NCBI GenBank assembly: GCA_903875275.1
Contig: CAIQVX010000331.1
Coordinates: 1-40,885, forward strand
Source of the DNA: an uncultured beta proteobacterium
GTDB lineage: Bacteria; Pseudomonadota; Gammaproteobacteria; Burkholderiales; Burkholderiaceae_C
Length of the DNA stretch: 40,885 nucleotides
Direction of reading: 5' to 3'
This document shows positions 1 through 40,885 of this stretch, piece after piece. The position numbers and the translations under genes were made by a program. Position 1 is the stretch's first letter. Each line of letters begins with the position of its first letter. The notes below the pieces were generated by a model, which worked only from the letters and a program-made list of their open reading frames with translations, was not told where the DNA came from and ran no database searches.

Positions 1-2
1 GT

Positions 3-659
3 GCAGCGCAGATCAGTCCGGAGCCGGCCGTGCCGCAGCTCGATGAAATGCCACCCGTGTGGCTGTCGCCGCGCGCCGCGCGGCGCGCCGAGTTGCTGCT
101 CTTGCTGAAGAACCTGGGCGCCCGGATTGAAACCGGTGCGGCACCTTCAGCACAGGCCCTGACGCTGGTCGCGCCACTGGGCTTTGACGTGACGACTGTG
201 GCCGTGGTCGAGCGACTTGACCCGGCGCGCACCGTCGGCATCGACATGCTGGTGGACGATGCCAGCACCAAGCGTCGCGTGCTGGCGACCAACCCTGCCA
301 CCCGCGCTGACATGCGCCGCGCAGCCCACGCCCTGATGGCACGCGACGGCAAGGCGGTCAGTGTGATCCGGGACAGCGGCGGCTTCGTCAGTCAACGGGT
401 GGTGGCAACCATCGTCAACATCGCCAGCGACATGTGCCAGCAAAACGTCTGTTCGCCTGCCGATCTTGAAACCGCCGTCACCCTCGGTCTGGGCTACCCG
501 ATCGGTCCGCTGGCAATGGGTAACCTGTACGGCCCAACGAATGTGCTTGAGGTCCTGTTCAACATGCAAACCGTTTATGGAGACCCGCGCTATCGCCCCA
601 GCCCCTGGCTGCGGCGGCGCGGCGCCATTGGGCTGAGTCTGCTGCACGAAGAGGAATAG
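3..659 (+). CDS. 3-hydroxyacyl-CoA dehydrogenase, C-terminal part (5' end outside window)
   Basis: The reading frame is open from base 3, so the gene begins before the window and only about the last 218 codons are present. The segment matches the second half of the two-part (about 500 aa) PaaH-like 3-hydroxyacyl-CoA dehydrogenases, which oxidise 3-hydroxyacyl-CoA with NAD+ in beta-oxidation or phenylacetate breakdown. The final 100 residues carry the typical C-terminal domain: a GFVSQRV stretch, then a GLGYPIGPLAMGN stretch and a YRPSPWLRRR motif near the end. The NAD-binding Rossmann domain and the catalytic His/Glu pair of the first half are not visible here. The stop lies 3 bases before the next gene, whose ribosome binding site (gaagagga) falls inside this CDS. 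The product has no obvious link to the polysaccharide genes. Family assignment is firm; the exact substrate is not known. Confidence 0.85.
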   Translation, partial: AAQISPEPAVPQLDEMPPVWLSPRAARRAELLLLLKNLGARIETGAAPSAQALTLVAPLGFDVTTVAVVERLDPARTVGIDMLVDDASTKRRVLATNPATRADMRRAAHALMARDGKAVSVIRDSGGFVSQRVVATIVNIASDMCQQNVCSPADLETAVTLGLGYPIGPLAMGNLYGPTNVLEVLFNMQTVYGDPRYRPSPWLRRRGAIGLSLLHEEE

Positions 660-662
660 GCC

Positions 663-1352
663 ATGCACATCGCCGTACTCGAAGACGATAGCGACCAACG
701 GGCCTTGCTTGAATTGTGGTTGGGCAGCGGTCAGCACAGCAGTCGCAGCTTCGGCACGACGGCACAGTTCATCGAGGGCGCCAAGCGTGAACGCTTTGAC
801 CTGTTGCTGATTGACTGGATGCTGCCAGATGGCACGGGTGCCGATGTTCTGCAGTGGATCCGGGAGAACCTGGGCTGGGACATCCCAGTCGTCGTGGTCA
901 CAGCGCGCGACGACGAGGCCACTGTCGTATCGGCTCTGAAAATGGGTGCAGATGACTATGTCGTGAAGCCTCCCAAGCCCATGGAACTGCTGGCTCGACT
1001 GGAGAATGTGGCGCGACGGGTCAAGCCAGGAGGACTTCCAGTGCTTCGCCTGGGCTCGTTTGAAGTCGATATCGCCGGTCACCGTCTGACCCTGGACGGC
1101 ACAGCCATCACACTGACGCAGAAAGAATTTGACCTGTCCGTCTACCTGTTTCAGAATCCGGGCAAACTTCTCTCGCGCGATCACCTGCTCAACAAGATCT
1201 GGGGTCTCAACACCGATGTCGATACCCGAACCGTCGATACCCATGTCAGTCGCTTGCGAAAGAAGTTACTGCTCGACGGCAGAAAGGGTTGGAAGCTGAC
1301 GCCGATCTATGGTTACGGCTACCGCTTTGACCGCGTTGACGAGGCCACCTGA
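663..1352 (+). CDS. PhoB/OmpR-family response regulator
   Basis: This is a 229-residue two-domain response regulator. The receiver domain (about 1-120) has the acidic pair E7/D8/D9, the phospho-acceptor Asp51 in LLIDWMLPDGTG, Thr80 and Lys102 in VVKPPKP, so it looks competent for phosphorylation. The C-terminal winged-helix DNA-binding domain (about 128-225) has the usual LTQKEFDLSVYLF start, the RTVDTHVSRLRKKL recognition helix and the YGYGYRF wing. No sensor kinase is adjacent. The only histidine kinase in the window is the hybrid kinase ending at 30397. The gene follows the dehydrogenase by 3 bases and precedes a glycosyltransferase by 3 bases, so it is probably the first regulator of the EPS locus. 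Direct TCAC repeats 11 bp apart upstream of the wza-like gene (2407-2433) are candidate binding sites for this class of protein. That link is inference. Confidence 0.9.
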   Translation: MHIAVLEDDSDQRALLELWLGSGQHSSRSFGTTAQFIEGAKRERFDLLLIDWMLPDGTGADVLQWIRENLGWDIPVVVVTARDDEATVVSALKMGADDYVVKPPKPMELLARLENVARRVKPGGLPVLRLGSFEVDIAGHRLTLDGTAITLTQKEFDLSVYLFQNPGKLLSRDHLLNKIWGLNTDVDTRTVDTHVSRLRKKLLLDGRKGWKLTPIYGYGYRFDRVDEAT

Positions 1353-1355
1353 ATC

Positions 1356-2402
1356 ATGAAGACTTCCATCCTCTACGCTGGTCGGGAATCACCCCATGCG
1401 GGTTGGGTCGCGATTGACGAACTCGCCGAATTGCTGGCGCATTACTTTGACGCTGAGTTGCTCTCGCCCAAGCCGCTTGCTGCACCTTGGCCAGTTCGCA
1501 TGCTGCGCCCGCACCAGGTCCACTTCGAACCGCTGCAAACCAGCGGCGGCGATGTTCTGATCGTGGTCGCGCGCGGCCCCGGCGATCTGGGCATGATCAA
1601 CGCCATGCCAAACTGCCGACAGAAATTTACGAAAATTTATGGCTTTGTGACGGACTCGTATTTCCAGAGCGGGTACGTCAAGGAAACGGCGCAGTTTGAC
1701 GCGATCACCGTCACTGCACACGAAGATGTCGAGTACCCCAAAAACCGCTTCGGCATTCCCGTCCATCAGTTGTACCAGGGCGCCGACTGTCTGACCTGGG
1801 TTCCGCGCCAGGCGCAAGGGCGGGAGATCGATGTCATGGGTTTTGGACGAACCCCACCGAGCTACCAGGCCTGTTTTTCGCAGCGCTTTCACACGGCCAG
1901 TTCACCCTATCTTTACCTGCACTCGCCGCTGGGCAATTTGTCGGGCCCGAGTGTGCAACTGGAACGCGGCATGCTGTTCAAGCTGCTGCACCGCTCCCGA
2001 ATTTCGCTGGCTTTTCACCTCTACGTGGAACCCCAGGGCGACCGACCCCGCTCCATGATGGTCACCAGCCGCTGGCTGGAATCGCTGCTGTCAGGCTGCA
2101 TCGTTGCCGGCCGTCGACCGGTCTCGCGCATGGCCGATGACATGCTGTTCTGGCCCGGTGCAACGCTGGAACTGTCCGCAGATCCACAAGCGGCTGCCGA
2201 TGAGTTGGAGGCTCTGCTGTCGCGCAATGCCGAACTGGAACAGCAGCGACGCAGCAATATCTTTCACAGCCTTGGTTTTCATGACTGGCGCTACCGAATA
2301 AGCACTCTTTGCACACTGATGGACCTCCCAGTGCCGCACAGCCTGCGCGACGATCTGGAGCGTTTGCAGGCACTTTGCGCGAAATACGCGCCAAACACCT
2401 GA
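1356..2402 (+). CDS. Glycosyltransferase, group-1 like (GT-B), EPS locus
   Basis: This 348-residue soluble protein has no signal peptide or membrane helix. Its C-terminal half resembles GT-B glycosyltransferases of the group 1 type. There is a sugar-nucleotide-site-like block containing SRWLESLLSGCIVAG (about 230-250), followed by a weakly conserved helix and a final HDWRYR segment, typical of cytoplasmic transferases that build repeat units on undecaprenyl-diphosphate carriers. The N-terminal half is less conserved, and an E-x7-E motif is not clear. The start is 3 bases after the response regulator stop, so the two genes are probably co-transcribed and translationally linked. Donor and acceptor sugars cannot be read from sequence. 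The family call is moderate, and a divergent transferase of another family is the main alternative. Confidence 0.65.
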   Translation: MKTSILYAGRESPHAGWVAIDELAELLAHYFDAELLSPKPLAAPWPVRMLRPHQVHFEPLQTSGGDVLIVVARGPGDLGMINAMPNCRQKFTKIYGFVTDSYFQSGYVKETAQFDAITVTAHEDVEYPKNRFGIPVHQLYQGADCLTWVPRQAQGREIDVMGFGRTPPSYQACFSQRFHTASSPYLYLHSPLGNLSGPSVQLERGMLFKLLHRSRISLAFHLYVEPQGDRPRSMMVTSRWLESLLSGCIVAGRRPVSRMADDMLFWPGATLELSADPQAAADELEALLSRNAELEQQRRSNIFHSLGFHDWRYRISTLCTLMDLPVPHSLRDDLERLQALCAKYAPNT

Positions 2403-2406
2403 CGGG

Positions 2407-2433
2407 TCACAGCCAGTTCACACTTCTGTCACG
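2407..2433 (+). promoter_or_regulatory. Three TCAC direct repeats, 11-bp period, upstream of wza-like gene
   Basis: In the 64-base gap before the exporter gene, TCACA (2407), TCACA (2418) and TCACG (2429) recur exactly every 11 bases. Written as 7-mers separated by 4 bases they are GGGTCAC, AGTTCAC and CTGTCAC. PhoB-family regulators typically bind direct repeats of this spacing, and CTGTCAC differs by one base from the E. coli Pho-box half site. A poor -10 candidate (CATTAG, 2450-2455) lies 17 bases past the last repeat. The repeats are seen directly; binding by the regulator at 663-1352 is inferred. Confidence 0.45.
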
Positions 2434-2466
2434 CTGTTTTTTCTGGGGTCATTAGCATCATGCCCC

Positions 2467-3504
2467 ATGAAACTTCCTTCTCCCTGCCATGCCCTGCGCC
2501 GAGCGATACTGCCATGCATGACGTTGCTGCTGGCGAGTTGCGCCGGGTCGGGTGACTGGCCGCGACCAGGCTCTGGCCCATCGGGCCAAGACCCGCATTT
2601 CAAACCGGTCGAAAGAACCAGCGCAGCGGCCTTGACGTCCAAGGAGGACCTCGCGCTGCTGGAAGAATCAGTGAACCCGGTTTACCTCATCGGCAGCGGT
2701 GACGTGCTTAAACTCGATGTATTCGGGCGTCCCGAAATCAGCGGCACCCACACCGTCGGTCCTGACGGCAAGATCACGGTGCCCATCGTTGGTGATGTGT
2801 TCCTGAACGAATTCACTCGCGAAGCTGCCCTGGATGCCATCAGTCAGCGGCTGCACCAGTTCTATACGAAACCGCATGCCACGCTGTCAGTCGATCAGTA
2901 CACATCGAATCAGGTGACAGTGCTGGGCCGCGTGGATCGTGCCGGCGTGCAAAAGTTCACCCATCCGCCAACGCTCGCTGAGGTGCTGGCCAATGCTGGC
3001 GCTATGCCGGTAATGGACAAGCAGGCCACGCTGACGCGCTGCGCCATCATGCGCGGTCGCGAGAAGCTGATATGGGTTGACCTCAAGGCCTTGCTCAACG
3101 GCGACCCCAACTACAACCTGCGCATGAAAAAAGGGGATATTGTCTTCATCCCCGACTCTTCGGACACCTCGGTGTATGTTCTGGGTGCGGTACCCAAGCC
3201 CGGCTCCTACCGGCTCACGCCACGGATGACCGTGCTGGACGCGCTGGCGCAGGCCGGTGGCCCGAACGAAGACGCGGCGCCGCAACAGATAGGCATCTAT
3301 CGAGCCAGTGCCAATCAAGTCGAAGTCATCCCATTGGCCGACCTCATCAACGTTTCGCGCAGGGTTAACTATGCCCTGGAAGACGGCGACGTTATCTTTA
3401 TTCCAAAAAGCAAACTTGCCGATTTTGGCTACGTCATGCGTCAGATCTCCCCAGCCATTTCTGTACTGACCTTTGGCGTCACAACCAGTACCTTGCTCAA
3501 ATGA
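2467..3504 (+). CDS. Wza-like outer-membrane polysaccharide export lipoprotein
   Basis: This 345-residue protein begins with a lipoprotein signal: a basic N-terminus, a hydrophobic stretch and the lipobox LLASC with the lipidated Cys at position 25. Residues about 75-155 form the Poly_export (PES) domain (GSGDVLKLDVFGRPEISG, TVGPDGKITVPIVGDV). Two SLBB-type beta-grasp repeats follow (about 160-235 and 236-320, for example VYVLGAVPKPGSYRLTP). The end is a hydrophobic helix, as in Wza-family octameric channels. It would export the finished polymer across the outer membrane together with the Wzc-like protein encoded at 11413-13551. It heads a plus-strand run of closely packed genes, and its stop overlaps the next start (ATGA). 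No clear Shine-Dalgarno sequence precedes the ATG. The family call is secure. Confidence 0.92.
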   Translation: MKLPSPCHALRRAILPCMTLLLASCAGSGDWPRPGSGPSGQDPHFKPVERTSAAALTSKEDLALLEESVNPVYLIGSGDVLKLDVFGRPEISGTHTVGPDGKITVPIVGDVFLNEFTREAALDAISQRLHQFYTKPHATLSVDQYTSNQVTVLGRVDRAGVQKFTHPPTLAEVLANAGAMPVMDKQATLTRCAIMRGREKLIWVDLKALLNGDPNYNLRMKKGDIVFIPDSSDTSVYVLGAVPKPGSYRLTPRMTVLDALAQAGGPNEDAAPQQIGIYRASANQVEVIPLADLINVSRRVNYALEDGDVIFIPKSKLADFGYVMRQISPAISVLTFGVTTSTLLK

Positions 3505-4511
3505 ACTCAAATTCACACGGGCTTGATGTCTCGGTCGTCGTCATCGGACGCAACGAGGGCGACCGACTGGAACGCTGCCTGCAATCGGTACAGCGAGCCC
3601 ACTGGAAGGCCACAAGTCACGAGCTAATTTATGTCGATTCGCGCTCCACCGATCAGAGTGTCACCCGGGCTCAGACATTGGGCGCCAAAGTGCTGATTCT
3701 GGATGACGCCAGCCCCTGTGCTGCCAAGGCACGCAACCTGGGCTGGAAAGAGGCACTGGGCCAGTATGTCCTTTTTCTCGACGGCGACACCGAACTTGAT
3801 CCCGACTTTGTGCAGCGCGCATTGGCGACACTGTCGGAGCCCAAGCTCTGCGCTGCGTGGGGCCACCGGCGCGAGTCCAGACCCGAACAGTCGCTCTACA
3901 CCAAGGTGCTGGATCTGGACTGGATCTACCCGGTCGGTCGCACCCTGTACTTCGGCGGTGACGTGCTGGTACGTCGCGCCGCGCTGGTCGACGTGGGCGG
4001 ATTCGATCCGTCTCTCAAGGCCGGCGAAGAGCCTGAAATGTGTGCCCGCCTGCGGGCCGCAGGCTGGGAAATTGAACACATTGACGCGCCCATGACACAG
4101 CACGATCTGGCGGTCAATTCGATGCGCGCCTATTGGCTGCGTGCCTACCGCTCCGGCATCGCCTATGCGGAGGTGGCTGAGCGCATGCGCATCCGCGGCG
4201 ACGTTCTGTGGCAACACGAGGCCCGGCGGGATTTCCGCCACGGTATCGTGTTTGTAGTGGCTCCCTTTGTCTTCCTGGCCTCGCTGTGGCTGAGCACCCC
4301 GCTCGCCCTGGTGCTGGCTGCGCTGGCGCTGCTGTTCCTGGCACGCACCGCCCAACGCTGCGCCTGGAAGGCAGCAGGCCAGTGGACGCTGTGTGCACAG
4401 TACGCCGTGCACGCCCATTTTCAGAAGATTCCGGCACTTTTCGGGCAGCTCAAATGGCGCCAGGCAGCGCGACAGCGGTCGGAAATTGCCCTGGTCGATT
4501 ACAAGAAATGA
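3501..4511 (+). CDS. Family 2 glycosyltransferase with C-terminal membrane segment
   Basis: This 336-residue GT-A transferase has the family-2 N-terminal motif VSVVVIGRNEGDRLERCL, the donor-site aspartates in YVDSRSTDQS, the metal-binding DGDTELDPDF motif (about 94-103) and a later GGFDPSLKAGEEPEMCARL acceptor-side block. About residues 250-280 form one or two hydrophobic helices, suggesting that it sits on the inner face of the cytoplasmic membrane, where it would add a sugar to the lipid-linked repeat unit. The start overlaps the wza-like stop by 4 bases, and its own stop overlaps the next ATG by 4 bases, showing strong translational coupling. The sugar specificity is unknown. Confidence 0.85.
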   Translation: MNSNSHGLDVSVVVIGRNEGDRLERCLQSVQRAHWKATSHELIYVDSRSTDQSVTRAQTLGAKVLILDDASPCAAKARNLGWKEALGQYVLFLDGDTELDPDFVQRALATLSEPKLCAAWGHRRESRPEQSLYTKVLDLDWIYPVGRTLYFGGDVLVRRAALVDVGGFDPSLKAGEEPEMCARLRAAGWEIEHIDAPMTQHDLAVNSMRAYWLRAYRSGIAYAEVAERMRIRGDVLWQHEARRDFRHGIVFVVAPFVFLASLWLSTPLALVLAALALLFLARTAQRCAWKAAGQWTLCAQYAVHAHFQKIPALFGQLKWRQAARQRSEIALVDYKK

Positions 4512-5101
4512 AAGCTTCCCCTCTCAGCGCCGTGAGCCCCAAGGCCTTGCTGTCAGCAGCTCTGCAGCCTCTGGCCTGGTGCCAGCGCGCGATTTTCGAC
4601 AAATGGCAAAGGCTTTGGAGTCTGGCGCGACTTCAGGAAGCGATTGGCCAGCGCATCGACTCGTCCAATGTCATCATGGGCCGGATCGAAATCCATGGCA
4701 CACGCAATATCCGGCTTGGCCGCAACGCCCTGATTTACCCCGGCGTTTATCTGGAGACCCAGGGCAGCGGTGTCATCACTCTCGGAGATGACGTGGTCCT
4801 GTCGCGTGGTGTGCACATCGTAGCCTTCGAACGCGTCACACTGGGAGACGGCTGCATGGTCGGCGAATACGCCAGCCTGCGCGATGCCAATCACAAAGTC
4901 GACAGCATATCGATTCGTGAGGCCGGTCATGTCAGCGCGCCCATCACCATTGCAAGCAACGTCTGGATCGGCCGCGGTGCCACCGTGCTCAAAGGCGTCA
5001 GCATTGGAGCGGGCAGCGTGGTCGGCGCCAACGCCGTTGTCACCAAGGCCGTCGGAGCGCAACAAATCGTCGGTGGTGTCCCGGCCCGAGCGCTTCACTG
5101 A
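4508..5101 (+). CDS. Hexapeptide-repeat (left-handed beta-helix) O-acyltransferase, WbbJ/WcaF type
   Basis: The 197-residue product starts at the ATG overlapping the previous stop (ATGA at 4508). A longer in-frame extension upstream to 4208 lies wholly inside the previous gene and is rejected. From about residue 55 on it shows left-handed beta-helix hexapeptide repeats (IRLGRNALIYPGVYLE, ITLGDDVVLSRGVHI, VTLGDGCMVGEYASL). It ends with the IGRGATVLKGVSIGAGSVVGANAVVTK block and the GVPARAL tail typical of acetyltransferases of the WbbJ/NodL/WcaF type. The DANHKVD segment supplies the catalytic-type His. It would transfer an acetyl group from acetyl-CoA to a sugar of the repeat unit in the cytoplasm. 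The family call is firm; the acceptor is unknown. Confidence 0.88.
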   Translation: MKASPLSAVSPKALLSAALQPLAWCQRAIFDKWQRLWSLARLQEAIGQRIDSSNVIMGRIEIHGTRNIRLGRNALIYPGVYLETQGSGVITLGDDVVLSRGVHIVAFERVTLGDGCMVGEYASLRDANHKVDSISIREAGHVSAPITIASNVWIGRGATVLKGVSIGAGSVVGANAVVTKAVGAQQIVGGVPARALH

Positions 5102-5146
5102 GTCAGCGCCCCACCCACCTCCTTCTGTCCGCAACACCCCACCGTC

Positions 5147-6376
5147 ATGAACAAGCACCCAACCGCCATGGCCTATCTGGTCAGCCGTTATCCTGCTATT
5201 TCGCACACCTTCATCCTGCGCGAAGTGCAACGGCTGCGCGCGCTCGGTCACACCATCTTTACGGCCTCCATCAATGCGCCTGATCGCGCCCTTGAAGCCA
5301 TGGAGACGTACGAGCGGCAGGAAGCGAATAACACCTTCTTCGTCAAGGCGCAGGGTGCCCTGGGCGCTTTAACGGCCCTGCTCTACTGGTGTGGCAGAGC
5401 ACCCGGCAGTCTGCTGCGCACGCTGCGCCTGGGCTTGGGCCTGGGCAAGAACAGAAGCTGGCTCTATGGCCTGGCCTACGTGGCCGAAGCTGCGCTGGTG
5501 GCACGCTGGATGCGCCAACACAATCTGAGACTGCTGCACGTGCACTTTGGTAACGCAAGCGCCACCGTCGGCGTTCTGGTCAAGCGGCTGACGCAGTGCC
5601 ATCTGTCCTACACCATCCACGGTCCGGACGAGTTTGACGACGTCTTCGGTCAGCACCTGAGCCTGAAGATGAGCGAGGCCGACCAGGTGGTATGCATCAG
5701 CCAGTTTGCCAAAGGGCAATTGATGCGCATCAGCGACCCCAGGGATTGGTCCAAGTTGCAGGTCTGCCGCCTGGGCATCGACCCGGCCCAATTTGCCTAC
5801 ACGGTGCGCCCAGTGCACAAGGGCAGGGTCGAGCTGCTGTATGTCGGTCGCCTGTCGTCGGCCAAAGCGCCAGTGCTGCTGGTGCAGGCCTGCGCGCAGT
5901 TGCGCGATGAAGGGCTTGACTTCGCCTTGACTATGGTTGGCGATGGACCGGATCGCGCGCGCATCGAGCAAACCATCGCGGACCTCAAGCTCGAGCCCCG
6001 GATTCACCTCACCGGGTCCCTCAATCAGGAAGCGGTCCGTGCCCAATTTGCGCGCGCCGATGTCTTTGTCCTGCCCAGCCTGGCCGAGGGCATTCCGGTG
6101 GTGCTGATGGAAGCCATGTCCAGCGGCGTGCCCTGTGTCTCAACGCCGGTCAATGGCATCCCCGAGTTGATTGAGCATGGTCGCACCGGATTGCTGGCCA
6201 CGCCCGGCGATGTGCCCAGCCTGACCGCGCAGTTGCGACGTCTGATTCAGGAACCGGAATTGAGACGATCCCTGGCCGAGATGGCCCACGCCAAAGTGCT
6301 GGCGGACTTTGACCTCGGTCTCAATGTGCCCAAACTGAGCCGCATCTTTTCCGAATTTGAAGCGACCGCATCCTGA
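5147..6376 (+). CDS. GT4 family glycosyltransferase (WcaL/AmsK-like)
   Basis: This 409-residue GT-B protein begins YLVSRYPAISHTFILREV, the usual opening of colanic-acid/amylovoran-type transferases (WcaL, AmsK). The middle has YTIHGPDEFDD, and the C-terminal domain has LLYVGRLSSAKAPVLL, then GDGPDRARIEQ and the E-x7-E donor site EGIPVVLMEAMSSG (about 305-318). It would act in the cytoplasm on the undecaprenyl-linked repeat unit. A second in-frame ATG lies 7 codons in (5168), and either start is possible. The gap to the previous gene is 45 bases, and the next gene starts 5 bases after the stop. Family confidence is high; the linkage made is unknown. Confidence 0.87.
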   Translation: MNKHPTAMAYLVSRYPAISHTFILREVQRLRALGHTIFTASINAPDRALEAMETYERQEANNTFFVKAQGALGALTALLYWCGRAPGSLLRTLRLGLGLGKNRSWLYGLAYVAEAALVARWMRQHNLRLLHVHFGNASATVGVLVKRLTQCHLSYTIHGPDEFDDVFGQHLSLKMSEADQVVCISQFAKGQLMRISDPRDWSKLQVCRLGIDPAQFAYTVRPVHKGRVELLYVGRLSSAKAPVLLVQACAQLRDEGLDFALTMVGDGPDRARIEQTIADLKLEPRIHLTGSLNQEAVRAQFARADVFVLPSLAEGIPVVLMEAMSSGVPCVSTPVNGIPELIEHGRTGLLATPGDVPSLTAQLRRLIQEPELRRSLAEMAHAKVLADFDLGLNVPKLSRIFSEFEATAS

Positions 6377-6381
6377 GTCAC

Positions 6382-7767
6382 GTGATTCCTGTGAGCCCAT
6401 CCGCCGTTCCAGCTCCTTCCCTCAAGCAACGCATGTTGCGGGCAACCGGGTGGCTGGTGGGCGGCAACATCTCGTCGCAAGCGCTGCGACTGCTGAGCAA
6501 TCTGATCCTGACCCGACTCCTGGTCCCTGAGGCCTTTGGACTGGTCGCTGCTGTCAACACCCTTTACTTTGCCCTGGTGATGTTCTCGGATCTGGGGGTC
6601 TGGCAGAGTGTCGTCAAGAGCGCGCGCGGCACGCAGGACAAGTTCCTGGGAACCGCCTGGTCGGTCCAGTTGCTGCGTGGCGCCTTGCTGTGTGCTGTGG
6701 TGCTGCTGATTGCGCTGGGCTTTCACCTGGCTGGCCGCATCGGCTACTTCCAGACCGGCACCGTTTATGCAGACCCCCGGCTGCCGCCCATGATTGCTGT
6801 CTTCAGCCTGTGTGCCCTGTTGCAGGGTCTTGAATCCATGAAGCTGGCAATTGCGCAGCGCGAGCTCAAGGTCGCCTATCTGACACGCCTGGAGGTCATC
6901 ACCCAGATTATTGCCATGGTCGTCACGCTGGCGCTGGCGCTGGCCACCCGTTCCGTCTGGAGCCTGTTGGCAGGCACCCTGGTCTCGGCAGCCGCCAGAA
7001 CCGCCATGAGCCACTGGTATTTGCCGGGTCCCTCCTGCAGGCCCGCTTGGGACCAGTCCTGCGCCAGCGAGATCATTGGCTTTGGCAAATGGATCTTTGT
7101 CTCGTCTGTGATCGGATTTTTGGCAGCCCATGGCGAAAAGCTGATTCTGGGGAGCAGCCTGACGACTGAGAGTTTCGGTGTCTTCTCGATTGCGACCACA
7201 CTGATGATGGCGGTCATGAGCGTCTATGCCAGCCTGAACGCGCACATCATCTTTTCGACTCTGAGCGAAGCGCTGCGCAGCGACAGCGAAAGTGCGGCCC
7301 GTGTCTACACCCGTGTCCAGCAAATTGCGGACGCCTTCCTGGGCGTCATGGCGGGCGGCATCTTCATGTCCGGGCACTGGGTCGTTGACCTGCTCTACGA
7401 CCATCGCTATCAGAATGCCGGATGGATGCTGCAGTGGCTGGGACTGGGGCTGCTGGCGATCCGGCACCAGGTGGTGGAACAACTCATGTTTGCCAAAGGC
7501 CAACCGGTCTGGGTCAGCGCCAGCAACAGCGTACGTGCGCTCAGCCTGGCGCTGCTGATCCCAGCCGGCTTCGCTGCAGCCGGTGAGCGAGGAGCCATTG
7601 CTGCCGTGGTTGCAAGTCAGTTTGCCAGTTGGCCGGTGGCCCTTTGGTTCAAGTACCGGCATCAGCTTCTCACCTTCGCGTCCGAGCGGATCTGGCTGCC
7701 GGCTTTCGCCGTTGGTGTGTTGGCGGGCTGGGCCCTGGACTCGGCGCTGAACGCCATTTTGAAGTAA
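6382..7767 (+). CDS. Wzx-like repeat-unit flippase (MOP/PST polysaccharide transporter)
   Basis: The 461-residue protein is strongly hydrophobic, with about 12 predicted membrane helices. It opens with a region like MLRATGWLVGGNISSQALRLLSNLILTRLL, of which the final LTRLLVPEAFGLVA is typical of the PST branch of the MOP superfamily. Such proteins move the undecaprenyl-diphosphate-linked repeat unit from the cytoplasmic to the periplasmic face for Wzy-dependent polymerisation. The longest frame starts at a GTG (6382). A second GTG (6391) and an ATG (6433) are in frame. None has a strong ribosome binding site, and the ATG start would remove 17 non-hydrophobic residues. The gene sits between two GT4 transferase genes in the same unit. 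The family call is firm. Confidence 0.88.
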   Translation: MIPVSPSAVPAPSLKQRMLRATGWLVGGNISSQALRLLSNLILTRLLVPEAFGLVAAVNTLYFALVMFSDLGVWQSVVKSARGTQDKFLGTAWSVQLLRGALLCAVVLLIALGFHLAGRIGYFQTGTVYADPRLPPMIAVFSLCALLQGLESMKLAIAQRELKVAYLTRLEVITQIIAMVVTLALALATRSVWSLLAGTLVSAAARTAMSHWYLPGPSCRPAWDQSCASEIIGFGKWIFVSSVIGFLAAHGEKLILGSSLTTESFGVFSIATTLMMAVMSVYASLNAHIIFSTLSEALRSDSESAARVYTRVQQIADAFLGVMAGGIFMSGHWVVDLLYDHRYQNAGWMLQWLGLGLLAIRHQVVEQLMFAKGQPVWVSASNSVRALSLALLIPAGFAAAGERGAIAAVVASQFASWPVALWFKYRHQLLTFASERIWLPAFAVGVLAGWALDSALNAILK

Positions 7768-7771
7768 TGCC

Positions 7772-8851
7772 ATGCGCGTCACCTTTTTATTGCCTTCTGA
7801 CAACCTGACCGGTGGCAACCGCGTCGTCGCCATTTACGCGCAGCAGTTGATGGCACGCGGTCACCAGGTGCTGGTCGTGACCTGTGCGCCGGACCGGCTG
7901 AGTTGGCGCGAAAAACTGCGAGCCGTCCTGAGGCGGAACTGGCAAGCGCTACGAAACGACGGCGCCGCGCAGCCGGGACACATCCAACTCTCCGGTGTGC
8001 CACACAAAATCCTTGAGCGACCGCGCGCGATCGAAGCCAGCGACGTGCCCGACGCCGACGTTATCGTCGCAACCTGGTGGGAAACAGCGGTGTGGATGCA
8101 CCGCATGCCGTCCACCAAAGGCCGCAAGGTGCATCTGATTCAGGGCTATGAGGTCTGGCTGGCGCCGCAGGCCACGGCCCAGGTGCAAGCTGCCTTGCGC
8201 CTGCCCAACTTGAAGATTGCCATCTCCTCCGACCTGAAGCACACGATCGAGGAACAAATCGGTGACCTCGGCATCACGGTCGTCCCCAATGCGGTGGATC
8301 TGACGCAATTCAATGCACCCTGGCGCAGCAAGCAGCAGACACCCACCGTTGGCTTCGTCTATGCGGTCGCCCACATCAAGGGTGCCGACATTTGCACGCG
8401 CGCCTGCGAACTGGCGCGGCTGCAAATCCCGCAACTCAAGGTCGTGGCTTTTGGCGCTGACCAGCCCAACGCCGAAGTGCCTGTGCCAAGTGGTACCGAG
8501 TTCTTTTACCGTCCCGCGCAAAGCGAGCTCAGGGACATCTACGCACGATGCGACGCATGGCTGTTCGGCTCGCGGCTGGACAGTTTTGGACTGCCGATAC
8601 TGGAGGCAATGGCCTGCCGCACGCCGGTGATCGCCGTTCCGATTGGCGCGGCAAGCGACTTGCTGGGCGATGGCACCGGCGTACTCGTGGCCAAGGAATC
8701 GCCCGAGGAAATGGCTGCGGCCATCGTGGCCCTGTGCCGCCAGTCTGCCGATGAATGGGAACGTGCCTCGGATCGCGCCTATCGCAAGGCGCACGGCTAT
8801 TCCTGGGATGATGCCGCCGATCGCCTGTTGACCGCACTGCAACAACACTGA
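7772..8851 (+). CDS. GT4-like glycosyltransferase
   Basis: This 359-residue GT-B protein starts MRVTFLLPSDNLTGGNRVV, with the glycine-rich acceptor loop of GT4 enzymes. Its C-terminal half shows GFVYAVAHIKGADI, a DIYARCDAWLFGSRLDSFGLP stretch (split here only by description) and LEAMACRTPVIAVPIGAASDLL. In the E-x7-E donor motif the first Glu appears as Asp (LDSFGLPILEAM), a conservative change. No membrane helix is seen. It begins 4 bases after the flippase stop and ends 5 bases before the next start, inside the plus-strand EPS operon. It probably adds one sugar to the repeat unit; which sugar cannot be told. Confidence 0.83.
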   Translation: MRVTFLLPSDNLTGGNRVVAIYAQQLMARGHQVLVVTCAPDRLSWREKLRAVLRRNWQALRNDGAAQPGHIQLSGVPHKILERPRAIEASDVPDADVIVATWWETAVWMHRMPSTKGRKVHLIQGYEVWLAPQATAQVQAALRLPNLKIAISSDLKHTIEEQIGDLGITVVPNAVDLTQFNAPWRSKQQTPTVGFVYAVAHIKGADICTRACELARLQIPQLKVVAFGADQPNAEVPVPSGTEFFYRPAQSELRDIYARCDAWLFGSRLDSFGLPILEAMACRTPVIAVPIGAASDLLGDGTGVLVAKESPEEMAAAIVALCRQSADEWERASDRAYRKAHGYSWDDAADRLLTALQQH

Positions 8852-8856
8852 CAACC

Positions 8857-10017
8857 ATGCCCTCCCAAGCTCACACCACGCAGGACAGGAACGACAGCGG
8901 CAAGTCATCCCGGACCCTGGGCACTTATCTGCCAACGCTCGACGGCTGGCGGACTGTCGCCATCGCCCTGGTACTGTTCTCGCATGCCTCGGACTCGATC
9001 CAGAATGCCATACAAACCGCCCTGTTTGCCCACACCGATGGCATGAAGAAGCTCGGCTTGTTGGGTGTTCAGCTGTTTTTCGGACTCAGCGGATTTCTGA
9101 TCACGAGCAAACTGATCGATGAAGAGAACCGTCACGGCAGGATCTCGCTGCCATCGTTCTACACACGCCGCGCCTTTCGGATTCTGCCGGCATCCCTCAT
9201 GTTCCTGGGCGTTGCTGGAGTGCTGGCGCTGTTCGGGGTGATCGACGTCAGTCTGGGGCGCTGGCTCAGCACGGTCCTGTTTGCCGCCAACTACACGCAG
9301 GCCGAATCCAGCTGGTATCTGGGTCACTTCTGGTCTCTGGCCGTCGAGGAGCACTTCTACTTCCTGTGGCCGGCCGCCTTTCTGCTGCTGGGGGTGAGCC
9401 AGAAGCGCATCCGTCTGGGCTTGGTCCTGGCGCTCTTGATTGCCCTGTGGCGCGCCATCGATTTCAGGTTTCAAGTCACGGGCTCAACCCCCGCTGTATT
9501 CTGGGGCCGCACCGACATTCAGGCCGATGGCATTCTTTGGGGTGTCCTGATTGCCCTGCTCTATGCCGAGCCGGTGTGGCGGCAGCGTCTGCAGCGCCTG
9601 CTTTCCTGGCCCTTGACCTGGCCATTGCTGCTTTGCCTGCTTTTCGGACTTGAGTTCATTCCGAAGCCGGACTGGAAACTGGACTTCATGCTGATGACCG
9701 TCAGGGCCATCGTCATTCCATTGCTGCTGCTTGGTACCGTGATTCACAACCAGGCGCCGGTCGGACGCCTGCTTGAGACCTCGGTCTTTCGCTGGCTCGG
9801 GCGTCTGTCGTACAGCCTGTATCTGTGGCAGCAGTTGTTTCTGGTCTGGAATGACAAACGTGTCCCCGGTCTGTCGTTCTTGCAGATTTTTCCCTACAAC
9901 CTGCTCGCCGTTCTCTGCTGTGCCACGCTGAGCATGCTGCTGATAGAGAATCCACTGATTGCCATCGGACACCGGATAGCCGGAAGAATCCAGCGACCAT
10001 CAAAGGTCAGTGCATAA
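8857..10017 (+). CDS. Membrane O-acyltransferase (acyltransferase 3, OafA/YrhL family)
   Basis: This 386-residue protein has about 10 hydrophobic helices. It has the family signatures YLPTLDGWRTVAIALVLFSH (the catalytic-type His lies in the first helix), LGVQLFFGLSGFLITSKL, the RRAFRILPA arginine motif and the FWSLAVEEHFYFLWP motif. Acyltransferase-3 proteins move acetyl or other acyl groups across the membrane onto sugars of polysaccharides. It is the last gene of the plus-strand unit that begins with the wza-like gene. Its stop is only 6 bases from the stop of the convergent polymerase gene. No SGNH domain is attached, unlike the acyltransferase at 21803. The acyl group and target are not determinable. 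Confidence 0.88.
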   Translation: MPSQAHTTQDRNDSGKSSRTLGTYLPTLDGWRTVAIALVLFSHASDSIQNAIQTALFAHTDGMKKLGLLGVQLFFGLSGFLITSKLIDEENRHGRISLPSFYTRRAFRILPASLMFLGVAGVLALFGVIDVSLGRWLSTVLFAANYTQAESSWYLGHFWSLAVEEHFYFLWPAAFLLLGVSQKRIRLGLVLALLIALWRAIDFRFQVTGSTPAVFWGRTDIQADGILWGVLIALLYAEPVWRQRLQRLLSWPLTWPLLLCLLFGLEFIPKPDWKLDFMLMTVRAIVIPLLLLGTVIHNQAPVGRLLETSVFRWLGRLSYSLYLWQQLFLVWNDKRVPGLSFLQIFPYNLLAVLCCATLSMLLIENPLIAIGHRIAGRIQRPSKVSA

Positions 10018-10023
10018 CAGCAC

Positions 10024-11412
10024 TTAGTACAGAACGCGCCTGAACGGCGCAGCAGCAAGCGCCGGAGCGGCGGCCTCGCCCTCCACCCGATCAGCGCCTG
10101 GCTTGCGATTCTTGATGCTTTCGCCCCAACCCAGCAGCAGGAATAGCATTGGCTCGGTTTGCGCTCCCATGTAAACGGTGGAGAAGGCAATAAAGCACAT
10201 CAAATAGATGCCTGAAAAAGTGAAGCCAATCGGCGCTTGCCCGGGTGCAGCCGCCAAGCCGAATTTGACCTGGGAAATGATGGCATAAACAAAGATGACG
10301 GCAAACATGGCTGGTGCCAACACGCCATGCTGCAAGGCCATCAGGAAGAAGGCGTTATCGACCGATTCCATGCCCTGAATCTTCGGCACAGTGGTCAAAC
10401 CCCAGCCGGTCCAGAATTTAGCCATCAAAAATTGCTGGTACTGCTCAATCATGACTTTGCGGTACAGCATAGTCTGCGCCTCGCCGCTGAGAATTTCACC
10501 CTCTTTCGGCGTGATGTACGCATCCAGTGCCGTCTGGCCGGCAATGCCCCCCACGAGGAAGACGGCAACGACGATAATCAGCCACTTTTTCCTATCCTTG
10601 GCGTTGCCCACCATGGTCAGAGTCGCGCCGGCAAAGGCACCTATCCAGGGGCCGCGTGAAATAGTCATCAAAGCCATCACGATCAACACAATCGAAATCT
10701 GGTATTTGAATTCCAGTGAAAATCGCTTCGACTGTTTCTGAATCCAGCCTAGCCATCCGGTCTGCGTCTGCTCCCAGACATCCTGCCAAGACAGCCAGCG
10801 ATGCAATCGATAGACTGCAACGATCATGATGCAAGCCAGAATCGGATGTTCGAAAGTACCGGCGGTGCGGGCAATCCCGTAGCGGATCGACACCGAACTG
10901 TAAGAGTTCGGAAACAGGGGCGACAACAACTGGTAAATCGGGCTGACCCAGAACTTCGCCTCATACAGGAATACCGGGAACAGCAATAGGAACATCAGCA
11001 CGAAGCGGCGTGCAGTCTCGACGTCCATGCGTCGGCTGTTGATGATGTAGCGACCCAGCAAAAAGGGACCAATGACCGAACTCACCATGTAATGTGCATA
11101 GTGCTGCGCATCCGAATAACCGCGTCCGAAAAAATCGGCGACGACGCGGATCAGCACATACATCAGCAACAGTGATTCCATTGGACCTATATGGATTTCC
11201 CTGAACTTGTCGCGGACCAGAACGAACAGAATGGGAAAAACCGCTGCCGACATGAAGTTGTAGTCCGCCGCCAGAGGAACATGAATCCAGAAAATGAAGG
11301 GGACGAGCAGAAAAAATGGTATCCAGACACGCAGGAAAGCAGCCTCCAGATCCTTCTTCACGATCACTATGATCGAGATAAGCATCGCGACGAAGACGCT
11401 GTATTCGGTCAT
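10024..11412 (-). CDS. Wzy-like O-antigen/EPS polymerase (O-antigen ligase superfamily)
   Basis: This 462-residue protein is very hydrophobic, with about 11-12 membrane helices and a large periplasmic loop around residues 270-350 (from the SRGPWIGAFAGA segment onward). That layout is characteristic of the Wzy_C/O-antigen ligase superfamily. In a locus with Wzx, Wzc and Wza homologues, the probable role is polymerisation of repeat units at the periplasmic face. Its ATG follows the stop of the wzc-like gene with no gap, so the two are co-translated. Sequence conservation in this family is low, so the call rests on topology, the SRGPWIG motif and context. The protein ends in a soluble charged tail. 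WaaL-type ligase is the alternative, but no LPS-core genes are present. Confidence 0.8.
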   Translation of the reverse strand: MTEYSVFVAMLISIIVIVKKDLEAAFLRVWIPFFLLVPFIFWIHVPLAADYNFMSAAVFPILFVLVRDKFREIHIGPMESLLLMYVLIRVVADFFGRGYSDAQHYAHYMVSSVIGPFLLGRYIINSRRMDVETARRFVLMFLLLFPVFLYEAKFWVSPIYQLLSPLFPNSYSSVSIRYGIARTAGTFEHPILACIMIVAVYRLHRWLSWQDVWEQTQTGWLGWIQKQSKRFSLEFKYQISIVLIVMALMTISRGPWIGAFAGATLTMVGNAKDRKKWLIIVVAVFLVGGIAGQTALDAYITPKEGEILSGEAQTMLYRKVMIEQYQQFLMAKFWTGWGLTTVPKIQGMESVDNAFFLMALQHGVLAPAMFAVIFVYAIISQVKFGLAAAPGQAPIGFTFSGIYLMCFIAFSTVYMGAQTEPMLFLLLGWGESIKNRKPGADRVEGEAAAPALAAAPFRRVLY

Positions 11413-13551
11413 CTATCGGTTGCGCTTTTGCACCCAGCGAACCCGCAGCAATTCCAGCTGCAACCTCAAGTTTGACAAACTCATGAATCGGCCGAATCGT
11501 TCCTTGGTGAGCATCTCGATCATTAGTTCCTTCATGTAACCACCCTGCTGGAACACGGGAATATCGCTCACGAAAAGCCCCACAGCCTCCGGGTCCAGTT
11601 TTTCCAGCAGTCGCTTGGCACGTGTCACTTCACCCTTGCTTACCGATTGTGCTTCGAGCACCATAAAGACCTGTCCCAATGCGTCAATCAGCAGCTCCGC
11701 GTCCGCGCTAAGCAAGACCGGAGGCAAGTCGATCAGGACAAAATCATACTGCTGCGACCACTGGCTGACTGCCTGTTTGAACAGGTCAAGCCTTTGCACA
11801 CCCCCTGAAAGCTGGCTGCCAAAGCCAATCGCCTCCAGATCTTGCCCGTGATGAACAATGGTTTGCCCAATATCTTCCACCGCGACTTGCCCTGCCAGAT
11901 AGTCCGATAGACTCGGACCTTGTGCATCAAAAACGGGACTGGGAGAAAAGCTGTTGGCATCCAGCACCAAGACACGCAGACCCAGTTGCCGTACAACAAC
12001 CGCAGTATCAAGAATGACGGCTGTTGCACTGCCAACCGTCTTGACCGAGGTGAACGCAAATACATTTTTCCCGGATCGCGTCCGGTTGCGCATCAAGGTC
12101 GAAGCGAAACGTCGGGTCTGCTCCTTGGCAAAAATCTGGGAAGCGAGGTCATGACCATCCAACTGCCACCCTGCAGCTGGAATGCCCATCAGTTTCTCAG
12201 CATCATTGACGGTGTAAATACGTCGGTCCACCATGTCCAGGATGATGGCTGCGGCCAGGGCCGCGACGCAAGCTGCCATCAGCAGACCCAGTAGCAATTT
12301 TGTCTTCCCGACGCCCATCGGCATCTCGGCCGGCATGGCTGGCGTGACCAATCGCACAAACCCGATGGCACCAGTCTCGTTTTGCAGATAATTAAGCCGA
12401 TCCCTTACTTCTTTTTGCTCCTGCTCACGCTTGCGAATGTCGCCGGTGATGCGCATCGCTTTCTGGAAATTTCTGGCGTAATCTGCGGCTCGCCCTTCAA
12501 TTTTTTTGAGATTGGCCTCAATCTCCGACTCCACCTGCTTGTTCTGCCGCACTGATGCCGTCAGGCGTGTCTTGACATTGTCAAATGCCGCCTGCTCAAA
12601 TTCCGCTTCCTTGCTTTGCAGACGCTTGTTGATGGCGTCATATTCCGCCAGCGCCGGCTTTCTGGCGGGATGCTTGTCCTCCAACCCGGCCGTCGTTCGT
12701 CCGAGCTCTTCGGATCGCTTGACGACTTCGTTACGCAAAGCCTGCAATCCGTTGTCGGTCAGTCGCATTTCCATGATCGAACGTCCGACCGAGGTTGGTG
12801 TTTCGCGCTGCGCCAGGAACGCTTGCAGCGTCGCTTCGGCGTGCACCCGCTCTATCGAGGCCCCAGTAAATTTCTCTCGCGCCTGGGACAACATGCTGTC
12901 GTAGGGATTGATGACATTGTCGCCAAAGGTGGTCAGTCCAAGCTGCTCGGAGAGTTGCACACGCTGTCCTTCAAGTTGCACAATTTCGTTCTGCAACCTC
13001 CTGGAATTAGCCTCCAATGCATCCACTCTTTCGACCGATCCAAATATCTGCTCGCTCTTGGTCGTTTCCAAAAATGACGTGGTGATGGCGTTGACGATAT
13101 CGGCCAACGTTCCCTTCTTGTCACCTTCCAGGACGATACGAACCATATAGGTGTCCGGAACGGCGCGCACGGAAACCTGCTTTTGCAGAAACTCAATGTA
13201 CTTTCGCTCGGTCATTGCCCCCGGTTGAACGTCGACCTTGGCGTCTCGCAACTTCTTCAGAGCGCGCTGCACGACATCGTAACGTTTGACTGTGGTCGAC
13301 AAATGATTGACAAACTCGCGGTATTGCGAGTTGGACTGCAGTTCGACTTCCTTGTCGGACGAAAGCGTCTTCATGTAGTTGGGGGAAACCTGAAACACCG
13401 ACTCGGCGCTGTAGTAGCTTTGCCCCTTGATCCACACCAGCGGGAGACCCGCTAACAGCACGACCAGCCAGATCGCGATGCTGATCCGGTAATGATTGCG
13501 CAGGCTGCGCATCGGGTTGATGCCGCGTCCTGGCAGTTGACTCGTATCCAT
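11413..13551 (-). CDS. Wzc-like polysaccharide co-polymerase with degenerate BY-kinase domain
   Basis: The 712-residue protein has a Wzz-type N-terminal half: TM1 about 24-42, a periplasmic coiled-coil-rich region about 45-410, and TM2 near 425-445 preceded by a Pro/Met-rich stretch. The cytoplasmic C-terminal domain has the fold of a bacterial tyrosine kinase, but the Walker A loop is lost. Where a GEGKS/T P-loop is expected, residues 501-510 read TSVKTVGSAT, with no Lys. Walker A' (VLVLDAN, 527-533) and Walker B (FVLIDLPPV, 604-612) persist. There is no C-terminal tyrosine cluster, and no low-molecular-weight phosphatase (wzb) gene exists in the window. It probably sets chain length and bridges to the Wza-like channel without autophosphorylation cycles. 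It is divergent from the 13700 transferase and immediately upstream of the polymerase gene. Confidence 0.9.
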   Translation of the reverse strand: MDTSQLPGRGINPMRSLRNHYRISIAIWLVVLLAGLPLVWIKGQSYYSAESVFQVSPNYMKTLSSDKEVELQSNSQYREFVNHLSTTVKRYDVVQRALKKLRDAKVDVQPGAMTERKYIEFLQKQVSVRAVPDTYMVRIVLEGDKKGTLADIVNAITTSFLETTKSEQIFGSVERVDALEANSRRLQNEIVQLEGQRVQLSEQLGLTTFGDNVINPYDSMLSQAREKFTGASIERVHAEATLQAFLAQRETPTSVGRSIMEMRLTDNGLQALRNEVVKRSEELGRTTAGLEDKHPARKPALAEYDAINKRLQSKEAEFEQAAFDNVKTRLTASVRQNKQVESEIEANLKKIEGRAADYARNFQKAMRITGDIRKREQEQKEVRDRLNYLQNETGAIGFVRLVTPAMPAEMPMGVGKTKLLLGLLMAACVAALAAAIILDMVDRRIYTVNDAEKLMGIPAAGWQLDGHDLASQIFAKEQTRRFASTLMRNRTRSGKNVFAFTSVKTVGSATAVILDTAVVVRQLGLRVLVLDANSFSPSPVFDAQGPSLSDYLAGQVAVEDIGQTIVHHGQDLEAIGFGSQLSGGVQRLDLFKQAVSQWSQQYDFVLIDLPPVLLSADAELLIDALGQVFMVLEAQSVSKGEVTRAKRLLEKLDPEAVGLFVSDIPVFQQGGYMKELMIEMLTKERFGRFMSLSNLRLQLELLRVRWVQKRNR

Positions 13552-13620
13552 CTTGACTTGGTTGGCTCTGTGTAAATGCCCTGGGAAGCAAACGCGGAAG
13601 CACTGATGCCAGCGTTAAGG

Positions 13621-13639
13621 TGCAGTCTATTACACTGCA
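13621..13639. promoter_or_regulatory. Dyad TGCAGT-N7-ACTGCA in divergent promoter region
   Basis: The 148-base space between the wzc-like start (13551, minus) and the transferase start (13700, plus) must hold both promoters. It contains a perfect 6-bp inverted repeat with a 7-base centre, the layout of an operator for a dimeric regulator. No convincing -35/-10 pair is visible for either direction. Function is inferred from position and symmetry only. Confidence 0.3.
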
Positions 13640-13699
13640 GGCAGCGCCAGCGAGTGTTACCAGAGTGTGGCGTTGTGCAATTACAGCCTAGACCCAACC

Positions 13700-14893
13700 A
13701 TGATTGAACTTCTGCTGACCCTGGCGATCATCCCGGTCATGCTGCCGGCTCTGTCCTTGCTGATTTTGACTTTAGCCGCTTTGGCGCAGAGCCGCTCCAG
13801 CGCGCCTGATCTGGACCGTGACAGCGCCGTGGCACTGCGGGTGACGGTTCTGGTGCCGGCGCACAACGAGTCCATTCACATCATTCCGACAATTCAATGC
13901 CTGAAGCGCGAATTGGGTCCGACGGACCGGCTGCTGGTGATCGCCGACAACTGCGTGGACGATACAGCAGCGCTGGCCCGCGCTGCCGGTGCAGAGGTGA
14001 TTGAACGCAGCCATGCAGATCTTCGCGGCAAAGGATACGCGCTCGCTTTCGGCGTCGACCACCTGCGCAACAATCCGCCCGACGTGGTGCTGGTGGTTGA
14101 CGCAGACTGCGTCGTCTCTGAAGGTGCTGTTGCCCGTATTGCGCAGCGCTGTCAGGCCAGCGGAAAGCCGGTGCAGATGCTCAACCTGATGAGCGCCGGA
14201 CCTGGCGCGAGTCTGAAAATCCGGGTGCTGGAATTTGCCATGCTGATGAAGAATCTGGTGCGTCCCCTCGGGTCGTTCCGGCTGGGCCATGCCTGTCACC
14301 TGATGGGTACAGGCATGGCCCTGCCCTGGTCACTGATGTCCACCGCCAGACTGGCGACCGGCCACATCACGGAGGACATGAAACTGGGGGTGGATCTGGC
14401 GATAGCGGGTTACGCACCGCAGTTCCTGCCAGACGTGAGGGTCAGCAGTTCCTTCCCGCTTGACACCGGCGCTGCCAAGGTGCAGAAGTCGCGCTGGGAA
14501 CACGGTCACCTGGCAACCCTGACCGAAGAGTTGCCTGGTTTGGCCCGTGCTGCCCTGCGCTCTGGCAACCCGGCCCTGATCGTGATGACCATGGACCTGC
14601 TGATTCCGCCGGTGGCCCTGTATTTTCTGGTGCTGGCCGTCACCGTGCTGAGCACCTTCTTGGCCGCCGCTTTGTGGCCGGTGTGGCATGCGGCGGCCGT
14701 TCTTGTCAGTCTGGCTGCGGCTTGTTTTGGGCTGGCCATCGGTCTGGCGTGGTTTGAATTTGGCCGCCATCTGCTGAGCGCGCGTGAGCTGCTGGGCACG
14801 CCACTGTACGCGCTGTGGAAGGTGCCGGTGTACCTGGCCTACTTCCTGAAGAAGCGCTCGGGTTGGGTCCGCACCAAGCGGGACTCGGAATAG
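13700..14893 (+). CDS. Membrane-bound family 2 glycosyltransferase (processive-synthase-like motifs)
   Basis: The product is 397 residues from the ATG at 13700. A GTG 33 bases upstream is in frame but would add residues before the first membrane helix with no better ribosome site. After an N-terminal helix it shows VTVLVPAHNES, IADNCVDDTAALA, VDADCVVS (DxD-like), then TED at ITEDMKLG and a Q-x-x-R-W-like motif (QKSRWEHGHLA). Helices at about 300-320, 325-345 and a final membrane region follow. D, DxD, TED and QxxRW are the signature of BcsA/HasA-type GT2 enzymes, though here the number of helices is modest. It could be a repeat-unit transferase or a small synthase; the surrounding Wzx/Wzy system favours the first. 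The GT25 gene follows after 30 bases. Confidence 0.82.
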   Translation: MIELLLTLAIIPVMLPALSLLILTLAALAQSRSSAPDLDRDSAVALRVTVLVPAHNESIHIIPTIQCLKRELGPTDRLLVIADNCVDDTAALARAAGAEVIERSHADLRGKGYALAFGVDHLRNNPPDVVLVVDADCVVSEGAVARIAQRCQASGKPVQMLNLMSAGPGASLKIRVLEFAMLMKNLVRPLGSFRLGHACHLMGTGMALPWSLMSTARLATGHITEDMKLGVDLAIAGYAPQFLPDVRVSSSFPLDTGAAKVQKSRWEHGHLATLTEELPGLARAALRSGNPALIVMTMDLLIPPVALYFLVLAVTVLSTFLAAALWPVWHAAAVLVSLAAACFGLAIGLAWFEFGRHLLSARELLGTPLYALWKVPVYLAYFLKKRSGWVRTKRDSE

Positions 14894-14923
14894 AGCCGCT
14901 CTGCCGTTTGCCGGGATGCCCCG

Positions 14924-15649
14924 ATGAAGCACGAGATCAATACCTTCTTCGGACAAGTGCATGTCATCAACCTGCGCTCAAGAGCCGATCGCCGCGCCGA
15001 AATGCTGGCCCAGCTCAAATCTATCGGCCTGAGCTTTGATTCACCCCGGCTAAGACTTTTTGAGGCCAGCAAACCGCTGGAAAGCGCCGGATTTCCAACC
15101 CTCGGGGCGCGGGGTTGCTTCATGAGTCACCTGACTGTGCTGCGACGTGCACTCAAAGACAACGCGTGCTCGGTGCTGATTCTTGAAGATGACCTGAATT
15201 TTTGTGAGGGCTTCCGTTCAAAGTTCGATGCGCTGTCGCAAACGTTGCGAACCCTCGATTGGGGCATGTTCTATGGCGTCTACCGGTTGGTAGATCCGAT
15301 TGTTGATTCCGGCACAGTGGTGACCCGTATCGATCCTCAGCAGCCCATCGTGACAACAGCCTTTGTGGCGGTGAACGGTCAGCACATTGCAGCACTGGTC
15401 GATTACCTCGACGCCATGCTCCAACGCGCACCGGGCGACCCAGAGGGTGGACCCATGCACGTTGATGGTGCCTACTGCTGGTTCCGGCAATCCCATCCCG
15501 AGGTATCCACCTGGCTCGCCACACCGCCACTGGGCTTTCAGCGTTCATCGAGAACCGACGTCCACGCACTGCGCTGGTTCGACCGGATCTCAGTCTCTGC
15601 CTGGCTTGCCTCCCTGGCGCGACGCTGGCGCAACCGGATGCGGCGTTGA
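14924..15649 (+). CDS. Family 25 glycosyltransferase (LgtB/LPS-biosynthesis type)
   Basis: The 241-residue protein begins with VHVINLRSRADRRAEMLAQL, the opening of GT25 enzymes. It contains GARGCFMSHLTVLRRAL and the acidic donor/metal motif VLILEDDLNF (about 84-93), then a V-x-G-A-Y-like segment near the end (HVDGAYCWF). GT25 members such as LgtB and LgtE add galactose to lipooligosaccharide. Here the context suggests transfer to the EPS unit or a side chain. It is the second gene of a two-gene plus-strand unit. It ends convergently, 91 bases before the stop of the minus-strand transferase. That gap shows no clear gene or strong hairpin. The family is secure; the donor is unknown. Confidence 0.85.
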   Translation: MKHEINTFFGQVHVINLRSRADRRAEMLAQLKSIGLSFDSPRLRLFEASKPLESAGFPTLGARGCFMSHLTVLRRALKDNACSVLILEDDLNFCEGFRSKFDALSQTLRTLDWGMFYGVYRLVDPIVDSGTVVTRIDPQQPIVTTAFVAVNGQHIAALVDYLDAMLQRAPGDPEGGPMHVDGAYCWFRQSHPEVSTWLATPPLGFQRSSRTDVHALRWFDRISVSAWLASLARRWRNRMRR

Positions 15650-15740
15650 GTTTCAGCTTGGGGCGTTCGTCAATGAATGGCCAACGTGGCGAACCAACCC
15701 TGTTCGAGGCATGGCTGCTCAGTATTCCTTCCGCAATAGA

Positions 15741-16766
15741 TCAACTGGCTGCGCCGGGATGTGGCGTCAGAGCCGGTGCCAGCGCGCGATTCTTGCGGTG
15801 CAGAACGCTATGGCGCCAGAGGTCTGACAGGTAGTGTGGAACCAACTGGTGTCGTCGGCCCTGCAACAGGAGTTTGAACTTGCCCAGACTGCCTGCTGCG
15901 AGGACGAGCAGGTCGATGAGGCAGGCCTGGGCCAAGCCGCAAGTCAGCAGAAAGTAGCGCCGCCGCGACTCGAACCAATAGTCCGGAAGGCGTTTGGGCG
16001 CGGCATCGCGCTCAGTCAACTTGGTGCTCTGGCCAGCAATGTGAATGACGCGGCTCGCCGGCACGTACCAGGTCTGAAAGCCGCCTCGCAGCGCGCGCCA
16101 GCAGAACTCGGTCTCCTCAAAGTACAGGAAGAAGCGCTCGTCCATGCCGCCGATGGCATCGAGCATGGAGCGACGCAGCATCATTGAAGCGCCCGCACAC
16201 CAGTCGATCTGCTGCTCCGATGGATCCATCACACGCGCCACCGTCCAGCGCTGCAACAGGCGCGTCACCGGCCCCCAACCCAGGGCCGAATCCAGTTCGC
16301 TCCAGACCGAGCCAAAGCGAAAGGCCATCGGCCAGTCACTGCCATCGCCGTTTTCAAAACTGCTGCCGGCAATGCCGGCCGCCGGTGTGCGCTCCATGAA
16401 GGAGACCAGTTCGCGGACCGCACCAGGCTTGACCCGGGTGTCCGGATTGAGCATATGCAGGTAATCCGGATTACAGCGCCGAACCGCATGCATGAAGCCA
16501 AGGTTGTTGCCGTAAGCAAAGCCGCCGTTACGCGGCGCCAGTACCACCTCGACCCAGTCGCTCCAGCCCTCGCGCTGTACTGCCTCGGCAATCACAGGGT
16601 AATCGCCCGAAGCGTTGTCGATCACGACCACGCTGAGCTCAATCGAAGGATGTCGGCGCTCGGGCAACAAGGAGTGCAGGCATTCAACGGTTAGCGCCGC
16701 CGAGCGATAGCTCACGATGACAACGGCAACGCGACGCGGCAGGTTGGTGGATTCAAACTGCATCAT
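15741..16766 (-). CDS. Family 2 glycosyltransferase, WbbL-like (rhamnosyltransferase type)
   Basis: Read from the ATG at 16766, which overlaps the upstream stop as ATGA, the product is 341 residues. An upstream in-frame ATG at 16796 lies inside the neighbouring gene, and another ATG sits at 16763. It shows VAVVIVSYRSA, SVVVIDNASGD, a GGFAYGNNLGF acceptor loop, the LNPDTRV metal motif (about 105-111) and the FFLYFEETEFCWRA block typical of WbbL-type GT2 enzymes, many of which add rhamnose. No strong helix is seen, apart from a moderately hydrophobic patch near residue 290. It is co-transcribed downstream of the FkbH-PCP-thioesterase gene, so the two may modify the same sugar. Rhamnose as donor is only an analogy. 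Confidence 0.83.
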   Translation of the reverse strand: MMQFESTNLPRRVAVVIVSYRSAALTVECLHSLLPERRHPSIELSVVVIDNASGDYPVIAEAVQREGWSDWVEVVLAPRNGGFAYGNNLGFMHAVRRCNPDYLHMLNPDTRVKPGAVRELVSFMERTPAAGIAGSSFENGDGSDWPMAFRFGSVWSELDSALGWGPVTRLLQRWTVARVMDPSEQQIDWCAGASMMLRRSMLDAIGGMDERFFLYFEETEFCWRALRGGFQTWYVPASRVIHIAGQSTKLTERDAAPKRLPDYWFESRRRYFLLTCGLAQACLIDLLVLAAGSLGKFKLLLQGRRHQLVPHYLSDLWRHSVLHRKNRALAPALTPHPGAAS

Positions 16767-19684
16767 GGCCGGCTCCCTTGCGAAAGTGCAGACCACGCCG
16801 GCAAGCGTGTCAACAACGCGGACAGCAGGGAGTCCACATGGGCCTCCTGCAGCATGCTGGCATGACCCCCTGCCACATCGGCCACTGCAAGTTGGCGGGC
16901 GACCTGACGCCAGCCAAAATCGTCGTCCTGGTAAATATCCCGATACGGTGTATCGGCGTCTTCGCCTTCTGATGCACGAACCAGCAACACGTCAACATCG
17001 GTCAACACCGGTGGCTGATATCGCGCTTCCAGCGCCCCATAAATCTGCGCCACTGTCAATCCTGCCAGCCAGTCTGGCCAGGCCTGATCGCGGCGCACCA
17101 GCTTTTGCAGCCACCGAAAGCGCAGCCGTACCGATTGACGTTTCACAAAGGCAGATATCTCGTAACGCAGTGCGTTCCAGACCTTTTTCAAAACAGCACC
17201 CAGCAGCGCGATTGTTTGACCCTGATCCCCCTGTGCCAGCGCACGCATGCGCGACAGTCGTTTGCTCGCAATGCGACCACCCCGGTGCGGCGCCTGCGGT
17301 GTCGCACCATCCAGAATCAAGACCACCTCGACCGGTTCCCCGAGCGAGCGCAACTGTGCTGCCATGGCATAGGCGATGACGCCGCCGGCACACATGCCTC
17401 CGAGACGGTAAGGACCGTGAGGCTGAACAGCACGAATCTGCTGCACGTAGCAAGCGGCCATGTCCTCCATCGTCGCGTTCGCAAGCGCAATCCCGGGCAG
17501 GCGCCTGGGCTCAATGCCGTAGACCGAAATGGCGCTTGGCAGACGCCGTGCCAGATTGAGATAAAGCAGTGTTTCACCCAATCCGTCGTGGACCAGAAAG
17601 AGATTCTCCTGCCCCCCGGGGCGCAGTGACACCAGGGCGCTGCGTGTCGACGCCGTGGAAGGCTCAATCAGCCGTGCCAGAGCGCGCACCGTCGGCGCTG
17701 CAAGAATGGTGGTCAGGCGCAACTGAACACCAAAACGGCGGTCGATCTCACTGAACAGCTTGACTGACTGCAAAGACGTTCCGCCGAGCGCAAAATAGTC
17801 GTCCTCGACGCCCAGACCCTCGATCGAAAGCAATTCTTCCCACAGTTCTTTCAGAGCGGTCTCCATCGGCGATGCTGCAGGTGTCGCGACCGTGCTCATG
17901 GCACGCGGATGACGCCCGCGCAGGCCCAGTTCGCGCAGCAGTGCATCACCCGACACCAGCACGTTGGCAAGCCGTGTGTACCGATCCGAGCGTGCCACCG
18001 GCGCCGCACCGCCCACGACTTTTTCAGCGCCCTTGCGCTCGTCGGCCTTTCGTGCTTCGACCACTGCCGCCGGGTCATGACCCGGCCGATGCCGAACTTC
18101 GACAGCCAGTTCCACCGGGAGCCGGTAGACGAAGCCATCAGCACAGGTCTCGCTGTTCGCGCTGGCCACACTGTCGGCAAAAGCTCGCGCCGGCTCATTG
18201 CGCGCACTGCTGATCAGGCGAAGTTCCACTGTCGCCAGTCCCCGCTCACGCGCAGCCTCGCCCAGACTGCGCAGCATGGCATGTTCCACTCCGCGCCCGA
18301 GGACGCGGCAGCTCAGCAGGAAGGTGTCGACTTCCCATGCCTGCTCACGCGCCTGTGCCACCAACACACCGACCAGACCGTAATCACCAAATCGATCAGT
18401 CACCCGGACACGAAGGACCTGCGCGCCCTGGGTCACCAGCGATTTGAGCTCCTGCTCGGAGCGCCTGCGGGTCGTGAAATTGAACTGGTTGGTGCGATGT
18501 GTCAGTTGCGATATGCGCGACCATTCATCTTCGGCCGGTTTCTGGATATCGACCTGCAGATTCAAAGCCGCCATGAATTCCCCAATGTCGCTCACGGTCG
18601 ATTCGAGTGATCGCCGGGCTGCGTTCTCGCGGTACATCTGGGTCCGCTGTGCATCTTCAGCGGTCGTCGCCGGCTTGTCAAAGTTCCATAGATGGGACAG
18701 CCAGTCAACGATGGCATCCTCGCCGGGCACCTGCAGGGTCACCACCTGCGGCAACTCGGCGCGCATCTGGGCGCACTCCATTGGGTTGTCATCCAGAAAC
18801 ACAAAGGCATCAAGCCCCAGGTTCAGTTCTTCGGCCAGCGAGCGCAAATTTGCCGCCTTGGGAAGCCAGTTGACGCGGTGCGCCACCACGTCGCTTGCGC
18901 GCAGTCGCATATCCTTGCGTTGCTCCAGCACATCGAGCACATCCGCCTCGGAATTCTTGCTGGCCAGACAGATCAGAACGCCTTTGCGTTGTTGTGCCAC
19001 GGCAAAATCCTGCAATGCCAGGAAGGGCTCGCTCAGCAAAATACCGTCTACTCCGTCTTCGCCCACCACGCCGCGCCACAGCGTGTTGTCGCAATCAAGC
19101 ACCAGCACCTTGGCTGCACTCACCTGCAAAGCGTGCACGCGGCGTGCCAGCGCCAGTGCCAGTGCAGCAAAGTAGGAGTCCGAAAACGGAATGTGCGCGA
19201 GCTCGTCGCGCCTGGCATCAAAGCGCTCAGCACCGGCAGCGTGGTCAATTTCCTGGGCGCTCAGCACATGGATGTTCGCCTGTCCAACGACGTGCGCGAG
19301 CAGCTTTTCCGACGCCACGCCAATGGCTGTCGCCACCGCTGCCGGAACTCGCGGCGAAGCAGGCAGCACGGCCAGCAGCAGCGTACCTTTGCCGGTGGAA
19401 ACAAAGTTCTCCAACGCAGCGCCTAGTTCGTTGGCAATCCTGGCAACCGTCTGGCACGCAAGGTCAACATCAAGCTGATCACGCACAAAGTCTTCCAGAC
19501 GAATCAGTGCCACGTTAACGCCGCTGCGGTTGCGCTCAAACTCGCTGCCGGGCGTCAACAACTGCTGGAACACCTGGTGGTAAGGTGCAAACTGAAGCTC
19601 GGACTGCAGTCCCGCCTCCTTGAGGAGGTAGGCGAGCGGCGAGCCCAAAGGTTCGGCGACAAAAGTGGAACTGATGGCGATCAC
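16763..19684 (-). CDS. FkbH-like HAD protein fused to carrier protein and thioesterase domains
   Basis: From the GTG at 19684, which has AGGA 8 bases upstream, the product is 973 residues. An ATG 9 codons earlier (19711) lacks a ribosome site. Domains in order: an FkbH-type HAD-IIIC region (about 1-560) with DCDNTLW (D197/D199), ASKNSE and FLDDNPME motifs and a GNAT-like end; a phosphopantetheine carrier domain (about 605-675) with the attachment Ser637 in LGGTSLQS; and a type I thioesterase (about 690-973) with the nucleophile elbow GGMCAGG, where Cys765 replaces the usual Ser, and His941 in GGHASML. FkbH proteins move a glyceryl group from 1,3-bisphosphoglycerate onto a carrier protein. This three-domain enzyme may therefore load a glycerate-derived acyl group and release or transfer it onto the polysaccharide. 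The transfer step is inference. Confidence 0.86.
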   Translation of the reverse strand: MIAISSTFVAEPLGSPLAYLLKEAGLQSELQFAPYHQVFQQLLTPGSEFERNRSGVNVALIRLEDFVRDQLDVDLACQTVARIANELGAALENFVSTGKGTLLLAVLPASPRVPAAVATAIGVASEKLLAHVVGQANIHVLSAQEIDHAAGAERFDARRDELAHIPFSDSYFAALALALARRVHALQVSAAKVLVLDCDNTLWRGVVGEDGVDGILLSEPFLALQDFAVAQQRKGVLICLASKNSEADVLDVLEQRKDMRLRASDVVAHRVNWLPKAANLRSLAEELNLGLDAFVFLDDNPMECAQMRAELPQVVTLQVPGEDAIVDWLSHLWNFDKPATTAEDAQRTQMYRENAARRSLESTVSDIGEFMAALNLQVDIQKPAEDEWSRISQLTHRTNQFNFTTRRRSEQELKSLVTQGAQVLRVRVTDRFGDYGLVGVLVAQAREQAWEVDTFLLSCRVLGRGVEHAMLRSLGEAARERGLATVELRLISSARNEPARAFADSVASANSETCADGFVYRLPVELAVEVRHRPGHDPAAVVEARKADERKGAEKVVGGAAPVARSDRYTRLANVLVSGDALLRELGLRGRHPRAMSTVATPAASPMETALKELWEELLSIEGLGVEDDYFALGGTSLQSVKLFSEIDRRFGVQLRLTTILAAPTVRALARLIEPSTASTRSALVSLRPGGQENLFLVHDGLGETLLYLNLARRLPSAISVYGIEPRRLPGIALANATMEDMAACYVQQIRAVQPHGPYRLGGMCAGGVIAYAMAAQLRSLGEPVEVVLILDGATPQAPHRGGRIASKRLSRMRALAQGDQGQTIALLGAVLKKVWNALRYEISAFVKRQSVRLRFRWLQKLVRRDQAWPDWLAGLTVAQIYGALEARYQPPVLTDVDVLLVRASEGEDADTPYRDIYQDDDFGWRQVARQLAVADVAGGHASMLQEAHVDSLLSALLTRLPAWSALSQGSRP

Positions 19685-19692
19685 TGTTATTT

Positions 19693-19696
19693 TCCT
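19693..19696 (-). promoter_or_regulatory. Ribosome binding site choosing the GTG start of the FkbH fusion
   Basis: On the minus strand AGGA ends 8 bases before the GTG at 19684. Translation from there begins directly with the IAISSTF segment expected at the start of FkbH proteins. The ATG at 19711 has no comparable site. Confidence 0.5.
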
Positions 19697-19814
19697 GCGA
19701 AAGTGGAGCATGAATGAGCGTGACTCCGGTCATGCTGCATCGGCACCTGATCAATGACAGGGATGGTAGGTCAATGGTCTGGCAAACCATCGCAGAAGTG
19801 TTAAATCAGCGTGG

Positions 19815-19832
19815 CTGGATCGTCCTGGATCG
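19815..19832 (+). promoter_or_regulatory. Tandem CTGGATCG repeats in divergent promoter region
   Basis: The 189 bases between the FkbH-fusion start (19684, minus) and the glycosidase-like start (19874, plus) contain no credible gene. Within them CTGGATCG occurs at 19815 and again at 19825, exactly one helical turn apart; the full 10-mers match at 9 of 10 bases. Such spacing suits a dimer binding head-to-tail, as OmpR-type regulators do. A chance repeat is possible. Confidence 0.3.
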
Positions 19833-19873
19833 ACAGCGCTTCGTAGAATCGGCGTCACTCAAACGACATTGCC

Positions 19874-21793
19874 ATGCGAACCCTGATCCAACGCCTGTTG
19901 ATCATCATTTCCATAATGCACTTTCCGTGCTGGGGTGGAACTGCGACGCATCTGGGCGCCAACTTGCAGCCGATCAGGGACTGGTCCTTTACGCCGGTTT
20001 ACGTGGACCTGATGCATCAGGCACGCAAGTTTGGCTCGCCAGCGGGACCCTGGGATGAGACGGCACCGCTGGGCAGTGACGGCTGGCCGGTCGGTGATTT
20101 CGGCGTCGTGCTGTTGACTGGAGCCAGCAAATACTCGGGCAACGCGGGTGTTTACAAGGTCTCGTTCCGCGGCCAGGCCAGAGTGAAGGCCGTCGCAAGC
20201 AGTGCGCAGGTCCTCCATCAGACTTTTGACGCAGCCCGCAATGTCAGTAGTGCTGACGTATTGCTGCCGGCCAATGAAGAGCAGTTGATGCTGGCCTTCA
20301 CCAACACCGGGACCGGCATCAAGGATGTGAAGGTGATACGCCCCGGCTATGACGCCGTCAATCCACCATTGTTCACGCGGGCGTTTCTCGACCACATTGC
20401 CAGATTCAAGACCCTGCGCTTCATGGACTGGCTTCGAACCAACAACAGCCCGGTCACGTCCTGGACGTCGCGTGCGACACCGGAGGCAACACACCATGCT
20501 TCCAGCGCTGGCGTTCCGTGGGAGCACATTGTTGCGCTCGCGAATCAGGCGCAAAAGGACATCTGGATCAACATCCCGATCAGCGTCGATGACGACTACG
20601 TGCTGCAACTGGCGCGCCTGCTCAAGCGAACGCTCAATGCAGACGCTAAGGTCTATCTGGAGTACAGCAACGAGATCTGGAACGGTGGCTTTGCGCAGTA
20701 CAACAGCAACCGCGCTCTGGCGATCGCCGAAGTGCAGGCCAATCCGACATCACCGCTCATTTATGACGGCAAGCGTGCGCCTGCCCTGATCGCTTTTCGG
20801 CGTAGTGCCAAACGTCTCAAGGAGTTCAGCGACATCTTTAGACAGATTTATGGCGACAAGGCGATGCTCACCACGATCCGGCCCGTGTTGGGCTTTCAGG
20901 TGGTGCAATCCATGACCGCCAGAATCGGACTGGATTTCATTGCAGACGTCTACGGCCCTCCACGGCGATTTTTCTATGCCATCGCCGGCGCACCCTATTT
21001 CGACCTGGGGGACCAGCAAACGGTTGAGGGCTTGAACACAGACGAGGTGCTCGCGGCAATGAAGAAATCGGTAGAAAGAGCACCCATCGTCAGCAACCTG
21101 GAAGCCGATCTGGCACTGGCGGCCTGGTATGGACTGGAGTTTCTGGCGTACGAGGGTGGTCCGGCAACTTTTGGTCCGGGTAGCCTGGGAGCCAAGAAAG
21201 CGGCCAACCTTGACCCACGTATGCTGGATCTGTGTGTTGACTATCTGACACGCTGGTACCGTCAGGGTGGTGGCATGCTGATGTGGTTCATGGCGGGCGC
21301 TGGCGACTGGAATACCCGGTACGGTGCCTGGGAACTGACGACCGATCTGGCACTGGCAGACACGCCAAAAATTAAATGCATGGACCGGGTACTTGGTGCT
21401 CCAGTGCCAGCGCCTGCCGGACGCAATCAGATTCCTGGAACCTTCGATGCGCTGGCCTATGTGGGAAATCCGAGTCCCTATTCGGAGAAATCGCGTGATC
21501 GGGTGAGATATCTGCACCCAGGCGCATGGATCGAGTACCTGGTGCAGGCGCCGGCCAGCGCGAGCTACTCCCTGGTCATCCGCTCTGAAGCCAATCTGGC
21601 AGGCAATACGATAGACTTGGCGGTCAATTCAACGCTGGCAGCGCCAGCCTTCGAGGTCGCGAAGACCGGGTGGGGCCATCCGGCTGACAATCCACCCATC
21701 ACCGTCAAACTCAACAAGGGCTTCAATACGCTGCGCCTGACGACCCGGACTGAGAGTTCCGGCTTCGTCATTTCAAGCCTGAGTCTGCGCTGA
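19874..21793 (+). CDS. Secreted glycosidase-like protein with C-terminal carbohydrate-binding-like domain
   Basis: This 639-residue protein has an N-terminal signal-like segment (basic MRTLIQR, then a hydrophobic run to about residue 22). The central region (about 130-500) reads as a TIM-barrel glycosidase. Candidate catalytic acids are the Glu in VYLEYSNEIWNG (about residue 262) and the Glu in FLAYEGGPAT (about residue 425), the acid/base and nucleophile layout of clan GH-A enzymes. The last 130 residues form a beta-rich segment (PGAWIEYLV, YSLVIRSEANLAGN, FNTLRLTT) resembling CBM6/35-type modules. It would act in the periplasm or outside the cell, perhaps trimming or releasing the EPS made by this locus. 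No named family could be fixed by reading alone. A surface-binding protein without activity is the alternative. Confidence 0.68.
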   Translation: MRTLIQRLLIIISIMHFPCWGGTATHLGANLQPIRDWSFTPVYVDLMHQARKFGSPAGPWDETAPLGSDGWPVGDFGVVLLTGASKYSGNAGVYKVSFRGQARVKAVASSAQVLHQTFDAARNVSSADVLLPANEEQLMLAFTNTGTGIKDVKVIRPGYDAVNPPLFTRAFLDHIARFKTLRFMDWLRTNNSPVTSWTSRATPEATHHASSAGVPWEHIVALANQAQKDIWINIPISVDDDYVLQLARLLKRTLNADAKVYLEYSNEIWNGGFAQYNSNRALAIAEVQANPTSPLIYDGKRAPALIAFRRSAKRLKEFSDIFRQIYGDKAMLTTIRPVLGFQVVQSMTARIGLDFIADVYGPPRRFFYAIAGAPYFDLGDQQTVEGLNTDEVLAAMKKSVERAPIVSNLEADLALAAWYGLEFLAYEGGPATFGPGSLGAKKAANLDPRMLDLCVDYLTRWYRQGGGMLMWFMAGAGDWNTRYGAWELTTDLALADTPKIKCMDRVLGAPVPAPAGRNQIPGTFDALAYVGNPSPYSEKSRDRVRYLHPGAWIEYLVQAPASASYSLVIRSEANLAGNTIDLAVNSTLAAPAFEVAKTGWGHPADNPPITVKLNKGFNTLRLTTRTESSGFVISSLSLR

Positions 21794-21802
21794 TCGCTCA
21801 TC

Positions 21803-23851
21803 ATGCAAATCCACAATCCCACTGCAATGCAACCGACCCATCGGCGTTCCGACATTCAGGGCCTGCGAGCCATCGCAGTCCTGCTGGTCATCATCTATCA
21901 CGCCGGCCTGCCCATGCCTGGCGGATTTGCCGGCGTGGATGTGTTCTTTGCCATTTCCGGCTTTGTCATTACCCGCATGCTGATGACGGAGTTGGAGCGT
22001 GGACACGGACTGAACCTGAAACTGTTCTATCTGCGCCGCATACGCCGCTTGCTACCGGCGCTGGCTACCACGTCCATCAGCACCGCCCTCATCGCAGTGC
22101 TGGCGAACCCGATTGGCACGCAGATCACGGCGGCCTTCACGGGTATCGCCACATCGCTCTTTGTGGCCAATGGCTACCTGTACCGCTCGGCGCCTGGCTA
22201 TTTCAGTCCGGGTGCGGAGTTCAATCCGATGCTGCACACCTGGTCGCTCTCGGTCGAGGAACAGTTCTATTTCATCTTTCCTCTGGTCCTGTGGCTGGGC
22301 TGGCGTGCGGCCGGTCCCGCCGTGCCACATCACAGGCGCCGCTGGATCGCCGCAGCGTTGATCCTGACCATGCTGTGCCTGTCGTTCTGGATTTCCTGTG
22401 AGATGTCCTACCGCCACCCCCTGCTTCCGGGCATCAGCGCCCCGGCCCAATTCGCGTTCTACTCCTCACCCACGCGAGCCTGGGAGTTCGCGGCCGGAGC
22501 GCTGTTGGCATTGAGCAATGCATCGCTCCTGCGGCTACCCGCCAACGCCGCGCTGGCCATCGGTACGGGCGGGCTCGGCCTGCTGGCCTGGTCTGCGTTT
22601 GCCATTGATGCCAACATGCCCTTCCCGGCCTGGGTGGCCTGGGTTCCCGTTGCCGCCACCCTGATGCTTCTTACAGGCGGTAGTTCAGGTCGAAACTGGA
22701 TCACCAGGGCGCTTTCAACACCTGCTGCGATCTGGATCGGTGATCGGTCCTATGGCTGGTACCTCTGGCATTGGCCGTTTGTGGTGTTTGCGCGCGCGCT
22801 GTTCCCACAATATGCCAGCGCCATGGTGATCGCGTCAGCCTTGTCGATCATTCCGGCGTGGGCCTCCTACCGCTTCATCGAGACGCCAATTCGCTCAGCC
22901 AAGCGGGCTTCCACAGGCGCAACGCTAAGGCTGGCTGCCATCTGCATCATCGGACCCATCCTCGCATTTGGCGGCTTGTGGCTGGCCAACCGGGCCATTG
23001 TCAGTTCCAGCGGTGCTGTACAGGTCGGCGCCGCACTGCAGTTGCATATCGACGAAGTCCGGCGCTGCGAAGGCAGCAAGGCACTCAATCCTGATGTGCG
23101 ACCTGACTGCCGCTGGTCGGCAGCATCGACGCGCGGCAGTGTGTTGCTGCTGGGCGACTCCAATGCAGGGCACTTCACCGAACCCGTGATTCGTGCCGCG
23201 AATGCCGCTGGCTACGATGTGAGCGTTGCCACGATGGCGGCCTGCCCCTTCGTGGATTTGCGCATTTACGGCAATGGTGTGTCCAACGAAGCCTGTCAGG
23301 CCTTTGTGGCCAGCGCGCTGACCGAAATTGAAAAGCGTCGCCCGAACCTGATCATTCTGGCAACAGCAACGGACGGTTACATTGAGGAATCGAGCACGAC
23401 GCTCGGTGCCCGACCGGATTCGGTGCCGGCCCACAGCGCGTCCGACAAGGCTGGCCTGTGGACCGTGGGCTTGTCTTCCGTGCTGGCACGCATGACGCGC
23501 TCGGCCCCAGTGCTGGTCGTCCATCCGATCCCGCGCTTTCGTACCTGGACGCTGGACAGCTGTGCCGCCTACAAAGTCTGGTTTGATCCGATGGCATGCG
23601 CCGGTAGCACGACCCGGCTTGAGGTGGATGCCTGGCGCCAGCGTGCCGTGCGGAGCGAACGCAGTGCCGTGACGCAGAATCCCGGTGCGAGCACGCTCGA
23701 ACTCGTTGATGTCTTGTGTCCCGGGTCGGTCTGCACAGTGCTCAAGGATGGAGTCTGGACCTTCCGCGATGGCGCCCACCTTAGTGTGCCGGGATCGCTG
23801 ACGCTGTCAGACCAATTCGAGGCGGCAATCAGGAAACAGGCCCGGCCCTAG
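21803..23851 (+). CDS. Acyltransferase 3 fused to SGNH domain (OafA-like O-acetyltransferase)
   Basis: The 682-residue protein has an N-terminal acyltransferase-3 membrane domain (about 10-375, around 10-11 helices). Its motifs are RSDIQGLRAIAVLLVIIYH, GGFAGVDVFFAISGFVITR, RRIRRLLPA and TWSLSVEEQFYFIFP. A periplasmic SGNH-hydrolase domain (about 440-682) has the block I serine in LLLGDSNAGHF and a late D-x-x-H (RDGAHLS). In OafA-type proteins the membrane part passes acyl groups to the SGNH part, which places them on the polysaccharide. The start at 21803 is 9 bases after the glycosidase-like stop; an internal ATG (21827) is also possible. The SGNH domain appears intact, so periplasmic O-acylation of the polymer is the likely role. 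Confidence 0.9.
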   Translation: MQIHNPTAMQPTHRRSDIQGLRAIAVLLVIIYHAGLPMPGGFAGVDVFFAISGFVITRMLMTELERGHGLNLKLFYLRRIRRLLPALATTSISTALIAVLANPIGTQITAAFTGIATSLFVANGYLYRSAPGYFSPGAEFNPMLHTWSLSVEEQFYFIFPLVLWLGWRAAGPAVPHHRRRWIAAALILTMLCLSFWISCEMSYRHPLLPGISAPAQFAFYSSPTRAWEFAAGALLALSNASLLRLPANAALAIGTGGLGLLAWSAFAIDANMPFPAWVAWVPVAATLMLLTGGSSGRNWITRALSTPAAIWIGDRSYGWYLWHWPFVVFARALFPQYASAMVIASALSIIPAWASYRFIETPIRSAKRASTGATLRLAAICIIGPILAFGGLWLANRAIVSSSGAVQVGAALQLHIDEVRRCEGSKALNPDVRPDCRWSAASTRGSVLLLGDSNAGHFTEPVIRAANAAGYDVSVATMAACPFVDLRIYGNGVSNEACQAFVASALTEIEKRRPNLIILATATDGYIEESSTTLGARPDSVPAHSASDKAGLWTVGLSSVLARMTRSAPVLVVHPIPRFRTWTLDSCAAYKVWFDPMACAGSTTRLEVDAWRQRAVRSERSAVTQNPGASTLELVDVLCPGSVCTVLKDGVWTFRDGAHLSVPGSLTLSDQFEAAIRKQARP

Positions 23852-23867
23852 CCTTGCCACAGCTGAC

Positions 23868-23904
23868 TCTGCGCCGGACCGAACTGATTTAGCGCCGGCG
23901 CAGA
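23868..23904. terminator. Hairpin between convergent genes (10-bp perfect arms)
   Basis: The arms TCTGCGCCGG (23868-23877) and CCGGCGCAGA (23895-23904) pair perfectly around a 17-base loop. The right arm lies within the last codons of the minus-strand membrane protein. It separates the convergent stops at 23851 and 23889. No T-run follows on either strand, so intrinsic termination is uncertain. Confidence 0.4.
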
Positions 23905-24458
23905 CAACTCAGCGCGCCCTGACAGATCAAAGCAAGGCCAGCAAGCTCGAACCAGCGCCCCACTGAAACACCAGCAAAATGCAAATTAATGATCGCATCC
24001 GTGCCATGCGCTGATACCGTCCGCACCGCCAACAACATTAGCAACAAGATCATGCCAAAGGCAACCGATTCTGCCCGAACACCGCTAGACGTCAGTTCGC
24101 GCCGCAAACGGGGAACGAGCAACAACAGGAACAGCGCCGCAGCAACTTCCGCAGCGTATTGCAACGGTCTGCGGACACCATACCAACCTTCGATCTTGGC
24201 GAGCGCGCGTAGCGCATGAGTGACAAAAACATCAGCGTGCAACATGGTGTTGATCGCCAGCAGACCCAACGACAACGCCACAAGACGCCACGCGACATGC
24301 GGTTCCCGCTCGGCTCGGGCGACGTGGGCATTGAGCAGACAAAGCCACGCTACGCCCAAATAAGCTACGGTGATAACACCGTGGTACCAAGTCAGACCCC
24401 ATACCGCTTGCTCCCAAACCGCAGTTGCCCCATAAATCACCTCCATCACGCCGTCCAT
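23889..24458 (-). CDS. Small integral membrane protein of unknown function
   Basis: The 189-residue protein has about five hydrophobic helices (about 25-45, 58-78, 100-120, 130-150 and 165-185) separated by short charged loops, including a GWYGVRRPLQY segment between helices 2 and 3. I do not recognise a family. The start at 24458 has an AGG 8 bases upstream and overlaps the upstream acyltransferase gene by 13 bases. An internal ATG at 24446 would instead make a TGATG overlap. It is the last gene of the minus-strand regulatory operon and ends in the hairpin at 23868-23904. Pairing with a membrane acyltransferase suggests a role in EPS modification or in supporting that enzyme, but nothing in the sequence proves it. 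Confidence 0.65.
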   Translation of the reverse strand: MDGVMEVIYGATAVWEQAVWGLTWYHGVITVAYLGVAWLCLLNAHVARAEREPHVAWRLVALSLGLLAINTMLHADVFVTHALRALAKIEGWYGVRRPLQYAAEVAAALFLLLLVPRLRRELTSSGVRAESVAFGMILLLMLLAVRTVSAHGTDAIINLHFAGVSVGRWFELAGLALICQGALSCLRRR

Positions 24459-25441
24459 CGGACAGGCCTTGTCGAACGTCCGCCGAATTTGCCAAGCAGT
24501 AACAAGGCAGGCCAGCGATAACGGGAAACAACCGGCTCCAGCGCCATCGGCCCGACCACGCCAACAACGACACCAAACAATATGTGAAGCAACAGCTCAT
24601 CGACCTTCAACTGCGTCAGGGCCAGCCTAGCAAATGCGGTGAAGAAAACGTGAAAAAGGTAGATTGAAAAGGAGTAACGACCCACCCATGCGAGCCACCG
24701 CGAAACGAGCCCCGAACTCACAAGCAACAAACACAAAGAGACTCCAGTCACGAGCATCGCAACAGTGCGTCGATCCGGATTCGGAACGGGCATACCCATG
24801 GCCAAAACAGCGCCAACGATCAGCACTGTCAGACCCACGCGAACCGATACAGTAGCCAGAAAGATCTGCATTGAAAACCGGGAAACCGCCAGACCAACAA
24901 GAAAATAGGGCAACAGATAAATCGCGCCTTCGATGCCCAACCAGTGTGGGCCACGCACCATCAGATAGAGAGCAGCCGCCAGGACCAACGCCGACCCGAA
25001 GCCGGCTGGCGTTGCAATCAGATCATGGCGCTCCAGTGCCCAAACCAGCACAAAGACCCAAAACAGCGATTCGACAAACCAATAATGCGCCACGGGTAAC
25101 AGATGGATTAGATACCACGGTCCAAGCAGGACGCTGCCGCCGCGCGTCACAGATTGCAGGATCGCAAACAGGGTACCCACAACCAGCATGGGAATCAGCA
25201 ACCGGCGAGCCTTGCCCACCAGAAAGGCACGGCCGTCGCCAGCGAACGGACGCAGACCATAAACCAGACCCGACAAAAAGGTGAAAAGTGGCATGCGCAG
25301 ATAGACCAAACCATCATTGAACCAGCGCAGCGCCCCGCCACTTATTCCCAGACCAAAGCTGGCGTCAGCACCGATTACGTGGTACAGCACGAGCAGCAAG
25401 CACGCCAGACCACGCAGGGTTTCAATCCGCACATTCTTCAT
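24446..25441 (-). CDS. Membrane acyltransferase (acyltransferase 3 family)
   Basis: This 331-residue protein has about 10 hydrophobic helices. It has the family opening VRIETLRGLACLLLVLYHVIG, in which the His of the first helix is kept, and a RMPLFTFLSGLVYGLRP block. Later come a helix pair with HYWFVESLFWVFVL and SFSIYLFHVFFTAF near the C-terminus. It resembles the OpgC/WecH side of the family more than OafA. It begins 2 bases after the stop of the SpoIIE phosphatase gene, so it is transcribed with the regulatory genes and is probably expressed under the same control. It is the third acyltransferase-3 protein in the window. The group transferred is unknown. Confidence 0.84.
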   Translation of the reverse strand: MKNVRIETLRGLACLLLVLYHVIGADASFGLGISGGALRWFNDGLVYLRMPLFTFLSGLVYGLRPFAGDGRAFLVGKARRLLIPMLVVGTLFAILQSVTRGGSVLLGPWYLIHLLPVAHYWFVESLFWVFVLVWALERHDLIATPAGFGSALVLAAALYLMVRGPHWLGIEGAIYLLPYFLVGLAVSRFSMQIFLATVSVRVGLTVLIVGAVLAMGMPVPNPDRRTVAMLVTGVSLCLLLVSSGLVSRWLAWVGRYSFSIYLFHVFFTAFARLALTQLKVDELLLHILFGVVVGVVGPMALEPVVSRYRWPALLLLGKFGGRSTRPVRWTA

Positions 25442-25443
25442 GC

Positions 25444-28440
25444 TCAGTCCTCGATGTAACGGCTCATACGCACTGTGTTGACGCCCTGGTGGTGTAAATA
25501 GTCAACCCGATCACAAGCGCTTCGAATGATGGTCAAACCAAAACCGCCTTCCGGAAAGACGTCAAAATTGGTTTCCGCGATTTCTTCGGGCGGTGTGAAT
25601 TGATCGCCCAAGTGAATCACCTCGAGCACGAATTCCTGTCGCGCACAGTGAGTGATCAGTTCCACGGGTGCGGACACCAGCACGCCTTCGGCGTGTCGAA
25701 CGATGTTGGTGAAAACCTCAACACTGGCCACCTCGAACATGGCTGCTTCCGCCTCTGGCATGCCGCAGCGCAAGGCCTGCAACCTCACAAACTCGCGAAA
25801 CGCCCGCAGAGACTTCATGTCGATGGCCAGTTCGCAACGAACCTTGCTGCTGTTCTCGGGCGGCTGCATCACCAGGACCAGAGAAACGTCATCATTGATA
25901 CTGACATCACAGCGCAGCAGCTCACGGCGCAGCGAGTGCAGGGCCGCTGCCGGCGTGGCATGCTCCTGGACCAGCCTGCGCACAGTGTCATGGATCAATT
26001 CCCGCCCGATCCGTTCCCCGTTGGGCAAAATGGCATCGGCCATGCCGTCTGAACAAAGGAAAAGCGCGTCGCCGACTGCCAACGGCGCTTCATCCTGAAC
26101 CGACTCGATACGATCCAGCACGCCCAGGGGTGGATGCTGGTTTGGCAACAGCATAGTCTGCCCATCCGCGTGAATCAGGAGGGACTCCTCGTGGCCACAG
26201 CCCACCCAGCTGATGACCTTGCGCGAGCGGTCAATCCGGATGTATGACAGCGTGACGAAGGCTTCCAGGGCCTGCAGGTGTGGTGTCATGGCGTGGTGGA
26301 CCGATGACACGATTTCTATCGGCTGCGGCGCAGCCTGCCCCGATTTCTGTGTCGCCAGCAACTCGGCCAATGACCGACTGAACTGCAACTTGGTGGCCGC
26401 GCCCATCAGTGCTGCCGGAACCCCTTTGCCCATGACATCGCCAGTGATGATGTCGACGCAATGCTCCCCAACCTGGATGACTTCCACAAAGTCGCCATCA
26501 ATCCCCTTGGACGCCTGGTTAAAGCTGCTGAGCCACACATCATTCAGGTTCTGCAGCGGACTCGCAGCCAGCAGCGATTGCTGGATCCGGGTGCCAATTT
26601 CCAGTTCGCGCTGACTGGCCTGTGCGAGTGCCATCTCGGTTCGACGCAGCTGGGAAATGTCAGTTTGTATGGTGATGTACTGCCGGATGCTGCCGTCCTG
26701 GTTCGGAACCGGGACCGTGGTGCTGGACACCCAGTAGTTGCCGCCGTCGCGTCGACGCAGAGACAGTTCGCCATGCCAGACCTCCCCCAGCGCGTGGGCC
26801 GAGCGCATTTCAGCGTAGGCAACCGGGTTGAGCCGTTCCCGAAGCTTGTAGTATTTCTTTCCCAACAACTCGTCTTTCGCGAATCCGGAAATTTGAACCA
26901 GCTTGTCATTGGCATAAATGATGGTTCCGTCTACATCCTCGATGCTGACAATGGCGTGCTCATCCAGCGCCATCTTTTGGTGCTCCAGATCCGTGGCCAG
27001 CTCGCGGTACTTGAGCAACAGGTCCGCCTTTTCGCGCTCGTTGCGCTTCTTCTCGCTGATATCACGCACCGAGACTGTGAAGAAGGTCTTCCCGTGTACC
27101 CGCAGCGGAATGATCGTCAGCTCGATCGGAAAGCTGCTCTGGTCTGACCGCATGCCAACGGTTTCGATGCGCCTGTTCAGCCGGTCCAGCACCGGACCGT
27201 CACCGTCGCGCGCAAATCGCTGCATGCCCTCCTGGTGGTCCCGCCGCATGCCTTTAGGCACCATGAAATCATGAAGTGGCTTGCCTACAACCTCGGTCTC
27301 GCTGCGCCCGAACATGGTTTGGATGGCAGGATTGACAGCGACGATGCAACCATCCGAATTCACGGTCAGCATGCCATCGAGGGAGGACTCAAACATCGCC
27401 CGTTGTCGGGCGTCGCTGGCATAGACTGCCTGATGCAGTTCCTCGTTGATGGATTGGTGGCGCTTCAGACTGCGGGTGGTCACCACCGTGAGCGCCGCAA
27501 TCACCAGCAGGGCACCCAGCGCCAGACTTAAAGTCCAGCGCTGCACGCGCATCACGTCGCTCATGACATCGGAAAGCGATGACTCCACAATAAGTGCCAT
27601 GGGCCACTGCGGCAAAATGGCAAATGCCGTGCTGACACTTTCATTGTCCAGACCGGCGCCGATATAACTGCCCCACTCACGGTTCGGAAGATAGTCGATG
27701 AACAGTCTGATCTGACGCAGCGAACTGCCAAGGGGACGCGCCGTATTGCTGGTGGCAACCAGCAGTTCGCCTTCGTAACTCACAAGCGCGACACGAACCG
27801 TCGGATCGCTGGCTGAAGCCTCGTACACCGAGCTGAAGTAGTCAGCGTTGATCAGCGCAACCAGCGTCTGCCCCTGTCCCATCGGTGTACTCAGTCGAAT
27901 CAGCATGGGCAACACATTCAATCTGGAATCAACCGATGCTCTGCGTGCAATGTCGCTCAGGTCACGGCCAGCCAGCATGGGCCCCATTACGACCCTGGAT
28001 GCGTCCGACGTCGTCACACCGAACACACTCATGTCGACTTTGGTTCCAACATTGCCTGGCGAACTGCTGGCAAGCACCTGTCCACCTTCACTGAGTACCG
28101 AGACACTCCTCAATTGGGGGTATCCGCGCACCATACTGACAATCAGCGGCTCCAACTGCCCCGGCTCGCGCGGATCACGCAAATCACGATCTGTCGAAGC
28201 CAGCACCATCAGCATCGACTCGACGGCACTGATCTCGGTGGCGGACTGACGTGCCATCAGCTTCGCCAACTGCTGGAACTGCATCAGGCTTTGCGCCCGC
28301 CGGTCGCTCTTTTGCAAATCGATAAAGCCCAGGCTCAGAGTCATCACAAGAATCGCCAGCAAACCGGCAATGCCGATCAAGTGGGCGCTGTTCAGCCAGA
28401 CTTTCAGGGGTGATGCGCTCTGCGCATTGTGATCGGACAC
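25444..28440 (-). CDS. Membrane sensor with PAS domains, SpoIIE/PP2C phosphatase and RsbW-like HATPase
   Basis: Starting at the GTG at 28440, which has AGGG 5 bases upstream, the product is 998 residues; GTG 28446 is an alternative. Domains: TM1 (about 20-40), a periplasmic Cache-like sensor region (about 45-300), TM2 (about 303-322), PAS1 (about 350-465), PAS2 (about 480-605), a SpoIIE-type PP2C phosphatase (about 615-840) with metal-binding acids including D668 in GDVMGKG and D798 in CSDGMAD, and an RsbW/SpoIIAB-like HATPase (about 860-998) with the N-box EVFTNIVRHA and the G-box GGFGLTII. It should both phosphorylate and dephosphorylate a STAS antagonist, and the gene for one is just upstream at 29304. 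Signals may come through the periplasmic domain and PAS domains. Placement resembles SypE/SypA and HsbR/HsbA, but with a transmembrane sensor instead of a receiver. Confidence 0.9.
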   Translation of the reverse strand: MSDHNAQSASPLKVWLNSAHLIGIAGLLAILVMTLSLGFIDLQKSDRRAQSLMQFQQLAKLMARQSATEISAVESMLMVLASTDRDLRDPREPGQLEPLIVSMVRGYPQLRSVSVLSEGGQVLASSSPGNVGTKVDMSVFGVTTSDASRVVMGPMLAGRDLSDIARRASVDSRLNVLPMLIRLSTPMGQGQTLVALINADYFSSVYEASASDPTVRVALVSYEGELLVATSNTARPLGSSLRQIRLFIDYLPNREWGSYIGAGLDNESVSTAFAILPQWPMALIVESSLSDVMSDVMRVQRWTLSLALGALLVIAALTVVTTRSLKRHQSINEELHQAVYASDARQRAMFESSLDGMLTVNSDGCIVAVNPAIQTMFGRSETEVVGKPLHDFMVPKGMRRDHQEGMQRFARDGDGPVLDRLNRRIETVGMRSDQSSFPIELTIIPLRVHGKTFFTVSVRDISEKKRNEREKADLLLKYRELATDLEHQKMALDEHAIVSIEDVDGTIIYANDKLVQISGFAKDELLGKKYYKLRERLNPVAYAEMRSAHALGEVWHGELSLRRRDGGNYWVSSTTVPVPNQDGSIRQYITIQTDISQLRRTEMALAQASQRELEIGTRIQQSLLAASPLQNLNDVWLSSFNQASKGIDGDFVEVIQVGEHCVDIITGDVMGKGVPAALMGAATKLQFSRSLAELLATQKSGQAAPQPIEIVSSVHHAMTPHLQALEAFVTLSYIRIDRSRKVISWVGCGHEESLLIHADGQTMLLPNQHPPLGVLDRIESVQDEAPLAVGDALFLCSDGMADAILPNGERIGRELIHDTVRRLVQEHATPAAALHSLRRELLRCDVSINDDVSLVLVMQPPENSSKVRCELAIDMKSLRAFREFVRLQALRCGMPEAEAAMFEVASVEVFTNIVRHAEGVLVSAPVELITHCARQEFVLEVIHLGDQFTPPEEIAETNFDVFPEGGFGLTIIRSACDRVDYLHHQGVNTVRMSRYIED

Positions 28441-28445
28441 GGTCA

Positions 28446-28449
28446 CCCT
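28446..28449 (-). promoter_or_regulatory. Ribosome binding site in the stop codon region of the preceding gene
   Basis: AGGG on the minus strand overlaps the TAG stop of the binding-protein gene and lies 5 bases from the GTG at 28440. This supports a start there and tight translational coupling, rather than the longer frame from 28584. Confidence 0.45.
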
Positions 28450-29287
28450 ACTTTGCAACGATGATGTCGCCCAGGCCGTACTTCCTGGCCGCCTTGTCAA
28501 GACGACCATCTGACTTGATGCGGCCGACAAACTGATCAACCTGTGCCAGCCAATCCGTGTCGCCAGGCTTGACCGCATAGGCATAGGGAATGAGACTGAA
28601 AGGCTTCGGCGGTGGCACCAGACGCACCCAATCAGCGCTCGCCATCAGACGGCGACTGTAGGGATAGTCTGTCATGAACACGTCAACACGCCCTGATTCG
28701 AGTTCCTGCTCACGCGTCATGGGTGGCCGGATCACAACCAGTTTCGCCTGCTTGAGTGTGGCCGCCATCACGGGCTCCATGAAGGTCCCAGCCTGAACCG
28801 CAACCTGAATCCCCGGCTTGTCTATATCGTCCCAATTCCGGATGCTACGGCTGGCGCGTGTGGTGATGCCATAGACGTCGCTTTGCAGGTAGGGCTGAGT
28901 GAATTTCAACGATTGCTGCCGCTGCGCTGTGACGCCGACCGCAAACATGGCCACATCACATCGATCGTCCAGCAGATCAGGGATCAGTCTGGCGAAGGAG
29001 GACTCCACGTACTCCAGCCGCACACCGAGGTCCCTGGCAAATTCGCCGGAAAGATCAATATCAATACCGTCGAGTTGCTGATTGCGGGGATTACGAAAGG
29101 TAATGCCATAGTAGTCTGGCCAGATGCAGGCCCGAAGTAGCTTCGCAGTTCGAACACGTTCTGCGACCGCGCCTGCGCCTGCCAAAGGCATCGCCAGCAG
29201 GCTCGCTCCTGCGAGCAGGACCAGAGCACATACCCGACCGCTGGCGCCTGAAAAAAACCGATGTCGTCCTGAGAACTCCACATCCAT
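28448..29287 (-). CDS. Periplasmic solute-binding protein, family 3 (amino-acid type), orphan
   Basis: The ATG at 29287 gives 279 residues. The longer frame from 29341 would overlap the upstream antagonist gene. A basic start (SGRHRFF) and a hydrophobic stretch to an AGAGAVAE-like cleavage region form a signal peptide. The mature part has the SBP_bac_3 fold markers: IDIDLSGEFARDLGVRLEYV, LLDDRCDVAMFAVGVTAQRQ, IQVAVQAGTFME and LESGRVDVFMTDYP. No ABC permease or ATPase gene is near. It sits between the STAS antagonist and the membrane phosphatase/kinase, 7 bases before the latter start. A sensory partner for that protein, or for the hybrid kinase, is more likely than transport. The ligand is unknown. 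Confidence 0.87.
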   Translation of the reverse strand: MDVEFSGRHRFFSGASGRVCALVLLAGASLLAMPLAGAGAVAERVRTAKLLRACIWPDYYGITFRNPRNQQLDGIDIDLSGEFARDLGVRLEYVESSFARLIPDLLDDRCDVAMFAVGVTAQRQQSLKFTQPYLQSDVYGITTRASRSIRNWDDIDKPGIQVAVQAGTFMEPVMAATLKQAKLVVIRPPMTREQELESGRVDVFMTDYPYSRRLMASADWVRLVPPPKPFSLIPYAYAVKPGDTDWLAQVDQFVGRIKSDGRLDKAARKYGLGDIIVAK

Positions 29288-29303
29288 GTTGCAAACGGGT
29301 GGA

Positions 29304-29642
29304 TCAGGCAAAGGACCTGACCGCCTCCTCGCTCGTGTCATGGATGTTGAAGACCCGGTGCATGCGCATCAGTTCAAACAGTGCACGCACGGTCTTGGAC
29401 ATGGCGCACAATTTGAAATCTCCACGCCTTCCGTTGAGCAGGCGCAAACAGGAAATCAGTGCGCCCAAACCGGAACTATCAACAAACTTCACACCTGACA
29501 TGTCCAGCACCACGCGTGTGCGCTCATGCATCATGGACTGCACGGCGTCCCGGAACTCCCGTGCATTGCTAGCGTCCAGATTGTCTTCGTTGAGTTCGAT
29601 GACCAGTACATCGTTGTCTTCAATTTTTCCCTTGAGTTCCAT
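29304..29642 (-). CDS. STAS-domain anti-sigma-factor antagonist (SpoIIAA/SypA-like)
   Basis: The 112-residue product starts at the second of two tandem ATGs (29642), 7 bases after GAAGGA; the first ATG (29645) is only 4 bases away. The long frame from 29852 is mostly shadow of the HPt gene. It is a single STAS domain with the phosphorylatable serine region VKFVDSSGLGALI (Ser56/Ser57), as in SpoIIAA, RsbV and SypA. The HATPase domain of the 25444-28440 protein would phosphorylate it, and the PP2C domain would dephosphorylate it. Its downstream target, an anti-sigma factor or another partner, is not evident in the window. The start lies inside the last codons of the HPt gene (23-base overlap). 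Confidence 0.9.
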   Translation of the reverse strand: MELKGKIEDNDVLVIELNEDNLDASNAREFRDAVQSMMHERTRVVLDMSGVKFVDSSGLGALISCLRLLNGRRGDFKLCAMSKTVRALFELMRMHRVFNIHDTSEEAVRSFA

Positions 29643-30021
29643 CATCGCTTCCTTCTTTGGTTCGGGTTCGCATTGGTTGGACGGTATTACAGCGCGAACT
29701 GGCGTCAAGAATGTGGCCACAATGTGACGAAGTGGCGGCGCGTCTGATCTCTGCCTCGAGTTCGGCCAGCGCGCCATCCAACCCTGCCCTGGCACCTTGT
29801 CGTGCCCTTGTCTCGGCTTCGCGGGCGCAGCGTCCCAGTGGCTCGAAACCAAAACTGGCGGCGCTACCCGACAGTCTGTGCAGTGCGGCGAGCAGGGTTT
29901 CGTTGTCAGGAGCGCTGTGAATTTCGGCCCACCGCAGAGGCAGCCCAGCGACGTAGCGCTGCCTCAAGGCCACAAACTGCACCCCGATCTCCGCAGGCAG
30001 CCCCTCAGTCGGCGAGGCCAC
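29620..30021 (-). CDS. HPt-domain phosphotransfer protein
   Basis: The likely start is a GTG at 30021, 7 bases after GGGAG and overlapping the receiver gene end by 17 bases. It gives 133 residues. The helical region about 15-115 carries the HPt active site ALHRLSGSAASFGF with His48, followed by a GRCAREAETRARQG helix. HPt proteins relay phosphate between a hybrid kinase receiver and a response regulator. Here the hybrid kinase (30397-32235) and single-domain receiver (30005-30400) are the immediate upstream genes. The last 25 residues are low-complexity and overlap the antagonist start. The relay order is inferred; the active-site motif is seen. Confidence 0.82.
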   Translation of the reverse strand: MASPTEGLPAEIGVQFVALRQRYVAGLPLRWAEIHSAPDNETLLAALHRLSGSAASFGFEPLGRCAREAETRARQGARAGLDGALAELEAEIRRAATSSHCGHILDASSRCNTVQPMRTRTKEGSDDGTQGKN

Positions 30022-30400
30022 CACCAAACTCCCAATAAATACGGATGTCCTGTGGCAACCTGATCGGGTCAAATGGCTTGACGATGACACCCGTGGCACC
30101 GTATTGCAGAAGCTCCTCAACTTCGTCCGGCATCGCCTTGGCAGTCAGGAACACGACTGGCACACCTTCCATCGACTGGTGCGACCGCAATGCGGTGAGC
30201 GTCTGCGGTCCGGTCAGGTCAGGCATCATGACATCGAGCAACACCAGTTGCGGCTGGAAGAGTGGTGCCTTTGCAATGGCGCTGTGACCCCCATCGCACA
30301 TGCAGACCTCGTAGCCACCCAAGGTAGCCAGGCTGAATTCCAGAATCATCCGGATGTCCGGATCATCTTCCACACACAAGACGCGACGCAGATCTTTCAT
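30005..30400 (-). CDS. Single-domain response regulator (receiver)
   Basis: The ATG at 30400 overlaps the kinase stop (ATGA). The product is 131 residues, a stand-alone CheY-like receiver. It has the acidic pair in VLCVEDDPD, phospho-acceptor Asp56 in LVLLDVMMPDLTG, a Thr in VFLTAKAMPD and the Lys in VIVKPFDP. No output domain is attached, so it may work by protein contact, as a phosphate sink or as an intermediate in the relay with the HPt protein downstream. The C-terminus overlaps the HPt start. The longer frame upstream to 30580 lies in the kinase gene and is rejected. Confidence 0.88.
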   Translation of the reverse strand: MKDLRRVLCVEDDPDIRMILEFSLATLGGYEVCMCDGGHSAIAKAPLFQPQLVLLDVMMPDLTGPQTLTALRSHQSMEGVPVVFLTAKAMPDEVEELLQYGATGVIVKPFDPIRLPQDIRIYWEFGGGLAD

Positions 30401-32235
30401 GGCAGCTCCTGCCTCCCCACCTTGACGATGGCGGACCGTACCGCGGCCAGTACGTCGTCGCTGGCAGTCTGTGACTTTCGCAGCCACTTCAAGCCCATGC
30501 GATTCACAAATGACTCGTCCACGCTGTCGCTGTACAGAATGACGGGCCTGCCATTTGCCAAGCGCTTCAGCGCAGCACAAAATTCCTCCGCCGCACCCTG
30601 TGCCCGGGGATCCGCAAAAATGATCGGCGCACGATCAAGCCCTTCAAGAGCCTGCGCCCGCTGCAGATCGGAAACTCCCTCCACCCGGCACAGCGATGAC
30701 AGCCAACTGGCCACGCGAAGCCGGGCATCCACATCGGCATCAATGTGCAGCAACCAAGGCGAAGACACCTCGGTACTCACGTCAGCTCGCGAGAACTCGA
30801 CGCTGAAGGTGGCGCCTTCACCAGGTACCGAATCAACGTCGATGCGCCCGCCCATGCGATCGACCAACATGCGACTGATGTACAAGCCCAGACCGGTCCC
30901 ACCCTGGGCGCGCCGGTCGGAACCATCAGCCTGTGAAAACTTCTCAAACAGGCGAAGCCGGAACTTCGGGTCCACGCCCGGTCCCCGATCACGAACTTTG
31001 ACGCGAACCCGGTTCGCAGACCAACCCAGGCTCACGGTCACCATATCGCCCTTGGCCGAATGCTTGATGGCATTGGACAGCAAGTTGGCCATGACCTGCA
31101 GGAAGCGCTCCCCATCAATGCGAACCTGCGGACTGCCTTCCGGTATGTCGGCATTGAGAGTCACGCTGCCCCGTTGCGCGTAGCCCTGGTTGGCCGCCAT
31201 CGCCTCTCTCAGCAGTTCATCAAGCCGCGTCGCTCGCAACTGCAGCACCATCTGATTGCCTTCGAGCTTGGTCAGATCCAGGATATCGTCGATCAAGCGG
31301 CTCAGGCGCTCCCCATTGCGTTTGGCAATTTCGGCCAATGGCACGGCAGCCTTTGGCAAGACACCGGCGGCACCACTGGCCAGGAGGCCCAAAGCACCCC
31401 GGATCGAGGTCAGGGGAGTGCGCAGTTCGTGGCTGACTGTGGCCAGAAACTCATCTTTCATGCGTTCCACGTGACGTCTCTCGGTCAGGTCCCTGATCAC
31501 CAGGGTATGCTGGACACGGCCCTGCTCAATCCAGTCACTGAGCGCCAGTTCGGCCGGAAACACACGGCCATCCGCGCGCCGCAAGACCAGTTCGCAATGT
31601 GCCGGCAGTTCACCCAAGGGTCGACCCAACGCCGCCTCCACTTGCTGCCCGGTCAGTTGCCCGCTCTCGCATCCAAAAAGACGCGCTGCAGCAAGATTGC
31701 ACTCTTCAATCAGTCCGTCCCCGTCGAAGGTCAACACCGCATCCAGAATATTATCGTGAATGGCGCGCTGGCGCTGTGCCAGCGCCGCCAGGCGTGACTG
31801 CAGGCCCAGCACCCGGGCGTAGTGACGCAACTTGGCCTCCAACAAGCCTGGGCTGATGGGGCGTACCAGATAATCGTCGGCGCCATGCGTCAATGCGTGA
31901 ATGAAGTGCTCTTCGCCTTCCAGCGAAGACGTCACGATCACCGGCAACCAGCGCTCTGTGACCACCTCGCGTATGCGGCGCGTCACTTCAAAGCCGTCCA
32001 TGCCCGGCATCAGGAGGTCAAGCAGCACGACGTCGGGCTCCTGCTCGCGCACCTGCTCGATCGCGGTCTGCCCACTCGCCGCCTCCAGCGCCAGATGCCC
32101 GAGCCCTCGCAACAAGTCGCACAGATGCAGGCGTGAGTCCAGTATGTCGTCCGCCACCAGAACCCGCAAAGCGGACCGAGCCTTGCGGGATCTGTCCACA
32201 GAGTTCACGTCGTAGACGGTTTGGTGCGAAGCCAT
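30397..32235 (-). CDS. Hybrid histidine kinase: receiver-PAS-HisKA-HATPase-divergent receiver
   Basis: The 612-residue cytoplasmic protein has an N-terminal receiver (about 22-140), with Asp73 in VVLLDLLMPGMDG but Arg in place of the near-invariant Lys (DYLVRPIS, about 121-128). It then has a PAS domain (about 155-255), HisKA with His269 in FLATVSHELRTPL, and HATPase_c with N, G1 and G2 boxes (NLLSNAIKHS, VRDRGPGVD, GGTGLGLYISRMLV). The C-terminal about 115 residues form a divergent receiver (LLHIDADVD, IIFADP, VILYSDS, LRKSQ). No membrane helix is present, so signals are probably cytoplasmic or come from partners. It is the first gene of the minus-strand operon, divergent from the priming transferase gene, and is followed by the receiver and HPt genes. 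Confidence 0.9.
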   Translation of the reverse strand: MASHQTVYDVNSVDRSRKARSALRVLVADDILDSRLHLCDLLRGLGHLALEAASGQTAIEQVREQEPDVVLLDLLMPGMDGFEVTRRIREVVTERWLPVIVTSSLEGEEHFIHALTHGADDYLVRPISPGLLEAKLRHYARVLGLQSRLAALAQRQRAIHDNILDAVLTFDGDGLIEECNLAAARLFGCESGQLTGQQVEAALGRPLGELPAHCELVLRRADGRVFPAELALSDWIEQGRVQHTLVIRDLTERRHVERMKDEFLATVSHELRTPLTSIRGALGLLASGAAGVLPKAAVPLAEIAKRNGERLSRLIDDILDLTKLEGNQMVLQLRATRLDELLREAMAANQGYAQRGSVTLNADIPEGSPQVRIDGERFLQVMANLLSNAIKHSAKGDMVTVSLGWSANRVRVKVRDRGPGVDPKFRLRLFEKFSQADGSDRRAQGGTGLGLYISRMLVDRMGGRIDVDSVPGEGATFSVEFSRADVSTEVSSPWLLHIDADVDARLRVASWLSSLCRVEGVSDLQRAQALEGLDRAPIIFADPRAQGAAEEFCAALKRLANGRPVILYSDSVDESFVNRMGLKWLRKSQTASDDVLAAVRSAIVKVGRQELP

Positions 32236-32257
32236 CGTGGGCAGTTTAACAAGTCGT

Positions 32258-32271
32258 TGACAATCCTGTCA
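32258..32271. promoter_or_regulatory. Dyad TGACA-N4-TGTCA in divergent promoter region
   Basis: This perfect 5-bp inverted repeat lies in the 94-base space between the kinase start (32235, minus) and the priming transferase start (32330, plus). It overlaps a TTGACA (32257-32262) that could be a -35 hexamer, though no -10 at 16-18 bases is evident. The right arm contains CTGTCAC (32266-32272), the same heptamer as in the repeats before the wza-like gene. Operator role is inferred. Confidence 0.35.
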
Positions 32272-32317
32272 CAACTTGAGCCAGGCAAAGGACTGTAATA
32301 CGAGGCATCCAACGAAC

Positions 32318-32321
32318 GAGG
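32318..32321 (+). promoter_or_regulatory. Ribosome binding site choosing the priming transferase start
   Basis: GAGG ends 8 bases before the ATG at 32330. The longer in-frame reading from a TTG at 32276 has no such site. Confidence 0.55.
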
Positions 32322-32329
32322 TGTCTCCA

Positions 32330-33028
32330 ATGACAGGATCTTCAATGCCCGAGCTCAAAGTACCACTGGCCAACCGCTTGCGCGCACGTCGCGCACGCCT
32401 TGTCTGGTGGTGGTCCACGCGCAAATTGCCACTGCTCAAACGGGCTCTCGATGTCATGCTGGTACTGTCAGCGTTGCTGTTGCTGGCGCCGGTGTTCCTG
32501 CTGGTGGCACTGGCGATCAAACTGTACGACCGGGGCCCGGTGCTGTTTTGGCAGAAACGTGTCGGTCTGCACGGAAAAATCTTCGAATTCCCCAAATTCA
32601 GATCCATGTGTGTCAACGCAGAAGCGGTTCGGGCTGCACTCATGGCCAGCAACGAGCATGGTAGCGAAGGCGTCACTTTCAAGATGAAGCGCGATCCGCG
32701 CATCACACCGGTGGGACGACTCATACGGCGCACCAGCATCGATGAGCTGCCGCAGCTGTGGTGCGTGCTGACTGGCGAGATGAGTCTGGTCGGACCGCGC
32801 CCGCCCTTGGTCGACGAAGTCGCGCGCTACACCATGCAGGAGCGTCAGCGCCTGTCAGTGACGCCAGGCCTGACCTGCATTTGGCAAGTCAACGGACGCT
32901 CCGAAGTACCTTTCCCGCAACAGGTTCTGATGGACATTGACTACATACAGCAACGCTCCATGAGCACCGACGTCAAATTGCTTGCAATGACCTTGCCAGC
33001 AGTGATTCGTGGCCGTGGTGCCTACTGA
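32330..33028 (+). CDS. Priming phosphoglycosyl transferase (WbaP/ExoY-like, monotopic)
   Basis: The 232-residue product carries the complete small phosphoglycosyl-transferase core. It has a re-entrant hydrophobic helix (about 42-64) after KRALDVML, GPVLFWQKRVG, the FPKFRSM motif, the catalytic Asp138-Glu139 dyad in RRTSIDELPQLW, the MSLVGPRP motif (151-158) and the TPGLTCIWQVNGR segment. It would move a sugar-1-phosphate from a nucleotide sugar to undecaprenyl phosphate at the inner membrane face, the first step of repeat-unit assembly. Which sugar is used is not readable. The next gene, which holds a GT26 domain suited to adding the second sugar, begins 8 bases after the stop. The start is supported by GAGG 8 bases upstream. 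Confidence 0.92.
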   Translation: MTGSSMPELKVPLANRLRARRARLVWWWSTRKLPLLKRALDVMLVLSALLLLAPVFLLVALAIKLYDRGPVLFWQKRVGLHGKIFEFPKFRSMCVNAEAVRAALMASNEHGSEGVTFKMKRDPRITPVGRLIRRTSIDELPQLWCVLTGEMSLVGPRPPLVDEVARYTMQERQRLSVTPGLTCIWQVNGRSEVPFPQQVLMDIDYIQQRSMSTDVKLLAMTLPAVIRGRGAY

Positions 33029-33036
33029 GACGTGTC

Positions 33037-35835
33037 ATGGCGAACTGGTTGAGTCCTACTGGGCAGGCGGCTTCCGCCGCCGGCGCACCCTTCGACGAAA
33101 GATCAGACCGGAAGTTGCGTGCACTGGACCTGCTGCTGACACCTCCCACCCTGCTTTTGTGTGCACTCCCAATGGCCTTGAGCCTTCTGGTCGGGCGTCG
33201 CCGCGCCGTGCTCCACTGTGGTCGCAATGGAAAGGAGTTCCGGCGGTGGCAAATTGACTTCCCGAACACCTGGGCCGGGCGTCTGCTTCGAAAAAGTGGT
33301 GTCAGCACCTGGCCCGTGCTGCTCAACATCCTTCGTGGCGAAATGGCCTGGGTCGGTCCCCGACCCAGCGTCAGCGCCGGTCCGGATTCCAGGCCGCCCG
33401 CTGTGGCATCGGTACGCCCGGGCCTGGTCAGCATCTGGGAGTTGCGCCGCCGCACGGCAGTCGACTTCGGCACCGAAATCGACGCTGATATCGAATACGC
33501 TGCGCAGCGCGGACTGCAACATGATCTGGGTCTGCTGCTGCGCGCGTTCATGCTGCTGTGGCTGCCCGCGCCAAGGGAAACCAGCGAAGCACGCGTGTGC
33601 GTGGGCGATGTATCGTTCGACAACGTCACGATGGCGCAGGCCGTGACCCGGATCGCCGGGATGCTCAATGGCAGCGACGTTCAGCAGGTGAGTTTTGTCA
33701 ACCCTGCCTGCGTCAATATTGCCGCAGGTGACCGCGGCTACCGCCGACTGCTGACGCGAGCGGCTCTGGTGCTGCCGGACGGGATCGGCATCAAGATCGC
33801 GGCAGACCTGCTGGGCGTACCCCTGAAACAGAACGTCAACGGGACCGACCTGTTCCCGCGCCTTTGTGAAATGCTGCAGGAGCAGGACGCCAGCCTGTTC
33901 CTGCTCGGTGGCCGCCCCGGGGTGGCCGAGCGCGTCGCGGAGGTCATCCATACGGGCTGGCCACAGTTGCGCATTGCAGGCTTGCGGGATGGCTATTTTG
34001 ATACCGCACAGGAAGGTGATGTTGCTGCACAGGTGAGGACCAGCGGGGCCGACGTTCTGTTCGTGGCTCGAGGCGTACCGATGCAGGACGTCTTCATCGA
34101 CAGGCATCTGCATCAGCTTGGCGTCAAGGTGGCCATAGGTGTTGGCGGGCTGTTTGATTTTGTGTCCGGCCGCATCAGCCGCGCCCCGGGCTGGATGCGC
34201 GATAGCGGCCTGGAATGGATCTATCGCCTGCTGCAGGAGCCCGGTCGGATGTGGCGACGTTACCTTGTGGGCAACTTCAGTTTCCTTGGTCGCATCGTGT
34301 TGCAATGTCTGGGTCTGCGCAAACCAGCCAATGATCACCTGAAACCGGCCATTCCATTGATGAACGCAGCTGGCGCAGGAATTTCCGGACTGCGAACAGT
34401 TCTGTTTGCAACCGCCACTTCACCGAAGGACGTACCCGTTCCGGATGACTTTCCGGCCGCGCTTTTGCCACTGGGACACAGCACCTTTGCTGAACGCGCC
34501 CTCGAACAACTTTCCAACGCCGGTGTCAGGCAGGTAGACGTGGTCGTGAGTTCGCGTCCGGAGGAGTTGCGCAGGCTGCTCGGAAACGGCGAACGCTGGG
34601 GGGTCAATCTGCGCTGGCATCTGGTCAAGGACGCCAGTACGCCTTACGGTATTTTGCCCTCGCTCGGTCTGGAACAGGTCGAGCGCGTGTTGCTCGGTCA
34701 TGCGGACCGATGGATCGGGGCTGAGGCACTCGCCTCCTTGCTTGAGCGTGATTTCGTGCTGACCCTGGCGAATGAAAATGCGGGTGTCCAGTGGGCAGGC
34801 TGGGGTTGTGTCTCACACAAGCTGCTGGGCGCGATATCACCCTTCAGCAACGAGGCGGCATTGGGATCCCTTATGTGCCGTCAGACCGGCGAACTGATGG
34901 TGCTGGAAGCTGATCAGTTCGTCGCCGTACACACAGCAGAGGACCTGCAGGAAGCACAAACCAGGACAATGACCGGGGAACTGATGGCCCAGGTCCCAGC
35001 CACATGGCTGCAAGCACCCTGGGGCGCCTACAGCCCGGAAGCAGTAGTTCAAGCGGGCGCCGTGATCGAAGGACCAGTACTGATCGGACCTGGCTGCCTG
35101 GTCGCCGCTGGAGCCCGCATCGGACCGGGAACACTTCTGAGCAGTGACTGTGTGATTTCGTCTGACTCCACTGTGCGCAACAGCGTGGTCCTGCCGCATA
35201 CCTACGTGGGCCAGGGTCTGGAACTCGATGGAACCATCGTCAACGCACGCAGTGTGCAACACTTGCGCCTGGGTGTGCGCACTGTCCTTCCAGTCTCCGA
35301 GGGACTGCTGCTGGACCTGAAGCGAAAGAAGACGGTCCGCACTTCCTGGACCGCCCGTCTGCTGGCGTGCCTGGCCTGCTCGGCCCTGCTGCCATGGCTA
35401 TTGATCGACGCCGGAGTGCGCCGCCTGCGCGGCTCAAGGCCGCGTTGGAGTCAGCGTCTGATTGTGGCCGGACAGGACGCGGATAGCGGCCAACTGCGCC
35501 TTCAGCGTTTACGCTGTGCCGGCGCTGATCAGCGGGGGATGGGGCGCCTTCTGGCCCAGTATGGCGCCTGGCTTGACATTGCTGCGGGACACAGAAGCTG
35601 GTTCGGTGCGCGGCCCCGAAGCGAATCGGAATGGTATGCCCTGAGCCGCGACTGGCAAATGCTGCTCGCCAACACGCCAGTGGGGTGTCTGCACGCGCCC
35701 GCCTGGTCCGAGGGTCAAGGCGAAAGTCCGGAAGCGCAGGCCGCTGCCGACGTCTTCTTCGCGGTCAACCAGGGGCCCGTTCAGAGGGTCCGACTCCTGC
35801 TCTCAACCCTGCAGGGCATGCAGACATTCGCCTGA
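33037..35835 (+). CDS. 932-aa multidomain protein: PGT-like, GT26 (WecG/TagA/CpsF), NTP-transferase-like, beta-helix, PGT-like
   Basis: Residues about 28-180 resemble a phosphoglycosyl transferase (membrane helix, KEFRRWQIDFPN, MAWVGPRP at 103-110), but the catalytic Asp-Glu dyad is replaced (RKSGVSTWP, 85-93). Residues about 190-425 are a GT26 domain with intact signatures: SFVNPACVN, LPDGIGIK with Asp248, VNGTDLFP, and GVGGLFDFVSGRISRAPGW. Residues about 450-575 resemble a sugar nucleotidyltransferase without its glycine-rich signature loop. Residues about 665-760 are left-handed beta-helix repeats (AGAVIEGPVLIGPGCLV). A helix (about 775-795) leads to a second PGT-like remnant (GRLLAQYG, WFGARPR, 836-861) lacking the dyad. 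Only GT26 looks catalytic, probably adding the second sugar. The rest may scaffold or regulate priming. Confidence 0.85.
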   Translation: MANWLSPTGQAASAAGAPFDERSDRKLRALDLLLTPPTLLLCALPMALSLLVGRRRAVLHCGRNGKEFRRWQIDFPNTWAGRLLRKSGVSTWPVLLNILRGEMAWVGPRPSVSAGPDSRPPAVASVRPGLVSIWELRRRTAVDFGTEIDADIEYAAQRGLQHDLGLLLRAFMLLWLPAPRETSEARVCVGDVSFDNVTMAQAVTRIAGMLNGSDVQQVSFVNPACVNIAAGDRGYRRLLTRAALVLPDGIGIKIAADLLGVPLKQNVNGTDLFPRLCEMLQEQDASLFLLGGRPGVAERVAEVIHTGWPQLRIAGLRDGYFDTAQEGDVAAQVRTSGADVLFVARGVPMQDVFIDRHLHQLGVKVAIGVGGLFDFVSGRISRAPGWMRDSGLEWIYRLLQEPGRMWRRYLVGNFSFLGRIVLQCLGLRKPANDHLKPAIPLMNAAGAGISGLRTVLFATATSPKDVPVPDDFPAALLPLGHSTFAERALEQLSNAGVRQVDVVVSSRPEELRRLLGNGERWGVNLRWHLVKDASTPYGILPSLGLEQVERVLLGHADRWIGAEALASLLERDFVLTLANENAGVQWAGWGCVSHKLLGAISPFSNEAALGSLMCRQTGELMVLEADQFVAVHTAEDLQEAQTRTMTGELMAQVPATWLQAPWGAYSPEAVVQAGAVIEGPVLIGPGCLVAAGARIGPGTLLSSDCVISSDSTVRNSVVLPHTYVGQGLELDGTIVNARSVQHLRLGVRTVLPVSEGLLLDLKRKKTVRTSWTARLLACLACSALLPWLLIDAGVRRLRGSRPRWSQRLIVAGQDADSGQLRLQRLRCAGADQRGMGRLLAQYGAWLDIAAGHRSWFGARPRSESEWYALSRDWQMLLANTPVGCLHAPAWSEGQGESPEAQAAADVFFAVNQGPVQRVRLLLSTLQGMQTFA

Positions 35836-35837
35836 TA

Positions 35838-35855
35838 CCGGTCAAAGCTGACCGG
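35838..35855. repeat. Perfect 7-bp inverted repeat after the multidomain gene
   Basis: CCGGTCA and TGACCGG flank the 4-base loop AAGC, starting 2 bases after the stop at 35835. It could be a terminator hairpin for the priming unit, but no T-run follows. It could equally be an operator for the Crp-like gene 89 bases downstream. The rest of the 108-base gap shows nothing clear. Confidence 0.4.
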
Positions 35856-35943
35856 CGTCAGACGCGCTGGCGACAAGGTTCTTACCGGCGTACCGTCGCC
35901 CGCGCGACAATTGGCCTGTTTTCAGTCACTCACAAGACAGGCT

Positions 35944-36663
35944 ATGGACGACCCTATTCTTACCATCGAAGAACGCGAAGCCATCAACGCTGGCCGCTGG
36001 TTTTCATCCCTGTCACCCTCACTACGTCACGATATTCTTCGATGTGCCTACGTCAAACGCTACAAGGACGGCGAACTGATCACCGCCCGTGGCGAGCAAC
36101 CGCAGGAATGGATTGCCTGCGCGCGCGGCGCTGTACGTGTCAGCTCGACCTCGATTTCGGGCAAACAGATTACCTTGACTTACGTCGAGCCGGGCATATG
36201 GTTTGGCGATGTGGCGATCTTCGACGGCGACCGGCGCACGCACGATGCCTACGCGCATGGCGAAAGCACGATTCTGTGCGTGGCCCGGGCCGACTTCAAG
36301 AAGATACTGGCACTGCACGCAGAGTTGTACGAGGCTCTGCTTCGACTTCACGCCCGGCGCATCCGCCAGCTCTACGGCCTGGTGGAAGACCTCAACACCT
36401 TGCCGCTTCGAGCACGGCTTGCAAAACAGTTGCTGCACCTGGTGCGCAGTTACGGCGTCCCGTCTCTGAGCAATGGTACCGAGGTGCGCATCGGACTGCA
36501 GTTAGCGCAGGAGGAATTGGCCCAGTTGCTGGGAGCCTCCAGGCAGCGCGTGAATCAGGAACTCAAATCAATGGAGCGCGAAGAAGCGATCCGGATCGAG
36601 CCCGGTGGCTTGGTTATTCGCAACCGCGAAGCGCTGATGCGCATCATTGAGGCTGACACCTGA
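35944..36663 (+). CDS. Crp/Fnr-family transcriptional regulator
   Basis: The 239-residue product starts at the ATG at 35944; a frame start 33 bases earlier adds residues not expected in the family. Residues about 15-130 form a cyclic-nucleotide-binding-like beta-roll (KDGELITARGEQPQEWIACARG, GIWFGDVAIFDGDRRTHDA). A long dimerisation helix follows, then a winged helix-turn-helix (about 180-230, LAQEELAQLLGASRQRVNQEL). The N-terminus has no cysteine cluster of FNR type, so it is not an iron-sulfur oxygen sensor. Ligand residues for cAMP are not all present, so the effector is unclear. It lies just downstream of the EPS locus and upstream of lipid-catabolism genes, and could regulate either side. 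Confidence 0.88.
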   Translation: MDDPILTIEEREAINAGRWFSSLSPSLRHDILRCAYVKRYKDGELITARGEQPQEWIACARGAVRVSSTSISGKQITLTYVEPGIWFGDVAIFDGDRRTHDAYAHGESTILCVARADFKKILALHAELYEALLRLHARRIRQLYGLVEDLNTLPLRARLAKQLLHLVRSYGVPSLSNGTEVRIGLQLAQEELAQLLGASRQRVNQELKSMEREEAIRIEPGGLVIRNREALMRIIEADT

Positions 36664-36686
36664 ACCTACCGGATGACCACTACACC

Positions 36687-37790
36687 ATGAGCGATTTTGA
36701 TCATTTCGTCGGCACAAGGCCGGTCTCGCAAGCCCAGGCCTTTGACATCGACGCCCTGTCGGCGTGGCTGGAACAGCACCTGCCAGGCTTTTCTGGCCCC
36801 CTGAGCGTGGAGTCGTTCAAGGGTGGCCAGTCCAACCCGACTTACAAACTGAGCACACCCACGCAACAGTATGTGATGCGCGCCAAACCCGGCCCGGTCG
36901 CCAAACTGTTGCCCTCGGCGCACGCCATCGAGCGCGAATTCGCGGTCATGAGTGGTCTCTATGGTACAGACGTCCCTGTGCCCCGCATGTACTGCCTGTG
37001 CGAGGACGAAGCGGTGATCGGGCGCGCCTTCTACGTCATGGAGTTCATGCCCGGACGAGTGCTATGGGACCAGAGCCTGCCAGGAATGAGCATGCAGGAA
37101 CGCGCCGCCATCTACAACGAGATGAACAGGGTCATTTCTGCGCTGCATAGGGTCAAGTTTGACGAGCGCGGACTCGCCGGATACGGCAAGCCGGGCAACT
37201 ACTTTGAACGCCAGATAGGGCGCTGGAGCAAGCAGTATGCAGCCTCAGCAGACGGTGCAGGTCCGATGTCGCAACCAACGCGCGAGATGGACCTGTTGGT
37301 GCAATGGCTGCCGCAGCACATCCCGGCCATGGCCAGAGCCACCGAACTGGTCAGCATCGTGCACGGCGACTATCGACTCGACAACCTCATGTTTCACCCG
37401 ACCGAGCCGCGCGTGGTGGCTGTGCTGGACTGGGAACTCTCCACGCTGGGCCACCCCTTGGCCGATTTCAGCTATCACTGCATGGCATGGCACATTCCGC
37501 CGGGCGCTTTTCGTGGTATTGGCGGACTCGATGTCGCCAGTCTGGGCATTCCGACAGAGGATGAGTACATCCGCCTTTATTGCGAACGCACAGGTCTGAC
37601 CACACCGCAGGCGCTCAAGGCTGACTGGAATTTCTACATGGCCTACAACCTGTTCCGCATTGCGGCCATTTTGCAGGGCATCGCCAAGCGCGTTGAAGCC
37701 GGCACGGCGGCCAGTGCGCAGGCCGTCAGCTCCGCCGCCGGCGTAGAACCACTGGCGCAGATGGCCTGGAAATTCGCCGAGCAAAGCTGA
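36687..37790 (+). CDS. Phosphotransferase-family protein (aminoglycoside-phosphotransferase fold, ACAD10/11 type)
   Basis: This 367-residue kinase-fold protein has an N-lobe with SFKGGQSNPTYKL and the Lys in YVMRAKPG, the catalytic loop VHGDYRLDNLMFHP (Asp about 231) and the metal-binding VLDWELSTLGHPLAD. It matches the bacterial proteins paired with acyl-CoA dehydrogenases and homologous to the N-terminal domain of mammalian ACAD10/ACAD11, where the kinase domain phosphorylates 4-hydroxyacyl-CoA. The gene is directly followed, after 36 bases, by an acyl-CoA dehydrogenase gene, fitting that two-step pathway for 4-hydroxy acids. It has no evident link to EPS. Family confidence is high; the exact substrate is by analogy. 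Confidence 0.88.
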   Translation: MSDFDHFVGTRPVSQAQAFDIDALSAWLEQHLPGFSGPLSVESFKGGQSNPTYKLSTPTQQYVMRAKPGPVAKLLPSAHAIEREFAVMSGLYGTDVPVPRMYCLCEDEAVIGRAFYVMEFMPGRVLWDQSLPGMSMQERAAIYNEMNRVISALHRVKFDERGLAGYGKPGNYFERQIGRWSKQYAASADGAGPMSQPTREMDLLVQWLPQHIPAMARATELVSIVHGDYRLDNLMFHPTEPRVVAVLDWELSTLGHPLADFSYHCMAWHIPPGAFRGIGGLDVASLGIPTEDEYIRLYCERTGLTTPQALKADWNFYMAYNLFRIAAILQGIAKRVEAGTAASAQAVSSAAGVEPLAQMAWKFAEQS

Positions 37791-37826
37791 CTCAACTTTT
37801 TTTCAACAGACACCACCGGAGACATC

Positions 37827-39077
37827 ATGGATTTTGACTATTCACCCAAGACAAAGGAACTGCAGGTAAGGCTACAGGCCTTCATGGAGGAGCACATTTA
37901 CCCTTCGGAAGGTGCCTACCACGCGGAAATCGCCGCCAACACCGCGGCCGGCAAGCGCTGGACACCACTGCAGACGATTGAGGGTCTCAAACCCAAAGCG
38001 CAGGCCGCCGGCTTGTGGAACCTGTTCCTGCCAGTCGACAGTGCCGCAGCTTCCGGCTACGACGGCGCTGGCCTGACAAACCAGGAGTACGCGCCACTGG
38101 CCGAGATCATGGGCCGCGTGCTGTGGTCCAGCGAAGTGTTCAACTGCTCCGCGCCCGACACTGGCAACATGGAAACCATTGCCCGCTATGGCTCCGAAGC
38201 CAACAAGGCGCGCTGGCTCAAACCCTTGCTGGAGGGCAAGATCCGCTCCGCCTTTGCCATGACCGAGCCTGATGTGGCATCAAGCGATGCCACCAATATC
38301 CAGACCCGTATCGAGCGCCAGGGCGACGACTACGTGATCAACGGTCGAAAGTGGTGGACATCGGGGGCCGGAGACCCGCGCTGTGCCGTCTTCATCACGA
38401 TGGGCAAGACGAACCCGGATGCGCCCCGACATTCACAACAGAGCATGATCATCGTTCCTGCAGGCACACCGGGCCTGACCGTGGTGCGTGCGCTCAATGT
38501 GATGGGCTATGACGACGCACCGCACGGCCATATGGAAGTGCTGTTTGAGAACGTGCGTGTCCCGGCGAGCAACATTCTGCTTGGCGAGGGACGCGGCTTC
38601 GAGATCGCCCAGGGACGCCTTGGCCCGGGACGCATCCACCACTGCATGCGCCTCATCGGTCTGGCTGAAAGAGCGCTTGAATTGATGTGCAAGCGCGCAT
38701 CCCTGCGCGTTGCCTTTGGCAAGCCCATTGCCGCACAAACCGTCACCCAGGAACGCATTGCCGAAGCGCGTTGCAAGATTGACATGGCGCGCCTGCTCAC
38801 GCTGAAGGCAGCTTGGATGATGGATATCGCCGGCAACAAGTTTGCCAAGAATGAAATCGCCATGATCAAGGTGGTAGCACCCAGCATGGCTTGTCAGGTC
38901 ATCGACTGGGCGATGCAGGCCCATGGCGGGGGCGGCATGTGCGACGATTTTCCGCTGGCCTACAGCTACGCCAACGCCCGCACATTGCGCTTTGCCGACG
39001 GTCCGGATGAAGTGCACCGCAACTCGATTGCCAAGGCAGAACTTGGCAAGTACATGCTCAGGGCCAAAGCGGCCTGA
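37827..39077 (+). CDS. Acyl-CoA dehydrogenase (ACAD11-like)
   Basis: This 416-residue FAD enzyme has the helical N-domain, the FAD-contact block [17 protein letters not shown] (about 150-166), [12 protein letters not shown], the [27 protein letters not shown] stretch (noted only in parts: ASNILLGEG and [10 protein letters not shown]), and the C-terminal RKxxx-type [13 protein letters not shown] and [10 protein letters not shown] segments. The last is typical of ACAD10/11-like dehydrogenases. It would act with the preceding kinase-like protein in degrading hydroxylated or branched acyl-CoA. A good ribosome site (GGAGA) precedes the start. The gene ends in a hairpin shared with the convergent gene. 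The substrate range cannot be read. Confidence 0.9.
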
Positions 39078-39088
39078 TTTGAAAGCGC

Positions 39089-39113
39089 GCCGCGTCAGTG
39101 CAAATGACGCGGC
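39089..39113. terminator. Hairpin between convergent genes (9-bp perfect arms)
   Basis: GCCGCGTCA (39089-39097) pairs with TGACGCGGC (39105-39113) around a 7-base loop, between the dehydrogenase stop (39077) and the body of the minus-strand gene, whose last codons form part of it. Only a short TTT (minus side) or TT (plus side) follows, so strength as an intrinsic terminator is uncertain. Confidence 0.5.
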
Positions 39114-39736
39114 TTGCGCCCACCGCCGTGGCCAAGACCGCCATGGCCCCCACTGGAGCCGCGCGGCGGTTTGCCAAGCTGCAGCGAGTTGACCAATTCG
39201 TCAAAACGCTGGCTGAACAGTTTGTCGATTTCGGCCACCACACCACCCAGCTCGGCGCCGTCAAAGTGACGTTCCATCAAGTTGACCACGTCCTGCACGA
39301 GCAGGTCGCGCTGCACCTGCATGATGGCAGCCGGATCGGGTCCGACGAACAGCATCAAAAAATCGTCGCGTGACTCGGTGGTTTCGGACTCGTCCTCGTC
39401 TTCTTCGTCCTCAAACTCGGTGTCATAGAAGGTGACCTCAATGGCGGTGCCGGTTTGCGCCAGTTCGTTGAGGTTCATGCACATTTCGTCCAGTGCCTGG
39501 CGAAAGTCATCGTCACCCTCCACCGTCCAGCACATCTGCAGCAGGTGTCCCTGGGGATCAAACTTGATACCAGGCTCGTCCTCGTAGGAACTCTGGGCTG
39601 CCTCAGACAGTGAGCGCGCACCGGCGTACTTCCAAAGGGGCTTGAGGGCATCCTGCAACTGTCCGAATACCACGTCGGCACGCAGGGTCACCTGACCATG
39701 CACATGAATCTCTAGGGGGTGGTTATAGCTTGACAT
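39095..39736 (-). CDS. Conserved acidic protein (DUF6806-like), function unknown
   Basis: The 213-residue protein begins with a beta-rich domain (LEIHVHGQVTLRADVVFGQLQ, LWKYAGARSLSEAA, HLLQMCWTVEGDDDFRQAL) and runs into a strongly acidic stretch (EFEDEEDEDESE, about 117-128). A helical region follows, then a Gly/His-rich tail (GGHGGLGHGGG) that might bind metal. No signal peptide or membrane helix is seen. It resembles a conserved Burkholderiales family that I recall as DUF6806; the name is from memory. No function is known. It lies next to the tRNA-Leu fragment, which supports the bases left of 39761 being ordinary chromosome. Confidence 0.72.
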   Translation of the reverse strand: MSSYNHPLEIHVHGQVTLRADVVFGQLQDALKPLWKYAGARSLSEAAQSSYEDEPGIKFDPQGHLLQMCWTVEGDDDFRQALDEMCMNLNELAQTGTAIEVTFYDTEFEDEEDEDESETTESRDDFLMLFVGPDPAAIMQVQRDLLVQDVVNLMERHFDGAELGGVVAEIDKLFSQRFDELVNSLQLGKPPRGSSGGHGGLGHGGGRKPRHLH

Positions 39737-39760
39737 GGGAGCTTAGTGTAATGGGATCGC

Positions 39761-39820
39761 TGGTGCCCGAGACCGGAATCGAACCGGTACGCCCCAATTA
39801 CGGAAGCGGCGGATTTTAAG
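39761..39820 (-). tRNA. 3' fragment of tRNA-Leu(UAA), probable attachment site
   Basis: Read on the minus strand, the 60 bases run from the anticodon loop CTTAAAA (anticodon TAA) through a 3' anticodon-stem strand TCCGC and a long class II variable arm. They end with a T-arm (ACCGG / TTCGATT / CCGGT), acceptor strand CTCGGGC, discriminator A and encoded CCA. The 5' half is missing: the bases upstream of the loop (GATATT) do not pair with TCCGC and no D-arm follows. The break exactly at the anticodon loop is the classic crossover point for tyrosine-recombinase integration into tRNA genes. The intact copy should lie beyond the right edge. Confidence 0.82.
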
Positions 39821-40030
39821 AATATCGTATCAACGGCAAAGCCTGTGTTTATGCGGGTTCTGAGACTATAGAGAAATTTGAGCAACAGTTTGTGTAACGC
39901 CAAAGCACCTATCTCGTTCGTTTTCGTAGCTGCCCCATTATCGCCAACTTCTGAGACTCAACATAGCACGCGCCAAGTAAAGAAAAATGAGTTTTACCAA
40001 TGAAGTCAGCAGTCACTTGACCTCGCGCCA

Positions 40031-40381
40031 TCACCCACCAACAGAAATCTTCGCAGCGTTCGCCTTTTGAACTGCTTGCTGTGCCTTCACCAATTTCTGT
40101 CGCGCTCGCTCTCGCTTCTCGTTCTGCGTGATCAGTGCCTTCTGATCTGCCATTGACTTCAGCTTCAATTGATCTGATGTGAGCGTCTTTGCGCCCCCAT
40201 CCTCGTTCAGCGTCAGCGACAACACGCTGCCTTCGCCATAGAGCGATGTCAGTAGATGTCGCGCTTGAGCAGCACCTTCAGCATGAATTTCAGTCTTGAG
40301 CGTCAGCGTCATGGTGGCAGACTTCGCTCGTACTGTTGCTAAAAAGCGAGGTAGCGGGGTGGTGATTTCACTGATGTACAT
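40031..40381 (-). CDS. Small hypothetical protein of the putative island
   Basis: The 116-residue protein from ATG 40381 has a second in-frame ATG at 40312; neither has a good ribosome site. The N-terminal half is mixed beta (SATMTLTLKTEIHAEG, SVLSLTLNEDGG). The C-terminal half is a basic, Ala/Gln/Lys-rich helix (RERARQKLVKAQQAVQKAN) that could form a coiled coil. There is no signal peptide. I do not recognise it. Its position at the element end and its divergent partner lipoprotein suggest accessory or phage-related content, without proof. Confidence 0.55.
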   Translation of the reverse strand: MYISEITTPLPRFLATVRAKSATMTLTLKTEIHAEGAAQARHLLTSLYGEGSVLSLTLNEDGGAKTLTSDQLKLKSMADQKALITQNEKRERARQKLVKAQQAVQKANAAKISVGG

Positions 40382-40427
40382 CAGCTATTTATCTTTTGTG
40401 CTTGTTTGTTTGAGAAAAACAATGTAG

Positions 40428-40451
40428 CGTCAAAATATTGCCGTTTTGACG
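40428..40451. promoter_or_regulatory. Dyad CGTCAAAA-N8-TTTTGACG in divergent island promoter region
   Basis: These perfect 8-bp arms lie in the 135-base AT-rich space between the minus-strand gene start (40381) and the lipoprotein start (40517). Divergent location and symmetry suggest an operator. There is no T-run to suggest a terminator. Confidence 0.4.
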
Positions 40452-40502
40452 ATAGATGGTTTGGCGAGTTCGTCGGAATACGCGCAACAGAAGCGAACAT
40501 GA

Positions 40503-40508
40503 GGGAGG
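40503..40508 (+). promoter_or_regulatory. Ribosome binding site of the island lipoprotein gene
   Basis: GGGAGG ends 8 bases before the ATG at 40517, favouring it over the in-frame ATG at 40499. Confidence 0.6.
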
Positions 40509-40516
40509 CACCTTTG

Positions 40517-40885
40517 ATGAACAGATCACGACTTGCGTTTCTTGGCATTGCGCTGCTCGCCTTGAGCTTGGTCGGATGCTTAAAGGTTGAATACGACTAC
40601 AAGGCACTAGGCTTCGCTGACAAAGCGGAGATGGAATCTGCGTTCGCCAAGGGCTATCACACGAAGCAGAAGTTGAATGAAGTCACTACAAACAATAGCG
40701 CAGCAAATCCTTCAACTCCAACCTCACACAGTTCAAACAATTTAGATAGAAGTGGCTCCGCTTGTTTGAACAGTTTTACCCCAAGAGATAAAGAGACTGC
40801 GGGCGGGTTGAATCGATGCAGAGTTGTCCACGGCGGCGTGCGTCGCTTGCGACGAACGCAAAGCCGCGGTGGTCAACTCGGGGCA
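40517..40885 (+). CDS. Putative small lipoprotein, 3' end outside window
   Basis: The frame is open from the ATG at 40517 to the window edge (123 codons). The product starts with MNRSRLAFLG, a hydrophobic stretch and the lipobox LVGC, giving a predicted lipidated Cys at position 21. A charged segment (YDYKALGFADKAEMESAF) and a Ser/Asn/Thr-rich linker follow. From about codon 100 on, the coding is Arg/Gly-rich and overlaps an inverted repeat, so the true end may be changed there by an inserted repeat. No family is recognised. The GGGAGG site 8 bases upstream supports the start. Confidence 0.55.
   Translation, partial: MNRSRLAFLGIALLALSLVGCLKVEYDYKALGFADKAEMESAFAKGYHTKQKLNEVTTNNSAANPSTPTSHSSNNLDRSGSACLNSFTPRDKETAGGLNRCRVVHGGVRRLRRTQSRGGQLGA
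40825..40879. repeat. Long imperfect inverted repeat at the window edge
   Basis: GTTGTCCACGGCGGC (40825-40839) and GCCGCGGTGGTCAAC (40865-40879) pair at 13 of 15 positions, and inside them CGTCGC pairs with GCGACG. It is GC-rich within AT-rich DNA and lies inside the open lipoprotein frame. It could be a REP-like element or another folded recombination site; the window ends too soon to classify it. Confidence 0.5.

What the first reader, a model, noticed from the sequence alone, without database searches (positions are those of the whole stretch)
33037..35835. 932-aa protein with dead priming-transferase-like segments at both ends of a GT26 enzyme
Seen: five segments in one frame. The first and last resemble phosphoglycosyl transferases (MAWVGPRP; WFGARPR) but both lack the Asp-Glu catalytic dyad. 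The nucleotidyltransferase-like part lacks its glycine-rich loop, while GT26 motifs (LPDGIGIK, NGTD, the GVGGLFDF end) are intact. The intact priming enzyme is encoded 8 bases upstream. Known: PGT and GT26 enzymes catalyse the first two steps in many polymer pathways. Inference: the pseudo-PGT parts may pair with the active PGT to channel Und-PP-sugar into GT26, while the NTP-transferase/beta-helix part may sense nucleotide sugar. I know of no described system with this architecture.
Basis: partly seen in the sequence, partly recalled or inferred. Interest (0 to 1): 0.75.

Follow-up and report, generated by a model that had tools for sequence, protein, structure and literature searches.

The report
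Dead priming-enzyme scaffold for polysaccharide initiation
Some relatives of Rhodoferax bacteria make a large protein in which three worn-out sugar-handling enzyme parts surround one that looks intact; its gene sits beside the gene for the working enzyme that starts the same slime polymer, so it probably acts as a scaffold or switch for the first steps of slime production.

Summary
Window 33037-35835 (+) encodes 932 aa: pseudo-PGT, GT26, pseudo-nucleotidyltransferase, left-handed beta-helix, pseudo-PGT. An intact PGT gene ends 8 bases upstream. Neither PGT-like end keeps the Asp-Glu dyad (0 of 16 aligned rows each); GT26 keeps its key residues. The C-terminal end has no Pfam match, but its AlphaFold model matches only PglC (Foldseek E 2.9e-4), and a distant relative keeps the PGT motif there with the dyad replaced.

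I found homologues in 27 genomes, window included. In 26 of 26 with upstream sequence a PGT is adjacent (22), fused in the preceding gene (2) or one gene away (2). In 399 family genomes, 11 have the dead C-terminal module and 12 this PGT type; all 11 overlap. Two genomes of another order fuse pseudo-PGT, GT26 and active PGT. A STAS gene lies within about 10 kb in 20 of 20 module loci and 0 of 16 control PGT loci.

Best reading: a non-catalytic partner of the active PGT, coupling steps 1 and 2 of a Wzx/Wzy exopolysaccharide, probably under STAS/response-regulator control. Complex, channelling and sensing are inferred. I found no published pseudo-PGT in the library searched.

The parts
32330..33028 (+). 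intact small monotopic phosphoglycosyl transferase (232 aa), SIDELPQLW dyad, VGPRPP motif
33037..35835 (+). 932-aa five-segment protein
33097..33576 (+). segment 1, residues 21-180: pseudo-PGT, dyad lost (residues 90-91), MAWVGPRP and RPGLVSIW kept
33592..34311 (+). segment 2, residues 186-425: GT26 (WecG/TagA/CpsF); N222, D248, Q350, R397, R404 in 16 of 16 rows
34384..34971 (+). segment 3, residues 450-645: nucleotidyltransferase fold without the GGxGTR loop and GD motif
34999..35271 (+). segment 4, residues 655-745: left-handed beta-helix (hexapeptide repeats)
35338..35811 (+). segment 5, residues 768-925: second pseudo-PGT, WFGARPR, dyad lost
30397..32235 (-). sensor histidine kinase with receiver domain, divergent from the PGT gene
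30005..30580 (-). response regulator; receiver is the only domain found
29304..29852 (-). STAS-domain protein with a DSSG serine motif
28448..29341 (-). solute-binding family 3 protein
25444..28584 (-). PAS-SpoIIE-HATPase_c_2 protein (STAS phosphatase-type and kinase-type domains in one chain)
2467..3504 (+). Wza-type export protein of the same exopolysaccharide locus
6382..7767 (+). Wzx-type flippase
10024..11412 (-). Wzy-type polymerase/ligase (Wzy_C E 3e-9)
11413..13551 (-). Wzc-like protein with tyrosine-autokinase-like domain (E 1e-16, below the curated cut-offs)

Best explanation
The 932-aa protein is a pseudoenzyme scaffold fused to a GT26 that looks intact. Its two dead PGT segments and dead nucleotidyltransferase/beta-helix module sit at the inner face of the cytoplasmic membrane with the active PGT encoded just upstream. 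There they hold or gate that PGT and place GT26 next to it, so that the first two membrane sugars of a Wzx/Wzy exopolysaccharide are added in one complex. The neighbouring histidine kinase, response regulator, STAS protein and SpoIIE/HATPase protein probably feed signals into this complex. Shown here: domain anatomy (sequence and predicted fold), loss of catalytic residues, kept GT26 residues, conservation, genomic coupling, natural fusion. Inferred: physical complex, membrane placement, channelling, regulation, nucleotide-sugar sensing.
For: PGT adjacent, fused or one gene away in 26 of 26 loci with upstream sequence. In 399 family genomes: dead module in 11, this PGT type in 12, all 11 shared (Fisher P 1e-20, which treats related genomes as independent). 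Two genomes of another order (G1123, G1024) encode pPGT-GT26-active PGT as one 670-681 codon frame, followed by a separate protein related to the pNTP-LbH-pPGT module: the same domains split at other joints. In three genomes the module without fused GT26 follows the PGT. dN/dS of the three dead segments is 0.09-0.28 in the 10 pairs with 72-99.5% identity. N-terminal dead PGTs from this family, Azospirillum, G483 and G1123 (15 rows) lie on one side of a supported branch (97/96) from 35 live PGTs, so dyad loss looks old. A STAS gene lies within about 10 kb in 20 of 20 module loci and in 0 of 16 other PGT loci; a match to the window's response regulator in 16 of the 20. Precedents: EpsW stimulates the PGT EpsZ (PMC12802240: abstract and section 11 read); HfiA inhibits the WecG/TagA-family HfsJ (PMC3900383: passages).
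Against: No complex could be modelled (single chains only) and there are no interaction data. Adjacency and co-occurrence also fit two enzymes of one pathway. The full-length model has pTM 0.51, so domain placement is unknown. The dead segments are less constrained than GT26 (dN/dS 0.05-0.10). The tree has long branches and its live PGTs were picked by a motif containing the dyad. Loci are related, so P values are too small. In G1123/G1024 the STAS is 9-10 kb away, 36% identical, with no match to the kinase or regulator. The G348 contig shows kinase and regulator but no STAS match; it ends about 140 bases after the regulator match. The SpoIIE/HATPase gene is not constant: no match in 6 of the 20 loci.
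Confidence: 0.55

Rival explanations
1. Membrane anchor only: the dead PGT segments are leftovers of ancestral bifunctional fusions and merely tether GT26 to the membrane; there is no specific partnership with the active PGT.
For: GT26 and an active PGT are fused in Ruegeria and in other genomes, so a degenerate fusion partner is easy to derive. Long helices 21-52 and 771-798 are predicted at the start of both PGT-like segments.
Against: The dead module without fused GT26 is kept beside the PGT in three genomes. An anchor does not need a nucleotidyltransferase and beta-helix, nor two dead PGTs. Conservation reaches beyond the hydrophobic helices: invariant W, F, G, R, P residues in the C-terminal segment.
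Confidence: 0.2
2. Allosteric nucleotide-sugar sensor: the dead nucleotidyltransferase and beta-helix bind a nucleotide sugar and throttle the active PGT, as GMPPA throttles GMPPB.
For: Foldseek hits of the model include tlr0611 (E 2e-13) and GMPPA/GMPPB complex chains (E 4e-11; target TM about 0.55). GMPPA is a non-catalytic allosteric inhibitor (PMC11228364, passages). The accessory domain of WbaP appears to sense nucleotides (PMC10942596, passages).
Against: Fold similarity says nothing about ligand binding. The nucleotide-binding loop is replaced in 17 of 17 rows, so nucleotide may not bind.
Confidence: 0.15
3. The degenerate segments are still enzymes with changed chemistry.
For: Many positions are invariant in 16 C-terminal segments (for example W104, F105, G106, R108, P109, R110, H135, W139 in A7 numbering), more than a spacer needs.
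Against: The N-terminal dyad positions vary freely (8 residue types in column 91, no conserved replacement). I saw no alternative catalytic pair, but did not search for one systematically.
Confidence: 0.06

Closest known systems
Monotopic phosphoglycosyl transferases (small PGT PglC; large PGT WbaP; bifunctional PGTs with fused domains)
   Same: N-terminal segment matches Bac_transf; C-terminal model matches PglC. Domains fused to a PGT core are a known theme (PMC10942596, passages).
   Different: Here the fused PGT domains lack the dyad and the active PGT is a separate gene; two dead copies flank a GT26.
GT26 WecG/TagA/CpsF glycosyltransferases
   Same: 32-34% identity and target TM 0.91-0.94 to TagA; same key residues.
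   Different: The solved TagA chains are stand-alone GT26; here it is embedded between pseudoenzymes.
GMPPA/GMPPB and other NDP-sugar pyrophosphorylases with beta-helix
   Same: Nucleotidyltransferase plus LbH fold; GMPPA is likewise non-catalytic (PMC11228364 passages).
   Different: Glycine-rich loop and GD motif are both lost; it is linked to a PGT, not to a pyrophosphorylase.
EpsW/EpsZ of Myxococcus xanthus
   Same: Single-domain response regulator controlling polysaccharide synthesis at the PGT (PMC12802240: abstract, section 11).
   Different: EpsZ is a large PGT; no pseudo-PGT partner appears in the parts I read; whether this regulator touches this PGT is untested.
SypA/SypE of Vibrio fischeri
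   Same: STAS protein plus a protein with both STAS-kinase and phosphatase domains at a polysaccharide locus; SypA acts below transcription on an unknown target (PMC4517449, PMC10120452: passages).
   Different: No pseudo-PGT protein appears in the passages I read; the target here is only a candidate.

Membership tests
Active monotopic PGT (segments 1 and 5) | PGT fold or profile | tested here: met
   segment 1 Pfam E 1.5e-15; segment 5 Foldseek to PglC E 2.9e-4, TM 0.58
Active monotopic PGT (segments 1 and 5) | Asp-Glu catalytic dyad | tested here: not met
   0 of 16 rows at each end
GT26 (segment 2) | WecG/TagA profile and fold | tested here: met
   E 4e-61, target TM 0.93 to 7mpk
GT26 (segment 2) | catalytic Asp and conserved Gln (TagA D65, Q167; roles recalled) | tested here: met
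   D248 and Q350 in 16 of 16; register
GT26 (segment 2) | sugar transfer to an Und-PP-linked acceptor | not testable with these tools
   needs an assay
NDP-sugar pyrophosphorylase (segments 3-4) | nucleotidyltransferase plus LbH fold | tested here: met
NDP-sugar pyrophosphorylase (segments 3-4) | GGxGTR loop and GD motif (recalled) | tested here: not met
   0 of 17 rows
Bifunctional PGT | active PGT domain fused to another enzyme | tested here: not met
   PGT domains of the window protein lack the dyad; the fused PGT of G1123/G1024 keeps it
STAS partner-switch system (SypA/SypE type) | STAS protein plus protein with SpoIIE and HATPase_c_2 domains | tested here: met
STAS partner-switch system (SypA/SypE type) | STAS phosphorylation controls polymer synthesis | not testable with these tools
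   needs genetics
EpsW/EpsZ type control | target is a large PGT lacking the beta-hairpin | tested here: not met
   the PGT here is 232 aa with Bac_transf only, a small PGT

The most novel reading that the evidence does not exclude
A dead-enzyme scaffold is the docking platform through which a STAS/response-regulator partner switch gates the first two steps of polymer synthesis. It would be the first pseudo-PGT with a function and would show what kind of protein STAS regulators of polysaccharide loci, such as SypA, act on.
Probability: 0.28. Interest if true: 0.87.

Novelty: new variant of a known kind. Interest (0 to 1): 0.7.

Why it matters
Initiating PGTs decide where scarce undecaprenyl phosphate goes, and their regulation is poorly understood (PMC10942596, PMC12802240: parts read). 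A conserved dead copy of the PGT, co-inherited with a live one and linked to STAS signalling, offers a concrete, testable control device. It also gives a candidate target class for STAS proteins such as V. fischeri SypA, whose target was still unknown in a 2023 paper (PMC10120452, passages). Pseudoenzymes that regulate a live relative are known elsewhere (GMPPA); I found no paper on one for PGTs (searches; the library lacks most subscription journals).

Tried and rejected
Decayed gene or frameshift artefact: rejected, since the frame is open in 15 complete homologues besides the window and dN/dS is well below 1. Recent duplication of the neighbouring PGT: not supported, because N-terminal dead PGTs, Azospirillum included, group together away from the operon PGTs (with long-branch caution). 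Profile alignment of the C-terminal segment to PGTs was inconclusive alone (3.8%, E 0.011). Viral link: none found, but the viral-contig scan used GT26 peptide patterns only, and the BFVD search was for the C-terminal model only (no hit at E 0.001). The plasmid search gave partial matches in 542 records, none covering 80% of the query. A GT26-STAS fusion in G110 would be a direct link, but the STAS match is weak (E 0.027), so I do not rely on it. One search picked live PGTs by a motif that includes the dyad, so the 32 of 32 D-E count is circular and not used.

Rows dropped: the STAS count (20 of 20) leaves out the window (query source), L058, L064, L069, L073 and L111 (contig ends too close) and G348 (L143: kinase and regulator present, no STAS match, contig ends about 140 bases after the regulator). 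The 16 control loci were my pick of other PGT matches; their stretches are 6.5-18.3 kb, 2 of 16 have a weak kinase match (25-29%), none a regulator match above 40%. The 26 of 26 PGT count leaves out L058 (contig starts inside the gene). G076 has the PGT, kinase, regulator and STAS, but its pseudo-PGT frame runs into unrelated sequence beside an N-run; counted as PGT without module. dN/dS used only pairs of 72-99.5% identity.
Full report
What is there. The frame at 33037-35835 is open for 932 codons. The upstream gene 32330-33028 encodes a complete 232-aa small PGT and stops 8 bases before the ATG. Pfam assigns Bac_transf to residues 77-172, Glyco_tran_WecG to 242-409, hexapeptide repeats near 669-696 and only weak nucleotidyltransferase matches to 475-558; the C-terminal 173 residues have no Pfam match. 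The AlphaFold2 model of the whole chain (17 aligned sequences) has mean pLDDT 72.9 and pTM 0.51, so folds can be read but not the arrangement of domains. Foldseek puts the GT26 part on TagA (target TM 0.91-0.94) and the next part on nucleotidyltransferase/beta-helix proteins such as tlr0611, VTC1, GMPPA/GMPPB and MurU.

The end segments. The N-terminal segment aligns to PGTs with probability 99.5% and E 3e-22. For the C-terminal segment the same test gave only 3.8%, E 0.011 (other segments gave E 0.17-0.73). Folded alone with 16 sequences it reached pLDDT 76.4 and pTM 0.71. Its first three PDB matches were PglC chains (E 2.9e-4, 4.6e-4, 1.7e-3; TM 0.55-0.58; rmsd 6.2-7.3); the next had E 0.73. 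The module of G1123, which aligns to this region with probability 99.3%, reads AKLPQLWHVAKGNLLLFGAS where the live PGT of the same genome reads [20 protein letters not shown]. That is a PGT motif with the dyad replaced.

What is dead and what is not. In alignment A6 (17 rows) the N-terminal dyad columns hold no D-E in any of 16 rows, nor do the C-terminal ones in 16; the nucleotidyltransferase loop and GD motif are replaced in 17 of 17; the GT26 residues N222, D248, Q350, R397 and R404 are invariant in 16 of 16, R407 in 12 of 16. GT26 evolves slowest (dN/dS 0.05-0.10); the dead PGT and nucleotidyltransferase segments sit at 0.09-0.28 and the beta-helix at 0.04-0.27 in 10 pairs: constrained, but mostly less than the enzyme.

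Where it occurs. In a set of 60 relatives, six other genomes of the same genus have full-length homologues and one a contig-end fragment. In 399 genomes of the family, 11 have the C-terminal module at E 1e-8. A scan of genome contigs gave 17 loci, all titled MAG, named as uncultured beta proteobacterium, Burkholderiales, Rhodoferax, Rubrivivax, Roseateles or Comamonadaceae.

Coupling to the live PGT. A PGT gene is adjacent in 22, fused in the preceding gene in 2, and one gene away in 2 of the 26 loci with upstream sequence. In the family sample the close PGT type (E 1e-68) occurs in 12 genomes, 11 of them the module genomes; I take the two samples of 399 to be the same draw because the listed handles agree, without having checked every one. 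The twelfth, G076, has an N-terminal pseudo-PGT frame after its PGT that then runs into unrelated sequence beside an N-run, so its true state is unknown. In G1123 and G1024 the order is pPGT-GT26-active PGT in one chain, then a protein related to pNTP-LbH-pPGT in the next (in G1024 the match stops at residue 778; the detailed comparison is of G1123). The same domains, cut at different joints in different orders of bacteria, are the strongest sign of one physical machine. Simpler relatives are a 439-aa pPGT-GT26 protein in Azospirillum with its PGT about 3 kb away and GT26-active PGT fusions in Ruegeria and in genomes of other classes.

Signalling neighbours. Divergent from the PGT lie a histidine kinase with a receiver, a response regulator with only a receiver, a STAS protein, a solute-binding protein and a PAS-SpoIIE-HATPase protein. 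A STAS gene was found in 20 of 20 module loci with enough flank and in 0 of 16 other PGT loci from the same genus (Fisher 1e-10, treating related genomes as independent). A match to the response regulator was found in 16 of the 20. Control stretches were 6.5 to 18.3 kb, and in G1123/G1024 the STAS is 9-10 kb away, so the comparison is weakest there. Two controls carry a PGT 65% identical to this one, without module or STAS nearby. The rest of the window is a Wzx/Wzy exopolysaccharide locus with Wza, Wzc-like, Wzx and Wzy proteins, glycosyltransferases and acyltransferases, up to 25441; downstream genes (35911 on) look unrelated.

Mechanism. I commit to a scaffold or gate: dead PGT segments stand in for, or dock onto, the live PGT and hold GT26 beside it, so that the priming sugar and the second sugar are added together; signals from the STAS/receiver set decide when. 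Only the anatomy, conservation and genomic coupling are shown. Precedents for control at these two enzymes exist: EpsW on EpsZ (PMC12802240: abstract and section 11 read) and HfiA on HfsJ (PMC3900383: passages). WbaP's accessory domain is reported to sense nucleotides (PMC10942596: passages and section 10). SypA is a STAS regulator acting below transcription on an unknown target (PMC10120452, PMC4517449: passages).

Novelty. The parts are known kinds. The arrangement, the two pseudo-PGTs and their co-inheritance with a live PGT are not described in anything I found. The library holds open-licence papers only, and the census of monotopic PGTs (O'Toole 2021) was seen only as cited in PMC10942596; it may list such fusions.

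Noticed in passing
window 16763-19711 (-): 982-aa protein with FkbH domain, carrier-protein domain and thioesterase inside the exopolysaccharide locus; may point to carrier-bound acyl or glyceryl decoration of the polymer (role of FkbH recalled).
   Followed up: no
L052 219-1322 (G110): GT26 protein with a C-terminal extension weakly resembling STAS (E 0.027), next to PGT, dead module and a STAS gene.
   Followed up: partly
L053 / L111 (G067): 761-aa homologue in which even the GT26 part has lost its motifs (LPEG, no NGTD), still directly after a PGT gene.
   Followed up: partly
G000:C110 (L127), G001:C85 (L120): A second PGT 65% identical to the operon PGT, without the dead module and without a STAS gene in the stretch fetched; a natural control. 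The L127 contig ends shortly after the PGT.
   Followed up: partly
   Followed up: partly
L142 (G076) about 9431-9856: PGT followed by an N-terminal pseudo-PGT frame that runs into unrelated sequence beside an N-run; assembly error or deletion unclear.
   Followed up: no
window 28448-28584: The solute-binding protein ORF and the long SpoIIE/HATPase ORF overlap by 137 bases on the same strand as listed mechanically; the true start of the latter may lie further in.
   Followed up: no
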